38,022 bases of DNA from Deltaproteobacteria bacterium HGW-Deltaproteobacteria-3 (GTDB taxonomy: Bacteria; Desulfobacterota; Desulfobulbia; Desulfobulbales; Desulfurivibrionaceae): assembly GCA_002841785.1 (NCBI GenBank), contig PHAW01000008.1, forward strand, positions 1 to 38,022, given 5' to 3'. Every line of letters starts with the position of its first letter. Positions within the stretch are counted from its first letter, which is position 1. Of this stretch, positions 1 to 38,022 are shown one piece after another. A program made the translations under genes and the position numbers. The notes beneath the pieces were generated by a model. The model did no database searches and was not told the origin of the DNA. It worked only from the letters and a program-made list of their open reading frames with translations.

Positions 1-75
1 GGGATAGCCGAAGATAACCTCAACGCCATGTTCTTCCAGGCACTTGATGAAGGCCTGTGCTCCTGTGAGTTTCAT
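1..75 (-). CDS. ilvB: Acetolactate synthase large subunit, N-terminal fragment (runs off window)
   Basis: Only the first 25 codons are present. They read MKLTGAQAFIKCLEEHGVEV and then IFGYP, the typical start of the thiamine-diphosphate enzyme acetolactate synthase. The glutamate (E20 counted from the start is V; E19 precedes it) of the HGVEVIFGYP motif belongs to the cofactor-activating region of this family. The enzyme makes acetolactate or acetohydroxybutyrate in branched-chain amino acid synthesis. An AAGGA ribosome-binding site lies just before the ATG. A good sigma-70 promoter lies about 120 bp upstream. Other ThDP enzymes start similarly, so the identity rests on a short stretch. Confidence 0.75.
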   Translation of the reverse strand, partial: MKLTGAQAFIKCLEEHGVEVIFGYP

Positions 76-190
76 GCTCTGTTCCTTACCTTTGAATTCG
101 ATGCGTCTTCCGATGAAGATCGGAATATAAACCCAATATATGCCGTGCGTTGCCGTGCACGGGCCAAAACCTTACAAAACAGCGAATTTT

Positions 191-220
191 GAAATATATT
201 CTGAATATATTTCTTGTCAA
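191..220 (-). promoter_or_regulatory. Sigma-70 promoter of ilvB with an overlapping perfect palindrome
   Basis: Read on the minus strand, TTGACA (220-215) is followed after 16 nt by TATATT (198-193). The spacer and -10 box are occupied by a perfect 11-bp inverted repeat with a one-base centre, GAAATATATTC at 191-201 and its complement at 203-213. The layout suits repression by a dimeric regulator binding over the promoter, but no regulator is identified. The leader from here to ilvB is about 110 nt. Confidence 0.6.
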
Positions 221-254
221 GCACGTTTCTGGCTAATGACCGAAAGAGGACGCC

Positions 255-295
255 AAAAGAGAACCCCGCCGATTCGTTTTCCGTCTCGGGCGGGG
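255..295 (-). terminator. Probable intrinsic terminator after mqnD
   Basis: Two bases after the mqnD stop, the minus strand can fold a GC-rich stem (CCCCGCC with GGCGGGG, plus a CGA/TCG extension with one bulged C). It is followed by a T-rich run, TTCTCTTTT. The loop of about 13 nt is long, so efficiency is uncertain. Confidence 0.5.
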
Positions 296-296
296 A

Positions 297-1163
297 TTAC
301 AACTCCCTGCTGGTTAACGGCAAAGCCGGAGACTGCAGCGGAAAAACCCCGAGGCGGTGCCCCCGCTCCAGAAATTCACGCACCGCCCCGACCCCTTCCT
401 CGCCCAGATCAAGCGAAAAGGGATTCACATAGAGCCCGATATGGTCCTTGATAACCGTGTCGTCAAGCTCCTGGGCGTGCTGCCGGATATAGACCATCCC
501 CGCCTCCGGACTGGCAAAGGCGGAGGAAACACTGGCCCGGACACACCGGTCGATGGCCTGGATCTTCTCCTTGCCCAGGGAACGTTTTGCCGCGATGCCG
601 CCCAGCGGGAGAGGAAAGCCCGTCTCCTGCTCCCACCAGACCCCGAGATCCCGGAGCAACCGCAACCCATGCGCCTGAAAGGTAAAACGGCTCTCGTGGA
701 TGATTACTCCGGCATCGACCTCGCCCGCCACAATGGCCGGCATGATCGCGTCAAAACGCATCACCTTGGTCGTCAGGGGGACAGGGGTATACATTTGCAG
801 CAGCAGGGCCGCCGTGGTGTACCTGCCTGGAATGGCAATGGTCAGCCGGGGCAACTCGTCTTTAGAAAAATTTTCCCCCGCCACCAGCAAGGGGCCGCAG
901 CCGCGCCCGAGGGCACTTCCGGCCATGAGCAGGACATACCGGTCAAGGACATGCCCCAAGGCGTGGAACGAAAGCTTGGTTACGTCAAGACGCCCGGCAA
1001 GCGCCCATTCGTTCAGGGTTTCAACATCGGCAAGGGTCGCGGCGGCAAAATCCGGAGAACCGGGGCAAGCCTGCCCATGCACCAGGGCGTGAAAGATGAA
1101 CGTATCGTTGGGACACGGAGAAAAGCCGAGGGTGAGCCTGTTTTTTTCTGCAAGAAGTGACAC
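297..1163 (-). CDS. mqnD: 1,4-dihydroxy-6-naphthoate synthase MqnD (futalosine pathway)
   Basis: The protein of 288 residues begins after a GTG and carries the hallmark LGFSPCPNDTFIFHAL near residues 11-26. Further on it has the periplasmic-binding-protein-like fold expected of MqnA/MqnD. MqnD converts cyclic dehypoxanthine futalosine to 1,4-dihydroxy-6-naphthoate in the alternative menaquinone route. GTG at 1163 was chosen because it lies just after the mqnB stop (16 bp gap) and gives the usual family length. An ATG-less frame also runs through from mqnB only because mqnB is frameshifted. It is probably cotranscribed with mqnB. The ribosome-binding site is weak, which suggests translational coupling. 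Confidence 0.88.
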   Translation of the reverse strand: MSLLAEKNRLTLGFSPCPNDTFIFHALVHGQACPGSPDFAAATLADVETLNEWALAGRLDVTKLSFHALGHVLDRYVLLMAGSALGRGCGPLLVAGENFSKDELPRLTIAIPGRYTTAALLLQMYTPVPLTTKVMRFDAIMPAIVAGEVDAGVIIHESRFTFQAHGLRLLRDLGVWWEQETGFPLPLGGIAAKRSLGKEKIQAIDRCVRASVSSAFASPEAGMVYIRQHAQELDDTVIKDHIGLYVNPFSLDLGEEGVGAVREFLERGHRLGVFPLQSPALPLTSREL

Positions 1164-1179
1164 GGATTTTCTGCCTGGT

Positions 1180-1730
1180 TCAGATGGGGGCGAGGCGATC
1201 GATGAGCAGGGAAACGACCTGCCCGCATTTCTGCACGGCCGCGGCAAGCTGCCAGTTCGCCGGATTACGGTCTTCCACCATGTTGCTGACGCAGCGGACT
1301 TCAAGGCAGGGAACGGCAAACTCTTGGCAAACCCTGGCCACTGCCGCGCCCTCCATGTTCTCGCACAGGCCGTTATGGGCAGCACGCAACATGGCGCCGC
1401 GCCTTGCCGTGGCGCTGGCCCCATTCTGCCTGCCAATTGTTCGTCAAAAGGCTCGATGCGTTCTGCGTGGCAGATCCCGAAATCGCCCAGAACTTCACGC
1501 TCGGCCAGGCAGATATCAAGCAGATCCGCCCCGGAACCGCCGTAGGCTCCGGCCACGCCGAAATTAAGAACCAGGGAAACCGCCTCCCTCCCCTCACCCA
1601 GCCGCCGCGTGAGCCGGACCGCTGTTTCAAGCGGCCCCACGCCCGCGACACACAGCGCATGGGGTTGCCCGGTCGTTTTCCAGGCCACGGGCAAGGCTTC
1701 CATCTCAGTGGCGGCAACAAGAAGAATCAT
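1180..1730 (-). pseudogene. mqnB: Futalosine hydrolase MqnB, internally deleted and frameshifted
   Basis: The 5' part from ATG 1730 reads MILLVAATEMEALPVAW and then a glycine-rich NFGVAGAYGGSG segment, typical of the nucleoside phosphorylase-like futalosine hydrolase. The 3' part is in another frame. It contains NGLCENMEGAAVARVC and RCVSNMVEDRNPANWQLA, the family's substrate-binding and C-terminal motifs, and stops at 1180. The frames switch between about 1385 and 1440. The two parts add up to about 183 codons, whereas the family is usually about 220-250. A block before the ASATARRG segment is therefore missing as well as the frame. MqnB releases hypoxanthine from futalosine. Its loss would break the pathway that mqnD serves unless another hydrolase exists. 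An assembly fault is possible. Confidence 0.75.
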
Positions 1731-1805
1731 GAACGCCTGCCGGAAAAGAAATTGCCCGGACCAACAACAAGGCTCGGCACGCCGGAACGGCAATCCACGA
1801 AAAGA

Positions 1806-2195
1806 CTACCCGCGGTACGGATGTTGCGCCTCCTCGACATGCATCACCTTCTTGATCAGGTTGCCCTTGTCAAGCACCACTATTCTGGGCTTGTAGCCTG
1901 CCAGTTCTTCCGGGGCGTACAAGGCATAGCTGACAATGATAATCAGATCGCCGGCCATCCCCTTGCGGGCCGCCGCGCCATTCAGGCCGATCATCCCGGA
2001 TCCGGCCTTCCCCTCGATCACATAGGTGTCAAACCGCTCGCCGTTGTTGATGTTGTAGATGTTGACCCGCTCATAGGGGGACAGGCCAACGGCGTCCATC
2101 AGATCCCTGTCCACCGAGAGACTGCCCTCATAGTTGAGATCCGCCTCGATCACCGTGGCCCGGTGAATCTTTGATTTTAACATGTATTGCAACAT
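1806..2195 (-). CDS. panD: Aspartate 1-decarboxylase PanD (proenzyme)
   Basis: The 129-residue protein starts MLQYMLKSKIHRATVIEADL. It has the self-processing site at Gly24-Ser25 (NYEGS), where cleavage creates the pyruvoyl cofactor. Tyr58-type and NNGERF segments follow as in other PanD proteins. It makes beta-alanine from aspartate for pantothenate. The start at 2195 was chosen because it aligns with the family N-terminus; an in-frame upstream start would add eight residues. It begins 10 bp after the panC stop, so the two form a translation unit whose products are used together by PanC. Confidence 0.95.
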   Translation of the reverse strand: MLQYMLKSKIHRATVIEADLNYEGSLSVDRDLMDAVGLSPYERVNIYNINNGERFDTYVIEGKAGSGMIGLNGAAARKGMAGDLIIIVSYALYAPEELAGYKPRIVVLDKGNLIKKVMHVEEAQHPYRG

Positions 2196-2205
2196 TATCG
2201 TTCTC

Positions 2206-3054
2206 TCAGTGTTCTTCAAAAAGGATATCGTTGTCGATCAGGCGGGTCGCTCCGGCCTTTATGGCCAAAGCCAGCACCACGCCTTTTTGCAACACGGCCA
2301 GGGGCCGCAAGGTCGCCTGATCAACAAGGCTCGCATACTCAATGGTCACTGCTTCCTGCTGCAACAACCAATCCACTTCCTGCAACAGAATCTCCGCCTC
2401 GACCAGCCCTTCCCGCACCCGCCTTCTCGCGTGGGCTATGGCCCTGGAAAGACACAGAGCCGCCTGCCGTTCCGGGCCGGAAAGATAGGTGTTCCGCGAA
2501 CTCATGGCCAAGCCGTCCGGTTCCCGGACAATGGGGTGTCCGATGATCTCCACATCCCAATTGAGATCAGCCGCCATTCTCCTGATCACCGCAAGCTGCT
2601 GAAAATCCTTTCTGCCGAACACAGCGCACTGCGGCTTGATGAGGTGAAACAGCTTGGCGACCACGGTGGTCACGCCGGAAAAATGACCCGGACGGCTCGC
2701 GCCGCACAGGACATCGGTCAAGCCGGAGACCATCACCCGGGTGCTTGCTTCCGGCGGATACATATCCTGGACCCCGGGAGCAAAAAGCACATCCACCCCT
2801 TCGGCCTCCGCGAGCCCGCAATCCCGGGGAAAATCACGGGGATACCTGTCAAGGTCTTCGTTGGCCCCGAACTGAATCGGGTTGACAAACAGACTCACCA
2901 CCGCACGGTCAGCCTTCTCTTTGGCCGTGCGCATCAAGCGCAGATGCCCCTCATGGAAAAAACCCATGGTGGGCACCAGACCGATTGTCTGTCCTGCGGC
3001 AAGAATACTGTTTGCCCAAGCCGTCATCGCGGCCGGCGTGCGGATGATCTCCAT
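2206..3054 (-). CDS. panC: Pantothenate synthetase PanC
   Basis: The protein of 282 residues is full length. It shows the ATP-binding signature VPTMGFFHEGHL (residues 27-38), the FVNPIQF segment, GASRPGHFSGV, FGRKDFQQL and the KMSKS-like AMSSRNTYL. It joins pantoate and beta-alanine with ATP to give pantothenate in the cytoplasm. It lies directly upstream of panD, which supplies its beta-alanine. The gene upstream ends 46 bp before it, so the TPR protein may be cotranscribed. Nothing is missing from the known active-site motifs. Confidence 0.96.
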   Translation of the reverse strand: MEIIRTPAAMTAWANSILAAGQTIGLVPTMGFFHEGHLRLMRTAKEKADRAVVSLFVNPIQFGANEDLDRYPRDFPRDCGLAEAEGVDVLFAPGVQDMYPPEASTRVMVSGLTDVLCGASRPGHFSGVTTVVAKLFHLIKPQCAVFGRKDFQQLAVIRRMAADLNWDVEIIGHPIVREPDGLAMSSRNTYLSGPERQAALCLSRAIAHARRRVREGLVEAEILLQEVDWLLQQEAVTIEYASLVDQATLRPLAVLQKGVVLALAIKAGATRLIDNDILFEEH

Positions 3055-3099
3055 GGCTCAATACTTCCCGCGTCGTGTTTCCCGGGGTGCAGCCGGAGG

Positions 3100-3774
3100 C
3101 TAAAGCCGCTCCAGCTTTGCCTGCACCTTGTCCTTGACCTCGGGAGAAACCCCCTCATCGGCCAGCACCTTGCCATACATTTCTTTTGCCCTGGGCAGAT
3201 CCTTCTGCAACTCATGAATCCTGCCCATGGCCAGATAGGACTCCCCGGCAAACCCCTTGATCTCCGCCAGGCGCTGATAGGCGGCAAGCGCTTCCGGCAG
3301 TGCATTTTTATGTTCATAGGCCTGGGCCAGGCTCAATTGCACCAGGGGAAAAGCCGGACTCGAGACGGAGAGATCACCGCGGAGCGCCAGATACACCTTG
3401 ACTGCCTCATCATACTGCTGCGCATCAAGGGCCATATGTCCCAGTTCGACCTTTGCCCACAGGGCTGAGCCGGTGCGCCCATACTCGGCAAGAACCTTCT
3501 GCAGAAGCGCCTTGCGCTGTTCAGGCTCCCCCTGCTCAATGGCCTCGGACAACAAAACGGCGGCCCGGTCATTTTGCCTGGCAAGATAATAGCTCAGGGA
3601 CGACCAGCCAACAATTGCCAGCACGCAACACAATACGGCAATTATCAGATTCCGCCTGTTCTCGCGGATAAACCGGATGGCCTTGGGAGGCAGGTTGAGC
3701 TCTTCGAGCAATCCATGCTTCTGCAAAGGCTTGTTTAGAATCTCTTGTTGCAAATAGGTGTTTTGCTCGGACAT
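3100..3774 (-). CDS. Membrane-anchored tetratricopeptide (TPR) protein, YfgM-like
   Basis: The protein of 224 residues has a cytoplasmic N-terminus, one transmembrane helix at about residues 43-63 (LIIAVLCCVLAIVGWSSLSYYL) and a periplasmic part rich in TPR helices (AKVELGHMALDAQQYDEAVKVY; SYLAMGRIHELQKDLPRAKEMY). This matches the YfgM/DUF2133-type layout, proteins that assist at the Sec translocon and in envelope quality control. The specific function here is inferred from the architecture only. It is divergent from xseA, with about 200 bp between them holding promoters for both. Confidence 0.7.
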   Translation of the reverse strand: MSEQNTYLQQEILNKPLQKHGLLEELNLPPKAIRFIRENRRNLIIAVLCCVLAIVGWSSLSYYLARQNDRAAVLLSEAIEQGEPEQRKALLQKVLAEYGRTGSALWAKVELGHMALDAQQYDEAVKVYLALRGDLSVSSPAFPLVQLSLAQAYEHKNALPEALAAYQRLAEIKGFAGESYLAMGRIHELQKDLPRAKEMYGKVLADEGVSPEVKDKVQAKLERL

Positions 3775-3978
3775 GCCTCAACCCCTCAGCGTTGCACTGC
3801 TAGCGTTTTTTATCCTGAAACAACAAAATTTGCCGACACTATACCTTTTACGCCCGGAAAAAGCATCCGTCATTTTATGGCCCTGCTGGCCGCATGCGGA
3901 GCCGGGCGATGAAGAACCGGCACCATCAAAAAAACAAAAAACTTGTCCCTTCCGTGCCGGCCATGCTAGGAAGTGAAC

Positions 3979-5331
3979 ATGCACAGTATAGCCAAGGATC
4001 ATGTTCAAACAGTCAGCGAGCTCACCCAGTCAATCCGCGGGGTGCTTGAGGTTTCCTTTCCCTTTGTGACCGTGGCCGGGGAGATTTCCAACCTGCGTTG
4101 TCCGCACTCCGCCCACCTCTATTTCACCCTCAAGGATGCAACCGCCCAAATAAAAGCCGTGCTTTTCAAGCCCCAGCAACGCTATCTCCCCTGCGCCCCG
4201 GCGGACGGCATGGAGGTGGTCTGCCGGGGACGCATTTCGCTGTATGAAGCGCGCGGCGAATACCAGCTCATTGTAGACGTTCTTGCGGCACAGGGAGCGG
4301 GAGCGTTGCAGCTCGCCTTCGACCTGCTCAAAAGAAAATTGGCCAACGAAGGCCTCTTTTCCGGGGAACGCAAAAAAACCCTGCCGCTGCTGCCCGAAAA
4401 AATAGCCCTCATCACCTCGCCCAGCGGGGCGGCGGTGCATGACTTTCTCAGCATGGCCAAAAAACGATGCGCCGCTGTGCCGGTGGAGATTATCCCGGTC
4501 CGGGTACAAGGGACAGGGGCCATGGAGGACATCGTCGAAGCCATCGCCCTCTGCAACGAACGGGGGCAAAATGACGTCATCGTTCTCTGCCGTGGCGGCG
4601 GCTCCCTGGAAGACCTGTGGACCTTTAACGAAGAAAAGGTTGCCCGGGCCATTGCCGGCTCGCGCATCCCCGTTGTCTCGGCAATCGGCCATGAGGTCGA
4701 CTTCACCATTGCCGATCTGGTTGCGGACCTCCGGGCCCCCACGCCCACCGGTGCGGCCGAGGTGGTTGTCCCCAGCCGCATCCAGTTGTCCGCCCAACTG
4801 CACAACCTCGCCCGTCGGCTTACAAAAACGGTTACGGACAGGCTGGCGTTTTTCCGCGGCGTCATTGAAGCCCACCGAAAGATACTGGGCGACCCCACCT
4901 CTTTGCTTGACCAGTTCCGCCTGACAACAGACCATGCCCTGGCCTCCCTGCAATTCGCTTTTTCCACCGCCCTCCACCAACGCCAGCTCGCCCTGGCCAG
5001 GTTCAGCCAAATCCTTGCCAGCCATAGCCCCCGACAACGCCTGGAATATCAGCGGCAATGGGTGCATGAACTGCGCAGGCGCTTAATCCTGGCCATGCTT
5101 CGCCAGCACGAACGCAAGCGCGCGGCACTGGGGAAAAACGCCGGCCTTCTGCATGCCATAAGTCCGCTGGCGGTTCTTGGCAGAGGCTACAGTATTGTGC
5201 AGCAAAAAAATGGAGTTATCGTGCGGAACAGCACAGAAGTGCATCCTGGGGAAAAGATCAGCGTCACCCTTGGCTGCGGCGGGATCGACTGCGAGGTGAA
5301 AAAAACATGGCCCGGCGGAGCCTGCCCGTGA
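3979..5331 (+). CDS. xseA: Exodeoxyribonuclease VII large subunit XseA
   Basis: The protein is about 450 residues. It has an N-terminal OB-fold DNA-binding domain (VAGEISNLRCPHSAHLYFTLKD) and the catalytic domain with ALITSPSGAAVHDF, VLCRGGGSLEDLWTFNEE and SAIGHEVDFTIADLVADLRAPTPTGAAE. A long coiled-coil follows, and a C-terminal segment LGRGYSIV. With XseB it degrades single-stranded DNA in repair. ATG 3979 is preferred over GTG 3973 because AGGAAG at 3968-3973 then has a 5-nt spacing. No xseB follows, although the two genes are often adjacent in other bacteria. It is the only convincing plus-strand gene of the window. Confidence 0.96.
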   Translation: MHSIAKDHVQTVSELTQSIRGVLEVSFPFVTVAGEISNLRCPHSAHLYFTLKDATAQIKAVLFKPQQRYLPCAPADGMEVVCRGRISLYEARGEYQLIVDVLAAQGAGALQLAFDLLKRKLANEGLFSGERKKTLPLLPEKIALITSPSGAAVHDFLSMAKKRCAAVPVEIIPVRVQGTGAMEDIVEAIALCNERGQNDVIVLCRGGGSLEDLWTFNEEKVARAIAGSRIPVVSAIGHEVDFTIADLVADLRAPTPTGAAEVVVPSRIQLSAQLHNLARRLTKTVTDRLAFFRGVIEAHRKILGDPTSLLDQFRLTTDHALASLQFAFSTALHQRQLALARFSQILASHSPRQRLEYQRQWVHELRRRLILAMLRQHERKRAALGKNAGLLHAISPLAVLGRGYSIVQQKNGVIVRNSTEVHPGEKISVTLGCGGIDCEVKKTWPGGACP

Positions 5332-5420
5332 TCGGGATAGAGGGCCGCCAGGATTGAAGTGAGATGATAAGAATGGACACTTTCTTAAGGGTGGCTCAGG
5401 CCCCCACAAGGAGGTCTTCT

Positions 5421-5483
5421 TTGGCAAAGAGGAAGAAATACACACATCCACAAAACTGTATTCATCCTAACCCCTGCGGATGA
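5421..5483 (+). CDS. Possible 20-residue peptide with a strong ribosome-binding site
   Basis: AAGGAGG at 5408-5414 sits 6 nt before TTG 5421, which opens a 20-codon frame beginning MAKRKKYTHPQN and ending in CG before TGA. It is basic, with two cysteines. It lies 90 bp after xseA where xseB would be expected. Only the first residues resemble an XseB start, so I do not call it xseB. It may be a chance ORF; the support is the Shine-Dalgarno match alone. Confidence 0.25.
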   Translation: MAKRKKYTHPQNCIHPNPCG

Positions 5484-5542
5484 CCCTCGGAACCCGTCAC
5501 ACGCATCTTATTGTTAAAAACCCGCATATATTCTTCCCATTT

Positions 5543-6019
5543 TCATTCCTCCTCTTGCCTCTCCAAAATCTCTCCGGGTTCTTTTTTCACCAGCATGATC
5601 GAACAGGGCATCTTTCTGACCAGTTCATCGTTGCTGCGATTGAAAAGAAGGTCTTCCAGGTGGCCCTCTTCATGGGCAAGCATAATCAGCAGGTCAATTT
5701 TTTCTTCTTGTATGGTTTTGAGAATCTCTTCGATGGGCTCTCCTGTCCGTAGCAGTTCCTTTATAGCCAGACCTTTTGCATTCTCGGAGCCGACAAGCTC
5801 GGAGAGTTTCCGTTTGGCCTCCAAAAGAATATTTTCATACTCTTTTTCAAGCGACAGAGTCCCCATGCTCCAGCCTTTGAGACCGAAGGGATTGTAAACG
5901 CAATGAAGAACATACAATTGCGCCTCATATTTCCGGGCCAATGAAACTCCATATTGAATGGCTTTTCTGGATGACTGAATCATTCTGCTCACAACAAGAA
6001 TGCGCTTATATTCTTTCAT
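5543..6019 (-). CDS. Universal stress protein (UspA family)
   Basis: The protein of 158 residues starts KEYKRILVVSRMIQSSRKAIQYGVSLARKY after the ATG, the usual beta-strand and helix of the Usp fold. It then has EEILKTIQEEKIDLLIMLAHEEG and ends with the CSIMLVKK strand. The classical ATP-binding G-2X-G-9X-G(S/T) loop is not clearly present (LEDLLFNRSNDELVRKMPCS instead), so it may not bind ATP in the usual way. ATG 6019 was chosen for the AAAAGGG sequence five bases upstream. It heads a set of small stress-type genes on the same strand, but its own transcript is probably separate. Confidence 0.85.
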   Translation of the reverse strand: MKEYKRILVVSRMIQSSRKAIQYGVSLARKYEAQLYVLHCVYNPFGLKGWSMGTLSLEKEYENILLEAKRKLSELVGSENAKGLAIKELLRTGEPIEEILKTIQEEKIDLLIMLAHEEGHLEDLLFNRSNDELVRKMPCSIMLVKKEPGEILERQEEE

Positions 6020-6108
6020 AATGACCCTTTTCAAAAAAAACAGCGCTGAACATGACAGCCAAAATTTTGCGCAATGTAATAGTATCCCGGCATGGCACGC
6101 GGACCATG

Positions 6109-6405
6109 CTATTTCCTGGACATAAGCCAGCCCAAAAGCAGACCGGCGATGAAGGTGCCGCCAATGGCATAATATGGTTTCACATGAACGAACTCGTCCG
6201 CGGTCTGGACTTTGTCCAGGAATTGAGCTTCAAGATCGCCGTACTCATTCCTTGCTGCTTCCAGACGTTTCTTCAGTGCGGTTCTGGCTGATTTGATCCG
6301 GTCGTCGAATTCTCCGGAAGTAGCATCCACAAGCGCATGGGCATGGTCAATTATGTAGTGCATTTCCTGGCTCATCGGTTTGTAGTTTTTGTTTGTGGTT
6401 GCCAT
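6109..6405 (-). CDS. DUF883 (YqjD/ElaB-type) membrane-anchored protein
   Basis: The 98-residue protein has a long amphipathic helical part, then a C-terminal transmembrane anchor YYAIGGTFIAGLLLGWLMSRK. The family (ElaB, YqjD) sits in the inner membrane by its C-terminus and is linked to stationary phase and ribosome binding. Here the glycine-rich anchor and the terminal arginine/lysine are as in the family. The ATG at 6405 follows a GAGGTG sequence. Function in this organism is inferred from the family. Confidence 0.8.
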   Translation of the reverse strand: MATTNKNYKPMSQEMHYIIDHAHALVDATSGEFDDRIKSARTALKKRLEAARNEYGDLEAQFLDKVQTADEFVHVKPYYAIGGTFIAGLLLGWLMSRK

Positions 6406-6491
6406 ATTGCACACCTCATCAAGTTACGCTTTTGCTGTATTCTCGCACCGTTAATCAGCTAGAGAAGTTTTCTCGCCTGAAACGTTGCCGC

Positions 6492-6683
6492 TCACCTCCC
6501 CACGCGAATAGTGGAGAGGTAACTGGAAATTCCGAAAACATTCAGGAGCCACAACACCACGGCAATGATCACAACGGCATTCAAAATCGACTTTATGGAT
6601 CTCGCCATTGGGATGAATCGGTTAATGAGCCATAGAATAACACCAACCACGACCAGGACCACGACCACTTGAATTAACGGCAT
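6492..6683 (-). CDS. Small membrane protein, Thivi_2564 family
   Basis: The 63-residue protein starts MPLIQVVVVLVVVGVILWLINRF and contains IPMARSIKSILNAVVIIAVVLWLLNVFG. It thus has two transmembrane helices joined by a short basic loop, matching the Thivi_2564-type family of unknown function. ATG 6683 follows a purine-rich GGAGGGGGATGAG; the longer frame to 6737 has no site. It lies within a group of small stress-type membrane proteins. Confidence 0.8.
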   Translation of the reverse strand: MPLIQVVVVLVVVGVILWLINRFIPMARSIKSILNAVVIIAVVLWLLNVFGISSYLSTIRVGR

Positions 6684-6800
6684 GAGCTCATCCCCCTCCC
6701 TGTTTTTCTTTTGGAAACAAAAACCGCCGATCCGCACCCTGTTATGCTTTGCCCGGCATATTGGGTTTAAGAATCAAGCTCGCCACTCTGCTTGCAAGAA

Positions 6801-6826
6801 CCGCTTGAACAGTCTTCTGCAAGCGG
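6801..6826 (-). terminator. Hairpin after the DUF3309 gene
   Basis: CCGCTTG (6801-6807) pairs with CAAGCGG (6820-6826), 20 bp beyond the stop of the 51-residue protein. On the minus strand it is followed by TTCTTG rather than a long T run, so it would be a weak terminator. Confidence 0.35.
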
Positions 6827-6845
6827 CATCAGACCCTTCGGTTCG

Positions 6846-7001
6846 CTAAAGCCGCCCCAACAGCATCAGGATGAGGAGGATCAAAAGAATCAAGCCAAGC
6901 CCGCCGCTCGGGTAGTACCCCCACTCTCGGCTGTGAGGCCAAGTGGGGATTGCGCCCAACAGCATCAGAATCAGAACAACGAGCAAAATCGTTCCAAGCA
7001 T
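6846..7001 (-). CDS. DUF3309 small hydrophobic protein
   Basis: A 51-residue protein starts MLGTILLVVLILMLLGAIPT, then WPHSREWGYYPSGGLGLI and a second helix ending LLGRL. This is the full pattern of the DUF3309 family: two hydrophobic helices flanking a W-rich loop with the GYYPSGG motif. AAAGGAGG lies 8 nt before the ATG. The function is unknown. In proteobacteria such proteins commonly sit beside other stress-type membrane proteins, as here. Confidence 0.85.
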   Translation of the reverse strand: MLGTILLVVLILMLLGAIPTWPHSREWGYYPSGGLGLILLILLILMLLGRL

Positions 7002-7154
7002 AATATTCCTCCTTTGTACTGAAGAAACTCGCTACCGCCAGCGGGCTCAGTCCCCTACCAGAACAGGAACACCCTCCGGGATTGTTCTTTCCACTGCCGT
7101 CTATTGCAGGCGGCAGCGCCATCCAGCTTATCTGCACGGAGTTTTAAACGCGAA

Positions 7155-7988
7155 CTACTTGATGGCCATCCGGTTCGTTACGCTCTTCACTCCGTGAACA
7201 TCGCTGGCGAGTTTGGTGGCCAAACTCAACTCGGCTGCATTATTGGCCTTGCCATATAATGTAACCGCGCCACGATTTGTTTCGACCTTGGTGTTGAGGG
7301 CGCTGGTCGAGTGGTGAGAAAGCAGCGTTATCTTGACTTGGGCGGTGATGGAGGCATCATCGATCTTTTCGCCTACGGTCCGCGCCTTCTTTGCTGGTTC
7401 TGTCACGGTCATCTGATTGCTTACACCTTTAACCCCTTCGACATCCTTGGCGTATTCCGTCGTCAATTCCCTTTGGGCCTGACTGGCAGCATCGCCTCGC
7501 AGAGTCACGATACCGTCTTTGACATCAACCTCGGTTGTGCCGGCACGCACACTGCGATGAAAGAGGAGCGTCATTTTCACCTTATCGCGGAGCCAAGCAT
7601 CGGAATTTGCGAGGGGAGCTGCTCCTTTAACTTCCAGCCTGTTATCTACATTTTTAACTCCGGGCAACCCTGCGACGGTCTCCTGGGCCAATGATTTGTG
7701 GAAGTTTGCGGCAACGCTCCCCGTCAAGGTAACATTCCCTTCCTTGGACTCAATTACGATGTCATCATCCTGAAGATAGGTTTTGAACACATACGACTGC
7801 CTGGCAGAGGATTCGATGCGGCGGTCCATATTTTCAGTTTGCAGAGGCTTATCGAGCGAGCCCATGGCCATCGCGGCCATCAGTAACGTTTCGATCCGGG
7901 TGTCCTTACTTCCAGCTTGCACAGGCGCATCGAACGGTCCCATGACCAACGCAGCCGCCAGTAACGTTATGAAACGCATTGTTTTCAT
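7155..7988 (-). CDS. Periplasmic protein with three BON domains (OsmY-like)
   Basis: The 277-residue protein has a Sec signal peptide (residues 1 to about 25). Three BON domains follow at about 65-125, 130-200 and 210-277, each closing with a G-V-K-x-V-x-N motif (LPGVKNVDNRL, VEGVKGVSNQM, VHGVKSVTNRM). BON domains bind phospholipid or envelope surfaces, and OsmY is the osmotic-shock example. A GAGGAGGGGG site precedes the ATG. The segment after the signal peptide looks like a copy of the signal region itself (LLAAALVMGPFDAPVQ versus LLMAAMAMGSLDKPLQ, each ending in RIE). Confidence 0.85.
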   Translation of the reverse strand: MKTMRFITLLAAALVMGPFDAPVQAGSKDTRIETLLMAAMAMGSLDKPLQTENMDRRIESSARQSYVFKTYLQDDDIVIESKEGNVTLTGSVAANFHKSLAQETVAGLPGVKNVDNRLEVKGAAPLANSDAWLRDKVKMTLLFHRSVRAGTTEVDVKDGIVTLRGDAASQAQRELTTEYAKDVEGVKGVSNQMTVTEPAKKARTVGEKIDDASITAQVKITLLSHHSTSALNTKVETNRGAVTLYGKANNAAELSLATKLASDVHGVKSVTNRMAIK

Positions 7989-8069
7989 AAAACCCCCTCC
8001 TCGTGTTGATTGTTAGGGATTCTTCACCAGAGTCCCGAAACCGCTTCTCCTGAAGAAAATGAACGGAAC

Positions 8070-8101
8070 GGTTGGCGCCGGCAATGATGCTGGCGCCAAC
8101 C
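8070..8101 (-). terminator. Strong hairpin after the VWA/OmpA gene
   Basis: GGTTGGCGCC (8070-8079) and GGCGCCAACC (8092-8101) form a perfect 10-bp stem, extended by GCA/TGC inside. It lies 20 bp past the stop of the VWA/OmpA protein. The T tract on the minus strand is poor (GTTCCGTTCATTTTC), so it could stop transcription or stabilise the 3' end. Confidence 0.5.
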
Positions 8102-8121
8102 GACGCGGCGGAGAGGGCTAG

Positions 8122-10161
8122 CTACTCGGTATACAGGAGGGTGATGATCACGGTCCGGTTAAGCGATCTCCCCTCGGGAAGGCTGTTATCATAGGGAGGA
8201 TTATTGGGTCCGTTGCCCACATTATTTATCTCTGCGGCGGGTACGGCCCCAGCCTGATGAATGATGTCGTACACCGCTTTTGCCCTGCGCTCGGACAATT
8301 CGACGTTGTATTTTTCCTTACCAATGGTATCGGTATGCCCGACAATATTCATGGCAACGCTCTTATTGAGCTCCGCCACCCTGGTGAGGACCCTATTGAC
8401 AACGACCTGATTGCGATCCTTCAGTTCCGTCCGGTCAAAATCAAAGAGGATCAGGCCATACTTTTCCACTACCTTGTTGCCGGTTTTCTGGGCAATGCGC
8501 TCCTCGCGCCGGATAACATTGATGGCAATCGGATATGTGGAAACACCAAACTCATTGCCGTCCTTGTCTTTCACTTCAAGATCAGCGCTGAGTTGCCCAA
8601 GCGCGGCAAGATTGCGAGAATCCAATCCCTCCAGTGAAAAAACAAGCTCCACCGGAGGAGTTCCCACGCCCTCCCTGACTGCCAAAACCTTGTCCCCGCC
8701 CAGCAACCTAAACTGCCAGCGGACAATCTCGGTCTCGATTTGCAGGGATGAACTGATCCGAATCTCCTTGGTGTCGGCTTGTTCCTGCACATAGGTGCTT
8801 TTGATGGTGTCGAGGACAGCGGGATGATTGGACAGGATTTCAACCCGCTGATTTTCAACGATACCTTCCGGCACCCGGCTGGTGCTGGGCACTGCGGGAA
8901 GGTTCCGCGCCTTGATTTCCATGCGGGACGAATCGATTCCCCAAACGGACTGGAGATAGGCGGAAACCGCCTCAGCCCGGCTCTTTGACAGGGCAATCTT
9001 CCCCCTTTCCACCCCGGTATTGGAATTGCAGCCCACCAGGGTTATCCGGGCCTCCGGGTTGGCCAGCAACCGTTTGCCGATCACGTTCAAAACATGGTGG
9101 TATTTCTCCATGGTGCCGGTGAGTTTTTCCTCGGAAAACGCCCCTGACTCTTGCGGGCCGGACAGAGAAACGTATCGGTCGGGAATGCGGCTTTTCCCTG
9201 TGTCAAAATAGACGTGGTTCAGCAAGGGAGAGCTGTCAACTATGGTGACCTCTTCAATATTCACGGAAGAAGGCACCGGGAACAAAGTTCCGGTAGGCGG
9301 AGCGAGAAAACGATAAGTGACCAGATATCGATGAAAAATGGTGGTGGAAAGTTTGCTGAAAATGGGCAGGAAATCATCGGCCGACTTGGCCTTGCGGATC
9401 ATCCCGTTATTCCCCTGGACAAAAGAACTCAGGAAGGTGTCCACGCCTGGCTTGTCCATATAGTCCACGGCATAGGCGGAAAAATTGGTCAACCCCTTGG
9501 CTGCCAACCCGACATCCTCGGCCTTTACCCTGCTGTTGATATCTTCCCCATCTGAAAAAACGAGCATGAATTTCTGGCTTTCCGCAGGCATCTGGCGAAT
9601 GATTTCAAGCCCCTTTTGCATGGCGTCATAGAGATAGGTACCGTCGGTCGTCTTCGGGAAAAAACTATCGCGAAGAAATTGGTTCAAGGCCGAGACATCG
9701 TTCCCCTGAAAGGTTTTGGTGGAGACCCTGGGTTGTTTCGTGCCCGGATCAACAAAGGTAACGACATGAACATTGTCGATGGGACGGACAAGGGCGAGAA
9801 AACTGCTCAAAGCCGCCAGCAAGGGCTCCACCGCCTTGCGCTCTTTCATGGAATAGGAATTATCCACCACCAAAACGAGATTAAGACCGACGTCTCTTTG
9901 CTCCCGCACCTCTTCCACCGAAAGAATCTTCGCTGTTTTGATGCCTTGCCGTATCAAGAAATCCTCTTTCTGCAAGCCGGTGACATGCTCCCCGTCCTTG
10001 TTCTGTACCGAAACCAAGACTTTTCCTTCGGCAAGGGGCTGGAAACTCGATCTTGCCTCCGGCCGAAGAACCCGGACCTCAAGTGCGTCGAGGGCCAGAC
10101 TTCGGTCGACCCATGAAAAAACGGCAAACAACAAACAAAAAAGACCAACGATTTTTTTCAT
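8122..10161 (-). CDS. VWA-domain protein with two OmpA-like domains, exported
   Basis: The 679-residue protein has a signal peptide (MKKIVGLFCLLFAVFSW, cleavage near residue 24). A von Willebrand A domain follows at about 93-290 with the metal-site motif D100-N-S-Y-S104. Then comes an OmpA-like region at about 350-480 (YFDTGKS; SKSRAEAVSAYL) and a second OmpA-like domain near the C-terminus (ILFDFDRTEL; GHTDTIGKEKYNVELSERRAKAVYD). OmpA domains bind peptidoglycan, so it probably links the wall or outer membrane to a VWA ligand-binding head. ATG 10161 has AAGGAG upstream; longer upstream starts lack a signal peptide. A sigma-54 promoter with an enhancer palindrome lies 150-300 bp upstream. Confidence 0.88.
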   Translation of the reverse strand: MKKIVGLFCLLFAVFSWVDRSLALDALEVRVLRPEARSSFQPLAEGKVLVSVQNKDGEHVTGLQKEDFLIRQGIKTAKILSVEEVREQRDVGLNLVLVVDNSYSMKERKAVEPLLAALSSFLALVRPIDNVHVVTFVDPGTKQPRVSTKTFQGNDVSALNQFLRDSFFPKTTDGTYLYDAMQKGLEIIRQMPAESQKFMLVFSDGEDINSRVKAEDVGLAAKGLTNFSAYAVDYMDKPGVDTFLSSFVQGNNGMIRKAKSADDFLPIFSKLSTTIFHRYLVTYRFLAPPTGTLFPVPSSVNIEEVTIVDSSPLLNHVYFDTGKSRIPDRYVSLSGPQESGAFSEEKLTGTMEKYHHVLNVIGKRLLANPEARITLVGCNSNTGVERGKIALSKSRAEAVSAYLQSVWGIDSSRMEIKARNLPAVPSTSRVPEGIVENQRVEILSNHPAVLDTIKSTYVQEQADTKEIRISSSLQIETEIVRWQFRLLGGDKVLAVREGVGTPPVELVFSLEGLDSRNLAALGQLSADLEVKDKDGNEFGVSTYPIAINVIRREERIAQKTGNKVVEKYGLILFDFDRTELKDRNQVVVNRVLTRVAELNKSVAMNIVGHTDTIGKEKYNVELSERRAKAVYDIIHQAGAVPAAEINNVGNGPNNPPYDNSLPEGRSLNRTVIITLLYTE

Positions 10162-10312
10162 GGTGTTCTCCTTCATAAGAATGCGTTGAACAACAAGATG
10201 ACAGGGGCAAAAGCATCCCAACACAAAAAACAACCACATCTGCGCACCATTTTTAAATGCAGCAATTGCAGTTACCGGGAATATGCCTTGGTGTTTATTG
10301 ATATCAGTGCAA

Positions 10313-10328
10313 AGCAGGATATGTGCCA
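10313..10328 (-). promoter_or_regulatory. Sigma-54 promoter A, upstream of the VWA/OmpA gene
   Basis: On the minus strand TGGCAC-ATATC-CTGCT has the GG-N10-GC spacing required for RpoN (GG at 10327-10326, GC at 10315-10314). Transcription would start near 10302, giving a leader of about 140 nt before the VWA/OmpA ATG. The same TGGCAC-N5-CTGCT form recurs at 30.1 and 37.4 kb. The rest of the 10162-10518 gap holds the enhancer palindrome and no other gene that I can support. Confidence 0.75.
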
Positions 10329-10422
10329 GTTGGTTTATTACCGGGACACTGGCCGTCATCATGTTGAAATGATAGACATTAAATTAGACATTACGGGGAG
10401 GAACAAATAGGTTGAAAAAAAC

Positions 10423-10465
10423 CTCAGCCTGACATATCAGGAAATTCCTGATATGTCAGGCTGAG
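10423..10465. promoter_or_regulatory. Palindrome A: putative activator site (UAS) and gsp operon terminator
   Basis: A perfect 21-bp inverted repeat with a one-base centre at 10444 is built on the core CCTGACATATCAGGAA. The core recurs near 30.245 and 37.518 kb. Its centre is 117 bp from the GG of sigma-54 promoter A, a typical enhancer distance. On the minus strand the stem is followed directly by GTTTTTTTC, and it lies 54 bp after the gspB stop, so this copy may also end the secretion operon transcript. Confidence 0.7.
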
Positions 10466-10518
10466 AGGAACAATTTGAAGCAAACGCTGGTTACTTCCCA
10501 TTTTCCGCGAACATACTA

Positions 10519-11238
10519 TTAGCGGATTGGGCTGCGCAAAACGAAAGACTTGCCCAGAAAATCCAGTATTGCCCCTGTGGGAGTAATCTCCACGACATGC
10601 AGCTCATTGCTCAGCCAGTCGCCCTCATGGAGCAGGCGATCGTTGACCCGCACCAACCTGCGGCCCGGGTCGGAACTGTGGTAATGCATGCTCATGGTCA
10701 GGCGGGGTATCCGGTCGAGCAGTTCCTTGGACAAGTCGGGGTAGAGCGGCTGATTTTCGCGGCTTCGGGCTTCCGGCGGTTCGCTGGCTACAGTCGCCCC
10801 CTGTGCAGCAGGTCCCACTCTTTTTCTTGGCGTGCCGCCATGAACCATCGGTGGTGCACCAGGCGCTCGGCTCTCCTCCAAAATCGCAGGGGAGGGGCCA
10901 GCCGAGAAAGCCTCGGGCAGAGGGGACGGAGCTGAAACAGAATCAGGAGGAACGGCTGCCGGCTCGGGTTGCCTGGGCTGACCAAGAGAAGAAGGTGCAT
11001 GGTTCGCCCCATCATTGACAGCCGGGGACGGCGCCAGGGTTGCTGGTTCAATCCTGCTGTAAAACCACCACCCGCTGACCAGAACCAGAGGCAGGAATCC
11101 GGCCACCAGCCAATAAGACCACCGACTTGACCGGTGCGAGCACAGAAAAAACGTCCGTTTGCACACCTCCTGCTGAGGAGTGTTCTGTTGCAGCCGTTGC
11201 TGTTCCGATTTTTTGAGCGCTTCAAGGATAAAAGACAT
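10519..11238 (-). CDS. gspB: Type II secretion protein GspB (ExeB-like)
   Basis: The 239-residue protein opens MSFILEALKKSEQQR, the classical GspB/ExeB N-terminus. It has a transmembrane helix at about 41-61, a proline/alanine-rich linker, and a C-terminal domain with LTMSMHYHSSDPGRRLVRVNDRLLHEGDWL as in the family. With GspA it helps the secretin GspD pass or assemble through peptidoglycan. The ATG overlaps the gspA stop (TGATG), indicating coupling. It is the last gene of the operon. Confidence 0.88.
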   Translation of the reverse strand: MSFILEALKKSEQQRLQQNTPQQEVCKRTFFLCSHRSSRWSYWLVAGFLPLVLVSGWWFYSRIEPATLAPSPAVNDGANHAPSSLGQPRQPEPAAVPPDSVSAPSPLPEAFSAGPSPAILEESRAPGAPPMVHGGTPRKRVGPAAQGATVASEPPEARSRENQPLYPDLSKELLDRIPRLTMSMHYHSSDPGRRLVRVNDRLLHEGDWLSNELHVVEITPTGAILDFLGKSFVLRSPIR

Positions 11239-12887
11239 CAACTGGCTCCTAACGGGGAAAGATGCGGACCGGCCAGGTTACGGGCGGTGTTGAGATGGGC
11301 CAGGGTCATCGGCCCGAGAACACCATCCGGCGTCAGACCGTTACTGACCTGAAAGCGCTTGAAAGCGTCGAGGAGTGGGCCGTCCAGGCGCACTTCCTGG
11401 CCGGTAATTTCATAGAAACCCAGTTCCTGAAGGGTTTTCGCCAACCAGGCGACCGAGGCTCCTGTCTCTCCCGGCGCCACAACCTCTTGCTGGAGCGGCG
11501 GCCCATGCCAGAGCAGGAGATACTCCCCAACCCAGTGCGAGGCGATCGCTGAAAAAGCTAATTCGAACTGCTTGCCTCCGGCGATAAAAATGGCCCGGTT
11601 GCCCTCCAGACGGGACATTACGACATGAAACGGCGCCCCGTTCTCCCCATGGAGTGTCAGTATGGCCGGCCGGTTCATTTTTCGCAGCGTCTCCAGACTG
11701 TCCTTGCGGACAAGGCAATCCAGGCCGTATTCACTGGCGTATGAACAGTAGTCGGGACGGTCAGGATTGTAGGAGAGGCCCCACAGCCCGGCCAGGTCGG
11801 CAAACGCACCCTCCATGCTCCGGGAAGCGGCGAAAGCCTCCGGCCACTTCCGGGGCAACGCCTCGGCCAAACCGTCCCGGGACGGGATGGCCACTTCCGG
11901 GCTTTTTCCCTCCAGGACCGGTTTCTGCGTCTGCGCGGAAGAACTGTTTCCGGCGCCGAATGGCAAGCGGATGGCGGTTGAGTCCGGTTCCATCCAATAC
12001 CAGAACGCGGCGATACATAGCAGGATGACGAGAGCGGCCAGCGCCATTGCCGGCGCAGCCTTTTTCACTTTCCCTTGTTGCTGTCTGCCGAGAACTTCAC
12101 GGGCGGCCTGACGGAGGATTCTCCTGTTGACCTGTGGACGATTCAAGGTATACGCCCCGAGCAGGGCGCGATCGCAGATGAGATTGATCAAGCGCGGAAT
12201 GCCGCCGCTCAGATGCCAGAGGGTCTTGCTCAGGGGTTCAGGAAACAGGAGGCGATCGCATCCGGCGATCTCCAGACGATGGCGCACATAGGAGTCCATT
12301 TCCTTCGCATCAAGGGGGCCAAGGTGGTAACGGGCGGTGATCCGCTGCGAGAACTGGCGCATCTCCTGCCGGTTCAGAATTGAAAGCAGCTCCGGCTGGC
12401 CGAGCAGCACGATCTGCAGCAGCTTATAGCGATTCGTCTCAAGGTTGGTCAACAGACGCAACTGTTCGAGGACATCGAGAGAGAGGTTCTGTGCCTCGTC
12501 AATAAAAAGTACGGTTTTGCGCCCACGGGCATTGGTTTCGAGCAGATAAGTGTTGAGGCGGTCGACCAGGTTCTTGATACTGCCCTGTTTTCCCCGGTCG
12601 ATCCGGAGTTCGTCGCAGATGGTCTCGAGCAGTTCAATGGCGCTGACCTTGGGATTGAGAACAAAGGCAACATCCACCCCCTCGGGCAACTGTTCAAGAA
12701 GGCTGCGGCAGAGGGTCGTCTTGCCGGCCCCGACCTCACCGGTCAAGAGAACGAACCCACCGTCTCGCTTGATTCCGTACTGCAGGTGGGCCAAGGCTTC
12801 TCGATGCTGCTCGCTCATATAAAGGTAGAGCGGGTCTGGCGCGATCGAGAAAGGAATTTCATTGAGACCAAAATAGGAAGTATACAT
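11238..12887 (-). CDS. gspA: Type II secretion ATPase/peptidoglycan-binding protein GspA (ExeA-like)
   Basis: The 549-residue protein starts MYTSYFGLNEIPFSIAPDP, the ExeA family start. It has an AAA ATPase domain (Walker A TGEVGAGKTTLCR, Walker B KTVLFIDEAQ). A transmembrane helix follows at about residue 280 (APAMALAALVILLCIAAFWY). The periplasmic part includes a cysteine-protease-like fold without an obvious catalytic set, and a C-terminal peptidoglycan-binding domain (FKRFQVSNGLTPDGVLGPMTL). ExeA works with ExeB to place the secretin in the wall. The start at 12887 was chosen on family match; the frame extends upstream to 13013 without support. The 160 bp between gspN and gspA hold no gene that I can support. 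Confidence 0.9.
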   Translation of the reverse strand: MYTSYFGLNEIPFSIAPDPLYLYMSEQHREALAHLQYGIKRDGGFVLLTGEVGAGKTTLCRSLLEQLPEGVDVAFVLNPKVSAIELLETICDELRIDRGKQGSIKNLVDRLNTYLLETNARGRKTVLFIDEAQNLSLDVLEQLRLLTNLETNRYKLLQIVLLGQPELLSILNRQEMRQFSQRITARYHLGPLDAKEMDSYVRHRLEIAGCDRLLFPEPLSKTLWHLSGGIPRLINLICDRALLGAYTLNRPQVNRRILRQAAREVLGRQQQGKVKKAAPAMALAALVILLCIAAFWYWMEPDSTAIRLPFGAGNSSSAQTQKPVLEGKSPEVAIPSRDGLAEALPRKWPEAFAASRSMEGAFADLAGLWGLSYNPDRPDYCSYASEYGLDCLVRKDSLETLRKMNRPAILTLHGENGAPFHVVMSRLEGNRAIFIAGGKQFELAFSAIASHWVGEYLLLWHGPPLQQEVVAPGETGASVAWLAKTLQELGFYEITGQEVRLDGPLLDAFKRFQVSNGLTPDGVLGPMTLAHLNTARNLAGPHLSPLGAS

Positions 12888-13048
12888 ACAGATCCACACG
12901 GGGTTGGTTGTTCGCCAGATACTTGACGCCGTAAAGGAAAAGCGCGGCAAGCACTCGCTCTCGTTTGCCTGGGGATATGCCCCGGGCTGCCGATGAAAAG
13001 GTGGCAGGAACATATAGCCAGAGAAGCGCCCCAGCTTCTTCCGGCGGT

Positions 13049-13945
13049 TTACCTGATCACGGGTTTGGCCAGGGTTCCCGTCAGGTGGAGATTGCGGCTG
13101 CCGTCTGACAAAGGACTCCCGGCAAGCTGGATAAAATTGGCCATAGTCGGATCCTCCTGGCTGCCGGCACGCACCGACACCTTGAGATTGATCTGGCTGT
13201 TCTGCGGGTTTTCCTTCACCAGCATCAAGGTTCCCTTGCCGGAGACCACCACATCACCGCCGGTCGCTTCCAGCCGATCGATGTAAAACAATGTCCCCTG
13301 ACCGGTCATCCGCAGTGACATCGTGCCGAGGCGTAAACCAGCCGCATCCCTGGTCAAGGCTTCGAGGCCCTGCAGCGCGGCCTGCTCGAAGCTGAAGTCG
13401 ATCAGACTTTTGCTCGCCTTTTGCAGCGGGGCGGCGGTCGTCATCTGCCCTGAGGTGAGTACGCCGGCAAAACGTATCCCCGAGCCGGTCGACAAGGGAA
13501 TGTCAACCGGCAGTACGGTCGCGCCCATGGTCAGCAGCCCGCTCCGCTGCCAGCGGAGGTCAAGCTCTCCGCTGCCGACGAGAAGCTTTCCCTTAACGCC
13601 TGGGTCTCCCGTGAAAATTCCGGCCCACAGGGGGGACACCCTAAACCGCTCAATGCTGCCTATTTCCTCGTGACGATCAAGAGAACGGATGATTCCCTTC
13701 TCGCCGGCCAGGGTAAGCAACGGTCGCAAACCGGCGGTGCCAAGGTCAACCTGGATCGGGAACCGGGCTTCGAGTTCGTAAACCAATCGCTGCCGGAGAA
13801 CCTCCTCCGGGAAGGCCAGGTAAACGCCGCACAGCAATCCGGACAAAAAAAGAACCACTCCGCCGGCGCGGTACAGGAACCGGGGGTTCCGGACCATCCG
13901 GGTTTCGCCGGCGGGTCTGGCTCGAAAATATTTCGTAAACTGCAT
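13049..13945 (-). CDS. gspN: Type II secretion protein GspN
   Basis: The 298-residue protein has one N-terminal transmembrane helix (about 26-46). A mainly beta-stranded periplasmic part follows, with LEARFPIQVDLG, an SPLWAGIFTG strand, and a C-terminal NLHLTGTLAKPVI as in GspN of deltaproteobacterial systems. The exact role is unclear; it belongs to the inner-membrane platform. The ATG overlaps the gspM stop (TGATG) after AGGAGAAATTG. GspN is frequent in delta-type T2SS, which supports the taxonomic placement. Confidence 0.8.
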   Translation of the reverse strand: MQFTKYFRARPAGETRMVRNPRFLYRAGGVVLFLSGLLCGVYLAFPEEVLRQRLVYELEARFPIQVDLGTAGLRPLLTLAGEKGIIRSLDRHEEIGSIERFRVSPLWAGIFTGDPGVKGKLLVGSGELDLRWQRSGLLTMGATVLPVDIPLSTGSGIRFAGVLTSGQMTTAAPLQKASKSLIDFSFEQAALQGLEALTRDAAGLRLGTMSLRMTGQGTLFYIDRLEATGGDVVVSGKGTLMLVKENPQNSQINLKVSVRAGSQEDPTMANFIQLAGSPLSDGSRNLHLTGTLAKPVIR

Positions 13946-14469
13946 CAATTTCTCCTGGCAGCGCTTACCGTAACACTCATATCAAGTTGGGTACCGTTGT
14001 CGAAGCGTTGTTTGAGGTGCAGGCGGTCGACTCGCATCGGCGGGCTGGCCTGTTCCATTTCCTGCAGAATCCGCAAAACCTGTTCCATGCCAAGCCGCTC
14101 CAATTTGAACTCAGTGGTCTCAATCCGCAGCTTCCCCTGAACAACGGAGGGCAAAGGGCGCATCAGGACAAGGTTCTCGCGGCCGCCGATCTGGCCGGCG
14201 GTCTGTTCGAGAAAATTCACCGGCGGGGTGATTTCACGCTGGTCCAGATCGCGCTGCAGTTGGTCGGCCTGTTTCTTGAGGGTCAGGTAATCTGCCTGGA
14301 GCTGCCGGACCTCCTTCAGTTGCGCCTGGCCGGAACTGATCCTGTTGTCCAGTCGTTTGCCAGCCGCCCGGTAGGGAAAGACCACGCCGAAAACAATCAG
14401 CAGCAGTGCTAGCACCACCGTCCCGCCAGCCAGGGCATAGAGTTCTCTCTGATTCAATGTTTTGATCAT
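13945..14469 (-). CDS. gspM: Type II secretion inner-membrane protein GspM
   Basis: The 174-residue protein has a transmembrane helix at about 13-33 (GGTVVLALLLIVFGVVFPY), a coiled-coil (residues 40-80) and a C-terminal ferredoxin-like domain with VDRLHLKQRFDNGTQLDMSVTV. This matches GspM, the partner of GspL in the assembly platform of the pseudopilus. Start and stop overlap the neighbours by a few bases on both sides, so it is translated in a coupled run with gspL and gspN. Confidence 0.85.
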   Translation of the reverse strand: MIKTLNQRELYALAGGTVVLALLLIVFGVVFPYRAAGKRLDNRISSGQAQLKEVRQLQADYLTLKKQADQLQRDLDQREITPPVNFLEQTAGQIGGRENLVLMRPLPSVVQGKLRIETTEFKLERLGMEQVLRILQEMEQASPPMRVDRLHLKQRFDNGTQLDMSVTVSAARRN

Positions 14470-15860
14470 GACGCCCCGCCTTTTCCGCCCAAAGTCATGC
14501 GCAGGCGGTAACTGACCTGCTTTCCGTCCAACCCCATCTTCGATTCGGAAACCTCGACTTTCTCAAAATAGGGCGAGCGCCGAAGGGTCTCCGCCATGCT
14601 GTTGACCTCTTCGAAAGTGCTGGTTTGCCCCGAGACCCGCACTTCATTGCGTTCCATGGTGACTTCATCCATATCGACACTGAGCGACTTGGGCAGTTCG
14701 GAGAGTGTTCGCAGCACTTGCAGGGAGGAAGGCTGATCAAGGCTGATGATGCCGGCCTCCTCCTGTAACTGCCGGATTGCGCTTTTCATCTGCAAGGGGA
14801 CATCGACCGCCTTCGTGGCATTTGGAAAGCTCTCCCGGTAGAGCGCCGCCATCTGCTGTTCCAGCAGCGTGACCTGATGCTGCTTGTCGTAATAGCGCAG
14901 CCCCATGCTCGCGCCGACTGTAATCAGGGTGAGGCCGGCCAGACAGGCGGCCATTATCAGGGTTTTGCGCAGACCGGCCCATTCGCCTTTCAGGGCAAAC
15001 ACCCCCTGCCGCAGGTTGAAGGCCTGCTCCTTGCCGGTATCCGCCGCCCGCAGCGCCAGAGCCACAGCCGGCAAAAACGGCGCGGCGATGGTCTGGCCGT
15101 TGATGTCGATGGCCAGCAGTTCCACTTGCTCCCGCAGCATATTGAGGGCTGCAACCAGTTCAGGCGTGGCCAGAGGCCCCATCAACTGCAGGGGCATGCC
15201 ACCCGGCTGTTGGGCCCGCCCCAGAACCGTGGCTTGCCGGTGAATGACCCGGGCCAGGTCGGCCACCGGTATCGAAACCCCAAGGGGCAACTGCAGATAA
15301 TCGATCACCTCTCCGGAACGGATCAGGGCCAGACAGATTTCCTGTTCCATGGCGCAGACCAGAATGCCGTCCGCCAGGAAGTCTTTGAGCCCGGCGACGT
15401 AAGCATAGGGCGCCAGGTCCAGAATGTGCAGGGGAATGCCCTGGGCGTCGAAAGGGGCAATCGTTTCCGCCAGCAGTGTTGTCTTGACCGCAGCGGCGAC
15501 TGTGCTGGCCCCCTCGCCCTTTCGAACCGGTGGCTGCATGACCGTAGTGTAGTCGTCCAAGGCAACCGGCAGTTGGCCCGCCAGTTCAAAAGAGAGGGCG
15601 GCCGCAATTTTCCGCCGGTCGCAAAACGGGAAGGTCAGCCGGCGCACTAAGGCGGCGCTGCTGGGCAAGCAAGCTGCCAGCCGGTCTGCAAAATGAAAAT
15701 CGCCATTCAGGAAGTCCCGCAGCCGAGGCAACTGGTCCGTTGCTTCTTCGTGAAGAATTTCCAGAACCAGGACGACCGAAAGGGTGCCCTGGTCGCGGGC
15801 AAGAACAGCCAGACGCAGGGTTTTCCGGTCGATATCGATGCCTATCAATCTTTTTGTCAT
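14466..15860 (-). CDS. gspL: Type II secretion protein GspL (fused PilM/PilN-like)
   Basis: The 464-residue protein has an actin-like cytoplasmic part (MTKRLIGIDIDRKTLRLAVL at the start, residues 1 to about 290). A transmembrane helix is at about 305-325 (LIMAACLAGLTLITVGASM), and a periplasmic coiled-coil and ferredoxin-like domain resembling PilN follow. In the T2SS, GspL couples the ATPase GspE to GspM and the pseudopilus platform. It starts 5 bp after gspK. The overlap ATGA with gspM indicates coupling. It is larger than many GspL proteins but typical of the delta-type. Confidence 0.85.
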   Translation of the reverse strand: MTKRLIGIDIDRKTLRLAVLARDQGTLSVVLVLEILHEEATDQLPRLRDFLNGDFHFADRLAACLPSSAALVRRLTFPFCDRRKIAAALSFELAGQLPVALDDYTTVMQPPVRKGEGASTVAAAVKTTLLAETIAPFDAQGIPLHILDLAPYAYVAGLKDFLADGILVCAMEQEICLALIRSGEVIDYLQLPLGVSIPVADLARVIHRQATVLGRAQQPGGMPLQLMGPLATPELVAALNMLREQVELLAIDINGQTIAAPFLPAVALALRAADTGKEQAFNLRQGVFALKGEWAGLRKTLIMAACLAGLTLITVGASMGLRYYDKQHQVTLLEQQMAALYRESFPNATKAVDVPLQMKSAIRQLQEEAGIISLDQPSSLQVLRTLSELPKSLSVDMDEVTMERNEVRVSGQTSTFEEVNSMAETLRRSPYFEKVEVSESKMGLDGKQVSYRLRMTLGGKGGAS

Positions 15861-15865
15861 AGCAG

Positions 15866-16948
15866 TCAGTTCACCTTTAAAAATAAAAGACGGTTGCCCT
15901 GTTTGTTCACTTCTGCCTGTAAGCGCCGCCGGCCGTCATTGATCACCGCTTCGGCCTCGATCCGGTAGCGGCTGCTCTGTACGCTCAACAACCCCAGATT
16001 AGCGAGGCTTTTCAAGGCGCTGTAGCCTCCGGCGGGAAGAACCGGCTCAAGTTGCTCCAGACGTTCGATCGGTGTTTCCTGGCGATATGCGATCAGGGTT
16101 TCAGCCACCTTGGCATCGATCTGGGGATCAAGGGATCTGAGCACGGCGCCACTGGCGGTATTGATATTCACCGCTTGCTGGTCATGCAGACCAACATGCG
16201 GCAGGATCCGGCGCAGAACGTCCGGGGTGAACCCCTTGACCAGCTTCAATTCGTCGAGGGTATCCAGATGGCCGTTCTTGACCGGATACGGTTGCGGCAA
16301 ACTCCGGTAATAGGAGGACTCGGCCCCGGCCACCGGGGTATTGACTCCATCGGTGCGAATTATCTGGTACGGAGCATCGCCGCTATCCAACCAGTCGATC
16401 AAATTACCGGTCAACTCGGCCGGATCGCCGAGATCGTGGAGTTTCAGGGCTACAAACAGCCGATAAAAACGATCGACCATCACGGTGCTTGGCGTATTCT
16501 CGTTGACCAGGGCGTTGATCCCCAATTTGCCATCCTGATCCAGAATGCGCACGCTGACAGCACCGTCACCGACCGGGTAATTGGTGACGCCCTGAGACCA
16601 GAGTTCGTCAAAGCCATCGTAGCCATTGCGATCCTCCTGGAGGATCATGCGTCCGGCGGTGATGCCCCCCTTGGCCAGGTAGTAGGCCCGGGTGGAGTCG
16701 CGAAAGGTTTCGGTCAGGCGCAGGTCGACCAGGGCGGAAAAAGCCAGTTCGGTCAGCAGCGAGGTCAAGAGAGCCACGATAACCAGGACCACCAGTAAAG
16801 CCATTCCTCGATTGTTCTTGGATTGTAACCGACCACAGGGTGCCGCAGGTTGCGACAAACGGGACGGCGATGCGTACTTTTGTCCGTGAGCCGGATCGAT
16901 CGCCGCAAGATGTGGTGCCCTGTGATCGCTTACCTTGGCTTCTTTCAT
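15866..16948 (-). CDS. gspK: Type II secretion minor pseudopilin GspK, with repeat-derived leader
   Basis: The 360-residue protein has the prepilin-type N-terminus NNRGMALLVVLVIVALLTSLL, then the GspK alpha-domain with LIDWLDSGD, VNINTAS and the helix-hairpin-helix-like segment DELKLVKGFTPDVLRRILP. GspK caps the pseudopilus with GspI and GspJ. The ATG at 16948 lies one base after the gspJ stop. The leader before the cleavage site is about 46 residues, far longer than usual. Codons 6 to about 41 come from an inserted palindromic repeat (16825-16933). Removing it would leave MKEAK joined to QSKNNRGMALL, a normal leader. Whether the long leader is still processed is unknown. Confidence 0.88.
   Translation of the reverse strand: MKEAKVSDHRAPHLAAIDPAHGQKYASPSRLSQPAAPCGRLQSKNNRGMALLVVLVIVALLTSLLTELAFSALVDLRLTETFRDSTRAYYLAKGGITAGRMILQEDRNGYDGFDELWSQGVTNYPVGDGAVSVRILDQDGKLGINALVNENTPSTVMVDRFYRLFVALKLHDLGDPAELTGNLIDWLDSGDAPYQIIRTDGVNTPVAGAESSYYRSLPQPYPVKNGHLDTLDELKLVKGFTPDVLRRILPHVGLHDQQAVNINTASGAVLRSLDPQIDAKVAETLIAYRQETPIERLEQLEPVLPAGGYSALKSLANLGLLSVQSSRYRIEAEAVINDGRRRLQAEVNKQGNRLLFLKVN
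16825..16933. repeat. Palindromic repeat in the gspK leader (copy 3)
   Basis: A 109-bp element begins GTAACCGACCACAGGGTGCC and ends with the imperfect inverse (minus-strand reading GTAAGCGATCACAGGGCACC). Its ends share GTAACCG and TGCCGCA with the elements at 17588 and 19111. It lies entirely inside the translated leader of gspK. It resembles BIME/MITE-like elements; no transposase was seen. Confidence 0.65.
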
Positions 16949-16949
16949 T

Positions 16950-17693
16950 TCATTGCCCGCCGACGTCCGGGATTTCAAAGGCCGTGGTAAAAGGAATCCG
17001 CGGCCGTTCATCCTGGCCGGCGACCACCAGGGAAACTTCCACCAGTTGCGGCAATCCGCCCTGGCGGGCGTCCCATTGCTCCAGCCAGCGCCCGCCGGTG
17101 TAAAAGCGCAGAGACAGGCTGGCAACATTCGGCGCCAGCCGCATCATCCGGCCGTCAACGGGTGCGGCGGTCGATTGCCGGGACCGCTCGGCCCGCAGCA
17201 GCACCTGGCGACCCGCATCCGCCTCTGGGTCCGGGGCGAGACGGTAGCGAACCTCGGAAATTCCGCTGCCGGTGTCGCTTACCAGGGTCACTGCCGTGGT
17301 GGTCAGTTCCAGGAAAGGTTCGTCCCGGTCATTGACGCCGCCGCGGAACATGGTTGTCTGATCGCCGGGCCGAAAGTAGGCGCCATGCAGTTCCCGGCCG
17401 AGGCGGTCGAAAATGACCCGCGCCAGGTGGTAGTCGGCGCTGTCACTGTCGAGGCGCAGTTTGGCGGAATTCACCCCCCCGAAGATTCCGTAGACCGCGG
17501 CCAGGAGGATGGCCAGCAGACTCATGGCCACCAGCACTTCGATCAGGGTGAAGCCGCGCACTTCCCCTGGCAACGAAGTATTAAACCGTACGCGATCACA
17601 GGGTGCCGCTTGTTCATTGGCTTTCCCTGCTTTATGGCTCCCCCCGTGATCGGTTACATTAAAACAGGAACGAGGTGATATCGACACTCTCAT
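16950..17693 (-). CDS. gspJ: Type II secretion minor pseudopilin GspJ, with repeat-derived leader
   Basis: The 247-residue protein has the prepilin motif RGFTLIEVLVAMSLLAILLAAVYGIF, then a GspJ-type pseudopilin domain (residues 75-247; DYHLARVIFDRLGRELHGAY; LRFYTGGRWLEQWDA). It forms the pseudopilus tip with GspI and GspK. ATG 17693 has the strong site AAGGAGGAGCGCA and lies inside the end of gspI (35 bp overlap). The leader runs about 47 residues before G/F because codons from about 13 onward derive from the inserted repeat at 17588-17657. Alternative shorter starts (GTG just before RGFT) have no ribosome-binding site at a workable distance. Confidence 0.85.
   Translation of the reverse strand: MRVSISPRSCFNVTDHGGSHKAGKANEQAAPCDRVRFNTSLPGEVRGFTLIEVLVAMSLLAILLAAVYGIFGGVNSAKLRLDSDSADYHLARVIFDRLGRELHGAYFRPGDQTTMFRGGVNDRDEPFLELTTTAVTLVSDTGSGISEVRYRLAPDPEADAGRQVLLRAERSRQSTAAPVDGRMMRLAPNVASLSLRFYTGGRWLEQWDARQGGLPQLVEVSLVVAGQDERPRIPFTTAFEIPDVGGQ
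17588..17657. repeat. Palindromic repeat in the gspJ leader (copy 2)
   Basis: A 70-bp element whose minus-strand reading begins GTAACCGATCACGGGGG and ends GCGGCACCCTGTGATCGCG then TAC. It is nearly an inverted repeat and shares ends with the elements at 16825 and 19111. It is located between the gspI stop and the conserved part of gspJ, and is translated as part of the GspJ leader. Confidence 0.6.
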
Positions 17694-18033
17694 TGCGCTC
17701 CTCCTTGCCCCAGAATACCGTAACCGTGACCATCTGCACCGCGGGCAGGGCTGTGGTGCTGATCCCGATCCGCCAGCGGTAGCCGGCAAACGGTTCGGCA
17801 AACGTCCCGACGCCATCGACCAATTTCGTCCCGCCGTTGCTTCGGGCTTCAAGTTCGCTCTGGGCCATCTTCTGCTGGGCCAGCAAGGTCGCCGTGGTCA
17901 GGTGCTGCAACCGGCTGTGCACCTCGATGGAACGGTTGCCGAGACTCAGCAGTGCGATCATGGCAATGCCGATGATCGCCAGAGCGATCATGATTTCCAG
18001 CAGAGTGAACCCCCGTTGCCCGGCAGCGTTAAT
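17659..18033 (-). CDS. gspI: Type II secretion minor pseudopilin GspI, start uncertain
   Basis: The frame encodes QRGFTLLEIMIALAIIGIAM, the prepilin cleavage motif, then SLGNRSIEVHSRLQHLTTATLLAQQKMAQSELE and a GspI-type C-terminus, 124 residues in all. There is no ATG, GTG or TTG in frame between the gspH stop and the RGFTLLE motif. The candidates are ATT 18033, with GGGGGA seven bases upstream and a normal six-residue leader, or CTG 18048 directly after the gspH stop. The first internal ATG (17991) would remove the cleavage site. The segment GTTAATGTCTGTGTCCCCC at 18028-18046 may be a repeat insertion that replaced the original start. Confidence 0.7.
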   Translation of the reverse strand: MNAAGQRGFTLLEIMIALAIIGIAMIALLSLGNRSIEVHSRLQHLTTATLLAQQKMAQSELEARSNGGTKLVDGVGTFAEPFAGYRWRIGISTTALPAVQMVTVTVFWGKEERNESVDITSFLF

Positions 18034-18048
18034 GTCTGTGTCCCCCAG

Positions 18049-18573
18049 TTAGAGCGTTTTATAGCCCTCGAAAATTTCAGCGGTCCCGGTCAGCGGCATG
18101 ACATGCAAGGTCAGTGCGTTTCCGCTGCCATCCTCGAGATGCACGCTGGTCTCCTCGACCCAACCGGCAGGATGCATCCGTACCGTCACCTCACCGGAGG
18201 TGAAAGTGCCCCGGTCCGGCAATTGCAGATCCCTGAACCGGACATCGCCGGCCAGCGTGGTCTCCCGGCCAATCCCGGAAAGGGTGACAACCTCACCGTC
18301 GGCGTCAAGAACCTGGGCGCTGTAGGTGCCACGGTCCAGGTTGCACACCAGGCGGTGCTCCCTTCCGGTCAGGGCCGCCTCATTGAACAGGTACTTGATC
18401 GTGCCGTTCAGGCAACGGGCGGAATAACCCAGCTTACTAGTCCCACCGAACAACGGGATGGTGAGCAGGGAGAACAAGGCCAGCAGCGTAATGACCACCC
18501 CCAGCTCCAGCAGGGTGAACCCGGACTGCCCGGATCCCCTCCTATTCGAGTTCCCAGTTGTTGATATCCGCAT
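18049..18573 (-). CDS. gspH: Type II secretion minor pseudopilin GspH
   Basis: The 174-residue protein has the prepilin motif QSGFTLLELGVVITLLALFSLLTIP about 18 residues in. A globular beta-rich domain follows with YLFNEAALTGREHRLVCNLDRGTY and VRMHPAGWVEET, as in GspH/FimT-type pseudopilins. It is a minor pseudopilin of the secretion piston. ATG 18573 was chosen for its GGGAGGGGAAGGG site; the frame opens further upstream. It overlaps gspG by 32 bp, so translation is coupled. Confidence 0.85.
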   Translation of the reverse strand: MRISTTGNSNRRGSGQSGFTLLELGVVITLLALFSLLTIPLFGGTSKLGYSARCLNGTIKYLFNEAALTGREHRLVCNLDRGTYSAQVLDADGEVVTLSGIGRETTLAGDVRFRDLQLPDRGTFTSGEVTVRMHPAGWVEETSVHLEDGSGNALTLHVMPLTGTAEIFEGYKTL

Positions 18574-18994
18574 CGAACCCTTCCCCTCCCGCTTCATTGT
18601 CGGCACCGTGACTGATCAGGTCAAAGCTCAGGCTGTGGGCCCCCGGAGAAATATAGATATACGGCTTGTTCCATGGATCAATCGGCTCTTTTTTCAGATA
18701 CCCTTCCTCTGGATATCGGGCCGGAATGCGCCCGGTGTCCGGCTTGAAAACCAAGGCCTTGAGCCCCTGCTCGGTGGTGGGAAAGAATCCGTTGTCGAGC
18801 TTGAACATGCCGAGCGCCACCTCGATTCCCTTCATGTCCACCTTGGCCTTGGTCACCTTGGCCATATCCGGACGGCTCAACAAGCGCGGCACGATCACCG
18901 CGGCCAGGATTCCAAGAATCACCACGACCACCATGATTTCGATCAGGGTAAAACCACGGCAGGAACGATAATAACGATAATGAGGTAATGGCAT
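18542..18994 (-). CDS. gspG: Type II secretion major pseudopilin GspG
   Basis: The 150-residue protein has the cleavage motif CRGFTLIEIMVVVVILGILAAVIVP, then KAKVDMKGIEVALGMFKLDNGFFPTTEQGL and DPWNKPYIYISPG. These include the calcium-site region of GspG (the C-terminal GADNEAGGEGFDADINNW). It is the main subunit of the pseudopilus that pushes substrate through GspD. CAGGAG lies before the ATG. The dodecamer around the start (GTTGAAGATGCC) is duplicated 29 bp upstream, but only the proximal copy has a proper site. A palindromic repeat separates it from gspF. Confidence 0.93.
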   Translation of the reverse strand: MPLPHYRYYRSCRGFTLIEIMVVVVILGILAAVIVPRLLSRPDMAKVTKAKVDMKGIEVALGMFKLDNGFFPTTEQGLKALVFKPDTGRIPARYPEEGYLKKEPIDPWNKPYIYISPGAHSLSFDLISHGADNEAGGEGFDADINNWELE

Positions 18995-19110
18995 CTTCAA
19001 CACTCCTGGCAATTGCCTGACGGCATCTTCAACACACCCACATCGGCGCGTATTGTTTGGTTTGTAACTACCCAGCTCGAAGCAGAATAGTGAGAATAAT
19101 CCCCTGGACC

Positions 19111-19216
19111 GTAACCGTTCAGCAGTGCCGCAGATGCTAGGAAGAGGTCTGCGAAGTGTGCTAATGCACATAAGCAGGCCGATGACAACGCAGATGCGGT
19201 TCTGCTGAACGGTTAC
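19111..19216. repeat. Palindromic repeat between gspF and gspG (copy 1)
   Basis: A 106-bp element with perfect 15-bp ends GTAACCGTTCAGCAG (19111-19125) and the inverse at 19202-19216; matching extends inward to CCGCA on both sides. An internal small hairpin, TGTGC-ATTA-GCACA, lies on the minus strand. It has the same end pattern as the elements at 16825 and 17588. It carries no ORF and no terminator-like T run. It lies within the operon, so if transcribed it folds into a long hairpin that could alter gspF/gspG ratio. Confidence 0.7.
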
Positions 19217-19223
19217 TGCTCTC

Positions 19224-20444
19224 TCAGCCGAATCCTTGGCTTGCCTGGAAAATCGGCAGCAGGATCGCCAGGACCGCAAAGCCGACCACCACGCCCATGA
19301 AGAGAATCATCAGCGGTTCGAGCAGGGAGAGCATGCCGGAAATCGACAGGTCGGTCTGGTGTTCGTATGTATCGGCGACCCGAAACAACATCTCTTCCAG
19401 TTTGCCGCTCTGCTCGCCGGCAGCCGTCAGTTGCACCAGCATCGACGGAAAGACCGCTGTTTCCCGGAGCACGCCCGCCAGGCTGCCCCCTTCCTGGACC
19501 CGCAGCCTGGCGGTCTCCACCGCCCGGCGCAACACGCGATTGGTCAAGAGGTTGCGCGCGATGTCAAGGGCCTTGAGCAGGGGAACGCCGCTCTGCAGCA
19601 GGGTGCCGAGGGTGCGGGCAAAACGGGTTGTGGCGATCAGCAGCAGCAGACGGCCGAAGACCGGCGCCTTGAGCAGCATGCGATCAATGCGCATTCGTCC
19701 GGCTTCGGTACGCCAATAACGCCGCAAGCCAGTGAAGCCAAGCACCAGCCCGAGGAGCAGCAGCCACCACCAGGCAACCAGCAGATCGACCAGGTTGATC
19801 AGCAGCAGGGTCGGCCAGGGCAAGGCCATTTTCATCTCCAGCAGCATGCGGGTGATCTTCGGCACCACGAACACGAACAAAAAGACAAGCACGGTGCTGC
19901 CGACCAGGGTCATCAGCACCGGGTAGGCCAGAGCAGCCTGAATCCGGGCCCGGGTCCGGTCCTGGCCCTCGAGAAAATCGGCCAGACGGAGCAAGGCTGT
20001 GTCGAGCGTGCCGCTGTTTTCCCCAACCTGGACCATGTTGATAAACAGGTCGGGAAAAACCGCCCGATGCCTGGCCAGCGCCTCATGGAGCGAATTCCCC
20101 TGCATAACCTCTTCGCGAACATTGGCCAGGACCTGCCCGATCATCGACTGGTCGGCCTGTTCGGCAACGCTTCCCAAGGCTGTATCGAGCGACAATCCGG
20201 CAACGAGCAGGGTGGCGAGCTGGCGGGTTGCCGAAGCGAGTTCCGCTGTCGAGCAGCGATGCAGAAGGGATCGCAGGTCCAGCCAGCCTCGGCGTGCGCC
20301 CGCGAGGGAGCTTTCGTGCAATCCGGTGGGAAAAATCCCCTTTTCGCGCAACTGCTGGCGCACCGGACCAGGTCCGGGCCCGTCGATCCGGCCGGAGACC
20401 TTGCGCCCATGGTTGTCGAGTCCGGTGTATTCGAACAGCGGCAC
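19224..20444 (-). CDS. gspF: Type II secretion inner-membrane platform protein GspF
   Basis: The 406-residue protein starts PLFEYTGLDNHGRKVSGRI after a GTG and has two repeated T2SSF cytoplasmic domains (ATRQLATLLVAGLSLDTALG; TTRFARTLGTLLQSGVPLLKAL). Three transmembrane helices follow, the last ending in the C-terminal LEPLMILFMGVVVGFAVLAILLPIF. It is the polytopic core of the assembly platform that contacts GspE. The GTG overlaps the gspE stop (TAGTG) and a GGAGGAG site lies inside gspE. All family landmarks are present. Confidence 0.94.
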   Translation of the reverse strand: MPLFEYTGLDNHGRKVSGRIDGPGPGPVRQQLREKGIFPTGLHESSLAGARRGWLDLRSLLHRCSTAELASATRQLATLLVAGLSLDTALGSVAEQADQSMIGQVLANVREEVMQGNSLHEALARHRAVFPDLFINMVQVGENSGTLDTALLRLADFLEGQDRTRARIQAALAYPVLMTLVGSTVLVFLFVFVVPKITRMLLEMKMALPWPTLLLINLVDLLVAWWWLLLLGLVLGFTGLRRYWRTEAGRMRIDRMLLKAPVFGRLLLLIATTRFARTLGTLLQSGVPLLKALDIARNLLTNRVLRRAVETARLRVQEGGSLAGVLRETAVFPSMLVQLTAAGEQSGKLEEMLFRVADTYEHQTDLSISGMLSLLEPLMILFMGVVVGFAVLAILLPIFQASQGFG

Positions 20445-22117
20445 TAGTTCTCCTCCTGGGTGACGCGCATCACTTCCTCGAGGGTGGTGATGCCCTGTAG
20501 CGCCTTGGCGAGGCCGGCAGCCCGCAGGGAGCGCATACCCCGCTGCATGGCTGCCTTCTTGATCGTGGCGGCATCCTTGTTCTGCAACAGCAGTTCGCGC
20601 ACCGCATCGTCCACCTTGAGCAGTTCATAGATGGCGATCCGGCCCCAGTAGCCGATCTGCATGCACTGGTCGCAGCCTGTGCCGCGATAGAAGGTGGCCC
20701 CGGCCGGCAGAGGGATCTCACCGGCGATCTCTTGCAGCAATTCCTCGGGCGGCTGGTGTGCCTTCTTGCAGTGGGGGCAGATGGTTCGCACCAACCGCTG
20801 GGCAACGATGCCGACGATACTCGAGGCGGCCAGAAACGGCTCGATCCCCATCTCCACCAAACGGGTCAGCGCGCCGGCAGCATCGTTGGTGTGCAGGGTC
20901 GAAAACACCATGTGGCCGGTCAAGGCGGATTGCACGGCAATCTCGGCGGTTTCACGATCGCGGATTTCACCGACCATGATGATGTCCGGGTCCTGGCGCA
21001 GAATCGAGCGCAGGCCGTTGGCAATGGGGTCTTCAACGGTGATGATGTTCTTCTCGCGATTGTTCAGGCGGGTCAAAGCCGTATAGAGGGTGGTGGTTTT
21101 GCCGCTGCCGGTGGGGCCGGTGACCAGAAAAATGCCGTGATTCTTGCTGATCATCGCCTCGAATGGCTGCAGCAAGTCGCTTTCCAACCCGATCTCCTCA
21201 AGGGTCAGGATCCCCGCCGCCTTGTCGAGCAGCCGCAGCACCACCCGTTCGCCAAAGGCCGTGGGCAAAGTCGAGACGCGGATATCCATGTCGCGGCCAC
21301 CCATCCGCACCCGGAAACGGCCATCCTGCGGCAACCGTTTTTCGGCGATATCCAACTGGGCCATGATCTTGATGCGGGAGACTATCCCGGCGTGGGCCTT
21401 GAATGTCGGCCTGAGAACTTCGTGCAGGATTCCGTCGACCCGGTAACGGACAATCAGTTCCCGCTCGAAGGGCTCGATATGGATATCGCTCGCCCGTTCC
21501 TTGAAACCCTGGGTGATCAGGCTGTTGACGAAGCGGATGATCGGAGCCTCGTCGGAACTGTCAAGCAAATCGCGGGGTTCGAGAGAAATGGCCAGCTCAT
21601 TGGCGCTGCCGCCATCGATCTCCTCAATCACGGCTCCGGTACTGCCGGCCTGTTTTTCATAGCCACGATGGATGGCGCGCAGGATCTCCTCCGGGGTGGC
21701 GACACAGGGTTCGATCTGGGCTCCGGTCAGGGTGCTCAAGTCATTCAGCGGACGGGTGTCGAGGGGATCGGCCACGGCCACCTGAAGAGAGTTATTCTGT
21801 TTTGCCAGGGGATAAATACGGTATTCCTTGGCAAAGCCGATGGGGATCATCCCGAGCAGACCCTCGGCAACCGTTTCCTCGGGAATCGTCTCCAGATAAG
21901 GAAGTTCGAACTGGACAGCCAGTGCCTTTGCCAGTGTCGTGCTGTCCAGCGCTTGTATCGTGGTAAGGATTTGGCCGAGGCGTTCGCCGCTCAGCTCCTG
22001 TTCCGCCAGGGCCGCCTCAATCCGCTCCTGCGGCACGGTGAAGTCCTGCTGGAGTATTTCGCCAATCCGCCGCCAGTTCTGCATAATGGGTTTCTTTTCA
22101 CACGGAGTTACGGTCAT
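20444..22117 (-). CDS. gspE: Type II secretion ATPase GspE, lacking a conserved internal block
   Basis: The 557-residue protein has the N1/N2 domains and a PilT-like ATPase core. It has Walker A GPTGSGKTT at 334-342, Walker B region RQDPDIIMVGEIRD at 375-387, and a zinc site with CPHC (447-450) and GCDQC near 487. The ATPase powers pseudopilus assembly. After ITVEDPI (residue 365) the text continues directly with ANGLRSILRQDPD. GspE and PilB proteins normally have about 21 more residues there (EYQL...GLTF), between the two core segments. The loss is in frame. It may abolish function or be an assembly error. ATG 22117 overlaps the gspD stop. Confidence 0.85.
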   Translation of the reverse strand: MTVTPCEKKPIMQNWRRIGEILQQDFTVPQERIEAALAEQELSGERLGQILTTIQALDSTTLAKALAVQFELPYLETIPEETVAEGLLGMIPIGFAKEYRIYPLAKQNNSLQVAVADPLDTRPLNDLSTLTGAQIEPCVATPEEILRAIHRGYEKQAGSTGAVIEEIDGGSANELAISLEPRDLLDSSDEAPIIRFVNSLITQGFKERASDIHIEPFERELIVRYRVDGILHEVLRPTFKAHAGIVSRIKIMAQLDIAEKRLPQDGRFRVRMGGRDMDIRVSTLPTAFGERVVLRLLDKAAGILTLEEIGLESDLLQPFEAMISKNHGIFLVTGPTGSGKTTTLYTALTRLNNREKNIITVEDPIANGLRSILRQDPDIIMVGEIRDRETAEIAVQSALTGHMVFSTLHTNDAAGALTRLVEMGIEPFLAASSIVGIVAQRLVRTICPHCKKAHQPPEELLQEIAGEIPLPAGATFYRGTGCDQCMQIGYWGRIAIYELLKVDDAVRELLLQNKDAATIKKAAMQRGMRSLRAAGLAKALQGITTLEEVMRVTQEEN

Positions 22118-24318
22118 TCGTTGCCCAATTGGCCTGACATCGGCTGGACCAGCGCCGGAGCTCCGCTGCCGGGCCCGGCGGTGCTCTCCGCTCCTGCCGC
22201 ACCTTCGGTCAGGCCGGAATCGCCCCTTGCCTTCTCACCAAAAAAATTATCCGGCAGTGCCTCGTTGACCTTGCCGGTCAATGATGCACCGGCAGCCTTG
22301 CGGTTGCGGTCGGTTATCAGGTCGAGATCCTTGGCATTCTTGATAATGGTCGGATTGATAAAGACCAGCAGGTTGGTCTTTTCTTTCTGGGTTGAGGTGC
22401 GCTTGAACAACCAGCCCAGCCCGGGGATATCGCCCAGGATCGGCACCTTGGTAACCGATTCGGTGACATTGGTATCGATCAGGCCGCCGAGAACCACGGT
22501 TTTATGGTTTTCCACCAGGACCGTATTGCGTAGCACGCGTTTGGTGAAGGTCGGGCCGACATCGCTGGGATTGCCGACGCTTGCAACCAGGGCCTGGGTG
22601 GCCGGAGCGATACTGGTGATTTCCTGATACACATTGAGGCGAACCAGATCGCCATCGGTAATCTGCGGGGTGAAACGCAAAACCAAGGCAACATCCTGGC
22701 GTTCCACGGAGACTCTCTGGGCCAGACCGTCGTTGGAGCCGACATCGGTCAGCCGGCCGGTGATGATCGGGACATTGGAGCCAACGATGATTTCAGCTTC
22801 TTCGTTGTCGGAAGTCAGCAGGCGCGGGGCCGAAAGCAAATTGACATCGGTGTCGGTTTTCGAGACATCGATCAGCACCGAAAGGGCCGGAACGGTGATC
22901 AGATTGCCGTTCGGGCCGGTGACGGTAATCGGGTTGAAAAAACCGCCGGCCAGCATCCCGTCGATGGCCTTGGTCAGAAGGTCCGGCGCACCGGGGATTG
23001 TCTGCTTCAGGGCATCCCCGATCCCGACCGGGCCGGTATTTTGGTTGCTGCTGCCAAAAATAATGCCGTTACCGTCGGCTGTCCCGGCGCCCTGCAGGGA
23101 GACCCCGAGACGCTGGGTGGCATCCATGGAGAGTTCCAGAATCAACGCCTCGACATAGACCTGCTTGCGCTTGATATCGAGCTTGTCAATGATTTGCTTG
23201 ATCGTTTTGTAGTTATCCAGACTGGCGTTGATGATCAGCGAATTGGTTGGCTTGTCGGCCGTAATGCTCACCGGGCTGGCTGACAGTGAATTGGGGGATA
23301 GCGGCCCGGCGGATATCGGCCCGGCGGGTGGTGACCCGGCCGCCAGGCCCTCCTTTTTAGAACCCTTGGCGTCCGTCTTGATGCCGCTGAGGATTTCGTT
23401 GAGGGTCGCCGCCAGAGTGACGGCATCGGCATTTTCCAGGTAACAGAGATTGATGTTGGAGCGGGTTCCGTCGATTTCCTGGTCCATCCGGGCAATCAGG
23501 GTCTTGATGATCACCATGTCCTCTCGGCTGGCGGTGACGATGACGCACCGGCCCGCGGGATAGGGGATGATCTTGGTAAGGACCTCATTGGCAAGGTTCG
23601 CTCCGGTTGCGGCCCTCCGCCGGGCAGGAGAAGCGGCATCGGGCTGGCTCATGGTCTCGTTGAGGGCCTTGGCGATATCATCCGCCTGGGAGTTCTTCAA
23701 CATGATGATCTCAATCTCGTTTGCCACATTCGGCTGATCAAGCTCGCGGATAATCTTGGCCAGCCGTTCGATGTTGGCCCCGGTATCCGTAATAATCAAG
23801 CTGTTTCCAGGCGGATAGGCGGCAACATTGGCGGTGGTCGGCATCAGAGGCATGAGGACGGTCTGGGCAACGATGCCCACGTCGAGGTGCTTCAGGCGAA
23901 AGACCCGGGTGATGACCTGCTCGGTAGACTTGCCCTTGCCATTGACAAGGGTCGGCAGGCTGGATTCCTTGGCGCTTTTCAACGAGACGATCTTGTTGGT
24001 GTTGCCCGAAGGGACAACCGTGTATCCCTTGACATTGAGAACCGTGAGAAACAGTTGATAGGCTGCGTCCAGGGTCATGCTGTCCGGGGAGATGATAGTG
24101 GCCTTGCCCTGCACGGTTTCGTCGTAGAGAAAGTTTTTCCCGGTCAGTTCGCTGATCGTCATGATCAGCTCGGTCAACTCCACATTCTTGAAATCGAGAG
24201 TAACCCGGCCATCCATGTCCGGCTTTGTTTTACTCTGCGCAAGAGACTGGATGGGAACGAGGCATAAAGCCAGAAACGTTATCCATACCACCATTCGGGA
24301 GGTAATCGGCATGCTCAT
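22114..24318 (-). CDS. gspD: Type II secretion outer-membrane secretin GspD
   Basis: The protein of about 734 residues has a signal peptide ending near SLAQ. N0-N3 domains follow (VTLDFKNVELTELIMTISELTGKNF in N0) and then the secretin domain with the family signature VPILGDIPGLGWLFKRTS. The multimer forms the outer-membrane pore. Residues about 330-350 are a repetitive GP/S-rich stretch (AGPISAGPLSPNSLSASP) in the N3 region, with a matching repeat in the DNA near 23290-23340. The start 24318 was chosen because AGGAG follows the gspC stop at the right distance; an in-frame ATG at 24345 overlaps gspC. Confidence 0.92.
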   Translation of the reverse strand: MSMPITSRMVVWITFLALCLVPIQSLAQSKTKPDMDGRVTLDFKNVELTELIMTISELTGKNFLYDETVQGKATIISPDSMTLDAAYQLFLTVLNVKGYTVVPSGNTNKIVSLKSAKESSLPTLVNGKGKSTEQVITRVFRLKHLDVGIVAQTVLMPLMPTTANVAAYPPGNSLIITDTGANIERLAKIIRELDQPNVANEIEIIMLKNSQADDIAKALNETMSQPDAASPARRRAATGANLANEVLTKIIPYPAGRCVIVTASREDMVIIKTLIARMDQEIDGTRSNINLCYLENADAVTLAATLNEILSGIKTDAKGSKKEGLAAGSPPAGPISAGPLSPNSLSASPVSITADKPTNSLIINASLDNYKTIKQIIDKLDIKRKQVYVEALILELSMDATQRLGVSLQGAGTADGNGIIFGSSNQNTGPVGIGDALKQTIPGAPDLLTKAIDGMLAGGFFNPITVTGPNGNLITVPALSVLIDVSKTDTDVNLLSAPRLLTSDNEEAEIIVGSNVPIITGRLTDVGSNDGLAQRVSVERQDVALVLRFTPQITDGDLVRLNVYQEITSIAPATQALVASVGNPSDVGPTFTKRVLRNTVLVENHKTVVLGGLIDTNVTESVTKVPILGDIPGLGWLFKRTSTQKEKTNLLVFINPTIIKNAKDLDLITDRNRKAAGASLTGKVNEALPDNFFGEKARGDSGLTEGAAGAESTAGPGSGAPALVQPMSGQLGNE

Positions 24319-24331
24319 TCGGAGAAAACTC

Positions 24332-25210
24332 CTATTGGATTTCATATGAAAAGCTCATCGGTTGATTATTGCGTTCGACGGCGATGGTTATCTGGCGCGC
24401 TTCGCGCAACTGCTGAACTATCTGCAAGCCTTTTTCCGGGCTGTCCAGCGTGGTATTATTGACATCAATAACCACGTCACCTATCCTCAGGCCCAACTGG
24501 CCCAGAATCGAGCGGGAGTCGATGCGCTGGATCACGAAGCCATCGATCTTGCCTGCCTGGGTGCGCGGTTGCATCTGGACCAAACGCATTTGGGCGGCAA
24601 AATTATCCCGCACCATTTCCCCCATGCTGCGGGAGATCAGCCAACGGTTTTCGCCGACGTTTTTTACCTCCCCGCCTGCCCTTCCAGGCTCTGCCTTGGG
24701 ATGCGTGGCGGGTGTCGAGAGGGGCCCCTTCTCCTGCAGCTTGAGAGTTATCACGCTTTGGTCCCGGTTCCTGATCTGTACCTGGTTGCGGAGGATTTTC
24801 TCGATGGTCCCGTCGCCGGGAACCGTGTCGCCAAGATGGTAGAATTTCAGTTCGTTATTGCCTTCGAGCAGGACCTGGGAACGTCCGGCCAGAACCACCG
24901 TGCCGATGAGTTTGAGGTCGGCACGGGCTGCGGCGGCCAAGGCGTCTTTCTTGCTCGCCAGGGTCATGGTCGCGGTGGCAGACCGGCTGTTTGCATCAAA
25001 AATATTGTTCTGCAGAATCAGGTTCAGCCCGGCTTCCGTGTTTTGCAGCGGCTCGCTCACGACGGAGTGACTGCGGGGAGGAGCGGCCATGATTTCCGGA
25101 CGCAGATTCATCTGCAAAACGGTATCGATCAGGTGCCCGCAGGCAAGCCCGAGAAGCACAAGCATGGCCAAAAAGATCGGCTTGTAAAAGCTGTGTAAAA
25201 CACTCAGCAT
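24332..25210 (-). CDS. gspC: Type II secretion protein GspC
   Basis: The 292-residue protein has a short cytoplasmic start and a transmembrane helix (KPIFLAMLVLLGLACGHLI). It then has the homology region (ADLKLIGTVVLAGRSQVLLEGNNELKFYHLGDTV) and a PDZ domain (IDSRSILGQLGLRIGDVVIDVN) at the C-terminus. GspC links the inner-membrane platform to the secretin N-domains. ATG 25210 was chosen for the usual distance to the helix; 25252 is an alternative with AAAGG upstream. It is first in the operon, with the promoter presumably between 25252 and 25355, but I see no clear box. Confidence 0.85.
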   Translation of the reverse strand: MLSVLHSFYKPIFLAMLVLLGLACGHLIDTVLQMNLRPEIMAAPPRSHSVVSEPLQNTEAGLNLILQNNIFDANSRSATATMTLASKKDALAAAARADLKLIGTVVLAGRSQVLLEGNNELKFYHLGDTVPGDGTIEKILRNQVQIRNRDQSVITLKLQEKGPLSTPATHPKAEPGRAGGEVKNVGENRWLISRSMGEMVRDNFAAQMRLVQMQPRTQAGKIDGFVIQRIDSRSILGQLGLRIGDVVIDVNNTTLDSPEKGLQIVQQLREARQITIAVERNNQPMSFSYEIQ

Positions 25211-25354
25211 GTCAAATCCCGTGGCCAGTTGAGTCGCAACGATATAGCCCATCGAACCTTTACACAGTGTGTGGAATGCATGGGTTTCCTTGACTGAATA
25301 GAAACACGGCGTCTTTTCAACCACCATTGCGCCATCCCGCCAACAAGCCGGAAT

Positions 25355-25386
25355 AAACAAAAACCCGCCGAAGCGGGTTTTTGTTT
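25355..25386. terminator. Bidirectional intrinsic terminator between BON lipoprotein and gspC
   Basis: A perfect 14-bp inverted repeat, AAACAAAAACCCGC and its complement, surrounds a CGAA loop. It has T-rich flanks on both strands. It ends the minus-strand BON gene 17 bp after its stop and insulates the gsp operon. Confidence 0.8.
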
Positions 25387-25402
25387 ACCGGAAACTCCGC
25401 CG

Positions 25403-25717
25403 TTATTTCACAACCAGATCGTTTTTCACATCTTTAACACCCTCAACCCGGCGGGCAATTTCCCCTGCCTTTGCAACGCTCTGCTGTGAATCGACAAAGC
25501 CGCTCAACTGAACCACCCCTTTGTACGTCTTCACATTGATCTGCAAAGTTTTCAGCTTGTCTTCCTCTAGGATTCCGGCCTTGATTTTGGTTGTGATGAC
25601 GGAGTCATCGATATACTGGCCGGTGCTTTCGCTTTTTTGGGTGGATGCGCACCCCATGAATACAGTGATCAATCCGGCACAGATCAACAAATTAACAATA
25701 CGGTGCAGTTTGCTCAT
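25403..25717 (-). CDS. BON-domain lipoprotein
   Basis: The 104-residue protein has a lipoprotein signal with Cys23 (VFMGC|AST). One BON domain follows: DDSVITTKIKAGILEEDKLKTLQINVKTYKGVVQLSGFVDS...VEGVKDVKNDLVVK. This is the DolP/OsmY-type unit that binds anionic lipid. ATG 25717 has AAGGAGAAGTG before it. It is closed by a strong terminator and is probably monocistronic, the fourth BON unit of the window after the triple-BON protein at 7.2 kb. Confidence 0.88.
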   Translation of the reverse strand: MSKLHRIVNLLICAGLITVFMGCASTQKSESTGQYIDDSVITTKIKAGILEEDKLKTLQINVKTYKGVVQLSGFVDSQQSVAKAGEIARRVEGVKDVKNDLVVK

Positions 25718-25839
25718 GACACTTCTCCTTCCTGTTGTTTGTTTACAAACAGTTCCGCCAGCTTCTACCGATTGTTTTCCCACCCTTTATTCCTTGACGG
25801 GATAGCGCTGACCGCCTCTGCTTCCGGCGTAAGAGCAGC

Positions 25840-26517
25840 TCAATTGAAATCGAAATGTATGTCATCAAAAGCAATAACGACCCCCTTCGGCTCAAACGGC
25901 AAGGGAGCCATTTTCTTTTGCGCCACGGGGGCAGACTTTTCATTGCCCCCGAAAGCAAAGGTTATTTCCGCCATGGCCCCCACATTGCGATAGGTGTCCT
26001 GCATAACCTCGGTGACCAGATAATCGCGGACATCAAGCCTGAATCCGACAGTATCCGTCATTGCATATTTCACTCCCGCGCCGACATTAAAAGCAGCCAT
26101 GCCCCCGGTCGATATCCTGGGGCTGTAGTGCGATCCGCCCGCACCGGCGACGACATAGGGGGTGAATGTGCTATCGGGCATAAAATGATACACAGCATCG
26201 ATATGATAAAAAATCAGATTCACTCTATCCATGGGACTTCCGGACCGTCCTTCCGTAAAACCCGTTCTTGTTCTGCCATCAACCCTGGTTGCGACAACTT
26301 CCACCGCGGTTTCCAGGCCGAAATGTTTGGCGAAATTGTAGCCGCTTCGTCCGCCAAACAAGGGGGTGTTCTTCAGTTCCTGATCGCTTTTGAAAGAGTA
26401 GTACCCCCCGAAGGGGGCCACTTCAACCGACTCTGCCCGTGTTTCTGCACGAGCATGTACAGAGGAAAAAAGAACAAAACCACCCGCCATCAGAAGTGCT
26501 GGATATATTGATTTCAC
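25840..26517 (-). CDS. Outer-membrane beta-barrel protein that has lost its OmpA domain
   Basis: The 225-residue protein has a signal peptide (KSIYPALLMAGGFVLFSSVHARA) and an OmpA/OprF-type barrel: APFGGYYSFKSDQELKNT, GLETAVEVVATR, FYHIDAVYHFMPDSTFTPYVVAGAGGSHYS, VGAGVKYAMTDTVGFRLDVRDYLV. GTG 26517 is preferred (AAGGAG eight bases upstream). The reading frame stops after IAFDDIHFDFN, exactly where an OmpA peptidoglycan-binding domain normally begins. After the TGA the same frame reads AALTPEAEAV, a clear domain remnant, and then runs out. This is a truncated gene, and its membrane barrel may still be made. Confidence 0.78.
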   Translation of the reverse strand: MKSIYPALLMAGGFVLFSSVHARAETRAESVEVAPFGGYYSFKSDQELKNTPLFGGRSGYNFAKHFGLETAVEVVATRVDGRTRTGFTEGRSGSPMDRVNLIFYHIDAVYHFMPDSTFTPYVVAGAGGSHYSPRISTGGMAAFNVGAGVKYAMTDTVGFRLDVRDYLVTEVMQDTYRNVGAMAEITFAFGGNEKSAPVAQKKMAPLPFEPKGVVIAFDDIHFDFN

Positions 26518-26764
26518 AATCCAATCTCCTTGAATATTCTCGCGCATTGCTTTGTTTTTTTTCAATTCTTTCAACAAGATTGGCGGCTTTGAAGATGGGC
26601 ATCCAGGAGAGAGGCTGGATTGTGAAAATAACAGCTCTTTCCTTTTGCCACACTTTCCCGTCGGATACCTTGTGCCGTGAGGAGCAGGCACGTTCCTCGC
26701 GAGTTCGTTATGATAGCCGCGCCAAACGGGGCACGTTCTGCCAGGCAAGATTTGCAGTCCCAGC

Positions 26765-26820
26765 CGTAGGCAGGGGGAAGCCGCGCATAAAAACGCACGC
26801 TTCCCTGCCTACGTTTTTTT
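26765..26820 (+). terminator. Plus-strand intrinsic terminator facing the ompA 3' end
   Basis: CGTAGGCAGGG...GAAGC pairs with GCTTCCCTGCCTACG (stem about 15 bp, one bulge), followed at once by seven T residues on the plus strand. No plus-strand gene is known upstream. The rest of the 304-bp gap at 26518-26821 shows no gene. It may protect ompA from antisense transcription or end a small RNA. Confidence 0.6.
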
Positions 26821-26821
26821 G

Positions 26822-27862
26822 TTACTTCACAGGACGCGTGGCCGTAATTTTCTCGATCTCCACCCGGCGATTGGGCGCCAGACATTTGATCAAGGCAACA
26901 TTTTTCTTGCCAGTGCAGCTCGCGATCGGGCTTGACTTGCCCTTGCCTTTTGCCACCAGTCGCTCCGCCTTGACTCCCCTGCCTACCAGATATTTTTTTA
27001 TCGCCTGTGCGCGGCGCTCTGACAGTTTCTGGTTGTATGTGTCGGAGCCGATACGATCGGTGTAGCCAACAATAAGGACGTCATCTATCGTGCTGTCGTT
27101 CATGAGAACGTTGGCGATTTCGTCCAGCTTCGGTTGCGACTTCTGCAATTCAGCGCTGTCAAAGGCAAATAGCTCCGTTACCGAGAGGGTATATTTTTGA
27201 AAACGCGGAGCCGGGGGCGGGACCACTACTGGAGCCGGGGCGGGAACAGGAACCGGAACAGGCTCGGCCACTACTGCTTTAGCAACAGGCTCCGGTGCCG
27301 GTTCCTCGGCGCGCGGAGCAGCAGGGGGAGCCCCGCCGAACCGGAAAACCAGGCCGGCCGAGATAAGATCGATGTCGCCATCGTTGCCAACGGCATCGTC
27401 GATCCGGTAGCCGCCCCCGACAAAGGAGTCTTCGACTTTGGCGTAATTCGCCCCGACCCGGCCAAAGGCGGAAAATTTTTCGGTAATGGGCAGAATGCCG
27501 ACCACGTCAAGATTCACGCCCTTGATTTTGATGTTGCCGCTCAGGGTTCCCGGCGGCAATCCGGTTGCAGTGAAATCAAACTTTCCCAGATCGAAATAAC
27601 CGCCTTCGAGGGCAAGATACTTGTTGAACTGATAGCCGCCAAACAGCTTAAAGCCAAGGTCGCGGTTGTCATCTTCGAACCCGGTGGTGGTAAAACCCGC
27701 TCCCGCCAGACTGTTGACAATCCTCTCCTCGTCGATTGTCGCGCGCGATTGGCCGATGTTGCCACCGATGTACAAGCCCGAATCATCGGCCATCGCAAAT
27801 GGGGCGGCAACTGCAGTGAGTGCCACCAACCCGAGTGTCACTGAGGCTCTTATCATTTTCAT
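26822..27862 (-). CDS. ompA: OmpA-family outer-membrane protein with a shortened barrel
   Basis: The 346-residue protein has a signal peptide (cleavage after AMA, residue 25). An N-terminal barrel follows (GLYIGGNIGQSRATID, LGFKLFGGYQFNKYLALEGGYFDLG), then a proline-rich hinge (residues about 180-220), and a C-terminal OmpA domain (LFAFDSAELQKSQPKLDEIA; VGYTDRIGSDTYNQKLSERRAQAI; APNRRVEIE). It anchors the outer membrane to peptidoglycan. The barrel reads ...KVEDSFVGGGYRIDDAVGNDGDIDLISAG... with a block of about 40 residues (two barrel strands with a WERY-type motif) missing just before YRIDD. The loss is in frame. It lies under its own promoter. Confidence 0.85.
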   Translation of the reverse strand: MKMIRASVTLGLVALTAVAAPFAMADDSGLYIGGNIGQSRATIDEERIVNSLAGAGFTTTGFEDDNRDLGFKLFGGYQFNKYLALEGGYFDLGKFDFTATGLPPGTLSGNIKIKGVNLDVVGILPITEKFSAFGRVGANYAKVEDSFVGGGYRIDDAVGNDGDIDLISAGLVFRFGGAPPAAPRAEEPAPEPVAKAVVAEPVPVPVPAPAPVVVPPPAPRFQKYTLSVTELFAFDSAELQKSQPKLDEIANVLMNDSTIDDVLIVGYTDRIGSDTYNQKLSERRAQAIKKYLVGRGVKAERLVAKGKGKSSPIASCTGKKNVALIKCLAPNRRVEIEKITATRPVK

Positions 27863-27892
27863 GGTTTTCTCCTGGAGGATTTAAAAACTCCC

Positions 27893-27932
27893 GCGCATGT
27901 TGCCTGTATCCAACATGCGCAATATCTGTCAA
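27893..27932 (-). promoter_or_regulatory. Probable ompA promoter with overlapping operator-like repeat
   Basis: Minus strand TTGACA (27932-27927) is followed after 17 nt by ATACAG (27909-27904). A perfect 10-bp inverted repeat (GCGCATGTTG at 27893-27902, inverse at 27911-27920) covers the -10 region and spacer. The -10 is a weak match. Confidence 0.45.
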
Positions 27933-27933
27933 T

Positions 27934-27990
27934 CCCTTCTGCCTCCATGATCACGTCAGCTTGCACACGCAATCAAGATCGGCAGAAGGG
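27934..27990. repeat. 10-bp inverted repeat downstream of the DUF3494 gene
   Basis: CCCTTCTGCC (27934-27943) and GGCAGAAGGG (27981-27990) are perfect inverses separated by 37 bp. The element lies between the stop of the DUF3494 lipoprotein and the ompA promoter. There is no T tract, so it is a structured 3' end or a binding site rather than a clear terminator. Confidence 0.45.
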
Positions 27991-28011
27991 ACGTTGCTCA
28001 TACCGCATTCC

Positions 28012-29793
28012 TTACGGAGCAGGCACGTTAACCGTATTGGTGTCCAAAGCAATCGTGCCGGCAGTGATCGCTCCGGTCAATATCCTGCCGTTTATCACGG
28101 CGCCAGTCACGCCAGTGGTATCCCTGCCGGCCACTATGGTTCCATAAAAGATCGTGCCCACGCCGATAGTCGCATCGGAAGTAGGAACCCAAAACACGTT
28201 CTTGGCCTGCGCGCTGTTGGCCAGCGAAACACTGGCACCCGTCGTCAACGAGGAGCCGATCTGGAAAACCCATACGGCATCCGCGTCGCCCCCTGCGTCA
28301 AGAACGAGAGGGGTCGCGACCGACATCGTGCTGCCAGAGGTATAGGTGCCAGGGGGAATTCCTAAAGGATATAAGGCGCCCAAGTCTTCGCCAGCATTTA
28401 TGGTTGTTCCCGGCGGCAAAGTCTTGGCAAAGTTATAAGCGACCAGCAGGTCGGCCCTGGCCTGTGCGGACTCTGCATCGTTGATGTGGATGGCGCCGTT
28501 CACCACACCCGGCGGAAATCCAGTCATTGAAGTGCCTGGATCCAACGAAACATCCCCGTTAATCACGGTGGGGCCTGTATTGGTGATCGCGGAGGTTGCC
28601 ATGATCCCGAAAGTGCTGGCCGAGCCAAGGTTTACGGCCCCCGGCGCCAAACCGGTCCCGGTTGTAAAGGTCCACACATAATTACTTGCCAGAGCATTGC
28701 CTGCCAGGTCCTTGGCCCCGGTGGTAATCGTGCCGGTATAGATGGAGCTGGGCAGAAGATTGGCGTCTGGCATAAAGGTCGCAATGTTGGTCAAGGCATC
28801 ATAGGATACTAGTCCTCCTGGTATGGGTAGGCCAGGCCCAGTCACGGTAAAGGTGATGTTGGTGATCGTTACCGGGTCCATCGCCTCGCTGAAGGTGGCG
28901 GTGACGATCTGGTTAAGGGGCACATTGATTGCGCCATTAACAGGAACCGTAGAAAGCACTGTGGGGGGGGTGGTATCTGGGTCAGACCCGGTTGACCAGG
29001 ACCAGACATACGCTGCGATCATGGCATTGCCTGCCAGATCCTTGGACGCGATGCTGATCGTTGAGGTAAAGAGGGTATTGGCTGCGAAAACGCCTCCGGT
29101 GGGGGTAAAGGTCGCGGTCTTGCTGGCGACGGAATACGTCACCGTGCCTGATACGGGAACGCCAAGGGTTGTGTTCTGCACCGTAAAGGAAGGCGGTGTG
29201 GTGATGGTTAACGGGTTCATCGCTTCATTAAAAATTGCGGTGGAGATTCTGTTCGTGGGCAACCCTGTGGCGCCGGCCGTTGTCCCAGATATGCCGTAGA
29301 CACCCGTGGCAATAACAAAGGGTGCGGTGGTGTCCGCGGTCGCTCCGGTGGTAAAGGTCCAGACATAGTTGTTGGCCAGGGGTGTGCCTGCCGTGTCCGT
29401 TGCCGCCGTGGTAATCGTGGCGGTATAGAGGGTGCTGGCCAGAAGATCGGCAGCCGGCAGGGTAAGGGTTGCCACATTGCCGGTCGTTACATAGGTGACC
29501 GTCCCGCCGGCAACAACCGTTCCGCCTTGGGCCAGGGTAAAGCTTGCCGTGGTGAGGGAAGCGGGCGCCATCGCCTTGCTGAAGGCGGCGGTGATTATTT
29601 TTGTGTTGATCGGTACGCCGGTGGCATTATTGAGCGGAGCCACGGCGGTTACGGTGGGCGCGATTACTGCATCGCCGCTTCCTAGAACAGGAGCTTGCCC
29701 GTCACTCCCTCCCCCTCCACAGCCTGTAATGGAAAAAACACTCAGAATTAGAATAAACAAAAGATACATTTGCCGAGCCTTAAATATTTTCAT
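28012..29793 (-). CDS. Surface lipoprotein with Ig-like (Big_5) repeats and DUF3494 domain
   Basis: The 593-residue protein is a lipoprotein (SITGC, Cys25, then a glycine-rich start). Three SbsA-type Ig-like repeats follow at about 45-155, 155-270 and 273-385, each ending YVWTFTTG or YVWSWSTG. A C-terminal DUF3494 domain is at about 390-593 (INGDVSLDPGTSMTGFPPG; AYNFAKTLPPGTTI; GTIVAGRDTTGVTGAVINGRILTGAI). DUF3494 is known from ice-binding and ice-adhesion proteins but also occurs in bacteria not exposed to ice, where it is thought to be adhesive. ATG 29793 follows AAGGAGGGG. A sigma-54 promoter and enhancer palindrome lie 320-470 bp upstream. Confidence 0.88.
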   Translation of the reverse strand: MKIFKARQMYLLFILILSVFSITGCGGGGSDGQAPVLGSGDAVIAPTVTAVAPLNNATGVPINTKIITAAFSKAMAPASLTTASFTLAQGGTVVAGGTVTYVTTGNVATLTLPAADLLASTLYTATITTAATDTAGTPLANNYVWTFTTGATADTTAPFVIATGVYGISGTTAGATGLPTNRISTAIFNEAMNPLTITTPPSFTVQNTTLGVPVSGTVTYSVASKTATFTPTGGVFAANTLFTSTISIASKDLAGNAMIAAYVWSWSTGSDPDTTPPTVLSTVPVNGAINVPLNQIVTATFSEAMDPVTITNITFTVTGPGLPIPGGLVSYDALTNIATFMPDANLLPSSIYTGTITTGAKDLAGNALASNYVWTFTTGTGLAPGAVNLGSASTFGIMATSAITNTGPTVINGDVSLDPGTSMTGFPPGVVNGAIHINDAESAQARADLLVAYNFAKTLPPGTTINAGEDLGALYPLGIPPGTYTSGSTMSVATPLVLDAGGDADAVWVFQIGSSLTTGASVSLANSAQAKNVFWVPTSDATIGVGTIFYGTIVAGRDTTGVTGAVINGRILTGAITAGTIALDTNTVNVPAP

Positions 29794-30113
29794 AAAAACC
29801 CCTCCTTCTCTCTCTTTTCCGCTTTAATTTACGGACAACCTCTTTGTTTCTCTTGCTTGTCTCTTCAAAAAAATCTCAAAAATGATAGTACAGCCACACC
29901 ATGTTCCTCCTCTCCACCATGGTCCGGCGGTGCCTCCTTGCGCGGTTTCCATACCAATGAAATAGTTGAATGCTCTGCAGCCAAATCCCCTGATTAAAAC
30001 TGCTTGCCTGGTAACCAGATGCAGCGATTGATCAAAACAGGTGCCGTTTCTAACGGTGCACCGATCGCACCCAAAGGAAACCTGCCTTGGCGTTTTTGTT
30101 AATGATATTGGTT

Positions 30114-30129
30114 AGCAGAATGCGTGCCA
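30114..30129 (-). promoter_or_regulatory. Sigma-54 promoter B, upstream of the DUF3494 gene
   Basis: Minus strand TGGCAC-GCATT-CTGCT has GG at 30128-30127 and GC at 30116-30115 with N10 between, as RpoN requires. The expected start is near 30103, so the leader to ATG 29793 is about 310 nt. The gap 29794-30372 holds this promoter, the palindrome at 30229-30261 and no gene that I can support. Confidence 0.75.
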
Positions 30130-30228
30130 GGAGTATTGGCGCAAAGACGGTAGTATCCATCGCACTGAAATGATTGATGTTTAACAGTAAACTGCAACGG
30201 GAAATGAATACTGTGGAGGGGGCTCTAG

Positions 30229-30261
30229 CCTGATATATCAGGAGACTCCTGATATATCAGG
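30229..30261. promoter_or_regulatory. Palindrome B: putative activator site (UAS)
   Basis: A perfect 16-bp inverted repeat, CCTGATATATCAGGAG with its inverse around A30245, contains the same core as the palindromes at 10.44 and 37.52 kb. Its centre is 117 bp from the GG of sigma-54 promoter B. Each half is itself nearly palindromic (CTGATATATCAG), suggesting two adjacent dimer sites. Confidence 0.7.
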
Positions 30262-30372
30262 AGACTCTCGCGGCGCTGCGTCTCCTCGATGCATTTTCCC
30301 GGAGTGTAAAGGGGTTGAAACAAAAAGTGAACATTACGAGAACGTGATACAGACGGCTTGGTCAGGCTTACT

Positions 30373-31401
30373 TCACATGAGCCAGCGTTTTTTCAGCAAG
30401 AGATATGAAAATAAAGAGGTTATCAGGCCGACTGAACAGAGATATATCCATTCCAGAGGAAAAGTCGATATTCCGCCACCCTCCAGCAGGATTGCCTTGA
30501 TTGGCCCATAAAACTGATAGGAAGGCAATACCGGAGCAAAGGAATGCAGTTTTTGCGAAAAATCGGATAACGCGGAAGGAAGCAGCAGGGGCAGATAAAA
30601 AAGGACGCCCAAGGTCCTGGCACTTGCCTGCGTGCGGCATAAAAAGCCCAAGAATATGCCAAACGAGCTGAAGCAGAAACTCCCAACTCCTATGAAGGCA
30701 AAATAACTCAGGCTGTCTTCAATTTCAAATTTACCCAGGAGATGCAGGAAGATAACCGCCAGGTGGATTAAAATCATCCCTAAGAACAACTTGGCAAGCA
30801 ACCACTCACATTCACGCACCGGGGTTTGCAACAGGCCAAGGAGCAATTTTTTCTCTTTTTCCTCGGCAATTTGCGCAGGAATCACAATGAAGCCGACCAG
30901 TAAAACCAACATTAAAATCCAGGTGGGCAGCGTCTGTCTTTGGATCCCGCTATCACGCAGAGACCTGATGTCAGCAAGCCAGTTTTTGCTCTTCCCTTCC
31001 ACGGCTATTTGCAAGGCGGAAAATCCTTCGACAATGGCAATGGTTCGAAACGAGGCTTTTTCCAAAACCAACAACTCTAAACTGTGCGGTTCCTTTTCAG
31101 ATTTCAGCAAAAACCCGTCTATTTTTTTTTCTTTTAACCATCTTCTTCCTTCCTCTTCAGTGGCAAGCCAAGAAATTACAAATAATTTGTCCGCTGCTTT
31201 CAAGCTTTCAATTATAACCGGAGAATATTCCACATGCTCAATGAGCCCGATCTGTATTGTTTGCAGCTTTTCATTTTTCTGATCGACGAATTGCAAGGAC
31301 AAAAAAACAAATAATGGAATAAATAATATGAGATAGATGGTCTTGTTTTTAAAGGCAATGGCCAAATCATTCAGCGTTAAGGTGACAATATTTCGTATCA
31401 T
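30373..31401 (-). CDS. ABC-2 type transporter permease
   Basis: The 342-residue protein has an N-terminal helix (TIYLILFIPLFVFLSLQFV), a large extracytoplasmic loop (residues 45-155) and five or six further helices (TWILMLVLLVGFIVIPAQIAEEKEKKLLLGLL, then SCF..GIFLGFLC). The EEKEKK-x-LLxL motif is typical of ABC-2 exporter permeases. It partners the ATPase that overlaps its start by four bases. The substrate is not predictable from sequence. It lies downstream of the hybrid kinase and ATPase on the same strand, so one transcript is possible. Confidence 0.85.
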   Translation of the reverse strand: MIRNIVTLTLNDLAIAFKNKTIYLILFIPLFVFLSLQFVDQKNEKLQTIQIGLIEHVEYSPVIIESLKAADKLFVISWLATEEEGRRWLKEKKIDGFLLKSEKEPHSLELLVLEKASFRTIAIVEGFSALQIAVEGKSKNWLADIRSLRDSGIQRQTLPTWILMLVLLVGFIVIPAQIAEEKEKKLLLGLLQTPVRECEWLLAKLFLGMILIHLAVIFLHLLGKFEIEDSLSYFAFIGVGSFCFSSFGIFLGFLCRTQASARTLGVLFYLPLLLPSALSDFSQKLHSFAPVLPSYQFYGPIKAILLEGGGISTFPLEWIYLCSVGLITSLFSYLLLKKRWLM

Positions 31402-32078
31402 GCGTAGAGATTCTCGTAAATTTTTGACTGGAAATATTCCTGGGGCGGGCCGTCAAAAACCAGACTTCCCTGATGCAGCAGCATGATGCGCGTGGCAAGG
31501 GTTTTGATCTCTTCGGGACGATGGGAGGTGAAGAGGATTGTTTTCCCTGAGGCATGGGTGCTTTTCAGCAGCCTGTACACCTCTTTCGTCATCTCGAAAT
31601 CCAGGCCGGAGGTTGGCTCATCAAAAAGAAGGACCGGCGGATCCGCCAAAAGAGTACGCCCGATGCTCACCCTTTGCTTTAAGCCCTTGGACAAAACCTG
31701 CACCTTGTTATGCCGATAGGTGAGCAGATTAAACTCTTTCAAGATTTCTTCTATGCGTGAAAAAGGTATTTGAAAAAGACGGGCAAAGAGTTTGAAGTTG
31801 TATTCGACGGAAAAAAAATCAAACAGGTTGGGCGTTTCCGGGACAAACCCGATCTTCCGCACCAACGCCATCCTGTTTTTCAGGTTGATCCCATCCACCA
31901 AAACCTCTCCGCTGTCGGGAATGATCCAACTGGCCAACATCTTCAGCAGCGTGGATTTCCCGGCCCCGTTATGCCCGACAACGGCAATCAACTCGCCTTG
32001 TTCCACTCCAAAGCTGGCCGGGAGAAGCCCTCTCGTTCCATTATAGACCTTCGCAAGCTTCTGAACCTCAATCAACAT
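31398..32078 (-). CDS. ABC transporter ATP-binding protein
   Basis: The 226-residue protein has Walker A GHNGAGKST (residues 35-43), signature LSKGLKQRVSIGR (129-141) and Walker B VLLFDEP (149-155), followed by the H-loop region TSHRPEE. The Q-loop position reads VPETPNLF, with E instead of Q as in many ABC-2 exporters. It powers the permease of the adjacent gene. The start at 32078 overlaps the 3' end of the kinase gene by 11 bp, which suggests cotranscription. Confidence 0.9.
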   Translation of the reverse strand: MLIEVQKLAKVYNGTRGLLPASFGVEQGELIAVVGHNGAGKSTLLKMLASWIIPDSGEVLVDGINLKNRMALVRKIGFVPETPNLFDFFSVEYNFKLFARLFQIPFSRIEEILKEFNLLTYRHNKVQVLSKGLKQRVSIGRTLLADPPVLLFDEPTSGLDFEMTKEVYRLLKSTHASGKTILFTSHRPEEIKTLATRIMLLHQGSLVFDGPPQEYFQSKIYENLYA

Positions 32079-34122
32079 GATAAATCTCCATCTTCTCCCT
32101 GTCAGCCAACGGGCTCGATGCGCTGTTCTTTCGGCTTCCCCTCAGCACCTCGGCCACTTTGACGCCCAGATCCTTCATCGAAAATGGCTTCTCGATAAAG
32201 TTCACGCCTTCGTCCATCACCCACTGAGCGCCTATCACGTTAACCGAGTAGCCGGACATGAACAGAATTTTCATATCGGGGCACAGGACGTGCAACCGTT
32301 CCGCCAAGTCTTTGCCGTTCATTCCCGGCATAACCACATCGGTGAGAAGAAGGTGGAGTTCGGCCATGTGTTCCTCGGCCAGGGCAATGGCCTCGTCCGG
32401 CGTGCCTGCCGCCAGCACCCGATACCCTAATTTTTCCAGCATCATTGTGCCCATCTTTAAGAGCGCAGGCTCGTCCTCCACCAACAGCACTGTCTCCCCC
32501 TGGCTTGGCGGGATTTCCACAGCCCTTTCCCGCCGGGCATCGACGACTTGCGCCGCTTCCCGGGGCAGGTACACCCTGAATGTCGATCCACATCCAGGTT
32601 CGCTGTAAACGTTAAGAAACCCGTTGTTCTGCTTAACGATGCCGTACACCATGGACAGTCCCAAACCCGTTCCCTGTCCGACCTCCTTGCTGGTGAAAAA
32701 CGGCTCGAAGATTTGGTCCTTGGTCTTCTTATCCATGCCGCAGCCATTGTCGCTGACGGCCAACAACGCATAGTCTCCGGGCACAAACCCGAGATGATCA
32801 GCGCAATAGGCCTCGTCAAAGACCGAGCTTCCCGTTTCTATCGTGATCTTGCCGATGCCGGCAATGGCGTCCCTCGCGTTGACACAAAGATTGGCCAGAA
32901 TCTGATCGACCTGGGTGGGGTCCATCTTCACCGGGCCCAGTCCCTTTTCGGGCAGCCAGACCAAATCGATGTCTTCGCCGATGAGCCGGCGCAGCATGGT
33001 AAGCATGCTCTCCACCGTTTGATTCAGATCAAGCGCCACGGGAATAATTGTCTGCTTACGGGCAAAAATCAGCAATTGCCGGGTAATATCCGTGGAACGG
33101 CGGGCGGCCTTAATGATTTCCTCAAGGTCACCATGCAGTGGCTGATCCGGATCCACCTTGCGCAGAGCCAGTTCCGCATACCCGAGAATCACGGTGAGCA
33201 TGTTGTTGTAATCGTGGGCAACTCCACCCGCGAGCAAACCAACCGCCTCCATCTTCTGGGCCTGCAGGAACTGGCCCTCCAATCGCAGATGCTCGGTGAT
33301 GTCCCGTCCTACGGCCACGTAGTTAACGATCTGCCCCAAAGCGTCGCGCACCGGCGAAATCGTGGTTTCCTCGGTGTAGAGAGTCCCGTCCTTGCGCTTG
33401 TTGACCATCCGGCCGCTCCAGGTTGTGCCGCCGGAGACGGTCTCCCACAGGTTGCGATACAACAGTTCGTCCTGCTCGCCGCTCTTGAGGATGCGCAGAT
33501 TCTGCCCGACGGCTTCCTCTCCGGAGTAGCCCGTCATCCGTTTGAAGGCCGGATTGACGAACTGGATGGTCCCCTGGGCATCGGTCACAAAAATGCCCTC
33601 GCCAACCTGCTCGATGGCCGCCATCAACCGCGTGCGCTCGGCCTTGGCCCGCTTTTGGGCGGTGATGTCGCGGATGTTGCACTGGATCACCTTGCTGTGA
33701 TCCACCAAGTACACATTGCTGACAAACTCCACGGCGATGGATTGCCCCTCTTGGGTTTCCAGCGGCAAATCCTCATAGCGGATGTATTCGTTATCTTGCA
33801 GGGCCTGAAAAGCATCCTTGGACGCGGCAATGTCTTTGAATACCCCGAGTTCCCAGATATGCTTCCCGCATAATGCCTCGTGGGAATACCCGAGCAACTG
33901 CAACAGGAAAGGATTGGCGTCAACCACCTTGCCCGTTACGGCATCAAGAATCAAGATCCCGTCCTTGGCCGACTCAAAGAGCCGGCGGTAGCGCTTTTCG
34001 GAATCTTGCAGCGCCTCCCCGGCATTCTCCTTTTCCAGCAAGGCCTTTTCCAGTCGGGCAATTTGCTTACTCAACTCGATGTTGGCGAGGAAAATTTGAT
34101 TCTCGGCATGCGTATCAGACAT
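32068..34122 (-). CDS. Hybrid sensor histidine kinase (PAS-PAS-HisKA-HATPase-REC)
   Basis: The 684-residue protein has no transmembrane segment, so it is cytoplasmic. It has PAS domains at about 45-160 and 165-285 and a HisKA domain with H303 (GGVAHDYNN). A HATPase follows (NLCVNARDAI near 411, DNGCGMD near 458, TGLGLSMVYG near 485), and a C-terminal receiver domain with D595 (LLLTDVVMPGMNG) and K645. The output partner is not encoded beside the kinase; the sigma-54 activator at the right end of the window is a candidate. ATG 34122 follows GAGG; the frame continues upstream without a start signal. Confidence 0.9.
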   Translation of the reverse strand: MSDTHAENQIFLANIELSKQIARLEKALLEKENAGEALQDSEKRYRRLFESAKDGILILDAVTGKVVDANPFLLQLLGYSHEALCGKHIWELGVFKDIAASKDAFQALQDNEYIRYEDLPLETQEGQSIAVEFVSNVYLVDHSKVIQCNIRDITAQKRAKAERTRLMAAIEQVGEGIFVTDAQGTIQFVNPAFKRMTGYSGEEAVGQNLRILKSGEQDELLYRNLWETVSGGTTWSGRMVNKRKDGTLYTEETTISPVRDALGQIVNYVAVGRDITEHLRLEGQFLQAQKMEAVGLLAGGVAHDYNNMLTVILGYAELALRKVDPDQPLHGDLEEIIKAARRSTDITRQLLIFARKQTIIPVALDLNQTVESMLTMLRRLIGEDIDLVWLPEKGLGPVKMDPTQVDQILANLCVNARDAIAGIGKITIETGSSVFDEAYCADHLGFVPGDYALLAVSDNGCGMDKKTKDQIFEPFFTSKEVGQGTGLGLSMVYGIVKQNNGFLNVYSEPGCGSTFRVYLPREAAQVVDARRERAVEIPPSQGETVLLVEDEPALLKMGTMMLEKLGYRVLAAGTPDEAIALAEEHMAELHLLLTDVVMPGMNGKDLAERLHVLCPDMKILFMSGYSVNVIGAQWVMDEGVNFIEKPFSMKDLGVKVAEVLRGSRKNSASSPLADREKMEIYHVD

Positions 34123-34171
34123 AGCAACAACCTCAATCTTCTTGCCGAAGGTTATCCGAGGGGCCGGCGAA

Positions 34172-34651
34172 TCAGGTCGCCCGCTCTTTTTCAAGACGAT
34201 CTTCCAGTTCACCGATGTAGGCGGCAAGGGTATTTCCCGATTGCTCGACCGCGGAGCGGAGATCACGATCAAGCTGGTCCAGCCTTGCCAGCACAATCGC
34301 CCTCGACTCCGCGTCCAGGCCAGCCTGTCTCGTCAGATCCGCCTCAAGAAACCCGCGCAGTTCGGTAAAACGCGAAGCCTCGGCTTGGCCGGCAAGCTCT
34401 CGGTTGGCCTGCAGCTCCCGGGCGTGGCGGCGGGCCTCAAGGAGTACCGACGTCTGGAGATACACCACAAACACAAGAAACAGCGCCGCGAGAAAAGCCA
34501 CCATGCCAAGCATGACCAGGCCCAGCGGCGCCTGAACATCGGCAACCCCCAAGGAAAGCGGGGTCGGCGTCATGAATGCGCTCCAGTTGAGCGCAGTGAA
34601 AGCGGCAATTGCGACCACGGTCAGCAACACAAACAGGGTGCGAACCTTCAT
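34172..34651 (-). CDS. LapA/DUF1049-like membrane protein
   Basis: The 159-residue protein has two transmembrane helices (about 5-25 and 42-64). The second is followed by a soluble coiled-coil (ARRHARELQANRELAGQAEASRF ... LEDRLEKERAT). The layout with NWSAFMTPTPLSLG between the helices matches LapA-type proteins, whose E. coli homologue acts in lipopolysaccharide regulation; the long coiled-coil is like the version in sulfur and nitrogen-cycle proteobacteria. AAAGGAG lies before the ATG. It is probably in the small-stress-gene cluster and may be cotranscribed with the kinase. Confidence 0.65.
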   Translation of the reverse strand: MKVRTLFVLLTVVAIAAFTALNWSAFMTPTPLSLGVADVQAPLGLVMLGMVAFLAALFLVFVVYLQTSVLLEARRHARELQANRELAGQAEASRFTELRGFLEADLTRQAGLDAESRAIVLARLDQLDRDLRSAVEQSGNTLAAYIGELEDRLEKERAT

Positions 34652-34787
34652 GGCCAGTCTCCTTTGTCCATTTCGCGGGTAACACGTTATGCCGCAGTCC
34701 GGGATATCCCCGGCACGTTCCCATCTATCAAAAATCAGTTCAAGGAGAGTGCTGCCGGCCGTTTCGCGACAACCAGGAGACGGCGCG

Positions 34788-35078
34788 TTATTTTTTCAGC
34801 TTGGCGCCGACATCTCGAACCCCATCGCGCAATGCGCCCCAAGCGCTCTCCACTTCTTCTTTAAGATGCTCCCACGCATCCTCCTTCGCCTCGCCCAGCT
34901 CCTTCAGTTTGGCCTTGGTGGCTTCAACCCCCTGCTCAAGGTCATCAATCTGCCGGGCATATTTGATCCGGGCGTCGGCGACAGAAATTTTGGCCTTGGC
35001 CCGCAACTCGGATAATTTCGCCTGCGCCAGTTCCACCTCGGCTTCTATCTTCTGTTTATAAGCTTCTCTCGTGCTCAT
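34788..35078 (-). CDS. Small coiled-coil stress-type protein
   Basis: The 96-residue protein is almost entirely heptad-like helix (MSTREAYKQKIEAEVELAQAKLSELRAKAKI ... KLKELGEAKEDAWEHLKEEVESAW). It has no signal peptide or membrane segment. It resembles the sll1863-type or apolipophorin-like coiled-coil proteins found beside GlsB and BON genes. The function is unknown. AAAGGAG precedes the ATG, and spacing to GlsB is about 33 bp. Confidence 0.7.
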   Translation of the reverse strand: MSTREAYKQKIEAEVELAQAKLSELRAKAKISVADARIKYARQIDDLEQGVEATKAKLKELGEAKEDAWEHLKEEVESAWGALRDGVRDVGAKLKK

Positions 35079-35111
35079 AACGCATCTCCTTTGTTATTGG
35101 ATTCAGATTTT

Positions 35112-35363
35112 TTAGGCTTTCTTGAAAAGTCCGAGTAATAACAGCAGGATCACAGCTCCCAGAGTAGCTGTCACGATTGAGCCGATTACACTGCCCGCGG
35201 CAATTGCCAACAACCTGAACAAGAACCCGCCTACGACCCCACCGATAAGGCCAATAATGATATTCCCCTGCAGGCCGAAGCCCCCACCCTTCATGATTGT
35301 TCCGGCCAGAAAACCCGCCGCTGCGCCTACTGCAAGAGAAATCAACACGCTTACGAAGTCCAT
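35112..35363 (-). CDS. GlsB/YeaQ/YmgE-family stress membrane protein
   Basis: The 83-residue protein has three glycine-rich helices. The second motif GFLAGTIMKGGGFGLQGNIIIGLIGGVVGGFLF is the transglycosylase-associated signature, and the C-terminal helix ends LLLLLGLFKKA. The family is small and inner-membrane, induced by stress in many bacteria; enzyme activity has not been established. A GAGGAG site precedes the ATG. It lies between the DUF2959 lipoprotein and the coiled-coil gene. Confidence 0.9.
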   Translation of the reverse strand: MDFVSVLISLAVGAAAGFLAGTIMKGGGFGLQGNIIIGLIGGVVGGFLFRLLAIAAGSVIGSIVTATLGAVILLLLLGLFKKA

Positions 35364-35418
35364 TGGTTCTCCTCTTGCTTCTCAGCAAATACGGTTGAAA
35401 ACCCGGAACACCCTTCGC

Positions 35419-36069
35419 TTAATTCGCGCCACCTTGCGCCATTTCTCTTTTAGCGCCATCGAGTGCGGACAATACCGGCAAAACTGCATTTCTCAAAACG
35501 GTCCCGTCGTTTATGGCCTTCCGGGCAACCGGAGTAATGGATGCAATTCCCTTGTCGGTGAGGTCCGTCGAGAGGAACGACTGAATTTCCTTAATATCGC
35601 GCATGTAGGCAATGAACCAGCCTTTCACGCCGATGCTGGACTCGGATATTTTCCTATATACCGTATTCAGGTCGGAACGCCGCTGTTCACTGAGTTCCCG
35701 GATCTGCGGATTGGTGTAGGTATTCCCCTGCTTCTCCCACTCGGCGAAGTAGTCCTTGCCCCGAACGCTCATCTCATCGGTGTGCTTGATCAACTTTTCC
35801 CCCAAACGCTCCATCTTGACGACGTTGTCTGAATATGTCTCAAAAGCCCCTTTCGTATCAGACAACCCCGGCGTAATGAGTTTCTCCAGCGAGAGCCCGG
35901 TCGCATCGATCTGGACAACGGCTTGCCGTATCTCGCTGTCCACGACCTCCATTTTGGCGGTGGTTTTTTCAGCGCGACCTGAACCGGTCGTCGCGCAACC
36001 AGGAAGGAGGAGGAGAAACCCAAGCAACGGGGCAACGAGAGGGAATACGGATTTGATTCTAAATGTCAT
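35419..36069 (-). CDS. DUF2959 lipoprotein
   Basis: The 216-residue protein has a lipoprotein signal ending LLLLPGC (Cys25). A helical domain follows with SLEKLITPGLSDTKGAFETYSDNVVKMERLG, EMSVRGKDYFAEWEKQGNTYTNPQIRELSEQRR and GVKGWFIAYMRDIKEIQSFLSTDLT. This is the DUF2959 pattern, whose function is unknown. AAGGAG lies before the ATG. It is likely periplasmic or outer-membrane anchored. It fits with the envelope-stress set around it. Confidence 0.85.
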   Translation of the reverse strand: MTFRIKSVFPLVAPLLGFLLLLPGCATTGSGRAEKTTAKMEVVDSEIRQAVVQIDATGLSLEKLITPGLSDTKGAFETYSDNVVKMERLGEKLIKHTDEMSVRGKDYFAEWEKQGNTYTNPQIRELSEQRRSDLNTVYRKISESSIGVKGWFIAYMRDIKEIQSFLSTDLTDKGIASITPVARKAINDGTVLRNAVLPVLSALDGAKREMAQGGAN

Positions 36070-36124
36070 GAAATCTCCTTGAATACTGATTAGTTACCTG
36101 TGTGACCAGCCCGCAGTAGTGCGG

Positions 36125-36346
36125 CTAGCCCTTCTTGCTTGCCACGAGCAGGAGCCCGCCGCCAATTATGATCGCCCCCACGCCGGCCCAAACCGGAACG
36201 TTGACCTTCTGCTTTTCCTGCACCGACAGCTCAAGCGGTCCCAGCTTGGCTTCATGGGTCTCCTTGGTATAGCTGAAACCGCCATAGACCAACCCCAGAA
36301 TCCCGGCCGCGATCAGCAGGATTGCCGCAATCTTGAGTGCGTTCAT
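36125..36346 (-). CDS. Small two-helix membrane protein, function unknown
   Basis: The 73-residue protein has hydrophobic ends (MNALKIAAILLIAAGILGLVYG and PVWAGVGAIIIGGGLLLVASKKG) and a charged periplasmic loop with SYTKETHEAKLGPLELSVQEK. Similar proteins are common in this kind of stress gene cluster in proteobacteria, but I do not know a role. GGAGGAG lies directly before the ATG. Confidence 0.75.
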   Translation of the reverse strand: MNALKIAAILLIAAGILGLVYGGFSYTKETHEAKLGPLELSVQEKQKVNVPVWAGVGAIIIGGGLLLVASKKG

Positions 36347-36476
36347 TTCTCCTCCTCTTCCTGACTATTAAATTTTCCCCCACGTCAGCACGCCAAGGAT
36401 TACCCGGCACAAGCGGGGATCACGAAATCGGACCTCGCTGCCCAAAGCAGCGCGGCAGAAAACTGCCCAAGGGATG

Positions 36477-36623
36477 CTATAGACGGCGGCCCTGAATGAT
36501 ACGAAGCAGAACCACCACGACCGCGACAACCAACAGGACATGAATGAGTCCGCCCATGGTATGCGAGGTGACAAACCCCAGAAGCCAGAGGACGACCAGG
36601 ATGACGACAATGGTTTCGAGCAT
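36477..36623 (-). CDS. lmo0937-family small membrane protein
   Basis: The 48-residue protein starts MLETIVVILVVLWLLGFVTS and ends VVVLLRIIQGRRL, with HTMGGLIHVLLVVAV between. It is thus two helices with a short loop, matching the lmo0937-type family of very small membrane proteins. The longer open frame upstream is not coding; AAGGAG lies eight bases before this ATG. Function unknown; the family is often found beside stress genes. Confidence 0.85.
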   Translation of the reverse strand: MLETIVVILVVLWLLGFVTSHTMGGLIHVLLVVAVVVVLLRIIQGRRL

Positions 36624-37010
36624 TTTGCTTCTCCTTGTGCCACAACTGAACTTGCGGGCGTTGAGCTGGCTGGCCATTGAATTGTTTGTCTTTTCCGCCT
36701 TCCCGGCGGGGAAGGCACCCCCATGTGTCAAGCCATGCCCCTGACTATCGCACCTGACTTTTCCGGCGACATCGCTGCCGAATCCGTTCTTTTGCGCCAC
36801 GACGCCCCGACAAAAAATCTCCCGGCCACACACAGTGGGCAGGGAGATACCCCTGCCCAACCGGACAGGCGAGAATCCCAGCAAGGCGCTGGGTGCCGGC
36901 CCGGTTGAACAGGGTGGCCATGACATTGTCATGCGTGGAGTGCGCGGGGGCGAAGCCCCCGCCCTTCAGCCCATCAACATTACGGATAGACACATGAATT
37001 AAACCGAATG
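36624..37010. other. Non-coding stretch with several hairpins
   Basis: No gene was seen in these 387 bases. They contain a perfect palindrome CATGACA-T-TGTCATG (36919-36933), a GC hairpin GCGGGGGC-TTC-GCCCCCGC (about 36944-36962) and TGGGCAGGG paired with CCCTGCCCA near 36837-36860. The GC hairpin lies about 50 bp after the second 21-residue peptide and could attenuate or end that transcript, but lacks a T run. The palindrome looks like an operator for the genes below. Function of each is inferred only. Confidence 0.4.
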
Positions 37011-37076
37011 TCAGGTGAGCTTCATAATTACTATCACGAGAATGACCACCACTAAGACCGCAATAACGAATCCCAT
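37011..37076 (-). CDS. 21-residue hydrophobic membrane peptide (second of a pair)
   Basis: The frame reads MGFVIAVLVVV, then ILVIVIMKLT and TGA. It forms a single transmembrane helix with a basic or polar end. AAAGGAGAACAAC precedes the ATG. It is a sequence paralogue of the peptide encoded 34 bp upstream, with the shared pattern M-x-FVIAVLVVV-x-LV-x-VIM. It is too short for standard gene callers. The pair lies downstream of sigma-54 promoter C. No known family is recognised. Confidence 0.6.
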   Translation of the reverse strand: MGFVIAVLVVVILVIVIMKLT

Positions 37077-37109
37077 GTTGTTCTCCTTTGTAGAATGTTT
37101 TTATCCTTG

Positions 37110-37175
37110 CTACACCAAGTACATAATTACATACACCAGCACAACAACAACCAACACGGCGATAACAAATTCCAT
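37110..37175 (-). CDS. 21-residue hydrophobic membrane peptide (first of a pair)
   Basis: The frame reads MEFVIAVLVVV, then VLVYVIMYLV and TAG. It is a single transmembrane helix. AAGGAAGGG lies five bases before the ATG. It shares 15 or more of 21 residues with the next peptide and has exactly the same length. It would be the first gene from sigma-54 promoter C, after a leader of about 200 nt. Two strong ribosome-binding sites and the paralogy support real translation. Confidence 0.6.
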   Translation of the reverse strand: MEFVIAVLVVVVLVYVIMYLV

Positions 37176-37385
37176 TTTACCCTTCCTTTCAGGTTTTACC
37201 TGACTAACACCCTTAATCTTGTTGACAAACTGATGTACACCCCGTTAAGCACCAACAAAAATCAGGCATCGCTTTGCGATAGTCCTTACAATCCCTCTCT
37301 CATCGCGATAATTTCCAAGGCATCTTTTCGATGCCCCTATCGCAACACAAGAGAAACGCACCTTGGTCTTTCCATGGATGCTTAA
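37176..37385 (-). other. Leader between sigma-54 promoter C and the peptide genes
   Basis: About 200 nt of probable untranslated leader. It includes a hairpin GGCATC-TTTTC-GATGCC (37319-37335) and a longer-range pair TTGCGATAG (37274-37282) with CTATCGCAA (37337-37345). No open frame has a ribosome-binding site here. The structures could regulate translation of the peptides. Confidence 0.35.
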
Positions 37386-37401
37386 AGCAGAATGTGTGCC
37401 A
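37386..37401 (-). promoter_or_regulatory. Sigma-54 promoter C, upstream of the peptide pair
   Basis: Minus strand TGGCAC-ACATT-CTGCT has GG at 37400-37399 and GC at 37388-37387 (N10 between). The start is expected near 37375. It points toward the two 21-residue peptides and possibly the whole stress cluster below. Confidence 0.75.
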
Positions 37402-37417
37402 GAAGTGTTACTGCCGG

Positions 37418-37459
37418 CGCATAAGTTCCAATCCTGCCGAAATCATTGGAACTTATGCG
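37418..37459. repeat. 15-bp perfect inverted repeat between promoter C and palindrome C
   Basis: CGCATAAGTTCCAAT (37418-37432) and its exact inverse (37445-37459) surround a 12-nt loop. It lies between the sigma-54 promoter and the activator site, downstream of the activator gene on its own strand. No T run follows. It could be an operator for a second regulator or a 3' end hairpin of the activator transcript. Copies A and B do not have it. Confidence 0.5.
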
Positions 37460-37502
37460 GAAACCGCGGAGGAGGGGTATATCCCTTGAGAGGTGCTGCC
37501 AC

Positions 37503-37533
37503 CTGACATATCAGGAGACTCCTGATATGTCAG
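37503..37533. promoter_or_regulatory. Palindrome C: putative activator site (UAS), overlapping the activator stop codon
   Basis: A perfect 15-bp inverted repeat, CTGACATATCAGGAG with its inverse around A37518, shares the core of palindromes A and B. Its centre is 118 bp from the GG of sigma-54 promoter C. It overlaps the last codons of the sigma-54 activator gene, whose stop is at 37530-37532. Confidence 0.7.
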
Positions 37534-38022
37534 AAATTATTTCTATTTCTTTGGATGCCCAATCTGTGCATTTTCGATTCAAGCGTCTTTGGGTTGAGGC
37601 CTAAAATCGTTGCCGCCCCGCTTTTGCCGCTTACCCGCCAACCGGTTGCGTCCAACACATCGACAATATGGCGTCTCTCCAGATCCTCAAGGGTCCCGGA
37701 CGGGGCGGGGCCGGACTGCGCAATCTTGGGCAACTCTATCTGCAGCACCGGGCCGGTGGCGACAATCATCGCCCGCTCGGTGGCATTTCGCAGTTCTCGC
37801 ACATTGCCCGGCCAGGAATAGGCGTGCATGGCCTGAACGCTCTTCGGCGAGATGGATTCGATCCGCTTGTCCATGCTCTTGCTGAACTCTTGCACAAAAG
37901 ACCACACCAGCGGCACGATATCCTCCCGGCGCTCCCGCAGAGGCGGCACCGTAATCTGGAAAATGTTCAAACGGTAGTACATGTCTTGCCGAAAACTGCC
38001 CGCGCTGACCAACTCGGCAAGA
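37530..38022 (-). CDS. Sigma-54 dependent transcriptional activator, C-terminal part (runs off window)
   Basis: The last 163 or so residues are present. They begin in the AAA+ domain (FRQDMYYRLNIFQITVPPLRERREDI, the arginine-finger region), then the sensor II segment YSWPGNVRELRNATERA. A C-terminal helix-turn-helix follows (GWRVSGKSGAATILGLNPKTLESKMHRLGI) of the FhlA/NorR type with the K-T-L-E-S-K-M pattern. Such proteins remodel RpoN holoenzyme from a distant binding site. The N-terminal signal domain is outside the window. Its own 3' end carries palindrome C. It is the natural candidate to bind all three palindromes, but this is inferred from position. Confidence 0.9.
   Translation of the reverse strand, partial: LAELVSAGSFRQDMYYRLNIFQITVPPLRERREDIVPLVWSFVQEFSKSMDKRIESISPKSVQAMHAYSWPGNVRELRNATERAMIVATGPVLQIELPKIAQSGPAPSGTLEDLERRHIVDVLDATGWRVSGKSGAATILGLNPKTLESKMHRLGIQRNRNNF

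Follow-up and report, generated by a model that had tools for sequence, protein, structure and literature searches.

The window, that is, the whole stretch of DNA analyzed here, comprises 38,022 nucleotides of contig PHAW01000008.1 (assembly GCA_002841785.1) from the Desulfurivibrionaceae genome Deltaproteobacteria bacterium HGW-Deltaproteobacteria-3. Near one end, it carries two very short genes together with a set of regulatory elements:

37011..37076, minus strand: peptide B gene, MGFVIAVLVVVILVIVIMKLT, 21 aa plus stop; open, with a Shine-Dalgarno (SD) site, conserved, under purifying selection
37110..37175, minus strand: peptide A gene, MEFVIAVLVVVVLVYVIMYLV, 21 aa plus stop; open, with an SD site, conserved, under purifying selection
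37386..37401, minus strand: sigma-54 -24/-12 promoter, TGGCACACATTCTGCT; 10 of 11 consensus positions, 226 nt upstream of the peptide A start
37504..37532, no strand assigned: 29-bp palindrome, TGACATATCAGGAGACTCCTGATATGTCA, proposed activator binding site (UAS); centre 117 bp upstream of the -24 element
37530..38022, minus strand: sigma-54 activator with AAA+ lid and Fis HTH; truncated at its N-terminus, where the window ends

The original prediction, according to which two 22-codon frames with strong SD sites encode paralogous single-helix peptides that would not be expected by chance, was reproduced to the exact coordinates. The SD sites lie a few nucleotides 5' of each start (AAGGAAGG, 37188-37181, for peptide A; AAGGAG, 37088-37083, for peptide B), and the two peptides, which are 76% identical, share the motif M-x-FVIAVLVVV-x-LV-x-VIM as claimed. 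When ORFs with an ATG start, an SD site, a length of 18-30 aa and a mean hydropathy of at least 2.5 were counted, two were detected in the 906-bp region against none in 5000 order-1 Markov sequences of the same composition, and no others were found elsewhere in the window on either strand. Both frames are open in the congeners G007, G004 and G014, with length, start, stop and SD site all retained. Summed over pairwise comparisons, synonymous to non-synonymous changes amount to 41.5 : 15.5 in A and 60 : 25 in B, and third codon positions dominate (13/7/37 changes at positions 1/2/3 in A, 19/6/60 in B). The pairwise dN/dS is ~0.05-0.2 in most pairs and 0.5 in one pair with few changes; judging from these alignments, both peptides appear to be mostly under strong purifying selection among congeners, and the two frames are almost certainly genuine coding genes.

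Exact matches to a degenerate DNA pattern encoding M-[GED]-F-x-I-A-V-L-V-V were sought in one genome per species (84,980 species) and found on 14 contigs labeled as Desulfobulbaceae/Desulfurivibrio, Desulfuromonadales, Syntrophaceae, Nitrospirota and others. Every match lies in an intact frame of 20-24 aa with an SD site, so that the stops and frameshifts in homologous loci that had been named in advance as evidence against the frames did not materialize. Because the scan requires the exact motif, this spread is a lower limit. With added profile searches, the family grew to 36 distinct sequences of 20-24 residues in 25 genomes, mostly draft metagenome bins, of Desulfobacterota and Nitrospirota. 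Its signature, M-[GED]-[FL]-x-I-[AG]-[VI]-L-V-V-x-x-L-V within a single hydrophobic helix of 20-24 aa, is present in both window peptides, for which neither Pfam nor NCBIfam gave a match above the curated cut-off. L8 and L13 are invariant in the 36 distinct sequences, and V10 and V14 are each kept in 35; V, I and L are chemically interchangeable. The conservation has no significant helical periodicity at 100 degrees (p = 0.21), and so does not establish a packing face. The peptides are often encoded in tandem pairs, as a rule one G-type and one E/D-type, with exceptions including G238 (two G-types) and G007 (two E-types), while G940 has three copies; some family members end in a YLAKRT-like tail.

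The occurrence in a second phylum, Nitrospirota, is independently supported by G642 and G940. A further module, at 1442-3807 on the short 3.8-kb contig L049 of a Thermodesulfovibrionales bin, encodes a partial ATPase 88% identical and an activator ~70% identical to those of the window's genus, which indicates recent transfer or mis-binning.

Both the sigma-54-type site 5' of the peptides and the adjoining activator gene are present as originally described, and sigma-54 control of the peptides gains support from sequence, given that sites like TGGCACACATTCTGCT were identified upstream of 17 of 21 peptide loci compared with ~0.11 expected per locus. At 12 of 26 loci, the activator gene stands immediately 5' of the peptides; the L040 homologue of the activator is a PAS-AAA+-Fis protein of 579 aa that scores best with an FhlA-type model. 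All the sequence elements of a sigma-54 regulon are found here, namely, a GG-N10-GC -24/-12 element, an activator gene and an upstream activator site. The phage shock (Psp) system, by comparison, is defined by PspA and a PspF-type activator without a sensor domain, whereas the homologue carries a PAS domain and no PspA was found among the scanned neighbours.

The palindrome, which reads TGACATATCAGGA-GAC-TCCTGATATGTCA in the window and, across genomes, has the form TGAYATATCAGGA-N3-TCCTGATATRTCA with its centre 114-118 bp 5' of the -24/-12 promoter, is present at five places in the whole genome. Three exact copies are in the window, each 116-117 bp 5' of a same-strand sigma-54 site; the second and third, with their sites, are:

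30231..30259, no strand assigned: palindrome copy 2
30114..30129, minus strand: sigma-54 site 2, TGGCACGCATTCTGCT, upstream of a Big_5/ice-binding surface protein (28012-29793)
10430..10458, no strand assigned: palindrome copy 3
10313..10328, minus strand: sigma-54 site 3, TGGCACATATCCTGCT, 5' of the gene for an exported VWA-type protein with its start at 10161 (the domain assigned on its G004 homologue)

The same palindrome with the 114-118 bp spacing was detected in G007, G004, G014 and G015 and, in the Nitrospirota sample, in G646 and G940; it is absent from three tested congeners that lack the module and was not found in the two genomes tested from the other family of the order and the Desulfuromonadales (G028 and G641), groups in which the activator is only ~50% identical or not adjacent. 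Other palindrome-linked genes encode BON, VWA, Big_5/ice-binding, two-partner-secretion (ShlB, TPS) and PRC-barrel proteins. From their sequences, the palindrome and promoter units are predicted to form an undescribed sigma-54 regulon of surface and envelope proteins that is shared with some Nitrospirota, and the peptides come first in its predicted lead operon. These functions fit the proposal that sigma-54 is a general controller of the bacterial exterior (PMC3162934). The palindrome was also considered as a terminator and rejected, there being no T-run after it on the transcribed (minus) strand and a fixed distance from three promoters.

Several smaller features accompany this arrangement. 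Between palindrome and promoter lies a 15-bp inverted repeat (CGCATAAGTTCCAAT / ATTGGAACTTATGCG, 37418-37432 and 37445-37459) that is largely kept in G007 and G004. The ~200-nt 5' UTR between the predicted sigma-54 start and peptide A (37176-37385) contains small hairpins, for example at 37281-37267, followed by a T-run, a possible attenuator. In G014 (L043:2152-5457), two paralogous sigma-54 activators are encoded in tandem, one with a receiver domain, and the second is split into two frames (3711-5300 and 5332-5457).

Downstream of the peptides, on the same strand, the window encodes a block of envelope and stress-type proteins followed, 4.9 kb away, by an ABC exporter:

36477..36623, minus strand: lmo0937-family small membrane protein (DUF5670)
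36125..36346, minus strand: 73-aa small membrane protein, no family above cut-off
35419..36069, minus strand: 216-aa lipoprotein-like protein, weakly DUF2959-like (below cut-off)
35112..35363, minus strand: GlsB/YeaQ-type transglycosylase-associated membrane protein
34788..35078, minus strand: sll1863-family stress response protein
34172..34651, minus strand: LapA-domain-like membrane protein (below cut-off)
32068..34296, minus strand: PAS-PAS histidine kinase with receiver domain; true start probably inside the frame, which overlaps the ATPase frame by 11 nt
31398..32078, minus strand: ABC exporter ATPase, 226 aa, conserved partner of the peptides
30373..31401, minus strand: ABC-2 permease, 342 aa, conserved partner of the peptides

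Lmo0937-type, GlsB-type, sll1863-type, lipoprotein-like, LapA-like and histidine kinase genes make up the block in the window and its congeners, and such envelope genes, 4-10 kb in all, are inserted between peptides and ATPase in the window's genus. Across the family, the next recognized gene after the last peptide is the ATPase in 19 of 26 loci, on the same strand and 15-304 nt away, and a 226-aa ATPase is followed by a 342-aa ABC-2 permease wherever the contig runs on. A permease search of 258 genomes of the order matched nine, eight of them with the peptide, so that eight genomes have both, one the exporter only, two the peptide only and 247 neither (Fisher 9e-13); in a sample of 395 genomes drawn evenly from the phylum, exactly the same four have both and 391 neither (Fisher p ~1e-9), both p-values being inflated by phylogenetic relatedness. 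In G202, the lone exporter-only genome, the ATPase gene is preceded by a frame with an SD site for a divergent peptide of 21 aa (MAGVLVIVVLVLLIVFLAKRI), which has no match in NCBIfam; both genomes with the peptide only, G004 and G246, have contigs that break off within the ATPase gene. Within the genus, presence and absence of peptide and exporter coincide, 12 of 17 members having neither. The peptides are thus encoded and inherited together with a transporter, as are small subunits of the KdpF, AcrZ and VraH kind, and by gene order and co-occurrence the exporter link appears strong. The permease was found in no plasmid, and no account of the peptide/exporter pair was found among open-access papers.

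An exception is G638, in which a second peptide pair precedes tamA/tamB with no ABC genes nearby, suggesting that the peptides may not be strictly exporter subunits. This pair is located at L038:7630-7536 (minus strand), behind a sigma-54-like site (-89), and the TamA (Omp85) and TamB-like genes span 1472-7227 (minus strand).

The AlphaFold model of the permease (pLDDT 75) shows membrane helices, with a mixed alpha/beta domain placed after the N-terminal ones and before the later ones; the model weakly resembles ABCH, ABCA and ABCG lipid exporters and NosY (TM 0.36-0.57), which at most suggests an envelope or lipid-like component as the substrate. In sequence searches of the PDB, the permease had no match and the ATPase had generic ABC matches.

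Sequence comparison establishes the coding status of the peptides, their family, their operon linkage and co-occurrence with the ATPase and permease, and the arrangement of promoter, palindrome and activator. The family, the sigma-54 promoter and the near-constant company of the exporter together indicate that the peptides are probably tiny helper or regulatory subunits of that exporter; specifically, we assign a probability of about 0.58 to the reading that these tandem single-helix inner-membrane peptides serve a dedicated ABC-2 exporter as small subunits, accessory or regulatory in function. Under this model, the PAS domain of the activator would read a cytosolic signal, and the activator would bind the palindrome and fire the peptide/exporter operon; the peptides would lodge in the inner membrane against the permease and stabilize or tune it. 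The exporter would transport an envelope component, lipid-like or other, and BON, VWA, Big_5/ice-binding and two-partner-secretion proteins of the same regulon would meanwhile remodel the surface. The physical interaction between peptide and permease is one that we infer from the conserved gene association. The peptides may be regulatory, as originally suggested, and the exporter would then be their likeliest target. A broader view, which we hold tentatively and at somewhat less than even odds, is that these ABC-2 exporters form an undescribed class whose 21-residue single-helix subunit is obligatory and often comes as two heterotypic versions in tandem (one G-type and one E/D-type). The subunit would be among the smallest conserved transporter subunits known, and the exporters would be governed by an undescribed sigma-54 envelope regulon that has travelled from phylum to phylum as one unit.

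Usual gene finders have a size limit that the peptide genes do not reach; nevertheless, the genes are conserved across phyla, and their presence predicts that of one exporter. If the peptides are subunits, they illustrate the small size at which a transporter component can still function. Beyond what was originally noticed, the ABC exporter pair and the palindromic activator site prove to be the informative context of the peptides, and exporter and palindrome provide a handle on a new sigma-54 regulon of the cell surface in Desulfobacterota and Nitrospirota. A practical rule is to check 5' of ABC-2 ATPases for SD-preceded frames of ~21 codons.

By analogy, the functionally nearest known cases appear to be VraH with VraDE, KdpF with KdpABC, AcrZ with AcrB, and MgtR with MgtC/MgtA. 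VraH is ~55 aa long and encoded after the transporter genes, AcrZ has 49 aa and KdpF ~29 aa, MgtR is encoded by the last gene in the PhoPQ-controlled operon of one of its targets, and phenol-soluble modulins (PSMs) are ~20-residue leaderless peptides with a dedicated ABC-2 exporter. In arrangement, the peptides resemble VraH of the VraDEH system of Staphylococcus, likewise a small membrane protein whose gene, also duplicated (VraH2), accompanies those of an ABC ATPase and a permease; VraDE belongs to an NsaRS-controlled antimicrobial-peptide resistance module (PMC6291627, citing Popella 2016). VraH is, however, longer and follows the transporter genes, whereas the peptides of the window family precede the ATPase. 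KdpF (KdpFABC) and AcrZ (AcrB) are single-helix small proteins that stabilize or tune a transporter (PMC7267776), a functional likeness, but they belong to other transporter classes (P-type ATPase and RND) and have neither sigma-54 control nor tandem pairs. MgtR of Salmonella is likewise a tiny hydrophobic peptide that regulates membrane proteins (PMC6813294), but it is present in a single copy and targets MgtC and MgtA.

The main rival reading, although an unlikely one, is that the peptides are general membrane-stress proteins of the sigma-54 envelope regulon that act on the bilayer itself or on the regulator and share the operon with the exporter for co-expression only. The original guess of a membrane-stress role fits the neighbours (GlsB-type, lmo0937-type and sll1863-type small membrane proteins in the window, BON proteins, and CsbD-like genes 5' of the peptides in L042 and L048) without being shown by them, and the pair before tamA/tamB in G638 also speaks for it; at most loci, however, no stress genes lie between peptide and ATPase while the exporter is nearly always there, and the strict L/V conservation exceeds what bulk hydrophobicity needs. 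Quite improbable is a role as cargo, in which the ABC-2 transporter would export the peptides, or pull them out of the membrane, as leaderless ribosomal products, in the way that Pmt handles PSMs (PMC5080381). The 20-24 aa length, the lack of a leader, the tandem near-identical copies, the dedicated ABC-2 exporter and the presence of PmtCD among the permease model's weak structural matches (E = 0.0098) would agree with it, but PSMs are amphipathic and secreted, whereas the peptides are uniformly hydrophobic, with a mean hydrophobicity of 0.85-1.04 and a hydrophobic moment of 0.03-0.11, values typical of a transmembrane helix. It is this absence of amphipathicity that makes cargo less likely, and the surrounding regulon is of the surface/envelope type.

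Translation of the frames could instead control the downstream genes in cis, through nascent-chain insertion or stalling. The frames are indeed very short and, within the 5' part of the operon, always precede the ATPase, yet we consider leader peptides of this kind very improbable because the spacing between peptides and ATPase ranges from 15 nt to several kb, with intervening genes in the window's genus; conservation at the amino-acid level over the whole frame and the common occurrence of two or three copies argue in the same direction. The toxin-like role also guessed at originally fares worst: a type I toxin of the Ibs, TisB or TimP kind, checked by an antisense RNA, is highly improbable, even though the peptides resemble known membrane toxins in length and hydrophobicity (TimP: PMC7667032). 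The Rfam search of the region gave only sub-threshold chance matches and promoter-like sites at the locus did not exceed the shuffled expectation, so that no trace of an antitoxin was found, and the link to one exporter operon across two phyla, under sigma-54 control, would be left unexplained.

Similar helices were encountered in longer proteins. The lmo0937-family protein (DUF5670/NF033488) of the same operon is also a small membrane protein whose second helix resembles the peptides, but it has 48 aa, two helices and its own family model, and that helix scores 49-56 compared with at least 79 for members of the peptide family. Profile matches in G479, G602, G618, G925 and G872 were excluded because they sit in long frames of 135-192 codons; in G925 and G872, the match is the C-terminal helix of a longer protein, and the G925 protein was confirmed as a member of the PA2779 family (NF033919). 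In a Nitrospirota member of that family, the C-terminal helix shares ~16 of 21 residues with peptide B, a likeness that may reflect common origin or convergence of membrane helices; the PA2779 helix, unlike peptide B, is part of an exported protein of ~130 aa. PA2779-type proteins with a peptide-B-like end helix are encoded at L094:1186-1584 and on L095.

Follow-up and report, generated by a model that had tools for sequence, protein, structure and literature searches.

A proposed composite sigma-54 module with fixed operator-promoter spacing before envelope and stress genes of Desulfobacterota, Nitrospirota and Nitrospinota

PrsR, an activator of the NtrC family, acts together with RpoN to control surface proteins. 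The closest described counterparts of the system presented here, which we compare on parts of the published reports, are the orp operons of Desulfovibrio vulgaris and Pu, a TOL plasmid promoter. The orp operons, controlled by DVU2106, sigma54 and IHF, have palindromic activator sites upstream of a -24/-12 promoter and IHF sites in between (PMC3897727), and their host is a deltaproteobacterium of sulfate-reducer type, as is, judging by its kin, the organism studied here. XylR acts at Pu through two activator sites upstream of a sigma54 promoter, with one IHF site between them and the promoter and with interval DNA that contacts the polymerase via UP-like elements (PMC3900584). In the sigma54 regulome of D. 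vulgaris, most regulons comprise one to four operons and an activator gene is often found next to its own promoters, as it is here (PMC4641369). More generally, Francke et al. (PMC3162934) regard sigma54 as a regulator of the bacterial exterior, a view with which the regulon described below seems to fit.

The window, by which we mean the whole stretch of 38,022 nucleotides analysed, contains three double-palindrome operators, each paired with a sigma-54-type promoter. We propose, with a probability of about 0.86, that these sites are copies of a composite sigma-54 module of some 150 bp, characterised by a fixed spacing, a conserved interval, an activator of PAS-AAA+-Fis type and targets in envelope and stress functions. 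No published description of the palindrome or the module was found among the literature matches listed, which were judged mostly by title and lie largely outside the subscription literature; the main text of the D. vulgaris regulome study (PMC4641369) does not contain TGATAT, though the palindrome may match one of the motif logos in its figures.

Operators, promoters and the distance between them

The elements of the three modules, all on the minus strand, are as follows.

10428..10460 (-): operator 1, two palindromes inside the longer inverted repeat 10423-10465 (pattern scan)
30229..30261 (-): operator 2, two perfect CCTGATATATCAGG palindromes (pattern scan)
37502..37534 (-): operator 3, two palindromes spaced 19 bp centre to centre, its first TGA serving as the activator stop codon
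10313..10328 (-): sigma-54-type promoter TGGCACATATCCTGCT, start of transcription predicted near 10302
30114..30129 (-): sigma-54-type promoter TGGCACGCATTCTGCT, start of transcription predicted near 30103
37386..37401 (-): sigma-54-type promoter TGGCACACATTCTGCT, start of transcription predicted near 37375

At all three sites the operator is a unit of 33 bp made of two CCTGAYATRTCAGG palindromes with a centre-to-centre distance of 19 bp. The palindrome pattern is matched 12 times in the window against 0.29 expected from shuffles (largest shuffle count, 3), and operator 3 departs from it at a single position, 37534, which falls within the last sense codon of the activator gene. A first-pass annotation of the window had already located the palindromes at these three places, and the repeat at the first of them does extend over 10423-10465; the locations were thus right, but each operator had been described as one palindrome where there are two, so that the double layout was overlooked. 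The same annotation had put minus-strand promoters at 10313-10328, 30114-30129 and 37386-37401, with operator centres 117, 117 and 118 bp from the promoter GG, and both the coordinates and the remeasured distances agree with it.

All three promoters have the GG-N10-GC spacing, and they are the only perfect matches to TGGCAC-N5-YTGCW in the window. Allowing one mismatch gives four matches against 3.08 expected by shuffling; the count alone is not unusual, and the significance lies in the fixed pairing with an operator, found in three of three cases in the window. In related loci, 125 of 40,000 random positions (0.003) passed the same promoter test when both strands, distances of 114-119 bp and up to 2 mismatches were allowed, and 0.00145 did so on one strand only.

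A scan of the source assembly (2,848,059 bases in 388 contigs, 85% complete) gave, besides the three operators of the window, two target sites missed by the first-pass annotation, C227:5456-5488 and C291:10877-10909, making five double sites. All five have a promoter at 116-118 bp, the assembly contains no orphan operator lacking a promoter, and a reversed control pattern found no match in it. A profile built from 61 copies of the module recovers the same five, its other five matches at E<=10 being the same palindromes on the opposite strand. Further copies may be missing, since the assembly is 85% complete. In five genomes of the genus, the window's own included, every one of the 21 double sites is accompanied by a promoter (at most 1 mismatch to the consensus) at 115-119 bp.

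The pairing holds well beyond the genus. We collected 54 distinct strict sites (CTGAYATRTCAG twice), chosen blind to the presence of a promoter, and a promoter accompanies 50 of them (10/10 on contigs of the window genus, 40/44 elsewhere). All 50 promoters are 114-119 bp away, and between 40 and 300 bp from the sites there is just one further match. The four exceptions outside the genus comprise two sites truncated by contig ends and two, in L073 and L129, with no promoter by our criterion; L073 has GG-N10-GC at 116 bp with four mismatches, and L129 has none. The 61 modules used for alignment were selected for a promoter at 111-124 bp, and the range observed in them is 114-119. In L100 a single operator (1194-1226) stands between two sigma-54-type promoters, 116 and 115 bp away, an arrangement in which one enhancer would appear to drive a divergent pair of promoters.

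Candidate target genes

The genes assigned to the three window modules, with one further candidate at 6846..7001, are listed in the order in which they would be read.

37110..37175 (-): 21-residue hydrophobic peptide 1
37011..37076 (-): 21-residue hydrophobic peptide 2
36477..36623 (-): DUF5670 small membrane protein
36125..36346 (-): 73-aa membrane protein, with no Pfam match
35419..36069 (-): 216-aa probable lipoprotein, with no Pfam match
35112..35363 (-): transglycosylase-associated (GlsB/YeaQ-like) membrane protein
28012..29793 (-): Big_5 and ice-binding-like (DUF3494) lipoprotein
26822..27862 (-): OmpA family outer-membrane protein
8122..10161 (-): VWA/OmpA protein, likely start 10161, 679 aa
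7155..7988 (-): protein with three BON stretches
6846..7001 (-): 51-aa membrane protein, similar to DUF3309-type proteins of L124/L127, possibly the last gene of the VWA/OmpA operon

The start of the VWA/OmpA protein is placed at 10161 because the promoter lies within the longer open reading frame that begins at 10362. An assignment of the 216-aa protein to DUF2959 finds no support in Pfam. Beyond the window, this genome adds to the targets a BON lipoprotein, with a gene for an iron/manganese superoxide dismutase farther along, and a glycosyl hydrolase 94 protein that is 2,892 residues long or longer, which we take from its domain set to be of cyclic-glucan-synthase type.

Across all loci, 142 downstream proteins, assigned by distance and strand, were reduced to 110 by dropping 3 of at least 1000 aa and 29 unlikely or redundant ones, including most of a cluster of 8 open reading frames that by eye look like wrong frames of a DUF5670 gene. 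In these 110 targets, which include orthologous copies from congeners, the families are BON (10), OmpA (10), CsbD (5), DUF5670 (5), LTXXQ, which is Spy-like (5), ABM (4), ice-binding (3), Usp (2) and DUF3309 (2). For comparison, 110 control frames were drawn at random from 236 mechanically called open reading frames of the same loci; this set contains DUF5670 three times, and BON, OmpA, CsbD and LTXXQ are absent from its best 25 of 131 families, so that each of these four has at most one control match. DUF5670 adds little, with 5/110 in the targets against 3/110 in the controls. The target list is one of envelope and general-stress genes.

Some of the smallest products recur. The twin peptides are found in the same order and position in the Nitrospirota contig L138 (2730-3200), as forms of 24 and 21 residues. 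Five other loci (L082, L087, L089, L116 and L118) encode a peptide of 26-28 residues, a hydrophobic run followed by GGxGFYWxRR, which begins 34-35 bases past the predicted transcription start and stands behind the second of two promoter spacer types described below. Between two of the window modules, at 10519-25360, lies a type II secretion cluster with an XrtA/PEP-CTERM-ATPase-like protein (11238-13013; 274.5 bits against a cut-off of 324.5); the best NCBIfam matches of the cluster run from GspC to GspN (GspJ aside), with a GspB-like protein, several of them below cut-off.

The candidate activator gene and the spread of the module

The gene that abuts operator 3 is cut by the end of the contig.

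37530..38022 (-): candidate activator, 3' part, AAA+ lid and Fis-type HTH

The fragment is 95% identical over 163 aa to a PAS-AAA+-Fis protein of 578 aa in the congener G007, and we took the missing N-terminus from such relatives. Three full-length relatives match Pfam PF00158 and PF02954; the fragment has the lid and the HTH. With its sensor domain, AAA+ and Fis-type HTH the protein is built like one-component activators of the FhlA/NorR type, and its scores stay below their cut-offs: FhlA is the best NCBIfam match, yet reaches at most 380.4 bits against 830 for NF011958, and NorR at most 338.6 against 476 for NF003451. An identification as PrsR is rejected in the same way (the full-length relatives score 295.3, 314.8 and 290.4 bits and the window fragment 94.8, against the TIGR02915 cut-off of 502.6), and on these scores we also reject a PEP-CTERM regulon despite the PEP-CTERM-ATPase-like protein nearby. 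All 10 genomes searched for it, G000 among them, have the gene for RpoN.

The first-pass annotation had suggested a single activator, probably this one, for the whole regulon, and the fixed spacing, the co-occurrence of gene and sites and the junction of gene and operator all speak for it. The double site (at most 3 mismatches) occurs in 5 of 58 related genomes, all of the window genus (G000, G004, G007, G014 and G015), that is in 4 of the 16 congeners in a genus of 17 members. A close homologue of the activator, at 67-95% identity, is found in exactly these 5 of 17, the best listed activator matches of the remaining members being at most 54% identical; ignoring kinship, such a coincidence is one way in 6188. 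Of 14 distinct loci where an activator gene reaches into an operator, 11 use the TGA of the first palindrome as the stop codon of the gene, always in one register; three of these are in the window genus and eight elsewhere, one of the eight being titled Nitrospinota.

In Nitrospirota, where six candidates per genome were scored, a protein exceeding 500 bits to a REC-type paralogue of the activator is found in 7 of 245 genomes, all among the nine with module matches, and the 236 genomes with no module have no protein above 435 bits. The other two of the nine are G066, which is taken up below, and G068, where an activator fragment at a contig end abuts a site; G059, G062, G063 and G065, which carry sites, have an activator homologue. 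Three genomes with sites, G064, G066 and G067 (the last with seven), have no homologue at E<=1e-90, possibly for want of assembled sequence. On L129 and L140, a contig of one name and length filed under two phyla (KSB1 and Phycisphaerae assemblies), the double palindrome adjoins a related activator (52% identity) with no clear promoter.

The paralogue, a REC-AAA+-Fis protein with a receiver domain and a nearly identical DNA-binding domain, is present in G007 and G014 and had been missed earlier. It may be the real or a co-equal regulator, phosphorylated through a relay of hybrid kinase and Hpt encoded beside it; we consider this possible, though somewhat short of an even chance. The PAS and REC genes lie side by side in G007 and G014 with nearly identical Fis tails, and Nitrospirota genome G058 has two activator genes that end inside an operator, one of them of REC type (77% identical over 502 aa) and preceded by a gene for a PAS-kinase-REC-REC-Hpt protein. 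Against it, the gene that abuts the operator in the window genus is of PAS type, and the close homologue in G004 is of PAS type only. Sensors encoded near modules include PAS proteins, hybrid kinases with REC and Hpt, and a CheB-CheR-PAS protein.

The spread of the module beyond the phylum of the window escaped the first-pass annotation. A scan of public genomes for TGAYATRTCA-N9-TGAYATRTCA gave 91 stretches, 80 of which supplied our loci; many are from Nitrospirota and a few from Nitrospinota, and others are from Desulfobulbaceae UBA2273, Desulfurivibrio sp. S2_56 and two Deltaproteobacteria assemblies. Many matches in Lachnospiraceae, Bacteroidales and similar groups have no promoter and look like chance in AT-rich DNA. 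With the module profile, 9 of 245 Nitrospirota genomes have a match (that of G109 spans only 117 of 148 positions), and 1 of 297 genomes across the window phylum, Desulfobacterota, has one, the window's own, under stricter filters by which the congeners with sites are not among the matches. The module has kin scattered over three phyla, Desulfobacterota, Nitrospirota and Nitrospinota.

Between the window genus and the other groups, the activators are on average 66.8% identical (40 pairs mixing PAS and REC types, 54-77%) and the RpoN proteins 42.7% (8 pairs, from a set in which a motif filter excluded 3 of 9 proteins); within the genus the activators reach 79.7% (6 pairs, counting paralogues) and RpoN 92.4% (6 pairs). 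The gap may partly reflect the conserved AAA+ domains. In a tree of 33 activator rows with hand-chosen outgroups, the seven rows of the window genus form one clade (99/94), next to which 14 other rows are grouped with weak support (84/89); the Nitrospinota row L073 and then the Nitrospirota outgroups branch outside both, and another Nitrospinota row, G062, sits among Nitrospirota. The regulon was probably transferred horizontally, perhaps from a Nitrospirota-like donor. Four Nitrospirota assemblies (G063:C25, G060:C45, G061:C6 and G068:C74) have three or four double sites inside a stretch of approximately 6-25 kb, clustered as if in a genomic island.

The conserved interval and the proposed working of the module

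Between operator and promoter, the module nearest the activator gene contains the following stretch.

37402..37501 (-): conserved interval with a 14-bp perfect inverted repeat, 37458-37445/37432-37419

The first-pass annotation had held the DNA between the two elements to be otherwise unlike among the three copies. This view is contradicted once the window copies are aligned with 58 others from several phyla: in the alignment of 61, the interval is conserved from end to end, with near-invariant positions deep inside, and the promoter spacer is likewise conserved. We compared ungapped identities of 21 modules of the window genus with 40 others against shuffled controls. Directly beside the operator, identity amounts to 0.389 against a shuffled 0.270; counted from the promoter, it is 0.388 at -70..-40 (0.274), 0.425 at -60..-25 (0.280) and 0.392 at -25..0 (0.265). 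Upstream of the operator it is 0.287 (0.257), a slight conservation; past the promoter, some conservation persists at +16..+36 (0.358, shuffled 0.304) and none is seen at +40..+90 (0.256 for both). Conservation is therefore concentrated within the interval and soon fades after the promoter. Realigned with gaps, the intervals are uninformative, the shuffled control (0.532) being nearly as high as the observed identity (0.576). In the other phyla two kinds of spacer pair with two kinds of interval (13/16 against 4/45; Fisher 1.6e-7), classes that were defined after viewing the alignment and on copies that are not independent.

No hairpin or dyad is conserved in the interval across all copies, the covariation excess being 0.05 at best. 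A long inverted repeat is common only to the copies adjacent to an activator gene, where it is perhaps the site of a second regulator. In the window copy its two perfect 14-bp arms enclose a loop of 12 bases, and similar repeats are found in the copies of G007, G014 and G004.

What holds the interval constant may be nothing new, namely a bend site for IHF or an HU-like protein as in the orp operons and Pu, a reading to which we give nearly an even chance. An IHF-type match (WATCAANNNNTTR, 8 of 9) is found in 20 of 61 intervals against 6.5 expected by single-base shuffling, the best match starts 40-41 bp upstream of TGGCAC in 19 of 61, HU/IHF-family genes are present in 10 of 10 genomes, and at orp1 an activator site at -131 is combined with IHF at -79 (PMC3897727). 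However, the conservation spans the whole interval and not one 13-bp site, 8 of the 61 best matches lie at another place and strand, the second base of the consensus is T and not A, and the curated cut-off for himA (IHF-alpha) is passed in only 1 of 10 genomes. IHF is put forward here as a hypothesis, because the matches are weak in the three window copies. The likeness of the intervals might instead reflect recent common descent through duplication and transfer of the module, rather than functional constraint. The patchy distribution, the identical junction of activator and operator across phyla and the two correlated types of spacer and interval would all be expected from it; we consider it unlikely, since DNA further beyond the module is at chance level while the interval stays above it, even before unrelated genes. 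A role of the palindromes as terminators or REP-like repeats at gene ends is very improbable: the 33 bp could indeed form a stem of 14 bp closed by a loop of 5 nt, and the third copy does lie at the 3' end of the activator gene, but no T-run follows the palindromes, 7 of 61 sites break the long stem yet keep each palindrome, and neither the fixed promoter distance nor the L100 operator, with promoters on both sides, is explained in this way.

Under the proposal of a composite sigma-54 module, the PAS-AAA+-Fis enhancer-binding protein, or in some relatives its REC-AAA+-Fis paralogue, would bind the 33-bp double palindrome as a dimer of dimers, with RNA polymerase-sigma54 waiting some 117 bp downstream at TGGCAC-N5-YTGCT. 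The interval (operator-promoter distance 114-119 bp) is probably bent or occupied, so that activator and polymerase would meet in a single, fixed geometry; once a signal arrives, the activator would hydrolyse ATP, open the promoter and turn on the envelope and stress genes, with transcription predicted to start at about 37375, 30103 and 10302. The module, its constant spacing, the conservation of the interval, the co-occurrence of activator and sites and their common junction can be seen in the sequences; activator binding, RpoN dependence, the type of signal, the bending of the interval, horizontal spread and a role of IHF are inferred. Going further, we would give even odds to a rigid, pre-assembled cassette of some 150 bp whose interval is held by a further factor, which was copied before many envelope-stress operons and moved with its activator, whose stop codon would belong to the operator, among Nitrospirota, Nitrospinota and Desulfobacterota as a transferable stress regulon under sigma-54.

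The distance between a sigma-54 enhancer and its promoter is usually held to be flexible, since the DNA loops. In the present case it keeps to a 6-bp range at each of the 50 promoter-bearing strict sites, in three phyla and with a conserved interval, so that a rule for the geometry of activator and polymerase may be readable from natural variation. The module would also link one regulator to many small uncharacterised envelope proteins (DUF5670, DUF3309 and the peptides of 21 and 26-28 residues), and the activator gene, with an operator built into its own stop codon, hints at a way in which an entire regulon can pass between phyla.

Measured against the described systems, the differences are several. 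As reported in the parts of the accounts compared, the orp activator sites, at -131 in one promoter and -88 in the other, differ by about 40 bp and have no fixed spacing, and they serve two operons with other targets (PMC3897727). Pu, as described in PMC3900584, belongs to an aromatic-degradation operon under another activator and is not repeated before many envelope genes. With the PrsR/PEP-CTERM RpoN regulon (PMC9850573, PMC1569441) the window shares a PEP-CTERM-ATPase-like protein, its activator falling below the TIGR02915 cut-off. Judged from its sequence, the system described here appears to work as an enhancer-binding-protein/sigma-54 regulon, and in its layout it resembles the orp and Pu promoters.
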